This document shows, one piece after another, positions 1-64,000 of a DNA stretch of 64,000 bases. This DNA comes from Turritopsis dohrnii (taxonomy: Eukaryota; Cnidaria; Hydrozoa; Anthoathecata; Oceaniidae). The DNA lies in assembly GCA_027922465.2 (NCBI GenBank), contig BQMF02000428.1, positions 62,001 to 126,000 on the forward strand. The letters are read 5' to 3'. The notes below the pieces were generated by a model that saw only the letters and a program-made list of their open reading frames with translations, searched no databases and was not told where the DNA came from. Numbering within the stretch: the stretch's first letter is position 1; each line of letters starts with the position of its first letter. A program made the translations under genes and the position numbers.

Positions 1-44
1 GGATTAAGTTACAAAATACCAGGTTATGTACTTTCAAAATAAAA

Positions 45-255
45 CGTAATCTACTTTTAAATGTTTGATATGTAAAAGCTTCCAAAATTCGCAGGTTGCG
101 TTCCTTCATTAGAAATTACATTGCGTTATTGGTAGAGTCTCGCAGACTCTAAACCGCAGACTAATTGCCATTTCGACCGGAGTAGTAGGAGGAGCAGGAG
201 GAGTCCACGGGTGTTTTAATACGGTATTCGCTTTCACTGCTACCGTAAAAAGTGA
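45..255. repeat. Interspersed repeat R3, copy 1
   Basis: This stretch recurs at about 37668-37865 in the same orientation with high similarity. Both copies contain 'aaatgtttgatatgtaaaa', a run of ggag/gga triplets and the shared end 'gctaccgtaaaaa'. No coding potential is seen. The family is not recognised; it behaves as a short dispersed element about 200 bp long. Confidence 0.75.
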
Positions 256-280
256 AATAAAAAACAACTAGTCGCTAGTC

Positions 281-540
281 CATGTTCAGCCTGCGTTGAG
301 TTCACGAAAAAACAAATTTAGGAATTGGCAATGATAAGTGTGCCCATGCTGTAGAGCTCGAAAAACTGATCAAAAAATGCATGGAATCGTTTTCTTACGA
401 TCAACCGTTATAGAGGTATCGTTGAACAAAAGGTTTGATGACGTCACAGACCCGTACAAGCGATTACAAACTACTTTATTGGAAATTCTCTTTCAAGGTG
501 AATGTGGGGACATAAAAAAAACCCCGAAAAATGAAGAATG
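281..540. repeat. R1-related repeat fragment
   Basis: The stretch matches 56650-56830, sharing 'tagagctcgaaaaactgatc' and 'gatgacgtcacagaccc'. At 56.6 kb the same sequence follows a canonical R1 start, so this is a variant of the R1 family. The 67-codon open frame at 338-541 lies entirely in repeat sequence and is not called as a gene. Confidence 0.65.
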
Positions 541-563
541 ATGAATTCTTTGCTAAGATGTTC

Positions 564-878
564 TCAGTGAAGGTTACAATCTGAATCGTTTTTGTTAATC
601 GCAGCAGCCACTACATTATTTTTAGTTGGCATCCACTTACGTTTTGAATGGTGATTATGTTTATCACACATCGGTACTATGTAAAATTTTTTCAGTTTCC
701 TTATCTTTACATGAGCGCCATTTTCTGCGGCATTTCGACACTTTTGTACATAACAATATCGAGGTCTTCGTCGTCGTGCTTTCCGTTCATAAACCTTAAT
801 CCATGGCTTTGCGTTTTTACAAGAAGCTGTCCCGCGGACATTTCTAATGCGACGTCTTTTCACTTTAACACTCGCCAT
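564..878 (-). CDS. Small basic protein with Cys/His GAHV-YIVPMC motif
   Basis: This is an open frame of 104 codons starting with ATG at 878 (MASVKVKRRR). The N-terminal half is very basic (ERKARRRRPR). The C-terminal half has a spaced set of Cys/His residues: YCYVQKC, then GAHV, then YIVPMC followed by DKHNHH. The C-x4-C...GAHV...YIVPxC-x2-HN arrangement resembles a small metal-binding fold, where two cysteine knuckles hold one zinc; that is inference from motif shape. The frame is not repeated elsewhere in the window and the motif is unlikely by chance. The opposite strand (648-962) also has an open frame without recognisable features and is taken as a shadow. No intron or TATA box could be assigned. 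The function is unknown. Confidence 0.5.
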   Translation of the reverse strand: MASVKVKRRRIRNVRGTASCKNAKPWIKVYERKARRRRPRYCYVQKCRNAAENGAHVKIRKLKKFYIVPMCDKHNHHSKRKWMPTKNNVVAAAINKNDSDCNLH

Positions 879-879
879 G

Positions 880-2100
880 AAGCAGTTCTAGAAAGAAAGG
901 TGATGATCTTCAGAGACACAACACAACCTGATAACAGTGGCATTTTTAACATTGCCCTGTGAAACTCGGTGTGAAAAACCTATACGAATGAAACACTATG
1001 AAAACTTAAACTTAAAACCTGCGAAAACGTAGCGATTTTATATGAGTATGTTTTAGTTTTGTTATAGTTATGAATTGCACACAACAAGATAACTAACTAA
1101 GTGAAAAGAACGATAACAATTCTCACCTCATTTTTTAATTTTGAAGTTCCTTGATTTCTAACTTTTTATAAAAAGCTTCCTATCTGTCTGTTAGTTTGAA
1201 TCGCTCTGTTCTCGATCGATAGAATTTCTACTAGAAATCCCGCCAAAACACTACCTCTCCAAGATACTACTCCGTGATTGGTTATTCGTTGATAAAAACA
1301 AATAAAAACAAACTTTTCTTTTGTTTAGCGAATGTTTGTGGATATTATTGGAAACAACCTTTCAATTGTTTCATTATATGGTTTATAACTCAGTACAATT
1401 TCATAGAAATCTTTTGTTAAAAAAATTTTGTTGACACATATCAATGTTTTGATGAAAATATACTCTAAAGGATATCCAGGATAATGCTCTTTTTGTATGT
1501 AATGTTTTTAAAGAGAAATCAAAGCTATTTTACATCCAATTTATTTTGATATTTTGCTCCACTGCACTCTCGATTAGTTTTTTTTAGCGCGGGAAAACAA
1601 TATAATATTAATAGATGATTGGTTGAATTTTTTACCAATCATTATCAGCGAAGATTAAGATATCTAACTATTACTAAGAAATTCGTATAAATAAACATTG
1701 GGAGGTATAATGGCAAATATTGTTTATCACCAACTCCTTTATACATAATCACATTTCATGTTTCATTTCTTTTTTTCGTTGCCTATGCATTTTGGTAAAT
1801 AACCTGACTATGGCACTAATTGGTTTCCGTAGTGTTAACTCTAAAAGCGTCATATAAACAAACATTCATAGAAGTTAGTTATAAATTCTAATTTTTTTAT
1901 TCGTCCATGATCGTTTTTCTCAACTTTCTCAACTTTCTTTTTGCGCCAATAAGAAGCAAAATGGCTGAAAGCGAACTTGACTAATTTCTTTTTGTTTCTA
2001 TGACAATGAACGGGGGTTACAAATGCTCAAAATTTTTCATTCAATGTCAGTCTGAGGTAGATATTATAAGAATATGAATTTAAAATTAGCCGATATCTTC
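880..2100. other. AT-rich intergenic tract, nothing recognised
   Basis: I see no open frame above background, no repeat shared with the rest of the window and no RNA gene. Homopolymer and AT-rich runs dominate. Confidence 0.5.
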
Positions 2101-2102
2101 AT

Positions 2103-2412
2103 ATACCGTATTTCCTCTAATAAACGCCGCCCTCTGATAAACGCCGCCCTCTATTAAACGCCGCATCTTATTAGAAAACAGACTAAACAAGAATTACATT
2201 CGTGAACATATCTTTTTTGTAAAACATTTTCACACAATCTTTTGTAACGTTTTTTAGGATAAGAAAACATTGAGGTTTAAGTTTGATTCTGTTCAATTTT
2301 TCATTTTGTAATAAACGCCGCCCTCTAATGACGCCTCCCTTTATTAAACGCCGCATCCAAAACCTTGAATTTGTAACAAGCAACGCGGCGTTTATTAGAG
2401 AAAATACGGTAT
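2103..2412. mobile_element. MITE with TIR ATACCGTATTT and 'aaacgccgcc' iterons
   Basis: The left end ATACCGTATTTCCTCTAATA is mirrored by the right end TATTAGAGAAAATACGGTAT, about 28 bp in all. Just inside each end are short tandem units of the type 'taaacgccgccctct', three on the left and three on the right. At about 310 bp it has no coding capacity, as expected for a non-autonomous DNA transposon. A target duplication is not clear. Confidence 0.8.
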
Positions 2413-2564
2413 GTACATTTTCAGTTAAAAGTATTACAATTTCTTGTAGCCATTATAATGTCTTTGGTGAGATCTTTACATTTATACCCCCTGATCTTCT
2501 TAAGTTCTCCGCGATCTCTCCATTGCAGATCCCCGACTTCTTTCACTTTTACTCCATCATTTTT

Positions 2565-2622
2565 TGTGACAGACAAACAGACAGACAGACAAACAGAGAA
2601 TCGGCTAATGATATATAGATGT
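2565..2622. repeat. R1 3' end fragment
   Basis: The piece has (caga)n/(caaa)n followed by 'gagaatcggctaatgatata', the characteristic 3' terminus of the R1 family seen in full at 46.2, 47.05 and 56.6 kb. Only the end is present. Confidence 0.6.
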
Positions 2623-3009
2623 ACGTGAGAACTCTTGAAAGAAAGCGATAGAGGTCATTTCAAGAGGTGAGCCTGTTAATTTTGATCCGATCGCCGTAGA
2701 AATATTTATTAAACAGACCATCGATTTTTCCCTTTTCACAACCTATGTAATAAAGACTCCTTGAAATTTTCGATAAGCTCCCTCAACTTCAAACATTCTA
2801 TGTGGTTTGCCAAGAGCAAATATCTTAAGGTTCAAAAGACATTGTAAGGGCAATTTTCCAAAGAGATATGCCACTGAGGCAACTCATCCGGATAATATTC
2901 TCGATAGAAATACACTGAGGGAGTGTTTACCGAAGAAATTAGTGGAGGGTGCGCGTATGTTCATCTGACAAATTGTTACCATTACAATAATTCGTTGTAC
3001 TTATAGAAG

Positions 3010-4450
3010 TACTTGATGAAATGGGGCAAAGCCTGAACCATCCCCTTCATAACCTAGACACATTTTACAACGATTACAGCGTAAATGTGTAATGGTAACG
3101 ATTTTTCAGACGAATATATTGCTGGGAATCGTCCTATATAGAGTTAAGACTACTATGAAGAAAAGCAAAACAGGCGAACTACTAGCCATTAAACTGATTT
3201 GATTCTCATAACAGCATGAGAATTGCATAAAAACTCGTGATTGGTTGAAATTGTTTGTTTAATTTAGATAAGCGGAGTTATTCTTCCATTCTTCTAAGAA
3301 ATGTCAGAGATTATGTAAATGGTTTTGAAACAGGTTGTTAATTATTTTCTACTTGAATAACTGAATGATGTTAATTGAATCATCTTATTACCAACAAATC
3401 ACTAATGTTTGTAAAGAAATATTTTAATATATATACACCGTCCAGTATTTCCATTAACGTTTGTGTATGTGGCTACAGTTGTTATTGATGTAAGTGTTTG
3501 ATCTTTCATTTATCAGTTTATATAAATATCGGAATTTTCAAGCAACTGATACTTATGGTTCATCTCTTAATCAATTGTAAACAGCAATACTACCCTATTC
3601 TTCATTTTATGAGAATTATTATTGTGTTCTTTCAAACGAAATAAGCCAATTTCAACCACACAGACAAGTATGATCTTATATTGCTGGACTTACCAAATTC
3701 ATTGGTGATCCTTTACAATCTCTTACATAAAAGTCAAGAATTTTTAATATTTATTTTTTGGAGAGAAGCTTAAACAACTGAGCAGATAAATATATGGTTG
3801 GCATTTCTGGAAGCTTATATTTCTGTAATAATTTTTTTCAGAGAAAACGCAAACATGAAAGAGATAACTATCATTACGATTTTGCTTGTTACCAGTCTCT
3901 TCATCGCCATCATACAGACCAGAGAATATCACGAAAGCAAGATGGAAAACATACAAGCCCGTGAAAGTAAAGTTAAAAAGGATCGTGAGCTACGACGACC
4001 ATTTAAATCGAAGTATCAAACACGCATAGTAAAACATTGTACAAAAAAGTGTTTCTTTTTTAATTGTATAAATATCTGCAAATACAAAGTCACAACTGTT
4101 TGTATCCGTTTTGGGTGAAATACTTTCAAAAGGACATATTTGATTTATATTTGTAACTGAGAAAAATAAATCGAAACAAAACGCATTCAAAATGGAACTT
4201 CTCTTTACTTCGCATATTATTGTGAATTCTTGAAGCAGAACGATAAACGTTATTTCAATAGGAAGCTTCAAGCGGTGATGTTCGAGTAATTATTTTCCGT
4301 AAATGATATTTTTCGCCTGCATACGCCATTTTATAACCGACGTTTGAATTCTACTAAATTCATAACATGGAATGGTGTCCTACCAAATAATAGACTTTTA
4401 ACGCAATTCTCAAGTAGCATGCATGTTTTTTTGTTTTGTTTCTAATGAAA
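3010..4450. repeat. Segmental duplication block, copy 1 (with peptide gene 1)
   Basis: The block matches 6750-8170 through upstream sequence, promoter, intron, coding exon and 3' flank. Shared landmarks are 'gactactatgaag', 'gattatgtaaatggttttga', 'tcttattaccaacaaatcac', 'gatgtaagtgtttgatc' and 'caaaaggacatattt'. Divergence is moderate with many small indels. The duplication created peptide genes 1 and 2. Confidence 0.85.
3842..4118 (+). CDS. Cysteine-rich secreted prepropeptide 1 (five Cys)
   Basis: The coding frame is 3855-4118 (87 aa), in an exon that begins right after a 3' splice site (ttttttcag, ending 3841). A matching donor GTAAGT at 3490 gives a roughly 350-bp 5'-UTR intron. Residues 1-21 are a strong signal peptide (ITIITILLVTSLFIAII). 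A charged spacer with ARESKVKK leads to a dibasic RR before a cationic C-terminal module with cysteines spaced x3, x4, x3, x7. The first cysteine of the family pattern is Tyr here (TAT against TGT in gene 2), leaving an odd number, five. The chain ends in -IRFG, a possible amidation donor. AATAAA lies about 45 bp after the stop. Antimicrobial, venom or signalling roles are all possible; none is shown. The lost cysteine may mean dimerisation or a decaying copy. Confidence 0.8.
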
Positions 4451-4529
4451 GTTTAAGAATAGGCTTGTATACGCTTTTGCAAAGGTTATAGATTGTAATA
4501 TGCTTAGTGCTCCCCGTTTTTTTTATAAG

Positions 4530-4965
4530 CAACAAGTTTATAAGAAACACTAGCAAATTTGAAATGTTAAGCAACACTACAACTACAATCTTGGACAAAC
4601 ATATGTTGCAAAAGTGAAAAAGAAATGTAAATTGGTACTTATAGGTCAGCCACAACGCCTCTGTACAACATTGATGTTGGGAGGAGGGGGCAATTGCAGT
4701 TGCTACTACTATTTTTGTCCAAGATTTTAGTATCCTAGATAAATTAGAAACATGAAATCTCGAAATGATGCAACACTGATAGCTACAGTTCATTTCTTCT
4801 AGGTGGTTACAATAGGTTGGAATATTAGGTTGTACGCTCTGTGTTATGATTTGAATGCCTAGACTTATACTCAGATACTTCAATTAAATAGTATGATGGT
4901 TTTCAAAACGAGACATTCGATTAATGCTTAGTTACAAATTAAGCAAGACTATTACTAAAAAATGG
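4530..4965. repeat. Segmental duplication shared with 14390-14720
   Basis: The two regions share 'aagtttataag', 'tagataaattagaaacatga' (one base different), 'gaaatgatgcaaca' and 'ttacaaattaagc' in the same order. Each lies downstream of a cysteine-rich peptide gene (gene 1 and gene 5). This links the two subfamilies to one ancestral locus. The 157-codon minus frame at 4410-4883 has no recognisable features and is not called. Confidence 0.7.
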
Positions 4966-5249
4966 CCATTTTTTAAACAACATCGCTACTAACTACAGAG
5001 AGCATTGATGATCTTGCAATGAGGAGGATAGTGTGGCTTTTGATACCACCGTTTGACTTAGATAATTTCCCTAAGGCTTTAAGTGCTTTTTATCCGACCA
5101 ATAACAGGAGAGTTATTGTCCTCGGAGACGTGCGTGTCGGGCAAATGTCAGTCAGGATATTTCCCTGGAATCTTCAAATTATCTGTATTGCTCTTACTAA
5201 TAATTTAATTTAAAACTAATGATCTCAATTCACTCTCAGTTGATTCCAT

Positions 5250-5475
5250 TCTAAGCAAGGCAAAAAATATTGATTTGAGGCGGGAAATATTCATTTGAAA
5301 GGTCAATATTGATTTATTCAAAATATGTTTGTATTGAAATTCATTGGGTAATAGAAACAAATTTGAAAAATGTGATGTAAGTGTTTGATCGTTTATTAAT
5401 TTATCTCCGAATTTTTAAACAACTGATATTTTTGGTTCATCTTTAAATCGACTGAAAACACTTAAAAACTGAATA
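5250..5475. pseudogene. Remnant of a cysteine-peptide gene 5' region
   Basis: Sequence from 5374 reproduces the start of the 5'-UTR intron of genes 1 and 2 (gatgtaagtgtttgatc, then 'ggttcatctttaaatcgact'). Just upstream, 'attgatttattcaaaatatg' matches 8222-8290, downstream of gene 2. No coding exon follows; the path is cut by the repeat at 5484. This is a partial third copy of the duplicated block. Confidence 0.65.
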
Positions 5476-5483
5476 ACTATGGC

Positions 5484-5975
5484 TGGTGGTGCTTAATAAA
5501 TGCTTGGCGCTTATAAATGTTTTTTAAATTGTCTGAAGGTAGGTAGAAGAAAATACATCTACGTTACTGTCATTGGGAAAATGAAAACGGTAGGTTGGAC
5601 TTGTGGCGCCCGCAAATTGCTCCGCCCGCACAAAATGTAGCAAGAGTCCTTGATGAACAATTGTTGAAGATCAAAGAACAGCTTTCAACCTTAAAGTTGA
5701 AACATAGAAAAAACGACTTTATAGAAAATTTCCTATTATGTTTAATGCTCACAACATAAACACAGCATTTTCTTCTTCCCAATATAAACAAGTAAAAAAT
5801 TCAAGTAAGCGCCCAGTTTCTCAAGATAGCTTTCAATTAAGCGCCCCCTTTTAAAATGTGGGCGCTTATTCGAGAGGGTGCTTAGTAAATGCTGGGCGCT
5901 TATTGAACTTTGTGGTAGTAACCTGAGCGCTTATTACAGTGGGCGCTTAATAAATTCTGGGCGCTTAATCGGATA
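5484..5975. mobile_element. MITE-like element with 'gggcgctta' iterons
   Basis: Multiple direct and inverted copies of a unit close to 'gggcgcttattaaatgct' lie at both ends (5484-5520 and 5805-5975). The centre holds no convincing gene. Related units occur at 10985-11145. The precise termini and target duplication are not clear. Confidence 0.55.
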
Positions 5976-6614
5976 ATTACGGGAACTAACCTAAAATGGT
6001 CTATAAGTTAGAAATGTTTATTTTTCTTATAAATCTAGATTAGACATTTCTTTCTTGATGTTCTTGACATTTCTAATCGAACTTTTTGTAAACGCAAGTT
6101 TGATCTATTATTTTTCGTTCTGTGGGGATGGTGCATTCTCGTTAATATGTCGTAGCAGCGTTGGGGACCAAATTTATGCATCAATAGCAATTTGTTTCTT
6201 TCTGATAGTCTCAACACTGACCCAGTTCCTGTAACCTTCACCAAAACAGAAGGCTTTTGTAGTGACTCAACTTATTTACCAGATGGGATGAAAACAGGTA
6301 TTGGATAATAGTACACCATTAATGGTTCATCATTTAACTTGGACGCAAGAACTAAGATATTTCATCATAACAAGCTTTTGCTTGAACTATTCAATTCATT
6401 GCATAAAGTAAGACATTTAATTTCATACGAGGCTACAATGATTTTTGTGTGCCTAAACCCTCGTTGAGCAGTGCTACTGTTTAGGCTTTTGTATTTGATA
6501 GTTATATTTAAACAATATTCAAACAGCAGCCATCCATTCCAGCAGAGAGAGAGAGAATGGATAAACAACAAACAAACCTGAAACTACATTCTGAACCAGT
6601 TCCTGTAACGTAGT

Positions 6615-6686
6615 GATGCCGTAGTGTAGTGGTTATCACTCTCGTAATTCATGCAAGAGATCGGGGTTCAATTCCCCTTGGCGGCG
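6615..6686 (+). other. tRNA-like sequence, probably SINE head or tRNA pseudogene
   Basis: The segment has a box A-like TAGTGTAGTGGTTATCA and a box B-like GGGGTTCAATTCCCC in correct spacing, with a T arm of four strong pairs. The acceptor stem (GATGCCG against TGGCGGC) has one mismatch and two wobbles, and the anticodon stem is imperfect; the loop would carry TTC. The damage argues for a tRNA-derived repeat or pseudogene rather than a working tRNA. Confidence 0.5.
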
Positions 6687-6749
6687 ATTTACCATGCGCG
6701 GGTGAATGTACTATAGCGCTGGGTGGACCCATGCTGCTAAAACACTTTT

Positions 6750-8300
6750 AAAAAAGCCTATTTGATTAAATGGGGTAAAGCCTGAACCTTACCTTCCATA
6801 GCCTAGACATATTTTACCACGTTTACATGTCTAACGGTAACGATTTGTCAGACGAATACATTGCTGAGAATCGCCCTGTACCGAGTCAAGACTACTATGA
6901 AGCAAAGCAAAACGGGAGAACAAATGGACATTAACTATTTTCTCATACACAACATGAGGATTGGATAAAATCTTGTGATTGGTTGAAACCGTTTCTTTAA
7001 ATGAAATAAGCGGTGATATTCTTCCATTCTTTCAAGAAAAGTCAGAGATTATGTAAATGGTTTTGAACTTTGTTGTGAACTACTCTCTTCTTGAATAACT
7101 GAATGATGTTAATTAAATCATCTTATTACCAACAAATCACTATGTTTTTAAAGAAATTTTTAAACATATACATCGTCAAGTATTTCCATTCAATTTGTTT
7201 GTGTTGTGGCTACAGCTCTTATTGATGTAAGTGTTTGATCTTTCATTCATTAACTCATGTAAATCTCTGAATGTTTAAGCAACTTTTTCGTTCATCTTTA
7301 AACCGACTGAAAACAGCAATACTACCTTGATCTTCATTTTATGACAACTGTTATTGTGTTTTTTCAAACGAAACTAAGTGAATTTCAACCGTACAGATAA
7401 GTATAATCTTCGAATTGATTGCTGATCCTTTACATAACAATCAAGAATTTTCAATTACCGTTTCTTGGAAAGAAGCTTGAACAACTGAGCAGATAAATAT
7501 ATGGTTGGCATTCTGTGAAGTTCATATTTCTGTAATTATTTTTTTAGAGAAATCAAAAACATGAAAGGAATAACTATTATTACAATTTTGCTCGTTACCA
7601 GTCTCTTCATCGCCATCATACAGACCAGAGAATATCACGAAAGCAAGATGGACAACTTACAAGCCCGTGAAAGTAAAGTTAAAAAGGAGCATATGGCACG
7701 ACGACCATTTAAAGCGAAGTGTGAAACACGCATAGTACAACATTGTACAAAAATGTGTTTCCCAAAATGTGTGAATATCTGCAAATACAAAACCGAAACT
7801 GTTTGTATACGTTCCGGGTGAAATTTTAGTTATTTTCAAAAGGACATATTTCATTTTTATTTGTAACAGAGAGATAATAAATTGAAACGCATAAAAATAA
7901 AACTTCTCTTACTTTGCATATTGTTGCAATTTTTAGAAGCAGAACAAAAGGTAATTTCAGTAGGGAGCGTCAAACAATGATGTTCAAGTAACAATTTTCT
8001 GTATATGATAATTTTCACCATACACCATATTCTAGCTGATGTTTGTACTCTACTAAATTCAAGGCACGGAATGGTGACCTACCAAGTGATAGCACTCAAA
8101 GCAATCCTGATGTATCATGCATGTTTTTGTTTCTTGTATATTATATGAAATATTAAGAATAGGCTTGAATACGATTGGATTCAATTCTATGTGAGGCGAA
8201 AAATATTGACCTGAGTCGGTTAATATTGATTTATTCAAAATATGTTTATATTGAAATTCAATGAGTCATAGTGACAAACTTGAAAAATGTACTTGGGAAA
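6750..8300. repeat. Segmental duplication block, copy 2 (with peptide gene 2)
   Basis: This is the partner of 3010-4450, starting at 'aaatggggtaaagcctgaacc' and running through gene 2 and its 3' flank. The last 100 bp also match 5250-5365 downstream of gene 1, so the duplicated unit was originally longer than the aligned gene. Confidence 0.85.
7548..7821 (+). CDS. Cysteine-rich secreted prepropeptide 2 (six Cys)
   Basis: The coding frame is 7561-7821 (86 aa) in an exon starting after the acceptor tttttttag at 7547. The conserved donor gat|gtaagt at 7227 defines a 321-bp 5'-UTR intron. It has a signal peptide (residues 1-21), an acidic/charged spacer with ARESKVKK, and a dibasic ARRP boundary. 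The cationic C-terminal module has six cysteines spaced C-x7-C-x3-C-x3-C-x3-C-x7-C. The symmetric 7-3-3-3-7 spacing is one residue tighter in the middle than in genes 3 and 4. It ends in -IRSG, again a possible amidation glycine. A polyadenylation signal (AATAAA) is at 7876. It is highly similar to gene 1, with the first cysteine intact. Secretion and processing are inferred from family-typical architecture; the target is unknown. Confidence 0.85.
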
Positions 8301-8803
8301 AGTTGACGAAAATGAAAAATCTACTGAAGTTAGTCGATTTCCCCTCTCAAATATTGAATTAAAGCAAAGAAATTTTAATGGTTGCTTTTTATTGTTCAGG
8401 GCCTTAAATTATAATACGACTCATATTTTTTGAAACAAAAAGAAATTGAAATTCAAAAGTTTATATAACGTAAACATTAAAAAGGAATAGAAATGCAGAT
8501 GCTATGAGATGCAACAAATTTCACATAACAATTTTTAGAATATTTATGATAAAAATGATTGATTTATTCTTATGTTACAAGAGATTATTTAGCTCTATAA
8601 TTGGCAAACACCTATACAGCATTTTCAAGTTAAACCGTTAGCAGTTACTTGATACGTCGATAACAATTTTGCATGAACTGTACATGTGATTTTATCCTAG
8701 AAAAGTTGGGGCTCCGCTGATTTCAATAAGTACGTGTATTCCGAATAGACACTTGATTTTTTTACTGCTTTGATTTTATTGTAAACGATCTCTTCAGTCG
8801 ACT

Positions 8804-10782
8804 GTTGTTACACCGTCAAATGTAGTAACTCCGACAAATGTAGTAACTCCGACAAATGTAGTAAACTTTCAACGCTAAATGTAGTAACTCCGTCATATGT
8901 AGTAAAATTCAACGACAAATGTAGTAACGCTATATGTAGTAAAGGTCAACGACAAATGTAGTAACTCCGACAAATGTAGTAAGCCTCCGCTATACGTAGT
9001 AAACCTTTACAGCCGCAGTTGTAGTTGTGGCTGAGGCTTAAAACTTGGCAGGTGAGATATTGTTAAAATTCTTAGGCCATATTTGGCACTGATGACGTCA
9101 TTATGACGTCACAGGTACTTTCTAGAAAAGCAATTTCCTACTACAGCTGAAGCTCAAAACTTGGCACAGGGCATTGTTACATTACAAGAATTAAAATGCT
9201 TGGACCAAATTTGGTACTGGTGACGTCATTATGACGTCACAAGGATTTTCTAAAAAAGCAACTTCCCACCATATTTGAAGCTCAAAACTTGGCACAAAGG
9301 ATTGTTACATTACAAAAATTAAAATGCTTGGACCAAATTTGGTACTGATGACGTCATTATGACGTCACAAGACTTTTTAGGAAAGCTACTTCCACATGTA
9401 ATTGGAGCTTAGAATTTAGCACAGAGAATTATCACATTGCAAGAATTAAAGTGCTTGGACTAAATTTGGTGCTTATGACGTCACTATGACGTCACAGTAA
9501 TTTTTTAGAAAAGTTACTTCCACATGTAATTGGAGCTTAAAACTTGGCACGGGGATTTGTTGCATTGCAAGAATTAAAATGCTTGGCACAAATTTGGTAC
9601 TGGTGACGTCATTATGACTTTCTAGCAAAACAACTTTCCATCATAGTTGAAGCTAAAAAACTACGATGGCCCCGAAGGCTCATTGTCACAGGCGCATAAA
9701 AACATATTTTTATGGGCGCAACTTTTTAAAAAAAAATTTTCACATATATATTTTTGTTACGCGCGCAATTTTTTTTCTCCTGCATTTTTTCTTACGCACG
9801 CATTTTTATTATGTTAATCCCCATAAAAAAGAAGCACTCTCGCTGATGATCTGGTGTCGATTTTAGGCAATTTCGAGACTTGTTTGCACCACGCAAGCAG
9901 TTGGCGTCAGTGTGAACCAGTATGAAAAATCCCAATTAATCTGCACAAGGTCCATCCCATTTGCATTTTAATATAGCATTGCAATTTGAGAAGAGAGGAA
10001 AAAATATTGAAACAGCAGGCAACAGCGACGTACCTTTGCTGACACGTTTATCTCTATATCTGTTTATCTCTAACCCAACAGCCAGCATATAGAAGGTTTC
10101 TTGCTGTTCATTCTCTGTATTCCATATGTCGTCCATCCTTTTCTCTCCTTTCTTTCGCTATATAAGTCAGTATAAGTCAAAACGGGAACTTTAGTGAGTT
10201 CGGTTGAGTGAGTGAAGTTCCCTCCTCTGTGGATAGATTTGTGTAGTTCGATGTAGCTGGTCCAAATAATTTGTTCTTGGAATGTAACAATACCTCGTGC
10301 CAATTTTTATACTTCAACTGTGGTGAAAAGTTGCGTTTTTAGAAAATCCTTGTGACGTCATAATGACGTCACCAGTACCAAATTTGGTCCAAGCATTTTA
10401 ATTCTTGTAATATAACAATCCCCTGTGCCAAGTTTTGAGCTTCAACTGTAGTAGGAAATTGCTTTTCTAGAAAGTACCTGTGACGTCATAATGACGTCAT
10501 CAGTACCAAATATGGCCTAAGAATTTTAACAATATCTCACCTGCCAAGTTTTAAGCCTCAGCCACAACTGCGGCTGTAAAGGTTTACTACATATAGCGGA
10601 GGCTTACTACATTTGTCGGAGTTACTACATTTGTCGTTGACCTTTACTACATATAGCGTTACTACATTTGTCGTTGAATTTTACTACATATGACGGAGTT
10701 ACTACATTTAGCGTTGAAAGTTTACTACATTTGTCGGAGTTACTACATATGTCGGAGTTACTACATTTGACGGTGTAACAAC
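8804..10782. mobile_element. 2-kb inverted-repeat element with iterons and CRE palindromes
   Basis: The termini GTTGTTACACCGTCAAATG and the inverse at 10764-10782 match. About 200 bp inside each end is built from 'acaaatgtagtaactccg' units, inverted on the right. Next come longer units of about 125 bp, five on the left (9040-9660) and two on the right (10320-10560). Each holds TGACGTCATTATGACGTCAC, two CRE palindromes. The open frames inside (for example 9666-9866 and 10070-10303) resemble nothing and look fortuitous. It has no transposase, so it is non-autonomous. A target duplication could not be fixed (CTG at most). Confidence 0.85.
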
Positions 10783-10984
10783 TGTCTGCCTTAAATGCAT
10801 TCGTTTCCGCTGAGGTTCTATCGGAAATCTTTCCGACCCTCCGTCGGTTTAATTTAATATAAAAGCACAAAATTAAAATACAGAAATTAAATTTTGATTT
10901 CAGATGAAATCTCCCACTTGATTTTTACGTTTTTAATACTTATCAGACATTACCGAACTGATGTAACATAAAGTAAATGACGGA

Positions 10985-11145
10985 ATTAGTGCTCCCTGCC
11001 GAATAACCGCCCCTTCCCGAGTAAGCACCCCGGGTAAGAGTATTTTTTCAACTGAGCGCCCCTACCCGAATAACCGCTCCATTAGAACAACAATGGGGCG
11101 TTTATTTTACCATATAGTCATTGGTGTGGGCGCTTATTTGAGACT
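10985..11145. repeat. 'gggcgctta/ccgcccc' repeat cluster
   Basis: Direct and inverted short units (ccgccccttcccgagtaa, gagcgcccctacccgaataa, gggcgcttatttgag) are related to the element at 5484-5975. This is probably one end or a short copy of the same family. Confidence 0.5.
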
Positions 11146-11159
11146 AGCGAAAATAGTAA

Positions 11160-13320
11160 AAAAAAAGTATTAAAAAACAAAAACTATTCATTTTAAAACT
11201 GGTCTCTTAACAATTTTAGACTCCTCAAAAGATAGTTTAAAGTGTGTCTATTTTTTCTTAACTTCGAAAATCTCTCGAGCCAAGATTGTAAATCGTCTGT
11301 GTAAGCAGAATATTCCAACAACTATTCCAACTTTCCATTTACTTGAATCAATAACTGAAGCTGAAACAATGTTTTCATCTTTATTTTTCATGAAATAGTT
11401 CATGAAGCGAGAGAGTTCGATTATAGTATGACTAACGAGAATTTTTAAAATTCCAATTGAATGTTTGTAAGTATTCGTCTCGGGTTTTTTTTTTGCAATC
11501 AAGTTTTTCCTGATTTTTTTGTTATCGATTCTGACCATGAAGAAGACGTAGAATTAAACGTAAAATTTAGTTTGACATTATTTCTGACATTAAAAAGTAA
11601 GAAATTTCAAGAAAGCGATTTCTAGTTTTTGCAACAGTTACAACGGAACAACCTTGACCTCAGCCAGTTTTCCTATAGAAGAAATTGATACGCGTATCGT
11701 ATTAAAATGATTCTGATTCTGATTGGCCAGATTGTTTGATCTTGATACGTTTCGGTGCGATGCGTGGAAAGTTTAAATGAATTCAAATTTCAATGTAATA
11801 CGCGTATTGAAACTTTTCTAAACAAAGGAATAATTATAAATAATTATCAAGGGAACCAATCAATGTACTGAAAGTGATACGTGCTGATACCCGTATCTAT
11901 TTTTTCTTTTGGAAAAGAGCTTCAAACATGCAAAATTAGCTGTTACATTTCGGTATAAAAGAACATGCTGGTGTAAGGGCACATGTTCCCAACTATTTAA
12001 CAGTCCAAGTATTTTTGTGTTTAATAAAATATACTACGTACTTTTGAAAGGAGAACAGTTTAATAAGTATTGTTATGCTTTCCACAACATAAGTTCAACG
12101 TTAAGGAAGAAAGTCACTGATCAAACAACATCTACATCCTGGCAGAAGAAAGGTATATAAGGAAATATGTGAATTTTTTTTATCTCCTCTTCCCTGAGTC
12201 TTCTTGGATATTTTGACTTCGATTGTTTTGTGGCTAACCTTCCTAAACTGAACTTTTGTAATGATTGACCCAGTAACACCTTGTTATTTCAAGCCAATAA
12301 TTTTTCAGAATACGTTCATTGCTAGTAAACAGTGGTCTAAATACGTTCTAAATACATTCTTTTTAAAAATTTCAAAATAGTTTCAGTGATTGACTGGGTC
12401 CATTTATGCAATTTATCATATTCCATACTTGAATTGTGTTTAAGCACTTTCACGATGTGTGTGTGAAGTGTGTGGAGAAGCAAAGCAGTATTGTGTGTCA
12501 TTTTTCTGTCTTTTTAATGTAGTTTAATGTATTTTTGTTCTTTCTTGATCTTTCAACAATTGTTCCATCAGTACAAACTTAAAGACACAATTGATTGGCC
12601 ATTGTTTCAAACGTTATAAGTATCTAAGAATGATGAATTTAAGGGTTGTTAGGAACAACATTTTAACAAAGGTGCAATATATTTTCGTCAGCAATATTCG
12701 CAATGTATTTCACACTTATTTTTTCTATATATCTTCCTCGATACGAAGTTTGAATGTACAAGAACCATTTTGCAATCGTTGCAAATCAATCCTTGAATGA
12801 GAAAAGAAAACATTTTTTCATTTATTGTTTATTTTGGCATTCATTGAAAAGTATTTGTGACTTTAATAGCTTTAAGTTGCTAAGAAACTCGGTAAAGTCA
12901 TCGACGGCATCTTTCGAATTAAAAAGTCGAAGATAGGAAATGGAATACAATGGAAACATGGTTACTAAAGAGATGTCATCTGAAACTCTTTAAATTGATA
13001 TGATCAAAAGTCAACACAAAATTTGAAAGTGTAAATAGAGAACTGAAATAAAGCGGATTTCAATTCATTTCATTTTAACAACCCACCCATTAAGTATGAA
13101 CGACAAATGACGTTCGTAATCATGTTGAATCAACAATTTGATAATTTCATCGACTACCTATTAATTTTATGTTACTTGGCAATCGTTGTTCAAACATTTT
13201 AAATATGTAAAATTTCAACTAAAAGACTGAAATCAATGTTTGATTTGAACAAAGGTGCAACAAAAAAGTAACAAAAATGTATATCATTCTCAAACTTATG
13301 TCGATATCAAACTACACATT
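11160..13320. other. Intergenic, nothing firmly recognised
   Basis: Open frames of 60-96 codons occur (for example 11248-11538 on the minus strand) but lack domain signatures, signal peptides or conserved splice contexts. No RNA gene or paired repeat was found. Confidence 0.45.
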
Positions 13321-13774
13321 ATCAACGGACTTCGGATTTTTTCTTTTCTTTGAAATCTGGTCTGCAAATTGTACAAATTGTTTCTTCAGTTCGTGTACTT
13401 CTTGTTTTTTCATAATCGTATGACAAAGGTAAGTCTAATGGAGATTTTTACCTTTAAAGCCAAAAACACTGTAAAAGAACTTAACTTCATAAAATTTATC
13501 AAAATACAATCAAAATAATACAAATGCAAACCTATGTTCATAAGTGAGATAACATGATAAGTATTTTACGGAAGTTACAGTGAATCTAACTGGTTGGAAA
13601 GCTGCATGTCTCAGATGATGGATACCGGTTGTAGCTACTGAAGATTCCAAAACTCAAAAGAATCGTGAACAAACTGCTTTCATGTAAAATGGTTGCAGAA
13701 ATAGATGATTTTATTCTCTATCATTTATTCAGGAAACATCTATTTTTACCGTTATTTCTATTTTATTTGTTTAG

Positions 13775-14062
13775 ATGACAATGGGTAGATTTGAAGTATT
13801 GGGAATTGTATTTCTTTTAATTGTACAGTTCAATGCGTCTTACATCTCCCAACGGCGTCACACATCCGACATCTCCCAACGTTATCTTGGTCGCCTCAAT
13901 GGCTGGAAGCCAAAACTATCGACGCGTGTTATGGGTGGTTTGCCGAGTGTTTGTCGTAGAAGTGTTCAAGTAGTGAAAAAATGCCGCCAGCACAAGTTTT
14001 GGGGAAGATCTATTAACATCTGTCATTACGTTATTCAAAAAATTTGCTACAAAGGAAAATGA
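13775..14062 (+). CDS. Cysteine-rich secreted prepropeptide 5 (four Cys, GGLP type)
   Basis: The ATG follows immediately on an acceptor (tttatttgtttag, ending 13774). A donor acaaag|gtaagt at 13429 gives a 346-bp 5'-UTR intron, the same size as in genes 1-3. The frame is 95 aa with two possible starts (13775, 13781). The signal peptide is FEVLGIVFLLIVQFNA; a basic propeptide with a TSDISQR-like near-repeat leads to R-VMGGLPS, shared with gene 4 (R-ILGGLPT). Four cysteines remain, spaced x9, x12, x7. The x12 equals the distance from C2 to C5 in the six-cysteine pattern, with Lys and Ser where C3 and C4 would be. So the inner pair was lost together. Otherwise the same family; function unknown. 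Confidence 0.8.
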   Translation: MTMGRFEVLGIVFLLIVQFNASYISQRRHTSDISQRYLGRLNGWKPKLSTRVMGGLPSVCRRSVQVVKKCRQHKFWGRSINICHYVIQKICYKGK

Positions 14063-14389
14063 AAAAATTCTGATGTTGTCATTCTGTATATTCTTTTGTT
14101 TTGGCTTGTCCATTTGTGATATCTGACACCAGTCCTTGTGATGTTTGAAAATAAATGCTCAAATTCTTGTAAAAGTTTTCGCTATCCTGTTCTGTGTCGA
14201 AGTTACAGCAAGCATTATTCAACATATTTTTCAAACAAACTTGTTCTAGAAAAATTGGCTGGGTCCAAAAATTGACTTCAACCAATGCCCATTGAGTAGC
14301 AACTGTGTAGCTAAATACTTATTTTACAGTATTTTCGCAGTTCATTCCATTCATTTTGAATTTGCTTTCTGACGGATACATACAAGTTT

Positions 14390-14725
14390 ATAAGCCACCC
14401 AAGTAAATTTTCCGAAACAGTTAAGCAACAGTACTATAAGTACTTTAGATAAATTAGCAACATGAAATTTTGAAATGATGCAACAGTAGCATATAGTTTC
14501 AGGACATTTTATGAAATTGTTACATTAGGTTGTTACACTAGGTTGCAGTACTAGGCTCTACGCTTTGTATAATGATTTGATACTTAGATACTTTAACTGA
14601 AAAACTAAAACGAACACAAAAGTTTTCAAGATGAAACATTTCTTTAATTTCTATTAATGCTTAGCAACAAATTAAGCGACAGTAATACTAAATAATGGTC
14701 ACTTTTTAACCAACATTATTATAAC
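14390..14725. repeat. Segmental duplication shared with 4530-4965
   Basis: This is the partner of the block downstream of gene 1; here it lies downstream of gene 5, sharing 'gaaatgatgcaacagtagc' and 'aataatggtcactttttaac' against close variants. It supports common ancestry of the two gene neighbourhoods. Confidence 0.7.
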
Positions 14726-14729
14726 CTAA

Positions 14730-15584
14730 ACCTTCTTGCTTATAAAAAAGGTGTACTTGTTCTAATTTCCGGACAGCTCACTTTTTCTATCTGGAACCTC
14801 CAGTTAGGTCTAATGCAATTTAGATACATAATATATTTCACTCATCTGAATTGTAATACAAGTGCTCCACTCAGCGATATCACAGCCAATCACTGAGCGA
14901 TCTCAATGCCACATCTATCATCTGTTATATTAATACACGTTTGTGTGTCACGCTATTATTTTGGACAGTGTCCTTTTCTAAAAAACATTTAAGCGTTAGT
15001 TACTTTAGTTACTTTACCTTTGCAAATGAATTGCATGAAAACGAGGTTAGGTATCAAACTCAACCACAGCTCAGAGTTTAAACTTAAACGGGAAACGAGA
15101 AAGGTCAATTGAAGCAACGGTTGAAAAGTTATCTTCCGCAAGAGATTAAAAATTCTTGGAAAAGCGCAAAGTTAATAAAGTGTAAAATATTACAAGACAC
15201 TATTCAACTATCTAAAAGGAGAGTGAGGGGGGAGGGGCAATAATGTGATGTAAAATAATAAAATTAAATAGTACAAGGTAATGTATCCAAGCGCAAATCA
15301 ACATGCTAAGCTACGTGGTGCGGCAAAAAACTACAAGTTTGATAAAACTTAAATAAAACTGAATAAAACAAGAGCCAGATGGCGCAAACCGGTTGCAGCA
15401 ATTGTACTTAAAGTTATGAAAAGTTAATACACAACTCTTTGAGGCTTGTTTTTTTCTTTATATCTCACTGATGGAAAACAGGCATAAACAATAAATGTTA
15501 AAATGATTAGTTAGTGTAAATAGGGTCTAATCATAAAGCACCAGAAATTAATTTATTAAAAAGACAAAAGAATTATACATGCGT
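14730..15584. other. Intergenic, nothing recognised
   Basis: No open frame of note, no paired repeat and no RNA gene was seen. Confidence 0.45.
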
Positions 15585-16336
15585 GAGCTGTTAAAGCCCA
15601 TTTTGTAATAATCGTCCCACTTTGTAATACCTGTCCCGATTTGTAATAAAATGGTCCCACTTTGTAATACCTGTCCCGTTTTGTAATAAAATCGTCCCGA
15701 TTTGTAATAAAAAATCTGTCCCACTTTGTAATAACTTTGTAATACCAAACAAATGTGATAACCTCGTTCTCTGCTTTGTAAGGATTGATTGAAATAGCAG
15801 TACAAGTAATGCCGTTTTTGGAAGAATAAAAAAAAATAAAGGACAAAAACATATGAAATTTACATTTCATTCAGCACATACTTGATGTATCTTTTTGAAA
15901 TAGGCATGTTTTTCGTGACAAAGCTGGATCTAATAATAGTGTACCGAGAAACTACTTTGTGCACATAATTTCAATGTATTAGAATTTGAAGTAACTGTTT
16001 TTTACGGAAGCGTATTAGTGCCATTTTCTAGTTTCTCCACATAAAAATTCCTATGTGAAATAAATTTAATTTTTTATTTGAATTCCTCCACATAGGAATT
16101 TCTAAGTGAAGTTTTTTCTTGCTTTTTCGAATTTCTCCACATAGAAATTTCTAGGTGAAATTATTTTTTTAAAAAGTGTTTAAAAAACTCCACATAGAAA
16201 TTTCTAAGTGAAATTATTTTTTTTAAAGTGGTTAAAAAAATTCTCTACATACACTGGATGCGAAAATCTTTGCGTTTTGAAAATTTTACATACACTGGAT
16301 GCGATTATTATTTATCATTTGCACGTGCACAATAAA

Positions 16337-19300
16337 ATGGCGGATGTGAGTCTTGGAAGCAACGAAGAGGTAAGTCACTTTTCCCATAAAATTTCGATTG
16401 TAAGCCGCTTGAACTCTTTGTGAAAATCGCTAAAGTATCAACTAGATATGCTCAGTACTTCTTTTATTAGATTTTAGAATTCCTCAAGCTTCGAGGTTAT
16501 GACAATGAGTCGCTAAAAAAGTTAAAGATTCAAGGGTAAATTATTTCTTTTTACAGGGCTGGCTAGTTTGATGAATTCCGTTGTGATGTAGCTATACTGT
16601 TATAGTGATAATTAATAATTCAAATTGGAAACTCTGTAAAGGGTTTTTAGCAAAGATTTGGTGTAAAAGTGGGCTTGTTTAGAAAATTTTATATAAGAAG
16701 AGAATCAGAAATAAAAGGCTTTAAATTAATTGTTTACTTTTATTCGTATTTTTCACTTTTGACCTAATGTGATCTCAAAAACAATGCAATAATAATATCT
16801 CTATGGATTTATAGATCTTTTGAAAACATTTGTCTTTACACAAATGTTAAACTTTTTGTATTATTTGAATGGATTATTTGCTGAAATACTAGTCAAATCT
16901 CATTTTGAAGAAATTATGTAGTAAAAGGTTTATTTATCTAATGTTTGTGTGTGTTTTAGATTTACACCTTGTTCTCATCTATGATATTTTCTTTTATAAG
17001 GTGTCAAAGGAGTCGATTCACTTGTTCAGTACTCAAGATTTTGCCTTTATTGGTATAGCTTTGGCAGATGCAAGACTGCTTATTGAAAAATATCGCTCTG
17101 ATAGAGCTGGTGACTTGGCTGATATTGTTGCAGCTGTCCGTGGAAAGAAAAATTATGTTCAAGAATTTAAGAAGAAAAAGAACAAATTGAAAATCAAGCA
17201 TGGTTGGCACCATTGGTCTTCATCTAAGAAAAGTTATACAGTGGTGAAGTTATCCTCTGGAGGCGGTGTACGTGAAAAAGAATGGGAGAGGGAGACCAAG
17301 CTGAAACTGGTATTTGAGGATATGATAGCAATGTTTTTTCCAAATAAAAGGAGCAGTAAAGGTAGGTTATGTTAATAATACATTAATGTGTACACAAAAA
17401 GTAATTGTAGTTTTAATAATTATGTTTTTTAATAGGTAGCTCAAATTTGATGACATTCTATTTGTATGGTGCAGACATGACTGAAATAATAGACATGGAC
17501 AAATCGATTGATGATTTTGTAAAACTTACAGGCCTGAAAATGCCAAAATTCTTGCTGATGAGTAAACCGTTGATATTTGATGAATATTCAGATGATTCAG
17601 ATTTTGACATACCAACTAAGAAGGGACCTGTATCCTCTACACCGATATCAGAAGATAGGAGGAGCCTTGTAAATGAACAAGATAAAGCATATGAACTGTG
17701 CTTAAAAGCTGACCAGTTAAAAGACAGACTCATTAAGCAAAAGGAAGAAGAAGAAAACAAGAAGGAATTTAAGAAACTAAAGAAAGAGCAAGAAGAATTT
17801 AATATTCGAAAGCAACTGCAGGAACGTAGGAGGCAGCTACTTCCAGATGAGCCATCTTTGTCACAAGATTGTTGCATAATTACCATCCATCATATTTCTT
17901 TGGGGAGGCAGACACGCATGTTTCCATCACACTGCAAAATGGAATCGGTTTATAACTGGGTGGGAAGTTTGAATGATCAACCAGAGTTATTTGAGCTTCT
18001 TGTTTGTTCACCAGCAGCCACTGTAGTGGATCCGAATGCGATTGTAACAGATTTTGAGAAACACATTTTATACATGAAAGAAGTTGAAAATTCAAATTTC
18101 ACAATGGATATTCAGATAAAAGAACATATAGATAATCAGCAGCCACATTGTTCAAATGAGGGTCAATCCAGGGATAAAAATGAGTGCCGTTTAATTCTAT
18201 GTCCCGTCTGCTCTAAGCAATATCCTGCAGAGACAATAGAAGAACATGCAGCAGAATGTGCAGCTGCAAAGTACCCATTGGTAATTGAAAGTAACTCCAG
18301 TGATGATAGTGATATGGAACTGCCTATGTTCTTAGAAAAAAAAGAAGTTAATGTGACAGACATTGAGAAAACATTGAAGGATATTGTTAGTAAATGTTCT
18401 GTTGATAAAAGTCATGCTATGAAAATCAAAGTGCGTAGAAATTATGTGTTTAATGATTTTTGTGAAAGAATAAAAAAGCCATGGATTCAAAACAAGCTTG
18501 GTTGCTCCTTCTCAGTGGACTTTTATGGTGAAAGTGGAATTGACCAGGGTGGGTTATCAAGAGAATTCTTTTCAGGTAAATGATATTATTGATGTTATAT
18601 TTGTTTATATATTATATTTTATATAGGTTAGTATAGATAGAAATTCAATTTAGGATATTATGTTTTACATATGTTCCTGGAGTCTCCAGTGATGTAAGTC
18701 CTGTAGGTTTAAGGTGGTGCTAGAATCAAGTATTTAACTAAAAGTAGATATTTTGTGTGTCTACTGTGCACTACTGTTTTTAGAAGCACTTGAAGATATC
18801 AGGAATGACTTGCTTGTTGATTATGATGATGGAAAAGTACCACATTCTGTATTACTTGAGGATATTGCTAGTGGCAAATTTAAAATGGCAGGTCAACTGA
18901 TGGCTTCATCAATTTGTATGAGTGGACCAGCACCATCATATTTTACTGAATGGGTATACAGATATTTCATTGGAGGACTGCAACACTGTCTGAAATATAT
19001 TCCAGTCACAATTGACCATGAAATGAAGTTATCAAAAGCATACAATTTTGTAAGTTTTTCTTTTACTTTCTTTAGAAATTTATTTGGAAAAAAATGAAAG
19101 TTAGCTTAAAGTAGACGAAAAGTATGTTGCAACATTAGGTCGTGCAGTTTCCTGCAATGCAAACCTATGTACAAACTTTCCAAAATTTGTTACCATTATT
19201 TCAATAGAAATGTGTTATGTATTATGTTATGTGTTATACTGTTTATTGGTATATTATGTTGCTATCTAGATACAAAAGATTGAAAGTTCAGAAAATCTGA

Positions 19301-20136
19301 GAAATTATTGCATCACTGATGAAGGATTAGATGTGTTGTCGGAAATTGGTTTCCGGGGAATACCGAACAAGGTCACTATAGATGCAAAGGAAAATATTTT
19401 AAAGTATGTTTTAGAATGTTCAACTTTTTATGTCTCTTTATGGCGATTTTGATTACCCTCTCAGGTTATTTAATCTCTAATTGTAGTTAATTCTGATAAC
19501 TAATTTGTTTAATGAGTTTGAATTGCTACGTTTCTTGATTTCTTAGATTCATTTTCATGAAGGCTGTTCTGAACGATGTCCTCCCTTGTTTACAGCAGTT
19601 GGTTGAAGGTTTGCAGATGTATGGACTTATGAAACTGATGCAAGAAAATGAGGAAGTTTTTAAATATGTATTTTGCCCCAACACTGAATTATGTTGGACT
19701 TTTGAAAAAGTTGAAAAGTTACTGGAACCAATTTATAGTACTAATAGAAGTTCTCGAAAAACGAGAGAAGTAAACACATTTAAAGCGCTGGTTGATTATT
19801 TAGAATCATCTTATGAAGAAGGTAAGCGCTGTTATTTCCCCTTTTTTTCAAACAGCTTTTGAGTTTTACCAACGCATTGATTTTTATTTAGGTGAAAAAG
19901 ATATGGGAAAAGTCATGAAGTTTATGACTGGTTCACCGTCGGTTCCGGTGCTTGGATTGCCAAATTTGGTCAAAGTTGAGTTCTTGCACGTTTGTCTTTC
20001 ATGTTGCCAATGCAAACCATGTGTTTCCACGTGTGATCTCACATTAAAGATAGCAGTGCATTATGATACCGTGGAAAAAATCAAATGTGCATTCGAGGAT
20101 GCAATTGCTTTAAGTTTTGGTTTTGACGAGATATGA
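16337..20136 (+). CDS. Transposon-borne multidomain HECT E3 ubiquitin ligase A
   Basis: Eight exons: 16337-16369, 16471-16535, 17001-17361, 17436-18575, 18784-19049, 19270-19403, 19547-19821, 19892-20136. All junctions from exon 3 onward keep phase; exon 2 to exon 3 is off by one, so that junction is uncertain. About 830 aa. In order: a SAM-like N-terminus (LEFLKLRGYDNESLKKLK, then LFSTQDFAFIGI); a GGGVREKE block; a charged coiled coil; a ubiquitin-like/UBX-like segment (ITIHHISLGRQTRMFP); a UBZ4-type finger (CPVC, EEHAAEC); then a HECT domain with GIDQGGLSREFF. HECT ligases take ubiquitin on a catalytic cysteine; here that is STC at 20032-20034, and the Phe four residues from the C-terminus, required in the family, is kept (FDEI). 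It appears intact. The neighbour is the convergent integrase of the same transposon. Confidence 0.85.
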
Positions 20137-20974
20137 TTTACTTGGTGTCAATTGCTTTAACTTTTTTACAAAAGGTATATTTCTTATTTTTTCTTTTTTT
20201 TTTTAAAAAAAAGGAAACAAAGCGTATTCTTTCGTTTGGATCTCATCTCAGCTGCTTCAAGGCTAGGCACTTTCGCGAGAAGATTGCTTAGCAGTTTTTG
20301 CTGACCGAATTTGTGTCATTTTCGATATGATAATTTCCTTTTCTTCAAGTAAAAGTGTCTAACCTTTTTTTGTTAAAAGGCACACGTTTGTAAACCTCTC
20401 TATTTCGAAGGAAGAATTCAAACAGGGTTGCAGTGAATGTGGCACGTGTTTTTATATCATTTATCTTATATATATATTTTAATATATATTTATATATTGT
20501 TTTTAAAACATTTGTGTTGAAATCGGTGTTTTGAACTTGTAACATATATAGGTGAAATACAAACGATTACTTTTGCGTTATAACTCAGAATCTGTTTGTT
20601 CATTATTTGATAAGTTGATCCTGCACACGATCGCGATACACATTTCCCTAGGAGGTGGAGCTGGATAGTTTGGCGAAATATCGACGTTTAAAGAGAAGCT
20701 TGCGTATTAACTTGACCAGCAAATATATACCATCCCGAACTTCCGTTAAAACACTGCATTGTGGCCGCGGAGTTGTTGTCGTGTCTAAACTCTGTTTGAA
20801 TATTTAAATTGCTTCTAACTATCATCATGGGAATAGTAGAAGTTATTTTAAGAAGCTTTAACCGAGAAGTTTGATGCTTTCAAATTGTTAGGTGAACACA
20901 TTCCTGGATGAAATCACTGTTACTTAATGTTTAGCTTTTGATGGAAAGATAAAGGAGACTAGATAAGGTTATTA

Positions 20975-23900
20975 CTATATATTGTCAATAAAGGCAAGAA
21001 GTCTGTCATACAAATTCCTGGCTTCATCCGCAGTGTTTGGGAAAGCTGCATTATATTGAAGCATATAATGAAGGGCCACTTTTTCAAACTCCTCATTACA
21101 TCCAAACGGAGATGTGGCAACACAGTATTGTTCTGCTAATTTGATGTCACTGCATGCAACCTGCCTCTTGTAGTTTAAATTGCCTAGATGAAATTGAATG
21201 AAATAAAATTCAGACCATTTCTCAATTAACAATGAGGGTGAAGGAGATAGGCCAGAGACATTTTAAATGCTTTTTTGTTGCTCACCATTGTACCCAGGCA
21301 AATTAAATAGTATGTCAGGAATTCCACTTGGACATTCTTGGTTAGGATACGGTCTTATACGGTGTGAATTATGCAACAGCATAACTTCTCGAAGTTCTTT
21401 TTTAATGACAAATGTATAACAGAATTTCAAGCACTCTCTGAAAGTCGAAAAGCATTAGATAGATTACATTCTTTCCAGTCTACTGAACACTGCATTATCA
21501 CATGATTGATAAATAGACAAATAAAACCAATAAAGAGAATAAAGCAAGAAAAGTACAGCAATACATCACCTTTGAACAGGATCTGTATCATTCCAACTTC
21601 CTTCATCTTTCATATCCTAAAAATAATGACTAAGACTAAGAAATTGTGATGTTTGCTAACCCTTTAAAATTCAAGCGACTAGGACTCAAATAGGGCAATA
21701 GTTATCTTATTTTGGAGTAATAATACATACAAAAGTGTATACCTTGAAATAGTTCATCCACCATTGTCCAAAGCACCGCCGTAATTGTGACCAAAATGCT
21801 TCGATGCGCTGAAATATAGAAGTAATAATACCGTAATTTAAATTTAATACTATACTGTATTAAAATTCCTAGGTCCCATTGTAGGAGTTTACTTCAACTG
21901 CTAATTGTTCATAATTCTGGAACTATTCTAAAACTTGCAGTTATAAGTAAATTCACTTAAAATTAATAGAAAAAGAACAAAATAAAATGAATCAGGGAAA
22001 TACGGAAAAATTAAATCATTGTTCAAAGGATGGAAGCTTCGATTTCCAACAAATTACTTGCTAAAAATATGCACCTGATTGGATGTAGATTTTCCAAAAA
22101 GAAAGCTTTTCTCTCCTGCCATACTGTCATTGTGGTACCATCTAAAAAATCGTTGAATTGCAGCGACTCTGACATTTTCATTACCAGCATCACCCCGTAT
22201 GACTCTAGCTGTACCTAAACATTTAAAGGCATAACATTTAATATGTCACAAGAAGTACGAGATTTTGATAAATAAAACTCTATGGATAGAAACTAATCCA
22301 ATGAAAATATGAAATTGAAAGAAAATGAAAAATAATGCAAAAAACCATTCAGTTTCCTAACGCATTCAAGATAGTAATTGGATTTCTGCGAAAGCAAGAA
22401 ATACCTTAAAACCGGCTCTGTTCTTTTTCTTCTTACTGTCCAAACCTAGCGGTTTTTTGAAATCTCGTGCGAATGTTTACACGAAGCCAAAGTCACGCAT
22501 TTCAGTCGAAGAAACTCAATAAAGAACCAACCAAAAGGATCCCAAAGCAACTTTAGCCAGTATAATTAAAGAAAATGCACATTTCCAAAACTGAAGATGA
22601 AGAATAAAATCTGTAGCAGTAATTTATTATTATCTTATATTATATTATTATGATTCAATGGTGATTTTTCATTTCATTTTATAAACAGAATGAAAAGGTA
22701 TGTTTTGTTTTTGAGATTAATGTCTGAGATTTTTTCTAAAAAAAGATCATTGTTTGTTTCAAATGTGGGCTGTAATGCTTTTTAAGCTCTGGATGCGTAC
22801 AGCTCAGCTTAAGTTTCATCTCAGCTCCAACTATCTGCCTACTATGCATCACTTTTTATATCTTTAATATTTAACTCTAGCTATATTTTAAGCTTATGTG
22901 CTTGTATAATACTTTGAAATGCAGTATTGTTTTTTGTTGGTGACCAGTAGTTTTTAGGTTATCAATATCTCTAATTATGGACAGCCTTCCTAATTTTGAT
23001 ATACAATTCGAAACACTTCACATCCTGTAAAAAACATTCAACTTTCAGTTTTGTATTTTTCATGATTAAAATTTTTGTTTACTTTTTTGTTTACAATTAG
23101 CCCATTCGTAAAAAGGAAGATTGATAGCAATCTTAAATGTTTGAAGTTTGTGTATGATTTACTTACGTAATTACTTTGAAATCAGAAATGATCAATGTAC
23201 ACTCATTATTCTGTATACTTTATTCCAAAATAAAGTAAGTATTTTTCATTCAGATGTAAATAAATATATATAGTCTGATGGTATGTATAGTTTAAAGTGT
23301 TTGTAGTGTAATAAAGTTTTTATAGTGTCAATTATGCTTTTATGAAGCTCTGAGGAGTACATATAATATTCTACTGTAGTGTGATACTTCTATCTAACTA
23401 AGAAGTTGTAAAGTAAGAAGTTTTGATTCAAAGAGCTATGTGTTCGTATTAGGGAAAACTGTTTCAATGTTTAAGCCTTTCTAGATACAAAAGATTTTTT
23501 TTTGTTTCTTGTTTGGGTTGTAATACATTAATACCGTTTCCTCCTCAGCTCTAACATTAAGTAGTGGTTGTCTGCTCTGCACCACTTTTGATTGACGATT
23601 TTCTAGCTAAGTTATACTGACAATGCCCCTATTTATGAATGTTCTTCCTAATCACGATTGTTAATGAACAATTACGTTGTGTTCAATTTGTACGTGCTGT
23701 GTGGACCCGTGTTTGCTTGTGTTATCTGTTGTGAATTTATTCCTGTTTGTATGTGGCTTGTGTGTGGGTCGAGCGTCATATAAACTATTATGTATTTATT
23801 ATTATTTTATGTTTGTTGATTTGTTTGTTGATATGTTTTTTCTATAATCGCGTTTTGTTTTGTAATAATATAGCCTTGATCATTATCCTGGCAAATTGAA

Positions 23901-25743
23901 ATGTTCCAACTGTGTATAAATTCAAAATACTGTACTATTAGTAACACAATACAAAATTTTGGTAAATTTTGGTATAAATTTATAGAGCATATATATACTT
24001 TTAATGATCAAGATCTTTGATTACTTTTTGTATTTGCAACATTGGGAATTCTGTTTGTATGTAATTAAGAAGATTGGAAGTGCATATCAAATGTTTAAAG
24101 CGTATTATGTGATTTTCATACGTAATCACTGTGATATCAGAGAAGATCAATATAAACTTAATTGTATTTTGTATACCCAAAATAAACAATGTTTCACTTC
24201 AGCTGATTTTGCAGAAATCCTTCTGCCCATAAGGGCATCTTGCTTGCAATTATCTTTGGGTCATTGTTTGATGATGCAGTTTCAAGCCATAGCATTTTAC
24301 GGGAGTATCTATATATAAAACATATGGAGTATATTATACATCACAAATTTATTTCCTTTTAAATGAGCTAACATCATTCAATTTATTTAATATCTCCTTA
24401 GCGCTGGTTAAGATTTCAGGGCAAATGATGGCCATTTTTAAAAAAATGAGGTGACAACTGTATCTGTTTTCATTTTTACGCCCTATAATGCCACCTTTAT
24501 ACATTCAAAAATAAACAAAAAAGCTTTTAAATGATTTCTCACCCATCTATACATCCATGTATGCAAAAACCATATGGTTTAAGCTTGTCATAGCCATCTA
24601 TGTGCCATATGTAATTTGGTCCCTAACATTACAAAAAATATCAAGGTTATAAAACCCACACTGAAGACAAAAAACAAAAATTGCTTAAACATTTCAATAT
24701 CATTGACATGTCGCTCACTTTTGCTATATACTTTCTTTTGGTCAATCGTTTTGCCTTTCTTTGTTTTACACCTTCTGGATCGAGAATATTTTGGATTTCT
24801 CTGACGATATTCCTAGTAATGAAATTAAAATTTACTAAATGAAATTTTGAAGGGCATTTAGCTGTTGCACATTTAAATGAAGAAACATTGAATATGAAGA
24901 AAATCGGAAAGTGAAGCTGAATATGTGAAGAAAAGCCTTTTAAACTGTTGAGCGTTATAACTTACTGGCTAGTTTGAACTTTGTGCACAACTCTTAGTTT
25001 GTGATGCATCCGTCTATATCCTAACAAATTTCCGCTGGTATTTATTTCTTCCTAAAGAATACCATGCAATAGCAAGTGAATAAACATAAATTTAATCTAG
25101 GGGGTTTCTTTTAATAACTGCATGAGCATTTTTGTGTAATTGTTAAATAAATAATATACTATAACTATAACTATTTCCTATTCACCTATTTTTTCATTGA
25201 AGCTAGGTGTTGTACATTAAAGAGAAAGTATTTTTCCTGTAAATTATATACAAATCCTTTAAAATATAAGTTAATATACCATAGACAATTGAAGGGTAAG
25301 GAAAATTAATCTGATATTAACCTGGACAATATCACATATATCTTTAAATGGGCAGTTTGTTTTTCTTCTGGACAGTCCCAAGGTTTTCAAATGTCTCTTC
25401 AGTTGTCGCAAACTAAAATTAAAGGGATTTTACCATCCATTTGTCATAACAATGTAATGAATGAATTGATATATTTATAAAGATTCAGAAAACATGAAAT
25501 CACACTGTGACTAGTTAATTAACTAACCTTATCTTCATTCTATCTTTACCATTCATCAATGCAGTTATTTCTTTATACTTGTAACCTTTCTCAAAATATT
25601 CCGTGATTCTTTCCATTTCTAAGCGCATTAATCATAATCACATACAGATTTAGTAAATAACTAGCAGCATTGTACTTAAACAATATCAACAATGCAGGAA
25701 AATTTCCCTCACTTTTCTCGTGTATATCTCTCGTAGTCGCCAT
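20975..25743 (-). pseudogene. IS3/retroviral-type DDE integrase A, interrupted
   Basis: Exons on the minus strand (plus coordinates): about 25743-25640 and 25630-25528 (this junction uncertain), 25412-25322, 25051-24966, 24812-24719, 24622-24543, 24308-24245 continuing at 22379-22346, 22214-22075, 21808-21743, 21616-21570, 21437-21286, 21183-20975. Every inner junction joins in phase. The helix-turn-helix part contains ISLRQLKRHLKTLGL and GYRRMHHKLRV. The catalytic core has D in WHIDGYDKL, D in RGDAGNEN and E in NQRIEAFW, the DDE triad that cuts and joins DNA ends. The C-terminus (ARNLYDRLLAF) matches the copy in element B (ARTIYDTII). Exon 7 is split by a Helentron-like insertion between two adjacent bases, so this copy is probably inactive. 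Intron density is unusual for a transposase. Confidence 0.85.
22380..24244 (+). mobile_element. Helentron-associated (HINE-like) element 1
   Basis: The 5' end GGATTTCTGCG is mirrored by a subterminal GCAGAAATCC near the 3' end, followed by the hairpin TGCCC-ataa-GGGCA and CATCTTGCT. That layout (5' TIR, 3' sub-TIR, short 3' hairpin, insertion between two T) is typical of Helentron-derived non-autonomous elements. The flanks read ...taatt and tgcaat..., and removing the element restores the integrase exon without gain or loss. It has no coding capacity. Confidence 0.85.
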
Positions 25744-26978
25744 CTTGCTGTAAACACTTGGTATACACTTTACTTGGTGCCTATACACTTTACTTAATGC
25801 CTCTTCAATCTATGTGGAGAAACTAGAAAGTTTAAAAACTATTCCACATAGAAACTTCTATGTGAAGAAACTAAGAAAAAAATGAAAATAATTTCACTTA
25901 GAAATTTCTATGTGGAGAAATTCAAAAAAAGCAACAAAAAACTTCACATAGAAATTCCTATGTGGAATTTTTTTTAAAAATATGAATCAAAAAATTTCAC
26001 ATAGGAATTTTTATGTGGAGAAACTAGAAAATGGCACTAATACGCTTCCGTAGTTTTTAAATTCTTCTTTCTCTCTTTTTACAAATACCATCATAACCTT
26101 TATAGTCTGTTGGCATACCTTAGCGAAACGAGTTTCCCGGAAAAAAATAGCGATGAAAAGTAGTTGTGATGAAACACGCGGTATATAAATACGCAAGATA
26201 TTACGCTGTACGCTTAGGGTAAATTTTGCCTACGTTTTTATCGCGACTAAAATAATAAATTCCAAATCCCCAGATGAATATTGCAAATAATTCCAACATC
26301 TGCTCCTGCAGTAAATTGCGACGTCAGTTTGGGGTTGCTTCTTCATAAAATACCTTTTTGAAAAAATTCTCCGAGGGTATTACAAAGTAGAAAATCTGGT
26401 TATTACAAAGTGGGACAGCTTTTTGGTATTACAAAGTGGGACAATCTTTATTACAAAGTGGGACAGCTTTTTTATTACAAATAGGGACGATTTTATTACA
26501 AAACGGGACAGGTATTACAAAGTGGGACAATTTTATTACAAATCGTGACAGGTGTTACAAAGTGGGACGATTATTACAAAGTGGGCTTTAACAGAGCCAT
26601 ACATTTTTTTTATAAGAAAATTTTTTTAAGATCATATGTAGAAAAAAGCACGCGTTTTGAAAAAGAAATATATGTTTTTAAAATTATAATTTTATGAAAC
26701 CAAAAATGAATTCAAACAAATAATTGCCTTTTTAAACTAGATCTCTAAAAGTCTTAGACTCCGTTTCCATTAAGACGATTTGCATCGTAACGTTGCGTCG
26801 AGCCTTAAGAACCATATCGGATAGGGGGTCTGTTTCCATTAAAAGCGTGTCACTTCGCCATGAAAACAGTAGCGGATAACTTTTACTACGCTCCGATTCT
26901 GAAAGTGATATAATATCTATCGGATAGCTTTTAATACGCAATTGTTTTAAATGGAAACACTAAACAAGTGGTGTCGTT

Positions 26979-27190
26979 ATGATTATTAAGACAAAACCTC
27001 ACATTCATTTTTTCAAAACAAACAAAATGGCACTGAGTAGAGAGAAATTATGTGAACAAATGAGAACAAACCTACCTAAAGATCCACGTATTTGTCAGTT
27101 TCACTTTACAGAAGATAGTTTTCAAAGAGATTTAATTACAAGATTTAGTTACAACAAAAGAAATTTTACCACTCCTTCATTATGCTGAAA
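26979..27190 (+). pseudogene. THAP zinc-finger fragment
   Basis: The reading frame contains NLPKDPRICQFHFTEDSF followed by QRDL. This matches the second half of a THAP domain (C-x2-H in ICQFH, then FTEDSF), a C2CH DNA-binding finger frequent in DNA transposases. The segment between PKDP and RIC, which normally holds the tryptophan helix, is missing, and the first Cys pair is absent. It lies next to the left TIR of the Harbinger-like element, so it is probably a relic of that element's DNA-binding protein. Confidence 0.55.
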
Positions 27191-27624
27191 TCCCCAGAAA
27201 TATCGCTCCTGTTGAAAAACCTCCTAAAGAAGATGTTATTACGAATCAAAGGACACATTTTGTAAAGTAGTTTATTTGAGTTTTAGTGTTTGTCTAACTT
27301 TACTGTAATTTATGTTTATGCAGCGATACATGACTACACGGTTGTTTTTATAAACGAAACATTTTATATAAGAGAAAAAATTAAGAAAACATTAAAGGAA
27401 CATGGTAGGTTGAACCCTTGATGAACATATTTTCAACAACAACGGCATCAAATTAACAATATACTTGGTTTATAAAAACAAAAAAATCAATGATTAAAAA
27501 AACTCCTGGAAAGAGTAATGTATTTCTAGAACTCAACGTCCATATTCAGAAACATTCAGGTTCAACACAAATTGTGTGTTTCTTATGTATATTTTCCCTT
27601 CACCTGTAGACGTTTTGTTTTATT

Positions 27625-28895
27625 GGATTTCTGCGTAAGCAAGAAAGCCTTTACGATCGTCTTTGTTTTTTTTTTTTGTTTTTTTTCATCTTACTGTCCA
27701 AACCTAGTCATATTTGTTTCTCCAATTTGATTGGTTCATAAAAAAGCCGTCTCAATCGTGATTGGTACATAATGCCCGATTTCTACGAAAGGGTGCTAAT
27801 ATAGCCACCCTAACTTCAATAGCGATAGTTTATTGGCTGATTTTCGCCATGCCATGTGATCGTCCACAAAACGTTTTAAAAATGGCAGCGAAAGAACGTG
27901 TGTAGTTTGCTAAAAGTTTCTTTGATGGAAATATGGCTTTAAAAGAAGTTAATACAGCTTATAATTTTATATAAAGAATTGCATTACTGTTGGGAACTTA
28001 TCATGTTCACAAAATTAAATTACAGTGTGGTTATTCTGTTTTTTGAAAGAAGTTTTCTTGAAGTTTAAAATATGAAAACAGTGCCAATACATGGTGTGTG
28101 GAAGAAAAGGTATTTCTTGTTTTATTTTTGCTCCAAGCCTTTTTAAATATGAAAGACCTTCGTGTATTTTGTATGTGTATGCATGTTTGAAGTCAATTTT
28201 TAGAAGCTTTTGGATTTTTAAAGCTCAGCTTAGCTTCCTTTCAGCTCCTCCCCAACATCACCAACATATGCACTTTATACAGCTATTTATACTATATTTA
28301 GTAGCAATTTTTGGATGTATTCTGGCTATATCAGCTTATCTCTTTTCTCCCTACGTATGTTGTACTTTTTTTAACTTTTAGATTAGATATGAGCTTTAAT
28401 TTCTAAGTAATTATTATTGTGATATTTATATTTTTCATTCTGAGGAGATCAATATAGAAACTTTATATATTAGTTTGTGCTGCCCAAACGATATGTTGGT
28501 TACTGCCAGTATACACAATCTTTTTATAGGATTCGTTATATTTAATGTGGTTAAATTAAAGTTTCGTATTGTGTCGATGCACTTTTTTGGAGTACGTGAG
28601 TGGCAAATATCCAGTAACAATCATTCAGCTTATTCGTACAAAAAAAACAGATCTTCATAAAATGATCTCCGCGATAGCATAAAGAAAAGCCCCTTTTTTA
28701 TGTTATGGTAGGCTGACTTTCTTGACGAACATTGTCAGTCGCATCAATATTTTTGTTTATTTAATGCTGATGCTTCTCGAGCTGAATGATGTGACTGTCT
28801 TAGTTTTGCAGGACTAGTGTGCTAGTGTTGCATTTTTGTGGCATTTTCAGCAGCAAAGCTTGCAGAAATCCTTCTGCCCGGTAGGGCATCTTGTT
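27625..28895 (+). mobile_element. Helentron-associated (HINE-like) element 2
   Basis: It has the same 5' end as element 1 (GGATTTCTGCGTAAGCAAGAA), the same sub-terminal GCAGAAATCC, the hairpin TGCCC-ggta-GGGCA and the end CATCTTGTT. The body is 1.27 kb with no gene. The 3-kb region also shares 'ttactgtccaaacctag' with element 1. The open frames at 28091-28660 are fortuitous. Confidence 0.85.
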
Positions 28896-28906
28896 AGCTT
28901 TCTTAA

Positions 28907-29719
28907 GGCTGAAATACACGATTATTTTAAAATGATAAATGACAAATGATAATTTTTTTAATCCTTTAAAAAATGATTAGAACATTATGATTACAACATT
29001 TTTATAAAAGTTCTATGTTAAAAGAGTACTTTTCAGTCATGGACTCCGGCGGCAGCAAACGTAATTGTTGCTGTTATGTCCAAATGACGAAAGAGGAGAA
29101 ATGAAAGGCAGAAACGAAGACATTGGGTGAAACTTTGACTTCAATAACGAAACTTCTTAGGAATTAATAACACGCTTGGGAGGGAATTTCAAGCAGAAGA
29201 TCATTATGAATATTCAAAGTTGTTAAGAATTTCGCCGGAAAGTTTTGAAGTTTAATAAGTCCACCTATCGAGAAACATTGCACAGTTAATGCGTGATACT
29301 CTTTCCTCTTTGATCCTTATGTTTGTAATTTGTGGACGAAACATTCCACAAAAACTGCTCTTCCTGCCACAAATTAATAAATTGGTCAGCTGATGCTAAC
29401 TTAACCAACGACATGTTTATTTAACATGCAGACTATCACTTTGTTTTTCTCCTAATAAGCTGCAAAAACTCATCGCGTGACTGTACTAAAGTGAGTAAAA
29501 CAATAGAACTGACGTAATCAATAGAGAAATTCCATCATTTTATAAATGAAAACTCAAAAATGTTTGAGTTATCATTTTTAAATGAAAGTTGAAAATGACG
29601 GGTACTTTTCGTCATTGTTTGAGCGTTTACACGTTTATAAATTCCTAAGAAGTTTCGTTATTGAAGTTTTAAATGATCATTTAAAAAACGTCATTTTAAA
29701 ATAATCGTGTATTTTAGCC
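28907..29719. mobile_element. Small Harbinger-like MITE with transposase fragment
   Basis: The ends AGGCTGAAATACACGATTAT and ATAATCGTGTATTTTAGCCT are inverted repeats, flanked by TTA on each side. A short frame inside (about 29196-29255) reads EDHYEYSKLLRISPESF and then stops. It resembles the N-terminal 'LLRMSPETF' part of Harbinger transposases. This suggests the MITE derives from an internally deleted autonomous copy. Confidence 0.65.
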
Positions 29720-30210
29720 TTTATATGTTTTGCTTTGAGCTTCAATGACGTCACGGAAAGAAATGTCCATTTCATAAATTCTTTGCAAAACACACAATAG
29801 GCATGAAAATTAATGAGGAAAATAGTGCAGTATAGATAAAAAAGATATGCAGATTTCAAATATTGCATTTATTTTTTTGTCAAAAATTAGTGGACCACTG
29901 CTTTAATACAAAATATTTGGATATCAGCAAACAATTTTTAATCCGTTGGTAATTTTTTAATGAAAAGTATGGAAGCCGAGAAGGATCAAGCCATGAATAT
30001 ATTATCAAATCTAGGAATATATTTCAAAATCGAGAAATATTTTTCAAATCCAGGAATATATTTCAAAATCGAGAAATATTTTTCAAATCCAGAAATGTAT
30101 TTCAAAATCGAGAAATATGTTTTACAATCTAGAAATATTTTTTAAAATCGAGAAATTTTTTTACTGGTAAATTCGTTTACCGGCAAACAAGCGAAAACAA
30201 TCTAATTAAA

Positions 30211-33200
30211 GATGGCTGCACCCGCAAGCATGCATTGCACCTCCTGTGGCAAAAAAAATAGGATCTTCTGACCTACTCTGCATGTATTGTGGCAGAAAAA
30301 AAGAAAAAAACGATGAACACCCCAAAAATGAGGAACCTCTGCTGACTTTAATGGACTTTCAAAAAATGAAAACTGAAGAAAGAACTTCAAGGTTTGTTGG
30401 TAAAAGAAGAAGGAAGGACAGCCCCTCTCCTCCTCCTCCACCTCCTTCCTCCCATTCTGCATATGGTCATAAATCGAAAGTGAAGGGTTTCATGAACAAG
30501 AAATCCACGGAGACTGCACTCATTAATGTTGATATTATCAGAGAACATGAAAACACTGGGCAATTACAAATAGTTAGAGGAAGCAAGCTACCTTTACAGG
30601 TTTCAAGAAAAGCCAATGCCAACACAATATTGAATCTCGCTTTAAAGAAACATGCTAATCAGGGCCAGTTTTTTTGTGGATTGGAAGAGTACGTACTGCT
30701 TTACCCAGACCAAAAGTTGGTAGAGACTATACCAGGGTCTGATTTACCATTTACACTTGAAAGATACAAAAAAGACCTTGGCAAACCATACTCCAAAATT
30801 GATTTGTACATTTGTAAAAAGCATGACTTGGATGCAAGAAAGTGTCAGCTGCAAGCTCCATTAGAAGAAGACCCACAGTATTTTAATGACAGTGGTAATG
30901 AGCATGAGTTAGGACACTTGTTGTTCAAAGAAACAGATTTCCTTGATCCAAATTCATTACTAATAAACAGTTGTTTCGATATAGGTGCTAATGATGATAA
31001 CTCTCCTGTAACTTCTGTGCTTTCAAAACAAAATATACAAAGCAAAGATACTGTTACACCATCATGCTCTGTAAATTTGACAAACTTAAATAGCATTGAT
31101 ATTAATTGTGGTATGTGCCCAATTTGTAACAAAAAGTTTTCATTTTCAGTGATTGAAAAGCATGCTGATGACTGTTTGCAGAAAAAGCAAAAACCAATTA
31201 TCTATTCTATAGACGATGAAGATGATCCTTTTGATGAAAGCGATTCCATTGACCCTGTTGTTGAAGATGAAAATACTACTAGCAATATAGACACTAACAT
31301 AGAATTTAATATGAAACAAGTTCAAGCAGTTTTAAAAAAATGCCATATAGAAAATGGTGAAATTCTTTTAAATGTGCGACGTCATTATGAATTTGAAGAC
31401 TTCATGAGATTTTTTGGGAAAACTTGGAATAAGAATAAGATTGATAAAACTTATAGAATCGCTTATATTGGTGAGCCCGCAATAGACACTGGTGGAGTTT
31501 CAAGGGAATTTTATTCAGGTATACAAAAACATATGTTTTTTTTGTTAGTGTATTAAGAATTTAAATAACCTTGTTTTCATGTTAATCTAACTTCTTTATT
31601 TCTATTTAGTCTTTTTTTTTCATTTCTTTTTGTACAGTGTTATTGCTTCTTGATTTAGAAGCAATAAAATCAATCAAGCAAATTTATTTTACTGGAAATG
31701 ATGTCAGTGGTTATATACCAAACTTTGGTACTTTAAGTGTAACAGACGGTACTGCCAAAGCGGTTGGACATCTTTTTGCTGCTACACTAGTTAATGGAGG
31801 GCCAGCTCCTGCATTCTTTGCTGACTGGATATTTGATTATATAACTTGTGGGCTAACAGCTGCATTAAAGTCTTGTCCAAAAGAAATATCTGAAATATTA
31901 CCACTGAAAGCAACATATGATAAGGTATATTATATAAATTTTACATTTTTCAACTAAAATAGTTGTGGCTATTTCACACTAGATTTTCTGATATCAACCA
32001 TCTTTCAAGTTTATTTAGTTTTCTATTTATGTGATCATGTACATGTGTCAATTGCAATGACCATTGCTTTTAGTGTTTTTTGGCTTAGTAACTATAAGTA
32101 CTGTCATGATAGAAATGAAAAGAGAAAAGAAAATATATTGAACTACTGTGCACTTCTCTAATGAAAGGGGCGGTTTGTCTGTGGATCTAATAACATACTG
32201 AAATTATGTCTTAATGAATAAGTAATTTGATTTAGGTCTTTCTTGCAAAATCTGATTTGGAATTAACATCGATACTTTCAACAGATGAGGGTTTAGATTT
32301 ATTAGAGCGTATTGGATATAGAGGAGATCCAAGAAAGACAACAATGCAAAAGAAAAATTCTATTTTAGAGTAAGAAATATTGACATTTCTTGATTTAATA
32401 ATCTAATAATCTCATCTAATGTATATGTTATGGTGTAAGCACTTGTAAATTTCTATGGAAATGTTTCCTCCTGTTAAGATAGTATGTACTGATAAAAACT
32501 TCTATTAATCTGTCTTAATTGGTTCTACTTAAAATATCCATTCATTGTATTTTGTGCTTTCTTTATAGGTCAATTATAGTAAAAGAAACACTGGAACCCT
32601 TACTTCCAGTTATTCAGGAGATAAGTAACGGTTTGCAGTGCTATAATGTGTGTCAATTACTAAAGCAACTATGCACCCTGTATTTTGTCGCAATCAGAAG
32701 TTTGTTTGGCAATATGATGATTTCATCAGTTCTCTTAAACCACAATTTAGTGAAGATGCCACCAATAAAAAAACATTAGAGGTAACAACATACAAGGCCC
32801 TATTAGATGTTGCTGAATATTGTTTTAATTCTGGTATGTATTTAATTGCTATATTTTTTGTTTTGTCTTAAAGATAATGTATTCTCCATATTGTAAATTC
32901 GATTACTTAGGGAAGAAATTTTGTGGGAAGAAAATATATTGGAAAATGTATCCAATTCAAAGTCCCTCAAAGAAAGGAAAATTGCTAATTCTGCAAAAAA
33001 AATCTGCTACTTTTTGATACCTAACTAACCAAATTACATATTTGTTGTTTAGATAATCCAGAGCTTTCATCTGAACAGTTAATTCAGTTCATAACTGGTT
33101 CACCAACATTGCCAGCACTAGGATTACACAAAGATATAACTATTCACTTTATCCATGGATGTAACTCAACTAATGGTAAACCATGTAAATGTTTGCCAAG

Positions 33201-33314
33201 TGTCAGCACTTGCGATGTACAAGTAAACCTCCTGTACACATAGCATCAGAGGAATCCATTATGCAGGCTTTTTCAATGGCAGTAAGAGATGGTAGTTGGT
33301 TTGGACAACTGTAA
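30211..33314 (+). pseudogene. HECT E3 ligase B, frameshifted copy
   Basis: Five exons: about 30211-31518, 31638-31924, 32236-32369, 32569-32833, 33053-33314. The N-terminus has a zinc-ribbon-like pair (CTSCGKK...CMYCG) split by a frame change in an eight-A run near 30251. Then come a proline run, a ubiquitin-like segment (GSKLPLQVSRKANANTIL through GKPYSKIDLYIC), a UBZ4-type finger (CPICNKK, EKHADDC) and HECT (AIDTGGVSREFY). The exon structure of the HECT half matches gene A, including an identical 134-nt exon. The catalytic Cys is at 33211-33213 (STC). A one-base loss 20-25 nt later brings a stop at 33241; the lost frame continues to a family-typical C-terminus with Phe at -4. Another frame change lies near 32660. 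It is decayed, or the assembly has single-base errors. Confidence 0.8.
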
Positions 33315-33693
33315 ATGTTTTACAAAATACCTTTGTTGTTGCATGACATAGTTATTTCGTTAAAGTTTTATTCATACCGTTCTGTTTTGTTAAGATTTTT
33401 CTGTTACTCTAATATATTCTAATATAGGATGATATATTGTTGATATTTGTTTTTAGTTCTTTTGTTTTTTGATAATAAAATGAGGGGGTGAGTCTCATCG
33501 TCAAATTTCGATAAATTGATTTTGGGGGTGAAAATTTAGAAAAAGTGGAATTTGACCTTCTTTCTATTACTGCTGTTATTATTTTATAGCACTGCATCTT
33601 TTACGTTACTGATTATGTTTGAGATGTGAAAACGTTGTTTTTATTGTTTCAGGTTTTTAGATCTAAGCTATTTTTTCATCTGAAATATAAATT

Positions 33694-35019
33694 TTATTGT
33701 GCTGCAGAAATGATAGTGTCATAAATTGTTCTTGCTTCTATCCAATCACGTGGCGGCATTGAAATTCCTAATGCATTTACCAAATACATGAAATAGTTAT
33801 TCAATTCTTCATCAACTTCATTCAAAAGATTCTCTGCTTCACCATGAATATCCCTCTGGTTAATAATCCAATCAGTAACATTAATGTTAACCCTCATACC
33901 ACATTGTTGATAACCATAGAGTTCAGAAATACAATACATTTACATCAGAGACTCATTTTATTGTACTGATGATGGCGTAAGCCGAAAAGCTTCTACTTAA
34001 AAATATTAACATTTATCAATAACAAATATGGCGAATTTTTACTCAACAATACATTTCATCAGGTATTCCACAAACTTTGGCTTGACGTGATTTTCTAATT
34101 AAATGAGAGTTCCACTCTAACTTCGCCTTATCCAGTTCAGCCTGCAAAAGATTGAATATACAAACCAAGCGCATTCCATATGCAATCGGTTTCCAAGACG
34201 CAAAATGTCGTTTTGCACCATGTTTTTAAAATAATCTATTATCCAAGAGGTGTAGGTTCTCTTATAATGGGACCAAAGGTTTTCGATTCTTTGGTTTGCC
34301 TGTGATGTACCATATTTGTGTGCATTGGTATCATTATGAAGAAAAGCGTGAATACTTGCCATTAACCCATTTTCTGTACCGCAATCTGTTTTAAGGACGT
34401 CTGGGCTAACTTGGACATTTTCGACGGCATTGAGATAAAAATGAGCCGGGATGCCTGGGTTGTTATTACTTCGACAAACTTTTAGCCAAATAACCTTTCG
34501 TGGAAATCCATCGACACAACCATGTATAGGAAATCCATATGGCTTAAGTTTGTCGTAGCCGTCCGCATGCCATACTGCATTCGGTCCAGGAGATGTATAA
34601 ATCCTTCGGTAAAGTTTCCTGGCTCTTCTGTTTAGAGACTCTCGTGGATTAATATCTCGTACAATGTTCATAACGTCATCACGATTAACTATTATACCAT
34701 AAGCAACACGTAATTTATGCCAAATACTACGATATCCCTTTATTCCTGATGAAGTACTTAGCTCTGACTCTATAATTTTGCGCACAGAAGAATCGATTGC
34801 CGGTCTCCCTTTTCTTTTTAATCCAGATGCTTTTAGGTAACGTTTTAACGTACTTAAGCTAATTTCTATGCCATGGTATCTCTTGAGAATCAATATAATT
34901 CTCTTATATTGAGTACCTTTTATAAAGAAATGACGGATAAGTTCTTCTGTTGTGGTGTTTTCCTTCACAAGTATTTCCTCGTTTGCTAAATGTCTTCGTT
35001 GTGACCACAATTGGTACAA
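33694..35019 (-). pseudogene. IS3/retroviral-type DDE integrase B, frameshifted copy
   Basis: A long minus-strand frame (35019-34117, 300 aa) holds a helix-turn-helix region (ISLSTLKRYLKASGLKRKG), GYRSIWHKLRV, and the integrase core with D in VWHADGYDKL, D in LKTDCGTENG and E in NQRIENLW. Near 34160 the frame slips by one base; the next frame continues with AELDKAKLEWNSHLI, the expected C-terminal helix. The final part (33939-33694, ending ARTIYDTIISAAQ) matches element A. Between them, 33950-34060 is an extra piece bordered by a near-repeat 'gatgaaatgtattgt'. Unlike copy A the core is in one exon. It likely mobilised the element by cutting and joining its TIRs; this copy is not expected to work. 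Confidence 0.85.
33950..34060. other. Small insertion with hammerhead-like motif
   Basis: About 110 bp interrupt the integrase B tail, bordered by 'gatgtaaatgtattgt' and 'gatgaaatgtattgt' on the minus strand. On the plus strand at 33966-33990 it reads CTGATGA-t-GGC-gtaa-GCC-GAAA, the core of a minimal hammerhead ribozyme with a three-pair stem II. Such cores mark Penelope-like and retrozyme elements. Stems I and III are weak here, so activity is doubtful. Confidence 0.4.
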
Positions 35020-35075
35020 AACAACTCAACTTGAAAAAACTCTCTTCCACATCGAAAGCAAAATCTAACGTGCAT
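34986..35075 (-). CDS. Possible 29-aa zinc-ribbon N-terminus of integrase B
   Basis: From ATG at 35075 the minus frame gives CFRCG then CTNCG, a C-x2-C...C-x2-C ribbon, and stops at 34986 inside the region that overlaps the integrase start in another frame. It may be an N-terminal exon of the integrase after a frame loss, or a separate tiny ORF. It mirrors the ribbon at the N-terminus of HECT B at the other end of the element. Confidence 0.4.
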   Translation of the reverse strand: MHVRFCFRCGREFFQVELFCTNCGHNEDI

Positions 35076-35714
35076 TATGATGATTAACTCCTGTAAGTAA
35101 AAATCACTTACAAGAAGAAAAGGACGTGTTTAATAAATGCAACCAGCAAAAATTCAAATATTGAATCTTAAATTATTTTTCTAGATTTGAAAAATATTTT
35201 GGAACATAATATCTCAAAAACATTTTCTAGCCCTAGCTTTCAAAAAAAGACAATATTAAAAATATTTTTCTGGATTTCAATTTATTTATTTTTCTTGATT
35301 TTAAAATATATTTCTTGACTTTGAAAGATATTTCCTGATTTCAAATATATTTCTGGATCTCAAAATTATTTATCGAATGACCCTTGTCGGCTTCCGTAGA
35401 AAAGACATAAATGCCATAATAAATGTATTATTACATGACATTAAATTAAATAGGAGAAAGACAAAAACCAAAAGAAACATTCCAAAACTTTTATCTTCCA
35501 TTTTTATTCACTGCAAGTATTCACACTACAAAACTTCATAAGATGTCGAAAATTATTTTCTTGCAAACCTCACAAATCTTTTCCACGTGTATTTTAGTTT
35601 ATATTAAGTTGTTTTTCCTTTTGATTTACTTTTGAGAACACTTCAGATGGAGATCAGTAAATAATCAGAATGCGTATAATTTTTGTTTTAATGGAAACAC
35701 TTTCTATTGTCTTA

Positions 35715-36050
35715 TAACAAGATTCGCAAAAATGCGACTATATATTTCCCCAAAGTTGCAAAACTTTTATCAATTATTGTGTGTACATAGAATACCATAA
35801 GAAAAGTGGTATAACTACCATCAGCGCAAATAAAAATGCTGTCCATACTAATCAGGGTAGAATTCAATTTAATACCACAAAAGAAGTTATTTCGAACTTA
35901 TTATGAAATGAAGATATTCCTGGTCATGTGACATGGTTTCTCTTATAATTTTTGCTGAGGAGTTAAAAAAAGTTATGAGTTATGAGAAGTTATTATGGAC
36001 AAAGCTAAAAATTGGAAGACCTAAATGCAACTAATATTTCCCCTTAAACA
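35715..36050. repeat. Interspersed repeat R2, copy 1
   Basis: It matches 55640-55950 in inverse orientation: 'gattcgcaaaaatgcgacta', 'atatatttccccaaagttgc', 'gctgaggagttaaaaaaag' and 'gacctaaatgcaactaatat' all recur. About 330 bp, non-coding, family unknown. Confidence 0.75.
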
Positions 36051-37271
36051 ACTGAATATCAACAACTGCATCAATATGTATAAGGTAAATTCATCATAAT
36101 AAACGTATGATCTTCATTGCTGCAGAAGCTTGACATGCTTTTACACAGTAATATCATGGGAAACAATGTAATTCAACAGAACACAGCTTTTTGTAACTCG
36201 TATTAAACTATTTTACAACATCATACAATGAAATTTGTTTACAAGTTTACAAAAGAAGAAAAGAAAATTGTCAAACCTAATTTTAATACGAAATTTGAGT
36301 TCTGGTTTGATTTAATTTAGAGATTCTTATGTTGGATTGTGTTTTGATTTATGTTTGTTGTTTGTGTAAGGAAAGTTGACAGTATAAATATTATATGTAT
36401 ACTTTTTACAAAAAAAAATATCATAATACAGTATCAAAACAGTATGCCTGATCATGGAATTAATCCATAGTATCCAGCCTATCCAGGCCAGGGAAGCACA
36501 TGCAACCAGGTTCTTTCAAGTCATTATCTGTCTCAATCCTGTGTATAAAAATATTGTACGTAATTTTTCTGGAACCTTATTGCATATACGACATCACGTT
36601 TTTACTTGCTGTTTTTGTAATGTACTCTTTGAATTAACATAATTGGTTGAACTACTTGTTCTCCACGTATAAAAGGTTTCCCTTGTGGCTGTACATCATG
36701 TGCGTGCTGTGTCAGTTCAGTTTGGCTATACATTCTGTATAGCTATATACATTATCCTGTCAAATCAGGATGTAAAATAAAAATAAATCTTCAGCCTGTA
36801 TTGATAATGAATTTTCGTCTTTGCACTGAAATCACAGCTTCAATGTTTTGCTGTTCCAAACATTTAACTACCAACCAATCATCCATAGCATTATTGTTAT
36901 CAACAAAAACAAAACAATTTTTTTCTGCATTTTACACGTTCATTAAAAAGTTTTTACAAAACCTTTCATAACAACACTGAACTAAAACGATTATTTCCAT
37001 CATTTAACAACCTTTTATCTTTTGAATCATTTTAAAAGCTGGCAGAAAAAGCAAAGTCTTCTACTGACAATCTGCACTGACTGAAAAAAAATGGCACACT
37101 ACTTCACTGTAGACTAGCCTCTATTCTTATCTACTTTGGCGGCTAGGTGAAAATTCAATACTGAACCGCGGCTATAAAAGTGAACGAAAAGAAGGAGAAG
37201 AAGGAGAAGGAAATGCCGGTTTTAACATATATTTCGCCCCCTACGGGGAAATATATAACAAAATGGTTCAA

Positions 37272-37384
37272 AGGCAGTGGCGGATCTAGAGGTATGTCGA
37301 AATTTGTGAAGGAGAGCATTAACATGGTTAGATTGCTAACACTCTGCTACACAAATTTCGACATATCTCTAGATCCGCCACTGA
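37272..37384. mobile_element. 113-bp palindromic MITE, hAT-like ends
   Basis: CAGTGGCGGATCTAGAG and its exact inverse CTCTAGATCCGCCACTG bound the element, and the arms continue to 'cgaaatttgtg'. The end CAGTGGCGG recalls hAT transposons. The flanks share AAAGG on both sides. A second, partial copy with the same left end lies at 59909. Confidence 0.75.
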
Positions 37385-37667
37385 AAGGTGTTTCCATTAA
37401 AAACGGAGATCTGAAGACGCGACGCTACGATATATCGTTTTAATGGAAACGGAGTCTTAATACACTAAACAGTGTAATAGCTAACAACAAACGAGGTAAT
37501 AAGAAGTTTCGAACTGATAGGCTTTACTAACAAAAAAAACAATATAACCAAATTTGAAGTATCGATGTATTTTCAGCAAGCATAAGTAACTAAAACTTCC
37601 ATTTTTATGCAGACCTAATTGATTTATATTCATTCTTTCATGAATTATTTCATATAATATCAAAGAA

Positions 37668-37865
37668 AACGTCTTTTTAAATGTTTGATATGTAAAACCT
37701 TTCGAAGGCTGCGTTCCTTCATTAGACTTTGCATTACGTTATTAGCGGAGTGTCGCGGACTCTAAATCGCAGACTAATTGCCATTTCGGCCGGAGTAGTA
37801 GTAGGAGGAGGAGGAGTCCACGGGTGTTTTAATACGGTATTCGCTTTCGCTGCTACCGTAAAAAA
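37668..37865. repeat. Interspersed repeat R3, copy 2
   Basis: It is the partner of 45-255 in the same orientation, beginning 'aaatgtttgatatgtaaaac' and ending 'gctgctaccgtaaaaa'. No gene. Confidence 0.75.
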
Positions 37866-37869
37866 CAAG

Positions 37870-39365
37870 TGCAAAAATTTGAAAAAACAAAAAAAAATAT
37901 GACATGACCTCACTTATACTTTAGTATCTCAAGATATAATAAAGCAATGAAAAGAGTAATCACGTATTTGAAATCTACGATAAAATTCTGATTAAAACAT
38001 CACTGTTACAAAGAAAAATTAAACTTTCGATATTTTGGGACTTTTGACTAGGGAACCACCTTAAACATTATAGTGTCGTTTGAGAATAAGAGGTTCGGAA
38101 TTCCCGAGATAGGAAACCGTGTTGCGCTGTATGACATAATGACATGACTTGAACATATTAATTGACTTTTTCTTTTTCTTTTTTTTTTTTCTCACTCTGT
38201 CTGTCAATCCTATCCCCATTGAGGGAAAACAAAACAAAACAAAACAACGGAAGGCAAAACCAAGATTCAAGTTGTTGTCATCATCTTTTAAGTGTCAAGT
38301 TGTCCTCTTGTCTTGTTTAACCAGACACCAAGCCTTCGATATATCTTTCTGTTGTAAGATAACTAATTTATACATAATACATGTGTCATTCAAGCAATAG
38401 AGACTTTAAACCATAAAGTTTGCATAGACGCAAACATACTTTAAACTGCAAACAATTTTGTACCCAGGCTTTGTACTCAGGCTTTTCTGTAGATATGGTA
38501 CCATTTATATACCACCGTATCTACTAGTGTGTCATTGGCATACTTTCAACGAAACAAGTGTTTGTTTGATTTGAAACATTGTTAAAATGAACCCTTCGTA
38601 TGAAACATTGATTCACCGATGTGTTACATTTATTGCGACAATATATTTGCAGTTATCAACTCATCATCATGTCTACAATCCTGGCTAAAACATCATGACG
38701 CTCCCCTTCACCCACCATCAATGTTATCAAAGTTTCTTGGGGCCCCTACCTGGACACAATTCAAAACATTGAGGCTGGGAGGGGGTGTTTGAATTCTTCA
38801 TGAAAAACATCAATACTGCCATGATTTATCCAAGGATTATCTGAATTTTAAGAATAAAAATGGAAAGTGGTCTTCCAAGTATAATGACACTTTCAAGACT
38901 GACAACATGTGTTGGCAGCCATGTTGCTCCCTGTCACAATTCGTGTCATTTTAAACAAAATCGCAGCCGAAATTCGTGCATTTTAACATAAAATCAAAAC
39001 AAAAGGAAAATGGCGCCACTGAAAACAGGCTTTGCAGCTTGTAAATGAACACCTTTGTCAATTCAAACATGTACATACTCTATATATGCTGTCATGAATA
39101 TGTGATATAAGAAATAACCAAAGTTAACATGGCATAGTGGGTCAAATGATAAAGAATACAAACCGGTCTATGAAAATATATACAAGATGTGTGTGAACTC
39201 AACAGAAACAAACTTCCTTTCTTTTAAGCCGTGTAAACAAAACTAGGTGAACAATAAAATGGATGACAGTCAGTCGGGCGCACTTGATTTTACGAAAAGC
39301 CTTGGAAGTCAAGGAAGGAATTTTGCGCTCGTTGCAGTAGCCCAGCGGGCACAAGACGTCTTTGA
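37870..39365. other. Intergenic, nothing recognised
   Basis: Poly-T/A runs and low-complexity tracts (for example 38220-38250, repeated aaaac). The frames at 38061-38400 and 39199-39504 show no domain features. Confidence 0.4.
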
Positions 39366-40008
39366 GACGTCTCACTTTAATCGTAAAAGGGTCGTTTGGT
39401 TTTGAGATCATTTTGCGACGTCGTAGGGACGTCTGAAAATGGGACGTCGCAATTGGGATTCTTTTACGATCAATTTGGACCTGATAAAAATTTTCAAATT
39501 TCATTCTGCAGTCATTAAACAGTATAAATCGAGTAATACTAACATGCTTATTGCCCCCGCAGCGAGCGTAAGCGAGCGAGGAGGCATAGTAGTTTCACGA
39601 GATAGGCAAATGTCAGTTCCGATTTTGTTCTTCATCATCATCTTCCAACTTTCGTGTTGACGTTACACGGTGGAATATAATTAATTAGCTGACTTTGCTT
39701 TTTTTCCCGTTTCAAAGCATGGTACTGTAAGTGGGATGTTTTTTCGTATCTCTTTCCTAATTTATTATTATATTATACTATGTTATTTAGGAAGTTCGTA
39801 TGCTAAAATTGCTTAGACATTTTTCATATTACTTTTGTGTTGTTTTAGTGAAGTGAACGACTAGGATTTTGAAGCACAGCTTGAAATCTGAAATTTTGCC
39901 AACAACATTTTACTTTGTATATGTTTTAGCTCTAAATAATCTTTCGTTCGATAAATTTTATTCAATGCACTGATTTTTGGCAGATCTTGCCTTAAAAAGA
40001 TTTTAATT

Positions 40009-40110
40009 GGATTTTTGTGTGTGCAAGAAAGCCTACGAATTGTCGTTCTTCGTGTTTTCCTTCTTTCTGTCCTTCCCCAAACCTGGTGTGATCATGATCA
40101 ATAAAACCTT
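40009..40110 (+). mobile_element. HINE-like 5' end, solitary
   Basis: GGATTTTTGTGTGTGCAAGAAAGCC and the following 'ttctgtccttccccaaacct' match the first 90 bp of the HINE elements at 22380 and 27625 with substitutions. No 3' hairpin is found nearby, so this is an old or truncated copy. Confidence 0.55.
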
Positions 40111-40404
40111 CTTTTATTTTTTCTTGATTTTTATGTAAACTTTGGCTATTTCTTGTTTCGAATCAAAGTTTGAAACGCAGATTTCTAATGGATTTTTCGC
40201 TTTAGTTTTTTTTTTTGATAACGTTTTTTTTCTTTCTTTTGGCTCTTACAGAATTTCTTTAACAAATGTTTATCTTATTTTGATTATAAAATACGTAACC
40301 ATGGTTTCAGTTCACACATTTCTTTTGTTTGTAGCAAATACTTTCTGATGTTACTTGTTAAGCCTTAATTACACTTTTTGAAAGGTATAAATTAGCATCA
40401 GTGT

Positions 40405-41082
40405 TGTACTGCCAGTAAATGTTGCAATCGCCAGTAAATGTCGCAAACGCCAGTAAATGTCACAAAATTGCCAGTAAGTGTCGCAATTCAACAGTAAGTG
40501 TCGCAAAATCGCCAGTAAGTGTCGCAACAGTAAATGTCGTAAAAAAATTAAAAATCAACAGTAAATGTCGCAACTTTATAATTTCAAATTTCTAACCAAT
40601 ATCTTCTCCATCCTTGTTTTGAACTCGACACTGATCATTCTGATCAAGATATCGTACTACTCATCCCAGAGTACGCTGATGGACCTACACGACATGTCAC
40701 AGAGATTGCAAAATATAAAAATAAGACAGCTATAATTTTCAACATTATGTTTCACTTAGCAAGTTACTTTTACTTTTTTCGCTTATACTTCCCAAAGTGA
40801 GTCCTGACCGATTGATTTAAGCAACAGGTCTTTCCTTTTCATACCCTCCACATTATATGATCAAAATCACATTGTGTAAGTTTGCGACATTTGCTGTTGA
40901 TTTTGAAAAACATTACCACATTTATTGTTAAAAAAAATTAAAACAAATGAAAATTCTAGTTGTGACACTTACTGGCGATTTTGCGACACTTACTGTTGAA
41001 TTGCGACACTTACTGGCAATTTTGCGACATTTACTGGCGTTTGCGACATTTACTGGCGATTGCGACATTTACTGGCAGTACA
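40405..41082. mobile_element. MITE with 'gccagtaaatgtcgcaa' iterons
   Basis: The ends TGTACTGCCAGTAAATG and CATTTACTGGCAGTACA are inverted, flanked by AGTGT on both sides (5 bp). Each end has five to seven tandem units of about 18 bp, inverted between ends. The 678-bp element has no gene. Confidence 0.85.
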
Positions 41083-41521
41083 AGTGTGACATAGGACCAA
41101 GAAATAACAAACAGTAACAAAGTTTTCCTTGTTTTTGTTTCCGTTGTATAGCTTGCAATGTATAGCTTGCAATGTATAGCTTGCTGTGTGTACAAATTGG
41201 AATGCTTGAGGGCGGGGGCATTTTTAGCTAAAGCTACATGCTAGTATAGTATTTACATTCGTATCGAAGTCTGTTTATTGGTCGTGTGAGGGATGATTTT
41301 ACGACGTTTTTGGGACGTCTTTATACAGATTAAATAACGACCTTCGAAACAATTATCAACTTAGGATCATTTTGCGACGTCGTAAAGACGTTTGAAAATG
41401 GAACGTCGCAATTGGGATCCTTTTACGATCAATTTGGGACCTGATAAAAATTTTCAAATTTCATTCTGCAGTCCTTAAACAGTATAAATCGAGTAACACT
41501 AACATGCTTATATAGAATATA

Positions 41522-42093
41522 CAGTGTGTTTCGTAATGTTGGAAATGGAAATTTTAAAGTTGTTTTTTTAAATGAATATACCGAATTTCATAATAATTTT
41601 TACATCAATGGAAAGCCATTTTCAAGCTCTTTCGGCTAGGATATTTTTGTGAAAAATGAAAAAGTGGCTTTTGAAAAAATAAGGAAAATGTTATCGAAAA
41701 ATGTAATTAAATTTTTAATGGTCGATTAACACGTAGTTTAATTACATCGTGCTTATTGTTTCAAAACACTAAATCCATTCAAATTTTTTATTAATTTTAT
41801 GTTTGCGCTGAGACCCCCAAATTTGTTTATTGTTTTCCAAATTGCTGTCATTGTTTCAAAAAATCTTTTCTTTTCATTCACATCTTAATCGACCATTAAA
41901 AATTTAATTACATTTTTCCAAGACATTTTCCTTATTTTTTCAAACACCACTTTTTCATTTTTCACAAAAACATGCTATCCGAAAGAACTTCAAAATGGCT
42001 TTCCAACGGTGTAAATATTGTTTTTAAATTCGGTATATTCATTTAAAAAAACAGCTTTAAAATTTCCATTTCCAACATTACGAAACACACTGT
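41522..42093. mobile_element. Long-armed MITE, Tc1/mariner-like ends
   Basis: The arms of about 210 bp (41522-41735 and 41880-42093) are near-perfect inverted repeats starting CAGTGTGTTTCGTAATGTTG. TA flanks both ends. This long palindrome would form a strong hairpin when transcribed. No transposase. Confidence 0.85.
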
Positions 42094-43059
42094 ACATTCG
42101 TATCGAATTCTTTTTCTTGGTCGTGTGAGGGATGATTTTACGACGTTTTTGGGACGTCTTTATACAGATTAAATTACGACCTTCGAAAGAATTATAAATT
42201 TTCAAAAGCGATTAGTCAACAAAGATTTATCGAATATCTTTTACTACAGTTGCATTTAAAGTTGATTTAAAGAATTTAAAATAGACCAATCACAAATACG
42301 TAAGACAAAGAGAAATTCGCGGGTTATAAAATTCACGTGTGATATAGAAAGTTTCAAAAGCAAAGACTTTCTTGTAAGAAAAAGTTAATACTGTTAATAA
42401 TGATACATGTAACATAAGTTTCGATAAAAGAAGTTTAGATAAATCTTAGAAGAATTAATTAAACATGGCGTTTTGTCAAAGGTAAACTGGCGAAGTCGAA
42501 ATGGAAAAACACCTTGAAAAGATACGATCCTGTTCGATGAAAATAATGGTGAGTTTCTGTTTTCTGAATCCATTCGGTGGGTATATTTATGCATATTTAT
42601 ACATTCTTTCCACTTTGGAATTTTGGCGAGGGTCTCCGTCTGTCAAGAATACCCCATCCGACATGGCTATGCTGCATTTCTGGAACGCCAACGAAAAGTA
42701 TTTTCTGGCGAATTCCGCAAATTTCGCTCCCGTTAGCGTCCACGTGTAGTGCTTACACAAAACAACTCCGTTTTTGTGGGGGATGCCTACGAAGAAATTC
42801 ACCATGCGACCATAGCTTCGCTAAATTTTTCGTCTTTCTTGCAATAAGCCTTTGCAAATGAGTCTTTGTTTCTTGTCCACTTCTGTGAGGAAGTCCTTCT
42901 TCTTTGTCTGCACGTTCCTTTTCAAAATCCTCCTCACAGTTTTGTTGCTTGTTGTGTTACTCAGTCCGGCTTCCTCCTAAATACGCTTGTAGAATCAAAA
43001 TAGTGATCCCAAAAATATTGTTGTCTCATAACTGACATAAAAATTGAATAGAGATTGCT

Positions 43060-43845
43060 TGTTTTGTTGAGATAAGCGTAGGTGTTACTCCATTATTTAA
43101 GGAAATGTCATCGCCTATATAAATAGTTTCGACCAAAGTTGTGAACTATTTCCTATTCCAATTGCAACATCTATTGCCCAAATTCATTATCTTTCAAGTC
43201 TTTCCTTTAGCAACAAATTGATTAAAGCTTTATGGCCAACTTGGTCCAAGAGAAAACGAAAAATCTTTTTAATGTGCTCTACATTATAATGATAATCAGT
43301 TACCTAAATTCATGCCAGGAAAAAAGGCATTAATAAAGGATGAATACGAACTGAAAACAAACTGAAATTTTTCGGTATTGCATTAATCAGAATTTATCGT
43401 GTATGTTTCTTTAACAAGTTGTGATTCCGTTGTCACTAATCTTCAGCCTTTGAAGTTTAAGTCATGTTTTCCATTTTTTCATGCGCGAACCAGAATTGTA
43501 TGACTGTTTAAGTGAACCTCACTTTCCAATGCGCGATATAAAACTAACTTTGTTTGCATGCGATCGCAAAAAAACATGACAACCGTTAAAAGAATGTAAA
43601 CATTACAAGAAAAAAAGAGTATGAAGTATTTTGCAAAAGGATGTCGTTCCTAACCCATATCATTTTCAGACATTTTCTTGCTAAACTGTTACCAAGAACC
43701 TCTTAGAAATCAAACCCAACAGCTCTCTTATAACGATCTTACTACATGTTACTGTTCCAGCTTATCATTGATCGAAGTTTGCATTCTCTAAAAAGTAAGT
43801 ACAATACAATACAAAAACAACACCAACACGCTTCCTTGAAATTTT

Positions 43846-43880
<35 letters not shown>

Positions 43881-44500
43881 GAAATAAACGGAGGGATTCT
43901 TCTGCTCTTTCAAGATTTGTCACGGCAACAAGAGCAACAACGAACAGGTCATCGGATGTTTCAATACAAAGACTAATGTCTCATAATCAGTATAAGAATT
44001 GAATAAATGACCTGAAATCATTTTTTTGTTGTTGAAATAAGCGGAAGTATCCTTTTGTTCTTTCAAGATTTGTCATTGCCTATCTAAAACGATTCGAACA
44101 AATTTGTGAACTATCCTCTGTTGTAACTCCCATATGAAAACAAGTAAGTCAATTAAAACATCTAAAAGCCGAATTCACAATCTTTTCTTTGTCACCAAAC
44201 TGAATAAAGCTTTGTAGGCAACTTCATTCAAGAAAAAACGAAAAAACGTTTTAATTTGCTTACAGCATCATAATAACAATCAGTAATTGTAATTAGAATT
44301 TATGCCATGATTGCAGGCATTCATTAAGGATGGGAATAAACTGAAATAACAAGTTGACCGAACCAGATGTAATTTATACTCATTACAGTCTATGAATTCT
44401 AAGTCATGTTTTCATTTTCGTGGTTGAAGAGCAATTGTATGACTATTAAGGTAAATATGTGATCTCATTACAAGCCATAAAGTAACTTATTTTTCCATAC
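43060..44500. repeat. Tandem duplication of a peptide-gene promoter region
   Basis: 43060-43560 and 44020-44500 align with a period of about 960 bp: 'ttgtgaactat', 'aaactgaataaagctttgta' and close variants, and 'aagtcatgtttt...gaattgtatgactgttt'. Both contain a TATA-like or start-proximal motif and a promoter-like region also seen before genes 1 and 2. Only the second copy leads to a coding exon (gene 3). Confidence 0.7.
43842..43880. repeat. (TTG)n microsatellite
   Basis: Thirteen or so TTG units lie in the region upstream of gene 3. The complementary CAA repeat is translated in gene 4, but here the orientation is opposite and there is no supported coding use. Confidence 0.8.
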
Positions 44501-44502
44501 AG

Positions 44503-44887
44503 AGCTTTAAAATATATCATGAAGGAGGCAAACATCATAGCAGTATTTCTTGTTGGGAGCCTTTTCTTTGCTGTAATACAGACCAGAGAATATCACCAAA
44601 GGAAGCTCGACGCGACACAAGCCCCCGAAATTAAAGTGGACGAAAGTCAGACCCGCGGAAGCAAAGTTGACGAAAGCTACACCCACGAAAATAAAGTGGA
44701 CGACACACAGACCCGTGAAAGCAAGGTCGACAGCGATCCACTTTTTAGGGCACGTCGACCGTTAAAATCAAAATGCGAAAAACGCAATATACTATCTTGT
44801 ACGAAAAAGTGCTATTGGAAAAGATGCGTTAAAATTTGTAAATACCATATAGTTAGTGTTTGCATGAGGATTGGGATTCGAAGCTAA
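44503..44887 (+). CDS. Cysteine-rich secreted prepropeptide 3 (six Cys, repeat propeptide)
   Basis: The coding frame is 44519-44887 (122 aa), in an exon after the acceptor tttttccatacag (44502). The best donor is acaa|gtaagt at 44144, giving a 359-bp 5'-UTR intron like the paralogs; another GTAAGT at 43795 is possible. After the signal peptide (IIAVFLVGSLFFAVIQ) comes an acidic propeptide made of four roughly 10-residue repeats ending KVD[ED][ST], where genes 1 and 2 have one. RARRP marks the likely cleavage site. The mature part is strongly basic with six cysteines spaced exactly C-x7-C-x3-C-x4-C-x3-C-x7-C. The C-terminus is -MRIGIRS, longer than in genes 1 and 2. The acidic pro-part facing a cationic mature part is a common arrangement of host-defence or venom precursors; the role is not proven. 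Confidence 0.88.
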
Positions 44888-45352
44888 GCAATCAATATTA
44901 TTATCAATGAACTTTTGGTCTCTATTTGTAACTGAGCTAAAATGAAATGTGTATGTAAAAAATTGAGATTCTTTACAGCATAAATGTGCACGATAGACAC
45001 GTAAACACTTTATCACGAACTTATTTGTTTCTGACAGTGGTGTTGTTGAAAGGAAAATATAGGTTTTATTTCAATATACTGATGCTATTGAAATCATTCG
45101 AAAATTTTTAATTCTCTTTACCTCCTTGCTTTCTCGACATTTAGGTTACCACAGTATAACTTGTGAACTATCTTTGCAGTGGCGCTGATAATATTTATGA
45201 TATTTTTTACTTTTCCGTTGCAAAATGGATCATAGAATTTTATCTAAATCAAGATCCACTTCAAATATCCGTATTAAAATTTCACTGCACAATTCCTTTA
45301 TTGTAACGTGTAAATATAATGACATCAAAACCCTCTTTTGCAATTTAAGAAA

Positions 45353-46219
45353 TACTAGCCGTCAAGACGGCGTCGCTCGCCGCCCATGTCCACCTGCTCT
45401 GTATCACTGTATCAATAAACGTCAAATTTCCTTATAAACGGCTCGTACAACCAGAAGCAGATTCGAAGTCACAACCTCTGGTAAAACCAATCTTTTATCA
45501 GTGTAACAATACACTCAAAACATATAGAGAGAAAACTTCAACTTTTTATTAACTTTTGTTTTAAAAAAGTTACGCGCTCTAACATGGGTGCTATCAAACG
45601 TAAGGGGGAAATGGTTTCTCTTCTTAAAAAGATCACACGGGAGGAGAGAAGAAAAGGCACGTGCTAAATGAATAAAGTGAATAAAAAAAACGTTCGATCT
45701 GATATAAAATAAAATAGATTAAAAGAAATCGATTAAAGACAACTATTATGACAAAAGCAAAAAAAAATATTTTGTTTTATGATACTCTTTTTTTACCTAG
45801 AGGTTTTTAAACATTTTGATTACTCGAAAAAAAAGTTCACCCGTCTCAGACAGTCAGGCAAGGATACGTTAGGATACACTGGCAAACCGAGATGCTACCA
45901 CGTTCTGCCACGGCTGCTTTTTGTCCAAAATGTTTTATCAGTTAGTTTGTTTGTATTTAGTTGATGTATTGTTTTCAAAGCCAAGTCAACGTGGAATATA
46001 AAACTAACAAAATAATAAAAACGAAACGTTATTCCTATTAGTTCATCAGCCAAAAAAAGTCACGTTCGATTGGGGTTGCAATGTATTTGCTTCGAACTCA
46101 CGTCACACACAAAAGAAGAAATAATTTCACTCACAACTCAATCAACCATTTTGCGTGACTTACAAACAAACGAACAAACAAACAAACAAACAAACAGAGA
46201 ATCGGCTATTAATATATAG
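45353..46219. mobile_element. R1 interspersed repeat, copy a
   Basis: It starts CTAGCCGTCAAGACGGCG, a GC-rich palindromic head, and ends (caaa)n followed by 'gagaatcggctattaatata'. About 865 bp; no convincing ORF. It is inserted into sequence whose uninterrupted version is at 48365-48600 ('gttaagaaatatatttgtaa'). The family class is unknown. Confidence 0.8.
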
Positions 46220-47062
46220 ACTAGCCGCCAAGGCGGCGTCACTCGCCGCCCATGTCCACCTGCTCTGTATCACTGTATCAATAAACGTCAAATTTCCTTA
46301 TAAACGGCTCGTACAACTTGTGTTCAACCAGAAGCAGGTTCGAAGTCACAACCTCTGGTAAAACCAATCTTTTATCAGTGTAACAATACACTCAAAACGT
46401 AGAGAGAGAAAACTTCAACTTTTTATTAGCTTTTGTTTTGAAGAAGTTACGCGCTCTAACATGGGTGCTATCAAACATAAGGCGAAAATGGTTTCTCTTC
46501 TTAAAAAGATCTCACGGGAGGAGAGAAAAAAGGCACGTGCTAAATGAATAAAGTGAATAAAAAAAACGTTCGATCTGAAGCGCATAACAATTAAAAAAAG
46601 AAATTAAATTATTAAAAGAAAAGCAAAAAAATATTTTGTTTCATGATACTCTTTTTTTACTTATCGGTTTTTAAACATTTTGATTGCTCGAAACAAAGTT
46701 TACCCGTCTCAGACAGTCAGGCAAGGATACGTTAGGATACACTGGCAAACATGCTGCCACGTTCTGCCACTGTTGTTTTTTGTCCAAACTGTTAAATCAG
46801 TTAGTTTCGTATTTAGTTGATGTATTGTTTTCAAAGCCAACGTAGTCCTTGTGGAATATAAAACTAACAATAATAATAAAAACAAAACGTTATGTCTATC
46901 GGTTCACCAGCAAAAAAAAGTCACCTTCGATTGGGGTTGCAATGTATTTGTTTCGAACTCACGTCGCACACAAAAAAAGAAATAATTTCGCTCACAACTC
47001 AATCTACCATTTTGCGTGACTTACAAACAGACAGACGGAGAATCGGCTATTAATATATAGAT
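46220..47062. mobile_element. R1 interspersed repeat, copy b (tandem)
   Basis: It directly abuts copy a (tatatag|actagccgcc) and is about 90 percent similar by eye. The downstream flank 'atatttgtaactatatatga' continues the host sequence. Head-to-tail arrangement of two full units at one site is unusual for simple retroposition. Confidence 0.8.
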
Positions 47063-47845
47063 ATTTGTAACTATATATGACAAAAAGAGCTTTTTTCCTT
47101 AAATAGATATATCCTAAACAACATTGTCCTTTTAAATAACGAATCTACTTTCAGAAGTTTGTCACCATTCCCATTTTCTATGAAATGAAATATAAAGAAA
47201 TAATAATGATGTTGCATGTATAGTGGGAAACACCAACAGGTATTAAATACCTAAAATTTCCTAAGTTGCTATGGCGATTAAAGGTTTGAGCGAAAGGTTT
47301 AAATGGGAACAAATGATTTTTTGAAAATTAAAAAAACTAATTTTAATTATTTTTGAAATTCTTTCAAATGGTACAAAAAAAATCAATTTGAAGAAACCCA
47401 ATTTTAAAAAGTAGATTTCCCTTTTGAAACAAAGAACCAAACAGATAGGAAAAGTAAGGGAAAAGGGCTCTAGATCATTCTTTATAGTAAAATTAAAATT
47501 CAGTTGCTATGAGATGATGAAAATTCGGGACAAGTATTTTTATAATGTTCATGAAAAAAAAAGTTGTTTCTTTTTCTTATGACAAAAAACTACGATAACA
47601 CTACAGTGAAAATATTGCGAGAAAATATTTAACAGCAAAACAATTCTTAAAAAGGCAAACACGTTAAAGAAAAAGTTGTTTACAGACATTTTCTTGCCAA
47701 ACTGTTACCAAGAGCGTATGGAAAGTAAACCTTTACAACTATCCTAGAACCATCAGTGTCACCTTCACATGGAAATACCGTGGATTGTTCTAGATGACAC
47801 TAGACTTTGATTGTCGGTGGCATTGATAGAAGTATGCATTCTAAA

Positions 47846-47895
47846 ATGAGACAAGTTTTACTCATTTTGCTTCTGGCAAGTGCCATTTTAGCAAT

Positions 47896-47947
<52 letters not shown>

Positions 47948-48094
47948 CCGCACAAACAAGCTCCTGAACGAATTTTAGGTGGCTTACCAACAAGTTGTCG
48001 AAGCAGTATAGAAAAGATCTGCAACAACATATGCTACTCCAGCAAATGTATGGAGTTGTGTTTTTATCAGTTGAAAACAGATTGTCTGCAGTAA
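47846..48094 (+). CDS. Cysteine-rich secreted prepropeptide 4 (six Cys, poly-Gln, GGLP type)
   Basis: Two ATGs are in frame (47834, 47846); the second gives a clean signal peptide MRQVLLILLLASAILA, so the protein is 82-86 aa. It runs straight into 17 glutamines encoded by pure CAA, then R-ILGGLPT and six cysteines in exact C-x7-C-x3-C-x4-C-x3-C-x7-C spacing, ending -CLQ. Upstream sequence (47680-47845) resembles 43650-43794 upstream of gene 3, including 'acattttcttgccaaactgttaccaag'. There, however, a donor follows where gene 4 begins coding; gene 4 seems to lack the 5'-UTR intron. The CAA run is probably length-variable. The 3' flank repeats that of gene 3, so both arose from one duplicated block. 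Confidence 0.82.
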
Positions 48095-48364
48095 AATGTG
48101 AATTCAATGGAGAACTTTTGAAATGTAAAAGTTTTTTAAATGAATTGTAAAGCGAATTTTGAATGCTAAATGTCCTAAATAATCTGTGCTTTTTGTGGTG
48201 AATGAGAGTTTCAAAGACAAAATTCATCAAAGATTTTCTTTGGGCAAGAGGAAGCTTTCATCACACAATGATACATCTAAGATCTTGTATTTAAGATCTA
48301 TGCACGCTTTAAGCTTCTTTTTTTGTTGTCCAGTGGCGGTACAGATAAATAAAGGGATGTAAAT

Positions 48365-48600
48365 GTAATGACATCAAAACCCTCTTTTGCAAGTTAAGAA
48401 ATATATTTGTAACTATATTTGACAAAAAGAGCGTCGTAAAAACCTTTTTCCTTAAATAAATATATCCTAAACAACATAGTCCTTTTAAATAACGAATCTA
48501 CTTTCAGAAGTTTTTGTCACCATTTCCATTCCTATGAAATGAATTGTAAAGAAATAATAATAATGATCAGTCCCTACAAAACAAATTATATCATCTAAAC
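48365..48600. repeat. Duplicate of gene 3 downstream flank (R1 empty site)
   Basis: It matches 45310-45352 joined to 47064-47225 ('tgacatcaaaaccctctttt', 'tatatcctaaacaacatag', 'aacgaatctactttcagaag'). It lacks the R1 pair, so it records the pre-insertion state. Confidence 0.8.
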
Positions 48601-49639
48601 TTTGAGTACCGACGTGGAGATTAAGTTAATTTCGCGTTTTTCTGTTCAACTTCAAATGACTGAACTCTCCTCCTTGAACACGTTTTGGAAATAAACCAAT
48701 GCTCTTTGTGTGCGTAGAGTAAGATGTTGAGGATATTTCAAAGTTGAATGTTCTCTAAACTTCGCAAATTTTTTCGCAATGGAAACAATGATGAGTCATT
48801 AGCACTTCAATTTTATATCGAATTAGTGCCGATTAATCTGGAATCAAAATGTTTTGATATTTTAAAGCAAATTAGCTTGTTCCCACCTGCTTTATCAAAG
48901 AATACCGAATTGATATTACATGTTACTATGTTGAAAATTAAAAAATTATTGATCTATTTATTCATTATTACAAGAACGTTTGAGTAATAGTTTCTTTAAT
49001 GGTGGGCAAAAAAAGTTTTATACTTCAAGAAAAAGAATTATTCGAGGAAGAAATCAATTTATATCCATCATCATATGACAAAAAAAGACAAAACCTTCAA
49101 AGAAGGTAATGTAAATGAAATTTCGTGGAGAGAAATAAATTATATTTTATTGAAAATAATAGGTAAAAACGTTTACAAGAATTGTGTAGTACAAACTTTT
49201 TAACTTAAGTGGAAACACCTTCGCGTTAACACTCACCATGATTAACTCCAGAGACAAAAATTAACCCGAAAAAAATTAACGCAATTTTGTGCCTAATGGA
49301 AACCAATTTTAAGAGGTTGAACTGAAAGATGTGTTAAAGGATTAAAACAACTTAAAAAAGGAAAGTTAGATGGATACCGCCAGATTAAGTTAAAGACGGT
49401 GCTAAAGAAATAGCGTTTGCATTATGTCACCTGATAAATCTCCCCCTAGCAGAGTCTACGTTTCCTATCGAAGAGAGAATTGTCAAAGTTACATTATCAT
49501 ATAAATCTGAAAGTTATTCTGAATTTGATAATAACCGTCAACAAAACGGTTTTTGTGATAACATCAAAGTATTTAGAAAGCATTAAACGTATATAGTTGT
49601 ACTGTACAAATATCTAACTAATTCATTACGTCTCGTCAA

Positions 49640-50740
49640 TTTGAATTCCGGAAAGGAGACAAGCTTTCACAGAAAATACGGACAGAGGTCAATAGACAGG
49701 AGCTACATATATATTGACCTTAGGAAGGCGTTTGATACAATAAGCCATGCTACGTTATTGCAGAAACTGCTACATTATGGAATAAAAGAAAAATAATTGA
49801 ATTGATTCATTGATTACCTCTTTGGAAGACAATGTTCAATTTGAAGATTCTGTGTCTGATAGTCATTTTATCGCAATCGTAGTACAACAAAGTTCAAGGT
49901 CCCCAGTTTTCTCTTCTGTTCAACCTTCATATTAATGACATTCCACAACAATTGAAAGCAACAGAAATGTTTTTATATGATGATGATATGGTCATGTTTA
50001 ACAGTAACAACGATTCGAAGAATGTGGAAGATGTTTTAAATTGTGAACTTCAAAACGTTACCAAATAGCTCAATAAAAATGACCTGATCATCAACTTAAA
50101 AGCCAAGAAATGAAGAATGAAAAGGACATATATTGAAATCTCTGTGGGGTATTATTTTCTATTACATACCTCCACAAATAATGTCAAGATTAACACTGTT
50201 GAAAATTATGAAAACTAAGGAGCGATTCTAGATAATTCACTAAATTTCAAATTGAATTTTAACAAAATTTGCAAGAAAGTTAATTCGAGAGTACGATTAT
50301 TACCATGCATTCGATACGAAACGACACCACATGCTGCCGAACGTATTTATAAAGCAATGATTCTTTCATTTTCGATGAAACGTGAAAATGAAACAAAAAG
50401 TATCAGGACATAGTACACAAAATTACTTATGGAAAACGTTCATCGAATAAATGGCCGAGCATCAAACACCTTTGATCTGAACAAGTATCTATTCTAGTTC
50501 ATAAAATACTTTGATATCAAGCTACAGATAGTTTTGACGTATGTTTCGAGGTATTTCAACATGGGAGGAATACTTGTTGAAATCGAAAGTGTTTAAGACT
50601 ATCAAAAGTGCAAACGGAAAATGGTAGGAAAATGTCCTAATTTCAAGGTGCCTTACTTTGTATCACACTGCCAAATGATCTAATTACTATAGATAATATT
50701 ACGAAATTAAAAAATGAATTTATAGAACTTAAATGTCGTT
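49640..50740 (+). pseudogene. LINE reverse transcriptase fragment
   Basis: Broken reading frames show FEFRKGDK, YIDLRKAFDTISHATLL, HYGIKEK, then after stops LGPLLFNLHINDIPQQL-like residues and FLYDDDMVMF, which replaces the canonical F-A-D-D box. These are blocks of the reverse transcriptase of CR1/Jockey-like non-LTR retrotransposons. Many stops and indels show it is dead. Confidence 0.75.
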
Positions 50741-50921
50741 AACAATTTTGAGCAAACTTTAACAACTTTGCTTCCAGTCCACTTCGTAATTTTATGGTTT
50801 TTCAGTTAGCAGACTTATTATCTTTGTTTGCAACTATACTTCGTATTGATTTTCAAGTTGTCATAGAATTTTGTGTTAATTGAATAACTCAGAGTTTGTC
50901 ATGTCATGAACAAGCAAGTTT

Positions 50922-50962
50922 ATTTTGGCAACGTTTCGACAGCTACAGCTGTCATCGTAATT
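50922..50962 (-). other. Penelope-type degenerate hammerhead motif
   Basis: The minus strand reads GATGACAGCTGTAGCTGTC followed by GAAACGTTGCC. It has a strong stem II (CAGCT/AGCTG) and GAAAC, as found at the ends of Penelope-like elements, but the preceding CU of the conserved core is altered (AC). It is probably a relic. Confidence 0.45.
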
Positions 50963-51202
50963 TGTAAATTTAAACTGCCTTGGGCTAAAGGTACAGTCAA
51001 CTGAAAGCAGATTCTTAAGGGTGGCTACTCAATTCAGAAGGTTTCAGTTAATTGGGGCTGGCTTTTCTGAAAGTAACTTTTTGTCTTTCAAATGCTTTAG
51101 TCCTTACTCCTAAGCTTCTACTGTAGCTACCTTTTTGTTGCAGTTATGGCAAAGTTTTACGGATTTTTAACTGGGGTTTGCTATGGTGATGATGCATAAG
51201 CT

Positions 51203-51228
51203 GAGGTTAGGGTTAGGGTTAGGGTTAA
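51203..51228 (+). repeat. Short interstitial TTAGGG run
   Basis: About four units of the metazoan telomere repeat (ggttagggttagggttaggg). It is too short to suggest a chromosome end. Confidence 0.8.
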
Positions 51229-51599
51229 TGAATTTTTTCGGAAAAATAGAAATGGAAGGGGCTACACTTCACTTGGCATGGAAGCCACCATCTTGTATAC
51301 AATTCTCGATTATATAAGGCAAATTTATGGAATTGTATGTTGTTATTTTTATCAAAACAGTTTATGCATCCATCCGCTGAGCAAGATTTCAGTGTAAATT
51401 CGCTTTCATTTTTAATGTTTTGCCACTATTAAAGATGGCTACCAATGCCTCACTTCAAAATGCCGAGTCAGAAATCTAGCGTTTCGCTTATATATCATTG
51501 GTTGTAAGGAAGTTATTTGATGACATCCTTGCGACATCACGGATCTGACGTCGCTTTTTGTTGTCTCAATCTCTTCCCGCCTTTGTCTCAAAAGAAAGA

Positions 51600-52120
51600 T
51601 TACGGTGTCATCTTCAAATTTATAGACTCTTGAATGAATCAGACATTTCTCGAAGTCATTAAAATATATTAGAAATGTACCTTGTGGTACTATGCAAATA
51701 AGAGGGCGTGGTTCAGATTTTCTACCTTCTACTTTTAATATATTGGATCTGTTGAAAAGTTAGTCGATGAACCATTGTAGCGCTGCTCTTTTAACTCCAA
51801 ATGATTTCATTTTGATAAGAAGAACAGAATGGTGTCAAACGCTTTTGACAAGTCTACACAAGCAGCTCCAACTAATTTCCCTTTGTCGATTTCTTTACTT
51901 ATTTCGTCGATTAAATATAAAGTCGAAAGTTCTGTTGATCTCTTCTTTCTGCATTCGAATCCGGTTAGACAATAATCTATTTTCTTCGAGATACTACACA
52001 AACTGATGGTGTACTGCTCGTTCAAGAATCTTCGACATGATAGGTAGTATTGATATGGGACGGTTATTGTTCATTACACCTTTGTGTAAAGCAACGACCT
52101 TCGCAATCTTTGGTATTGTA
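51600..52120 (-). pseudogene. LINE reverse transcriptase fragment, minus strand
   Basis: In order on the minus strand: RPISILPIMSKILERA, then QYTISLCSISKKIDYCLTGF-like sequence, STELSTLYLIDEISKEIDKG, VDLSKAFDTI, and after a gap GTFLIYFNDFEKCL and FEDDTVIF. These are reverse transcriptase motifs 1 to 5 of a non-LTR element. It differs in sequence from the copy at 49.6 kb and lies in opposite orientation. Frame breaks and a shortened middle show decay. Confidence 0.75.
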
Positions 52121-52289
52121 TTTGTCTTTAGAGATAGTTGATAATAACTGCTATAGGTTTTGATAGGGTAGCTGAAGCATCTTTCAGTGGTCTTTCATGT
52201 AGGAATGTTATTGACTTCCGGCAGCTTTTCTTCTCTTCAAACCTTTGTTTTTCAACAAAAATTGTAGATTCGTAGGTAAAAGCAAATGC

Positions 52290-52334
52290 AGCAGATTTCC
52301 CAGAAATCCTTTTGCCTGTTAGGGCATCTTGTTA
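52290..52334 (+). mobile_element. HINE-like 3' end, solitary
   Basis: CAGAAATCCTTTTGCC-tgtta-GGGCATCTTGTT reproduces the sub-TIR plus hairpin end of the HINE elements. No matching 5' end is close by. Confidence 0.7.
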
Positions 52335-52718
52335 AAATTGGAACATTTCAAACAGCTCCTTCATTTATAACAGTTTTTTTAAACTGATTAAAAAAGGTTG
52401 TCAATAGTAACAACAAGAGCACTCGAAAACTAGAGCATTCTATTTCTCGCATGTCTGTGTTACTCGAACTATTTGCCTATCCCATGACATAATAATTAGT
52501 GAAGTTTCTATCAATTTCAACTCACGGAAACTTGAGCACTCAACTATTCGAACTCTTCTCCTGATGCACTGAGAACTCGATTTTTTTGTCGTCCTTTAGT
52601 CAGAGTGAATGTAAAGTGAATAATCTTTCAGAAGGCCTGTTTGCATTTGAAGATTCCACCTAATACGAATAGACCTTTACTGTTGTGTTCCAAGTGCATT
52701 ATTGTTTTAAAAAGATAC

Positions 52719-53570
52719 TAGCCGCCAAGGCGGCGTCGCTCGCCACCCATGTCCACCTGCTCTGTATCACTGTATCAATAAACGTCAAATTTCCTTATAA
52801 ACGGCTTGTGCAACTTGTGTTCAACCAGAAGCAGATTCGAAGTCACAACCGAAGTCACAACCTCTGGTAAAACCAATCTTTTATCAGTGTAAGAATACAC
52901 TCAAAACGTAGAGAGAGAAAACTTCAACTTTTTATTAGCTTTTGTTTTACAAAAGTTACGCGCTCTAACATGGGTGCAATCATACGTAAGGGGGAAATGG
53001 TTTGTCTTCTTAAAAAGATCACACGGGAGAGGAGAAAAAAAAGGCACGTGCTAAATGAATAAAGTGAATAAAAAAAAACGCTCGATCTGAAGCGCATAAC
53101 AATTAAAAAAAGAAATTGAATTATTAAAAGAAAAGCAAAAAAATGTTTTGTTTCATGATACTCTTTTTTTACCTATAGGTTTAAAACATTTTGATTGCTC
53201 GAAAAAAAAGTTTACCCGTCTCAGACAGTCAGGCAAGGATACATTAGGATACACTGGCAAACATGCTGCCACATTCTGCCACTGCTGCTTTTTGTCCAAA
53301 ATGTTTAATTAGTTAGTGTCTTTGTATTTAGTTGATTTATTGTTTTCAAAGCCAACGTAGTCAACGTAGTCCTTGGAATATAAAACTAACAATAATAATA
53401 AAAACAAATCGTTGGTCCTATTAGCTCATCAGCCCAAAAAAGTCACGTTCGATTGGGGTTGCAATGTATTTGCTTCGAACTCACGTCGCACACAAAAAAA
53501 GAAATAATTTCGCTCACAACTCAATCTACCATTTTGCGTGACTTACAAACAAACAAACAAACAGACAGGC
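52719..53570. mobile_element. R1 interspersed repeat, copy c
   Basis: It begins CTAGCCGCCAAGGCGGCG and runs through all R1 landmarks to 'acaaacaaacagacagg'. The last 20 bp of the terminus are missing; a partial second internal segment (53575-53790) repeats 'gcaaaaaaatattttgtttc'. Confidence 0.8.
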
Positions 53571-53926
53571 AATTAAAAAAAATGAAATTAAAACAAAAGC
53601 AAAAAAATATTTTGTTTCATGACACACTTTTTTCACCTATCTGAGTCGGGCAAGGAAAGCTTCGGTTTTTAAACATTTTGATTGCTCGAAAAAAAAGTTC
53701 ACCTGTCTCAGACAATCAGGCAAGCGTTAGGATACACTGGCAAACCGAACATGCTGCCACGTTCTGCCACTGCTGCTTTTTGCTGACACATGAAATAAAA
53801 ATATAGAATGTGCTAAATTTATTCCATCGCGCATAGAAAATATTTCTACCCGTATTGAAATCCCAAACCGGTGTGAGTTCAGTATAGCTCTCGTGTAAAA
53901 ACGCACTTGTATAGAGAGCTAGAAAC

Positions 53927-55172
53927 TACTTTAATCGGAGAAACTTTCGCGGGAGAAACTTTCGCGAGGTCAAAAATTCGCGAAATGTTTTGGATAAACT
54001 TTTGCAAATTGGAAAAGTCGCAAAATTTCGCGAGATAAACTTTCGCGAATGAAGAATTTGATAAATTTTTGCGAGTTAAACTTTCGCAAATGAAGGAATT
54101 TTTTTAAATAATTTAGGAAAGTTTTTAGAAAACAAAGGAATTTTCCATGCAGAAAATTGACAAAATGCATGCATTCGAACCTGTATTTTTCGTTCATTAC
54201 AAATAAAAATGAAGATAAAATTAGTTCAAAAACTACAAAGATTGTTCGTCGTCAAGTTCGTTGAAAACGTCATCAAAAACATTTCTAGTACCTTCTGGTC
54301 CCCACTCCTCATCGCCGCCGCCAGTCTCATACTCATACTAAAAAAACCGCGAATCGGAGATAATATACTGCAGGGAAAGGAATCAACTGATATTGTCATT
54401 ATCGACGACTGAAAAACATTTTTTACATAAATAATATTTGACAGTCTCTGTATCAAAATATGACTGATTTGTTACAAGAAAAAAAAAATGCTTTCAAGAA
54501 GATCAAATTAGCAAATCTTTCCCTCCCTTATATACATAGGTTTTGAAATAGATCTCCGACATTTTGGTAGCTAAAAAATTTCAAAAATTGCAAATCGAAA
54601 TTTTACTGGATAAACATTCGCGAATTGAAAATAAGAGCAAAATTTCGCGAGATAAACTTTCGCGAATGAGTGATTTTAAATTTTTCGCGGGATAAACTTT
54701 CGCGAAAAAGACTCGAATTCGCGAAATTCGCGAAAGTTTCTTTCGCGAAAGTTTCTCCGATTAAAGTATACTGCAGGGAAAGGAATCAACTGATATTGTC
54801 ATTATCGACGACTGAAAAACATTTTTTACATAAATAATATTTGACAGTCTGTGTATCAAAATATGACTGATTTGTTACAAGAAAAAAAAAATGCTTTCAA
54901 GAAGATCAAATTAGCAAATCTTTCCCTCCCTTATATACATAGGTTTTGAAATAGATCTCCGACATTTTGGTAGCTAAAAAATTTCAAAAATTGCAAATCG
55001 AAATTTTACTGGATAAACATTCGCGAATTGAAAATAAGAGCAAAGTTTCGCGAGATAAACTTTCGCGAATGAGTGATTTTAAATTTTTCGCGGGATAAAC
55101 TTTCGCGAAAAAGGCTCGAATTCGCGAAATTCGCGAAAGTTTCTTTCGCGAAAGTTTCTCCGATTAAAGTAG
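53927..55172. mobile_element. MITE with 'gataaactttcgcga' iterons and internal tandem duplication
   Basis: The left end TACTTTAATCGGAGAAACTT and right end AAGTTTCTCCGATTAAAGTA (allowing the iteron join) are inverted; TA may be the target duplication. Units close to 'gataaactttcgcgaat' fill both ends. The right 403 bp (54365-54767) is repeated almost unchanged at 54768-55170, including the terminal repeat, so the element has two right ends. The 67-codon frame at 54209-54412 is inside the MITE and not supported. Confidence 0.8.
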
Positions 55173-55639
55173 TAAATCTATTGTTTCTACTCGACAAAAC
55201 TCTCCAAGACCGTATCGAAATTTCTCATGTAAACAGAATGGCGATTTCAAACAGCTAAAAATTTCAAACTGGTTTGAGGTCACTACGGCTCTCATGTAAA
55301 CGCACTCTAAGGCCATCATTTTTTAAAAAATAACTATTCTGTCCTAATTTGAAATGTTACACGTAATATTTGTTAGTAGAGATTTTGATTACTTTTGATA
55401 GTTATTTGCTTATATGTCTACCCCAAAGTAAACTGTGGTATCAAAATTAGGTTTAACAATTTTCTTTTCTTCTTTTGTACAGAAAACCTGTATACAAATT
55501 TGATTGTATAATGTTGTAAGATAATTTTATTTGAGTTACAAATAGGAAACTTGTCAAGCTTCTGCACCAATAAAGATCATACATCTTATATTAAGATGAA
55601 ATTGTCTTACACATTGATGAGTTTGTTGATATGCAGAAG

Positions 55640-55950
55640 GGAACATATTAGTCGCATTTAGGTCTTCTAATTTTTAGCTACGTGTCCATAGTAACTTCTC
55701 AGTCACTTTTTAACTCCTCAGCAAAAAATTTTAAGAGAAACCTTATCATTTGACCGTGAACAATTTCATTTCATAATAACTTCAAAGTAAGTTTTTTTGT
55801 AGCATTAAATTCAACCTGAGTATCAGGTCGATGGTAGTTATACTGTAATTATTTAACGATACATTTTTCTCATGGTTATCAATGTACACACAATAATTGG
55901 TAAAATGTTTGCAACTTTGGGGAAATATATAGTCGCATTTTTGCGAATCT
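55640..55950. repeat. Interspersed repeat R2, copy 2 (inverse)
   Basis: It is the inverse of 35715-36050: 'ctcctcagcaaaaaatttta', 'gtcgatggtagttatactgt', 'ggggaaatatatagtcgcat'. It ends where a truncated R1 begins. Confidence 0.75.
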
Positions 55951-55952
55951 TG

Positions 55953-56625
55953 TTAGCTTTTGTTTTAAAAAGTTACGCACTCTAACATGGGTGCTATCAA
56001 ACGTAAGGGGGAAATGGTTTCTCTAAAAAAGATCTTAAAAAGATCACATGGGAGGAGAGAAAAAAGGCACGTGCTAAATGAATAAAGTGAATAAAAAAAC
56101 GTTCGATCTGAAGCGCATAACAATTAAAAAAAGAAATTGAATTATTAAAAGAAAAGCAAAAAAATGTTTTGTTTCATGATACTCTTTTTTTACCTATCGG
56201 TTTTTAAACATTTTGATTGCTCGAAAAAAAAGTTTACCCGTCTCAGACAGTCAGGCAAGGATACGTTAGGATACACTGGCAAACATGCTGCCATATTCTG
56301 CCACTGCTGCTTTTTGTCCAAAATGTTTAATCAGCTAGTTTCTTTGTATTTATTTGATGTATTGTTTTCAAAGCCAACGTAGTCAACGTAGTCCTTGGAA
56401 TATACAACTAACAATAATAATAAAAACAAAACGTTATTCCTATTAGTTCATCAGCCCAAAAAAGTCACGTTCGATTGGGGTTGCAATGTATTTGCTTCGA
56501 ACTCACGTCGCACACAAAAAAAGAAATAATTTCGCTCACAACTCAATCTACCATTTTGCGTGACTTACAAACAAACAAACAAACAAACAGACAGACAGAG
56601 AATCGGCTGTTAATATATAGTCTAG
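55953..56625. mobile_element. R1 copy d, 5'-truncated
   Basis: It starts inside R1 at the equivalent of 45553 ('agcttttgttttaaaaagtt') and continues to the canonical end 'gagaatcggctgttaatata'. 5' truncation is typical of target-primed retroposons, though this copy abuts R2. Confidence 0.75.
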
Positions 56626-57112
56626 ACGCTAAGGCGGCGTCGTTCGCCGCCCATGTTCAGCATGCGTTGACACGAAAAATAAAATTAAGGAATTGGCAAT
56701 CGAAAGTGTTCCCACGTTGTAGAGCTCGAAAAACTGATCAAAAAAATGTATGGGATTGTTCCGCTACGATCAACTGTTACAGAGATATCATTGTTCAAAG
56801 ATTTTGATGACGTCACAGACCCCTTCCCCAAAAAAATTAGACCCAAATTTTTTGTCACCCCATCGCGCGTATTGTGGACCCCAAAAAACGTCAGTTATCC
56901 TATTGGTAATCGAGATAATTTTCCCGAAACGTCGCATTCGATTAGGGTCTCAATACAATGGTTTCACACTGACGTCGCGCACAAGAAGAGAAATAATTTA
57001 TGTGTGATCTTACATTGCTGACTCTCTTTCGCAGTTCACATTTACCATTTTGCGTGACAGACAAACAAACAGACAGACAGAAAGAGAATCGGCTATTAAT
57101 ATATAGACTAGT
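56626..57112. mobile_element. R1 variant copy e
   Basis: It starts with the R1 head (CTAGACGCTAAGGCGGCG). After 'gttcgccgcccatgt' it switches to the sequence type seen at 281-540, then returns to an R1-like end with (caga)n and 'gagaatcggctattaatata'. It is a distinct subfamily joined head-to-tail to copy d. Confidence 0.7.
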
Positions 57113-57114
57113 AT

Positions 57115-58245
57115 CCCGGGTAAAAACTTTTTACCGAACTTAACTTCGAAAACATTAGGTCAAATCCACCATTCCCGTGTACGTACCCCGTGACGAAAAA
57201 ATAAATCAACCAATGCTATAAGTTAATACGGGTTCAACACTCAACACTGGAGCTGAACTACATAAAGACTTTTAACGTGGGATACACAGCCAAACATCAA
57301 AATAATCAAAATAATTGAAACAATGAAATGCCCTACCAAAGTCATAATTTAATACCGAAAAGATAAAAAGTAACAACAGTAAAACATAATGCGAAACTTA
57401 TATAGTACCAGGCATAGTACGTAAACACTTACCATAACACAAAATAATGTGTAATCATCACAAAATATAAGAATTCATCCAGCAATGCAATTTTTGAAAT
57501 ACATAATCCATTCTTCTCTTAACTGTCCCTCACAACATCATAATTTAACCATCTGCTTCATTTCTTTAATGGTTATACACCTTTTTTTTTCTGACCTAAA
57601 AGAAAAAGATTTCAGTGAAGAACAGCTACAATCCACACTACTGCAAACAACCATATTGAAGCAAACAAAAGCAAAAGATATAAATGACAGACAGGCAGAG
57701 AGACAAAGCACCAAACATCGTCAATAAAATATACAGGGAAATTTAATAAAAAGCAGACATGGTTGAGATGAGATAAGATAGCATAACACGTTCCCCATTT
57801 CCACAGTCATGAGAACCATTTTTAATTGATCTGTAAATAAAATCTTCTTTGCTAACTAATGGCGCGCGTTACCAAAACAAATTTTTACCGCGCCCCCCTT
57901 GTCTTCGTTTCTCCATCTTCTTTTCGTTTTCATTCAGCTTCTACAACCTAAACGATTGAATTACTTAACTCTTACACTCACACATTAATAAGATATATTT
58001 TCAAAATAAACTTAAAATTAAAACCATTCGATTCGTTACCCGTGTAAATAAACATCGTTTTTTCTGCAGCCAATTTTTAAAAACTTTACTGCACTTCTTC
58101 TGTATAGCCACATTATTTGATAACTAAAACGAAATAAGTATAACCCTGAAAATGTGCTGGATACATTCTTCCACTCGCATTTCTTCTTTGTTTTCCACTG
58201 ACGTAAACCATTTCACTACACTGCTTTTACATCGTAAACAAACAT
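57115..58245. other. Intergenic, nothing recognised
   Basis: Low-complexity AT-rich sequence; the 80-codon frame at 57485-57727 shows no domain, signal peptide or splice support. Confidence 0.4.
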
Positions 58246-58251
58246 GCATAA

Positions 58252-58595
58252 AGGCCGACCTCCACTTGTGCGATTTTGCCCGTACGTACGTACGCAGCCA
58301 GTTTTGCGCATACTCAATGACAACTATTGCTCAACTTTGTTAGTCGTCGACGGCCAGATTTTGTGCGCGTGGAAGTAGGATTCGATTCTACTTTTTCAGG
58401 CGGCCGCGCGGCCATCTAGCATGTGAGTCAATCAAATTTCAAGAAAAATGCAAACATTGCAAAAAATTGTAAACATTGCGAAAAAAAGAAACACTCAACA
58501 CCTGGAGTTTCTTTATTAACTGGAGATTCAAATTAATTGGCCTCACGGCGCCGAGCGGACGTTCGTACGTACGTACGCACAAGTGGAGATCGGCC
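58252..58595. mobile_element. MITE with AGGCCGACCTCCACTTG ends
   Basis: AGGCCGACCTCCACTTGTGCG and the inverse CGCACAAGTGGAGATCGGCCT bound about 344 bp. Inside both ends is CGTACGTACGTACG. TAA flanks both sides, a Harbinger-like 3-bp duplication. No gene. Confidence 0.8.
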
Positions 58596-58774
58596 TTAAT
58601 AAAAACATCAATACAACTAACTCACTTACGCACGTAGCACACCTGTTCTTTTATTGATCTAAAATACAATAGCAGTTAAAGTTTAACAATAAACCTTTTA
58701 TAATAATAAACCTTCGTATGTGTACAAACCTGTGTTTCTTCGTCAAATTCACAGCGAAGAAATGAAATCCGTTA

Positions 58775-59277
58775 GGGACTGTTCACAAATGACGTCAACT
58801 GTTAGGGGGGGGGGGAGGGGGGGTTATACTAAAGTTGACGCTGGTTGACGGGGGAGGGGGGGAGGGGATGTGATACTAGTTGACGTCAACCCACACATTT
58901 TTGCAGAACCTTGATTTTTCTAATTAAGTAAAAGTTTCTTATGAAAATGTTTACACTGAATGTGATGTTGATGTGGTCCGTGTGATGCACGAACGTAAAA
59001 CAATAAGCACAGATGGAGTTTGATCAGAGAAAAATTACACGAAGATCATTTCAAATATTTTCACGTCTTATTAAAAATGCGTAAGAAACTAACATACAAA
59101 AGGACAAGTGGGATGGATGGAAGTTGTTTTGTTTTGGAGGGGGAGGTGGGGGGTCTTCTCAAACGATGACGTCAACTGAGGGAAGGGGGGTAACGCAAAG
59201 TTGACGCAGGTTGACAGAGGGGGGAGGGGGGGTCAAAAATCTTGAAAAAATGGTTGACGTCATTTGTGAACAATCCC
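58775..59277. mobile_element. MITE with GGGACTGTTCACAAATGACG ends and G-runs
   Basis: The left end GGGACTGTTCACAAATGACG and right end CGTCATTTGTGAACAATCCC are inverted; TTA flanks both. Inside are repeated 'gttgacgcaggttgacag'-like units and long G-runs on one strand at 58805-58870 and 59140-59230. 503 bp; no gene. Confidence 0.8.
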
Positions 59278-59908
59278 TTATTAACGAACTAAATTTTTGG
59301 AAATTGTCAGCCAATCAAATGAGCGCATTTTGAGAGTTTTCCTTTATTAGCCAATGAAAACGATCAGCGGCGGGGCTTCCCCATATACTAATCGTAAAAA
59401 ACGCTCTCACCTCTGCGTGGTTTTACGACGAAAAGGGAAAAAATAAGAAGGTATTGACCGTTAAAGAAAAACCAAATATATCACTCTCTAAAATAAAAGT
59501 GGTATGCACAACGCGAATTAGTATATATAGATTTTAAGTGTCAACACAAGAATTCAACCAACTTTACGTGGTAGCATATGCATCTAATGTAAATAGGCTT
59601 CTTACTGTACGAAGATGAATTCAATCTTGAAGGAAGTAACTAGCAGTTCTTTCACAGTGGGCAAAATTATCAAAAAATCACTGCGACAAATAGCGTTTTC
59701 AATGAAATAATGGATAGAAATATGTCTCCATCGCAGTAGTAAATTTATCCATGAGAATGGTTCTTTTCTTCAGCCAACTTTTAACTCAGGGGTTGAGTCG
59801 CCACCAGAGATACTGTAGCTCTAACTTATTCAAAGGCTATTATGCAGTCAGTCCACTGCGTGAGCATGTAAGAAAAATAATTGCTTATGTACATCCTAAC
59901 TAATTAGG

Positions 59909-59965
59909 CAGCGGCGGATCTAGAGGGTAGTCGCAATTTGTGAAGAGGAGTGTTAGCAATTTACT
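59909..59965. mobile_element. Partial copy of the 113-bp hAT-like MITE
   Basis: GGCAGCGGCGGATCTAGAGG followed by 'gtcgcaatttgtgaag' matches the left arm at 37272-37320. The right arm is missing. Confidence 0.6.
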
Positions 59966-60281
59966 ATAAATAAAAAAAAGGTTTAGATAATCCAATTAGT
60001 AATATAGATTAAATTCACAAATTCTGTTAATGCGCTTCCTCACATGATTAATTAAAAATTACCTTTGCATATTTCCTAGCATATCTGCCCTACAGGAAAG
60101 TTATGCATGTTTTATGATAAAATTCAACAGAAAGCTTTTGATCGGTTACATTGTAACCCTTTTTTTCACAGATCATTAAGTGTAACGATACCCACGGTAC
60201 TAATGTATCAATGCAAAGCTAATTGATACTAGCTACGTGAGCCATCTGATTCAATATAAACATTTGTATTAGAAAACAGAA

Positions 60282-61185
60282 ATGTTGGGATTCGTTTGGG
60301 TAAAAATGCGCTGGATCTTGAATCTGAGCTTGCTTCTCATATTAGACAATCAAATTGGTAATGGCGAGCTACCTCCTCAAATCTACATGGACCATGAATA
60401 CAGCTCAGCAAGTATAATACCATGTAAATCAGGCATTATTCCTGCTATTTCCTAGACAGCATGTTTCTTCATTTGTTTCATTTCCCAATTTTATCACATT
60501 TACCAATATATAATGTAGGAAAATAATCGGTCTTTTATTTGTCCATATGCTCTTAGTAATGTCAACAACTTTTAATTTATACAGCCCACTTTTGTACTGG
60601 AAAAGACCCTGGCGGTTATTCAAAATCACTGCTATATACCCCTTCGGTAAACTTAGCCTGTTTCAAGGATTATCTTATTTTTTCTGGGCCACCAGGAAAT
60701 GCATTATCATTTGGAACCTGTCCCTCTGCTGATTACGTGTTTGATCCTACTACCCTTGGTACTGGTGGTTGTTCTCGACAGAACATTGATCCAAATTGTC
60801 CAGGTAATAGATGGCATTATGTTTTAACAAATTACCATAGTAATATATGTATTGTAGATCTTACTTTTGTGCTGTGGCACTAATTTAACTCAATGATTTA
60901 ATTGTACAGTTGAAGTACCAGTACTGCTCAAGTTAAAAACAGTTTGTATTAGAAAATACATGAAAATGATCTTCAAATATTTTACATTGATAGCAAATGA
61001 ATGTGCACAAAAGATTGATGGGTTGTATGGATTTTCGGGAACACATGATTGTCGTTAATACTTGAAATGTTCAAATGAATTCGCCACAGTTTTGAATTGT
61101 CCCCTATCTGGAGATGGTCGGCCATTATATTTCAGTGACACATCAAAGAATTGTACAAGCCATGCTAACCAGAACTGTGTTCCAA
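60282..61185 (+). pseudogene. Secreted chitin-binding type-2 (CBM14) protein, interrupted
   Basis: Exons: 60282-60423 (signal peptide WILNLSLLLILDN), 60585-60803 and 60994-61185, joined in phase 1 each time. Exon 2 holds one peritrophin-A-like domain with the family's cysteine order (FCTGK, LACFKDYL, GTCPSADYVF, GGCSR, PNCP). Exon 3 holds a second (NECAQKIDGLYGF, HDCR, YLKC, LNCP, NCTSH, QNCVP), but codon 61056-61058 is TAA between HDCR and YLKC. Such proteins bind chitin in extracellular matrices such as peritrophic membranes or shells. A donor after exon 3 suggests the gene continued. The stop could be a recent mutation or a pseudogene mark; the spliced frame is otherwise clean. Confidence 0.7.
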
Positions 61186-61949
61186 GTAAATTACTTTTAT
61201 TCGGAATCACCATTTTGTAAAAATTGGAACAAAACTGAATTCTTTAGTTAACACTATAAAAGCTACCTGCTTAGTTTTAAGAGGGTCATAGAACTATCTC
61301 TGTACGTGCAAACAACAAACAACAAGATATAGGTTTTTAATAATATGATTTCCATGGCAGTGACGGTAACATTATTTTGTTCAGATCTTTCTATTTACTT
61401 TTTACAGACTAGTACTCAGTTTGTTTAGAATTCTGTGGTGGGATTTGTATAGTTTAGCTTGTGTTATATCAAATGGTTAGTGTGAAACGTCAAAGTAGAA
61501 ATGCAGTAACGTTCCTCTTGAAATGATCCTAATGCACGCCTAGCGCATATTAATTATGACATGAATTTCTTCCATTGAATTTATCATATATTATGAACTT
61601 TGGTAAAAGCTGTGTTTTTCCAAGCAAGATTAATCTACATAACGTAGCCACGTTGATGTTCTTGATGTTCTGTCTCTTTCTCTGTCTCTGATCTGGCAGT
61701 ATCTAAAAGTGTTATCTTACAATATTTTATATCATACTACATTTTTAATTTCGCACTGTAATGTCACAGAAGTTCATTATGACGTTATGTAATGTCTTTT
61801 AACATGTCTGATATCCCCCTTATTGAATTCTCTAGTTCTCAACAAGTTGTTCAGTCTTTATCTGACTCGGTTTGTACTTCCAGCGTTCGTATGGCACTAT
61901 CTTTTCCTTGAAAATATTTAGCAATGCGACGGAGTTGAGATTTTTTTCT

Positions 61950-62515
61950 TGGCATTATTTCCTGGTCACCAAAAGTTTGGAAAGAATTCCACTAATGTTT
62001 TTTCGTTTGTGTTGTCAACTTTGGTAGGTATTCTCCCTGCTATCTCCTACAAAATTGATTTGTCAACGCTTGAATATGCCGTTAATTGCGATCTTTTCAT
62101 CGTATACAACATAAGGTGTAAAGTTGTTGTTGGCTTTGCCGCGAAGATGGTGATTAGGAGTTAATGGTTTCAAGTTGCTTATGTCATAGCTCACGTATGT
62201 CAATGGAACAGTATTGAAAAGGGCCTCAATATCATCAAAACCACTCATGAAGACAAAATTGTTAACAACTTGCTTTGATATGATAGCTTTGAAAGTTGTC
62301 CAAGAGTTGACCGATCGAACAAGGCACTCCCAAGACAATCCCATGAGGGGAGCATTTGATGTATTGAACTCCCATTTGATTGATTTACCTATTCAATCTG
62401 CAGATTATCCACCAGCTGGATCTATTGCTTGATTTATCTGCACCTCAAAAACTCGTTCTGTTATCTGACTGCAAAACGTTCGGACCTCCACGTCTGTTGA
62501 TGAATCTTATTTATT
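61950..62515 (-). pseudogene. BEL/Pao retrotransposon integrase fragment
   Basis: Minus-strand frames read FINRRGGPNVLQSDNRTSF, then WEFNTSNAPLMGLSWECLV continuing RSVN, and ALFNTVPLTYVSYDISNLKP followed by LTPNHHLRG. This is the order of motifs at the end of BEL/Pao integrases (the second catalytic Asp in SDN, the glutamate helix WE, then the PLT and LTPNH blocks). Stops between blocks and missing upstream domains show a relic. No LTRs were found. Confidence 0.7.
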
Positions 62516-62785
62516 TATTTTATTTATTTATTTACGAATGTTTACCCAGGATAGGGTCCTGCGAAGGAGGTCCTAGAGCATTTAAAGCCCCCATTTGTAA
62601 TGACAGGAACCGCTCTACTAGACAACCACCCTAGACATCATTCCTACTCTCTTGCTGAGTACTAAGCAGAGAGGAATGATTCACACTGTTATAGACGCTG
62701 GCATGACTCGGTCGGGGATTGAACCCGCGACCTTCCGAACAGGAAGCGAGCACTCTACCACAAGGCTACCAGTCGTTCGGTAGTC
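62508..62785 (-). mobile_element. tRNA-derived SINE
   Basis: On the minus strand the element begins CGACTGGTAGCCTTGTGGTA with a box A-like TGGTAGAGTGCTCG and a box B-like GGGTTCAATCCC, followed by a unique body. It ends in a (taaa)n tail, seen on the plus strand as tttattta units at 62508-62533. Size about 275 bp. It interrupts or abuts the BEL/Pao fragment. Confidence 0.75.
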
Positions 62786-62789
62786 TTTC

Positions 62790-64000
62790 AAGCATTTTTA
62801 TAGAATCTAAGTAATTTTGCTACCTACCTTCACTCAACCCCTCATTATTTATGTCTCAATTTGTCCGAAATAGTTGAGTCAAATTTGACAAAACGGTGGC
62901 GTTTAGACTTCTGTTCAATGGCAACTCTCTATCTTCTGTTCGATAAATCGTGGTCTTGACTTTTTTCATTTTACAAACTGCTTCTTTGCTGTGTTCACCA
63001 GCGATTGTCTTAGTGTTATCCATCGTCCATGCTTGATAATTGATAGCAGAGGCTCCTTCAAGTATGCAGATATATCCTATGAATATAACGCACGAGACGT
63101 TTCACAGCATGATAATCACCGTGGAATAAAATCTGATTTTTGGAGGCAAACGGAAATATGCCATGTTTACGTCTTCTACCGACGCGTAAAATACAATATA
63201 CGTCCAGAAATTTATCCATTTTGTTTGTTTGTTTGTTTGTTGTTTGTTTGTTTAACGATCAGTAAAAGTCTGATGTCATTTATTTTGCTTTCTTTCTAAG
63301 TTCATTATTTCATTCCAGCTCCACAATCTCCCTCTTCGAGTCAGTGATAATGTTCCAACTGTCTCACCACTTAGGAGAAATCTGCTCCTTATCTCCCCTT
63401 ATTTTTTCCGACCTATAATTGTCAAGGAAGATGCAGATCCATGCTATCGTTCATACAATTTCAACATTGAGAAACGTTTGAATTCCAACAGACCAGCTTT
63501 TTTCTTCGAGGTTTGTTTTTCGCTTATTATTTTGAAATCGTCAGAATCATCGATTTCCTAAACTACCTCACTCTTAATGCGTTTCAATTCATCCTGGTAT
63601 ACCATATCTGAACCTTTTAGTCAGATGGATTTAAACGAAAACGATCTTGAAGTCAGATCGTTAAGATTAGATTCTCCTGTGATGTCATAAGTGTACCATT
63701 AGTTTGGCTCAATGTGTTCTCAAATCTCTGCAATACGGTTGCTTATCAATACATTAAATCGGTTATTATCATTGTTGATGTACTGAATATTCTACATTGA
63801 GTCTGTCCATCACTTGGATTTCATTCCGGATTCTTTTAAGATCAATTTAAGTTTTCATTTATATATTTCATTATTTACATAGAATTTGTACAATTAAAAT
63901 CATATCCGGGTCTCAACAAGAGAACAAGAAAACAAAATAGAATAAAAGTTTTAAAAATAGGAGAAAACAGAGAATCTCAAAAATTACCTGTTGCAGAATC
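62790..64000. other. Intergenic, nothing firmly recognised
   Basis: A (gttt)n run lies at 63220-63250. The 102-codon frame at 62991-63299 has no recognisable domain and spans the microsatellite. Possible further retroelement remains could not be confirmed. Confidence 0.4.

What the first reader, a model, noticed from the sequence alone, without database searches (positions are those of the whole stretch)
16003..35398. Two diverged transposons share one plan: HECT ubiquitin ligase facing a DDE integrase
Elements A (16003-26052) and B (29968-35398) both have TAYGGAAGC ends, inverted iteron arrays, perfect 6-bp target duplications (GTTTTT; GAAAAG), a plus-strand HECT ligase and a convergent integrase. 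The DNA and proteins are strongly diverged, so the pairing is inherited, not a chance capture. A mobile element that keeps an E3 ligase could modify host repair or silencing factors, or control its own transposase. The gene pairing is read from sequence; the role is inference.
Basis: partly seen in the sequence, partly recalled or inferred. Interest (0 to 1): 0.9.

Follow-up and report, generated by a model that had tools for sequence, protein, structure and literature searches.

The report
Transposons with their own ubiquitin ligase
A large family of jumping genes in this eukaryotic genome carries, facing the gene for the enzyme predicted to move it, a second gene predicted to make a ubiquitin-tagging enzyme, which likely helps the element move by clearing the mover off the DNA.

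Summary
Element A (16003-26052) and element B (29968-35398) have TAYGGAAGC ends, inverted iteron arrays, perfect 6-bp target duplications, a HECT-domain gene and a convergent DDE integrase. Both window copies are damaged: a nested insertion splits A's integrase exon 6, and B carries frameshifts. Two copies elsewhere in the genome, C280 and C122, are open in both genes.

The pairing is widespread. Of 130 integrase loci found, at least 87 have a HECT-family exon beside them: database hits place one within 10 kb of 80, convergent in 76 (random placement: mean 0.7), and reading downstream sequence added 7. All 8 TIR-defined copies that hold an integrase hold HECT sequence, one only in part. HECT introns at matching positions and phases join A and B at 33% protein identity.

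Ends and duplications fit the IS3EU superfamily. I found no report of HECT in IS3EU in the open-access library searched; Repbase could not be searched. HECT proteins also carry either a FAF1-like helix plus UBX fold, or a zinc ribbon like that of B-type integrases. Best guess, untested: the ligase marks the integrase-DNA complex for removal. Anti-silencing is the main rival.

The parts
16003..26052 (.). Element A, 10,050 bp; TSD GTTTTT at 15997-16002 and 26053-26058
16003..16239 (.). A left TIR and subterminal iteron array (about 50-bp unit CTCCACATAGAAATTTCTAAGTGAAAT)
25809..26052 (.). A right TIR and inverted iteron array
17001..20136 (+). HECT gene of A: exons 17001-17361, 17436-18575, 18784-19049, 19270-19403, 19547-19821, 19892-20136 (806 aa, open; upstream start exon not settled)
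17648..18094 (+). FAF1-like charged helix plus UBX-like beta-grasp region inside HECT exon 17436-18575 (approximate limits)
   Evidence: fold taken from homologue P0001
18200..18259 (+). UBZ-like zinc finger CPVCSKQYPAETIEEHAAEC
20975..25616 (-). Integrase gene of A, 11 exons in the intact relative C280; A's exon 6 is interrupted
22378..24242 (.). Nested insertion of about 1.86 kb inside integrase exon 6 of A; absent from C280 and L016
29968..35398 (.). Element B, 5,431 bp; TSD GAAAAG at 29962-29967 and 35399-35404
29996..30163 (.). B left iteron array (39/20-bp unit)
35287..35371 (.). B right iteron array
30246..33300 (+). HECT gene of B: exon 1 to 31518 (beta-grasp, UBZ-like finger, start of HECT), 31638-31924, 32236-32368, 32570-32833, last exon from about 33054; at least two frameshifts; start not settled
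34120..35025 (-). Integrase core of B (PF24764 E 4e-24; DDE motifs in WHADGYD, KTDCGTEN, NQRIENLW)
34989..35129 (-). B integrase N-terminal zinc ribbon CFRCGREFFQVELFCTNC, out of frame with the core here, in one frame with it in copy C12
33697..33939 (-). Possible C-terminal part of the B integrase
   Evidence: open frame; no Pfam match

Best explanation
A and B are diverged copies of a DNA-transposon lineage, most likely the IS3EU superfamily, whose usual plan in this genome is two convergent genes: a DDE integrase and a gene predicted to encode a HECT ubiquitin ligase that likely acts as a second transposition factor by tagging the integrase-DNA complex for removal. Shown: the two-gene plan, its convergent arrangement, its frequency in the genome, open reading frames in two intact copies, conserved catalytic residues, and purifying selection on HECT across families. 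Inferred: the integrase pastes the element with a 6-bp stagger. The HECT protein is then drawn to the same place, in B-type elements perhaps through the zinc ribbon that both proteins carry, in A-type elements perhaps through its UBX-like and UBZ-like domains. It would ubiquitylate the integrase or proteins at the joint so that p97 and the proteasome clear it and host repair can fill the gaps. The anatomy I hold at about 0.95; the dismantling mechanism at about 0.35.
Against: No substrate was tested and nothing shows that HECT touches the integrase. The p97-contact FPR motif of UBX domains (recalled) is not kept in the element proteins; only the proline recurs. The UBX piece of P0001 alone finds no UBX protein by sequence. 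The UBZ-like finger and the FAF1-like helix are not in all lineages. The ribbon is a short, common pattern: Pfam scores it below cut-off in the two HECTs where it was tried, and it turned up once in 8 reversed controls. HECT proteins diverge faster than integrases between families (61, 50, 50% vs 74, 65, 64%), which would fit a race with a host target at least as well. 45 of 125 HECT loci have no integrase hit within 10 kb, although that search scored only 130 of 1,558 candidates. 43 of 130 integrase loci have no HECT shown: 6 read, 37 unread. L016 HECT has 0 silent and 5 replacement changes in 171 codons.
Confidence: 0.4

Rival explanations
1. The HECT ligase is an anti-silencing factor: it would ubiquitylate a host chromatin or small-RNA factor that represses the element, letting the integrase be expressed.
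For: In fungi, IS3EU elements carry TET/JBP and alpha-kinase genes, and the author proposes escape from methylation for TET (PMC12730594, passages read). HECT diverges faster than the integrase between families.
Against: The zinc-ribbon pattern on both proteins of B-type elements and the FAF1-like UBX module fit a DNA-complex target at least as well. No host target is known.
Confidence: 0.3
2. The HECT ligase is a brake: it would degrade free integrase and hold copy number down.
For: Both genes are kept together and convergent; deletion copies that could be moved in trans are common.
Against: A brake is lost easily by selfish copies, yet no TIR-defined copy with an integrase lacks HECT sequence (8 of 8). 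Genome-wide, 6 of the 13 unpaired integrase loci that were read show none in 1.8-4.1 kb.
Confidence: 0.15
3. The HECT gene is neutral cargo captured once and carried along.
For: Many HECT copies are broken (B; L017 one stop; many hits with stops). L016 HECT shows 0 silent and 5 replacement changes.
Against: Frames and active-site residues persist over large protein divergence with pN below pS, and two separate families have fully open copies.
Confidence: 0.05
4. Independent captures of host HECT genes by separate elements.
For: HECT genes are common in animals (general knowledge); zinc-ribbon versus FAF1-like N-termini differ between B-type and A-type HECT. No host HECT gene was put in a tree.
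Against: Introns at matching residues and phases (501/1, 589/0, 634/2) in A-type and B-type HECT, and the same convergent placement across families.
Confidence: 0.07

Closest known systems
IS3EU/GingerRoot DNA transposons (PMC10045372)
   Same: TA..TA termini, 6-bp TSD, integrase-type DDE transposase without an HHCC finger; TAYGG..CCRTA ends as in rust-fungus IS3EU (PMC12730594)
   Different: A HECT ligase as a regular convergent second gene; the word HECT is not in the main text of either paper
Fungal TET+ IS3EU with alpha-kinase (PMC12730594)
   Same: Transposase and a second gene, for a protein-modifying enzyme, in opposite orientation
   Different: Alpha-kinase plus TET dioxygenase there; HECT E3 here. 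I did not search these loci for TET or kinase genes
Ginger1 (recalled)
   Same: Integrase-type DDE transposon
   Different: TGT..ACA ends and 4-5 bp TSD (recalled); A and B have TAY..RTA and 6 bp
FAF1 and related UBX proteins
   Same: Charged helix plus UBX fold, with the REQDEAYxxSLxAD-like stretch aligned
   Different: Fused to a UBZ-like finger and HECT; the p97-contact FPR motif is not kept
UBE3A/E6AP-type HECT ligases
   Same: HECT N-lobe start and C-lobe with catalytic Cys
   Different: Element-borne; other N-terminal domains; the PDB match is weak and partial (E 2e-7)
Phage Mu with ClpX (recalled)
   Same: Would share the idea of an unfoldase clearing the transpososome
   Different: Here the element would bring its own E3; no direct evidence

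Membership tests
IS3EU/GingerRoot superfamily | TA..TA termini | tested here: met
   TAYGGAAGC..GCTTCCRTA in A, B and the complete copies
IS3EU/GingerRoot superfamily | 6-bp target site duplication | tested here: met
   A, B and 15 further end pairs have perfect 6-bp TSDs, plus C122. L022 and L023 have an end pair without a matching TSD and were not resolved; L021 and L027 have no second end in the stretch read
IS3EU/GingerRoot superfamily | Integrase-type DDE transposase core without HHCC finger | tested here: met
   PF24764 hits; D129, D188, E229 in C280 (spacing 58 and 40); no HHCC family among the Pfam matches listed
IS3EU/GingerRoot superfamily | Transposase clusters with Repbase IS3EU in a tree | not testable with these tools
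   Repbase sequences are not held
Ginger1 | TGT..ACA ends and 4-5 bp TSD (recalled) | tested here: not met
   TAY..RTA, 6 bp
HECT E3 ligases | HECT domain above Pfam cut-off | tested here: met
   A 50 bits vs cut-off 23.9; B last exon 30.8; L053 47.6, L052 44.2, L051 40.6. L055 (22.9) fell just below, L056 and L054 gave no HECT match
HECT E3 ligases | Catalytic cysteine in the C-lobe | tested here: met
   VSTC in A-type and B; position assigned by alignment
HECT E3 ligases | Ubiquitin transfer activity | not testable with these tools
   needs an assay
UBX-type p97 adaptors | UBX beta-grasp fold | tested here: met
UBX-type p97 adaptors | p97-contact FPR motif (recalled) | tested here: not met
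   Aligned stretches read VPG, SPA, MPG and the like; not filed as a member
UBZ4-type zinc fingers | CxxC..HxxxC finger matching UBZ | tested here: inconclusive
   Ligand spacing present in 16 of 21 proteins or pieces listed; WRNIP1, RAD18 and RAP80 hits only at E 0.03-0.07

The most novel reading that the evidence does not exclude
Animal IS3EU transposons are obligate two-protein machines: an integrase and its own HECT E3, aimed at the same complex by a shared zinc ribbon or by a FAF1-like UBX module, which ubiquitylates the strand-transfer complex and calls p97 to dismantle it, a eukaryotic and self-encoded counterpart of Mu and ClpX.
Probability: 0.25. Interest if true: 0.92.

Novelty: new variant of a known kind. 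Interest (0 to 1): 0.77.

Why it matters
How cells clear integrase-type complexes off DNA after strand transfer is an open problem for transposons and retroviruses alike (general knowledge). Here is a large set of elements, young in part by low divergence (A vs C280), of which at least 87 of 130 integrase loci bring a predicted E3 ligase along, so the question can be put to test with element-encoded parts. Together with the fungal alpha-kinase and TET cases it hints at a pattern: IS3EU elements pair the integrase with a convergent enzyme that modifies proteins. It may also explain some of the HECT genes that automatic annotation reports as host genes.

Tried and rejected
Searches that led nowhere: relatives in viral contigs with the B integrase and with an alignment of 12 relatives (none confirmed); phages by protein (none); Rfam on the window at gathering threshold (none); UBX piece alone against PDB sequences (no UBX protein). 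Papers: IS3EU+HECT 0 papers; IS3EU+transposon 32 papers, listing seen, two of them opened; HECT+transposase combinations, listings only; HECT domain+DNA transposon+TIR+integrase 0 papers; GingerRoot 4 papers; IS3EU+ubiquitin 2 listings, unrelated by title. One listing (PMC4255032) was checked and does not hold HECT as a word. The GingerRoot paper itself is not held. Repbase and most subscription papers were not searchable, so 'not in print' holds only for these searches.

Considered and set aside: neutral cargo (selection and frequency), chance neighbourhood (random placement), independent captures (shared introns; no host HECT tree was made). The dN/dS of the A-family integrase (0.74 from 8 changes; L016 1.24 from 6) is too small a sample to read either way, and L016 HECT (0 silent, 5 replacement in 171 codons) speaks against purifying selection in that fragment. 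Five-family trees cannot prove co-descent: both genes accept 5 of 15 topologies. A tree used a wrong C122 integrase reading and was redone. Structure rows cover residues 55-165 and 249-327 only; other parts are untested. The regular-expression columns 'FAF' and 'FPR-like' are crude; the alignments were used for these. The truncated copy C128 has HECT but no integrase in the 9.8 kb read. A first count of 47 HECT loci without an integrase (nearest partners only) was corrected to 45. The eight loci were picked by hand across identity levels; the sixteen were drawn at random.
Full report
What is in the window. A (16003-26052) and B (29968-35398) are transposon copies with both ends. TAYGGAAGC occurs at exactly their four ends and nowhere else in the window, the flanks are perfect 6-bp duplications, and both have inverted iteron arrays under the ends. 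The window lies on contig C428 of a 436-Mb genome in 891 contigs. Spliced genes and genome size show that it is a eukaryote. Its name is not given; among the 120 best integrase relatives listed, those that carry an organism name are from stony corals (Montipora, Acropora, Porites; 47-50% identity).

The genes. A's HECT gene is six GT-AG exons, open over 806 codons, with PF00632 at E 4e-13; its first exon or exons upstream of 17001 are not settled. The A-type integrase has eleven exons in the intact relative C280 (383 aa, PF24764 E 2e-31), with D129, D188 and E229. In A itself exon 6 is split by an insertion of about 1.86 kb that C280 and L016 lack. B's HECT has at least two frameshifts; the core of its integrase is open over 302 aa (PF24764 E 4e-24), with a frameshift behind an N-terminal zinc ribbon. 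Neither window copy is therefore fully intact, but C280 (11,252 bp, TSD GAAATG) and C122 (7,791 bp, TSD CGGGAT) have both genes open.

Copies with the A-type end. The pattern TAYGGAAGCGTATTAG occurs 81 times in the genome (reversed control 0). I looked at 40 elements: 8 with both ends in the pattern list, 12 single ends read over 10 kb, and 20 single ends read over 1 kb, two of which were then extended. Eight hold a gene: A, C280, C133 (L010), C762 (L016), C6 (L017), C21 (L021), C122 and C128. Seven of these have an integrase, and all seven have HECT sequence, convergent; L016 keeps only part of HECT. C128 is a truncated copy with HECT alone. With B, whose end differs, this makes 8 of 8. The other 32 showed neither gene in the stretch read, only 1 kb for 18 of them; 22 of the 32 have ends matching the L017 family, 12 of them measured at 0.77-0.89 kb. 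L021 carries another B-like integrase stretch inside it.

Genome-wide. The B integrase finds 131 matches at 39-100% identity, 130 loci after merging; only 130 of 1,558 candidates were scored. HECT was sought with two queries, B exon 1 (107 matches) and the single-exon HECT beside the C21 integrase (67 matches). Of 130 integrase loci, 80 have a HECT match within 10 kb: 76 convergent, 3 on the same strand, 1 divergent. Uniform random placement gives a mean of 0.71 and at most 5 in 1000 draws. By identity to B: at 60% or more, 27 of 29; 51-59%, 20 of 34; 47-50%, 12 of 23; 44-46%, 11 of 19; below 44%, 10 of 25. The fall may partly reflect query distance. Of 8 integrase loci picked by hand and read 4.1 kb downstream, 6 have HECT at E below 1e-9; a wider profile adds C54 at E 7e-9, while C705 has an open frame that I read as THAP-type (no Pfam check). 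Of 16 drawn at random from the 70 then unpaired and unread, 10 have HECT at E 5e-4 or better in 1.8 kb, all on the expected strand; in the reversed control the best E was 1.9. Of the 50 loci without a database pair, 13 were read: 7 have HECT and 6 do not at this threshold. One of the six, C71, has a zinc-ribbon and beta-grasp-like frame at E 0.03, and C32 has a frame that I read as reverse transcriptase (no Pfam check). So at least 87 of 130 are paired, 6 were read without one, 37 are unread. Against this, 45 of 125 HECT loci have no integrase hit within 10 kb.

Inheritance and selection. HECT introns fall at residues 501 (phase 1), 589 (phase 0) and 634 (phase 2) in C280, A, L017, C122 and B; a fourth at 726 agrees in residue in these five, with its phase shifted in B behind a frameshift. 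L010's are the same within one residue, with phases moved behind its own frameshift. The A-type integrases C280, L017, L010 and C122 share ten introns; B's core has none. Five-family trees of HECT and integrase keep the same 5 of 15 topologies at 95%, which is compatible with co-descent but weak. A vs C280 HECT: 7 silent and 9 replacement changes in 806 codons, dN/dS 0.32. For the integrase 2 and 6; for L016 HECT 0 and 5 in 171 codons. Across families silent sites are near saturation while replacement sites are not (HECT A vs L017 pS 0.77, pN 0.24). Low divergence of A and C280 points to recent activity.

How it likely works. The integrase very likely inserts with a 6-bp stagger; that follows from the family and the duplications. 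The HECT gene is kept, convergent with the integrase gene and catalytic by sequence, so the protein most likely serves the element. I favour removal of the integrase from DNA after strand transfer, because the N-terminal parts resemble those of proteins that read ubiquitin or work with p97, and because both genes of B-type elements carry the same ribbon pattern. Anti-silencing is the main rival: fungal IS3EU elements carry TET and alpha-kinase genes (PMC12730594, passages read), and HECT diverges faster than the integrase.

Comparison with what is known. PMC10045372 (passages and section 3.3 read) gives IS3EU as TA..TA with usually 6-bp duplications and no HHCC motif. PMC12730594 (passages) gives TAYGG..CCRTA for rust IS3EU, with transposase and alpha-kinase in opposite orientation and TET between them. 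A and B meet the ends, duplication and core tests; clustering with Repbase IS3EU could not be tested. The word HECT is in the main text of neither paper, and no held paper joins IS3EU and HECT. Repbase itself was not searchable.

Verdict. A real two-gene transposon plan, widespread in this genome and inherited, with a predicted E3 ligase as the second gene. A new variant of a known superfamily; role of the ligase untested.

Noticed in passing
22378-24242: Nested insertion in A's integrase exon 6 with GGATTTCTGC-like inverted ends; part of it matches L021 at 82%.
   Followed up: partly
15589-26593: A sits inside another iteron-ended element with TGTTAAAGCCC ends and a 4-bp GAGC duplication.
   Followed up: partly
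8806-10780: Element with TGTTACACCGTCAA ends, inverted TACTACATTTGTCGG iterons and an ACTGT flank repeat.
   Followed up: no
40405-41082: 678-bp element with TGTACTGCCAGTAA ends, inverted iterons and an AGTGT flank repeat.
   Followed up: no
54364-55171: Two tandem copies of a 403-bp unit, 99% matching.
   Followed up: no
34989-35129: B-type integrases and B-type HECTs both show a CxxC..CxxC ribbon pattern near the start.
   Followed up: partly
L057:1980-3035: Open frame that reads as THAP-type beside the C705 integrase, where no HECT was found (no Pfam check).
   Followed up: no
L021: A second, B-like integrase stretch (34% identity over 229 aa) lies inside this A-type element.
   Followed up: no
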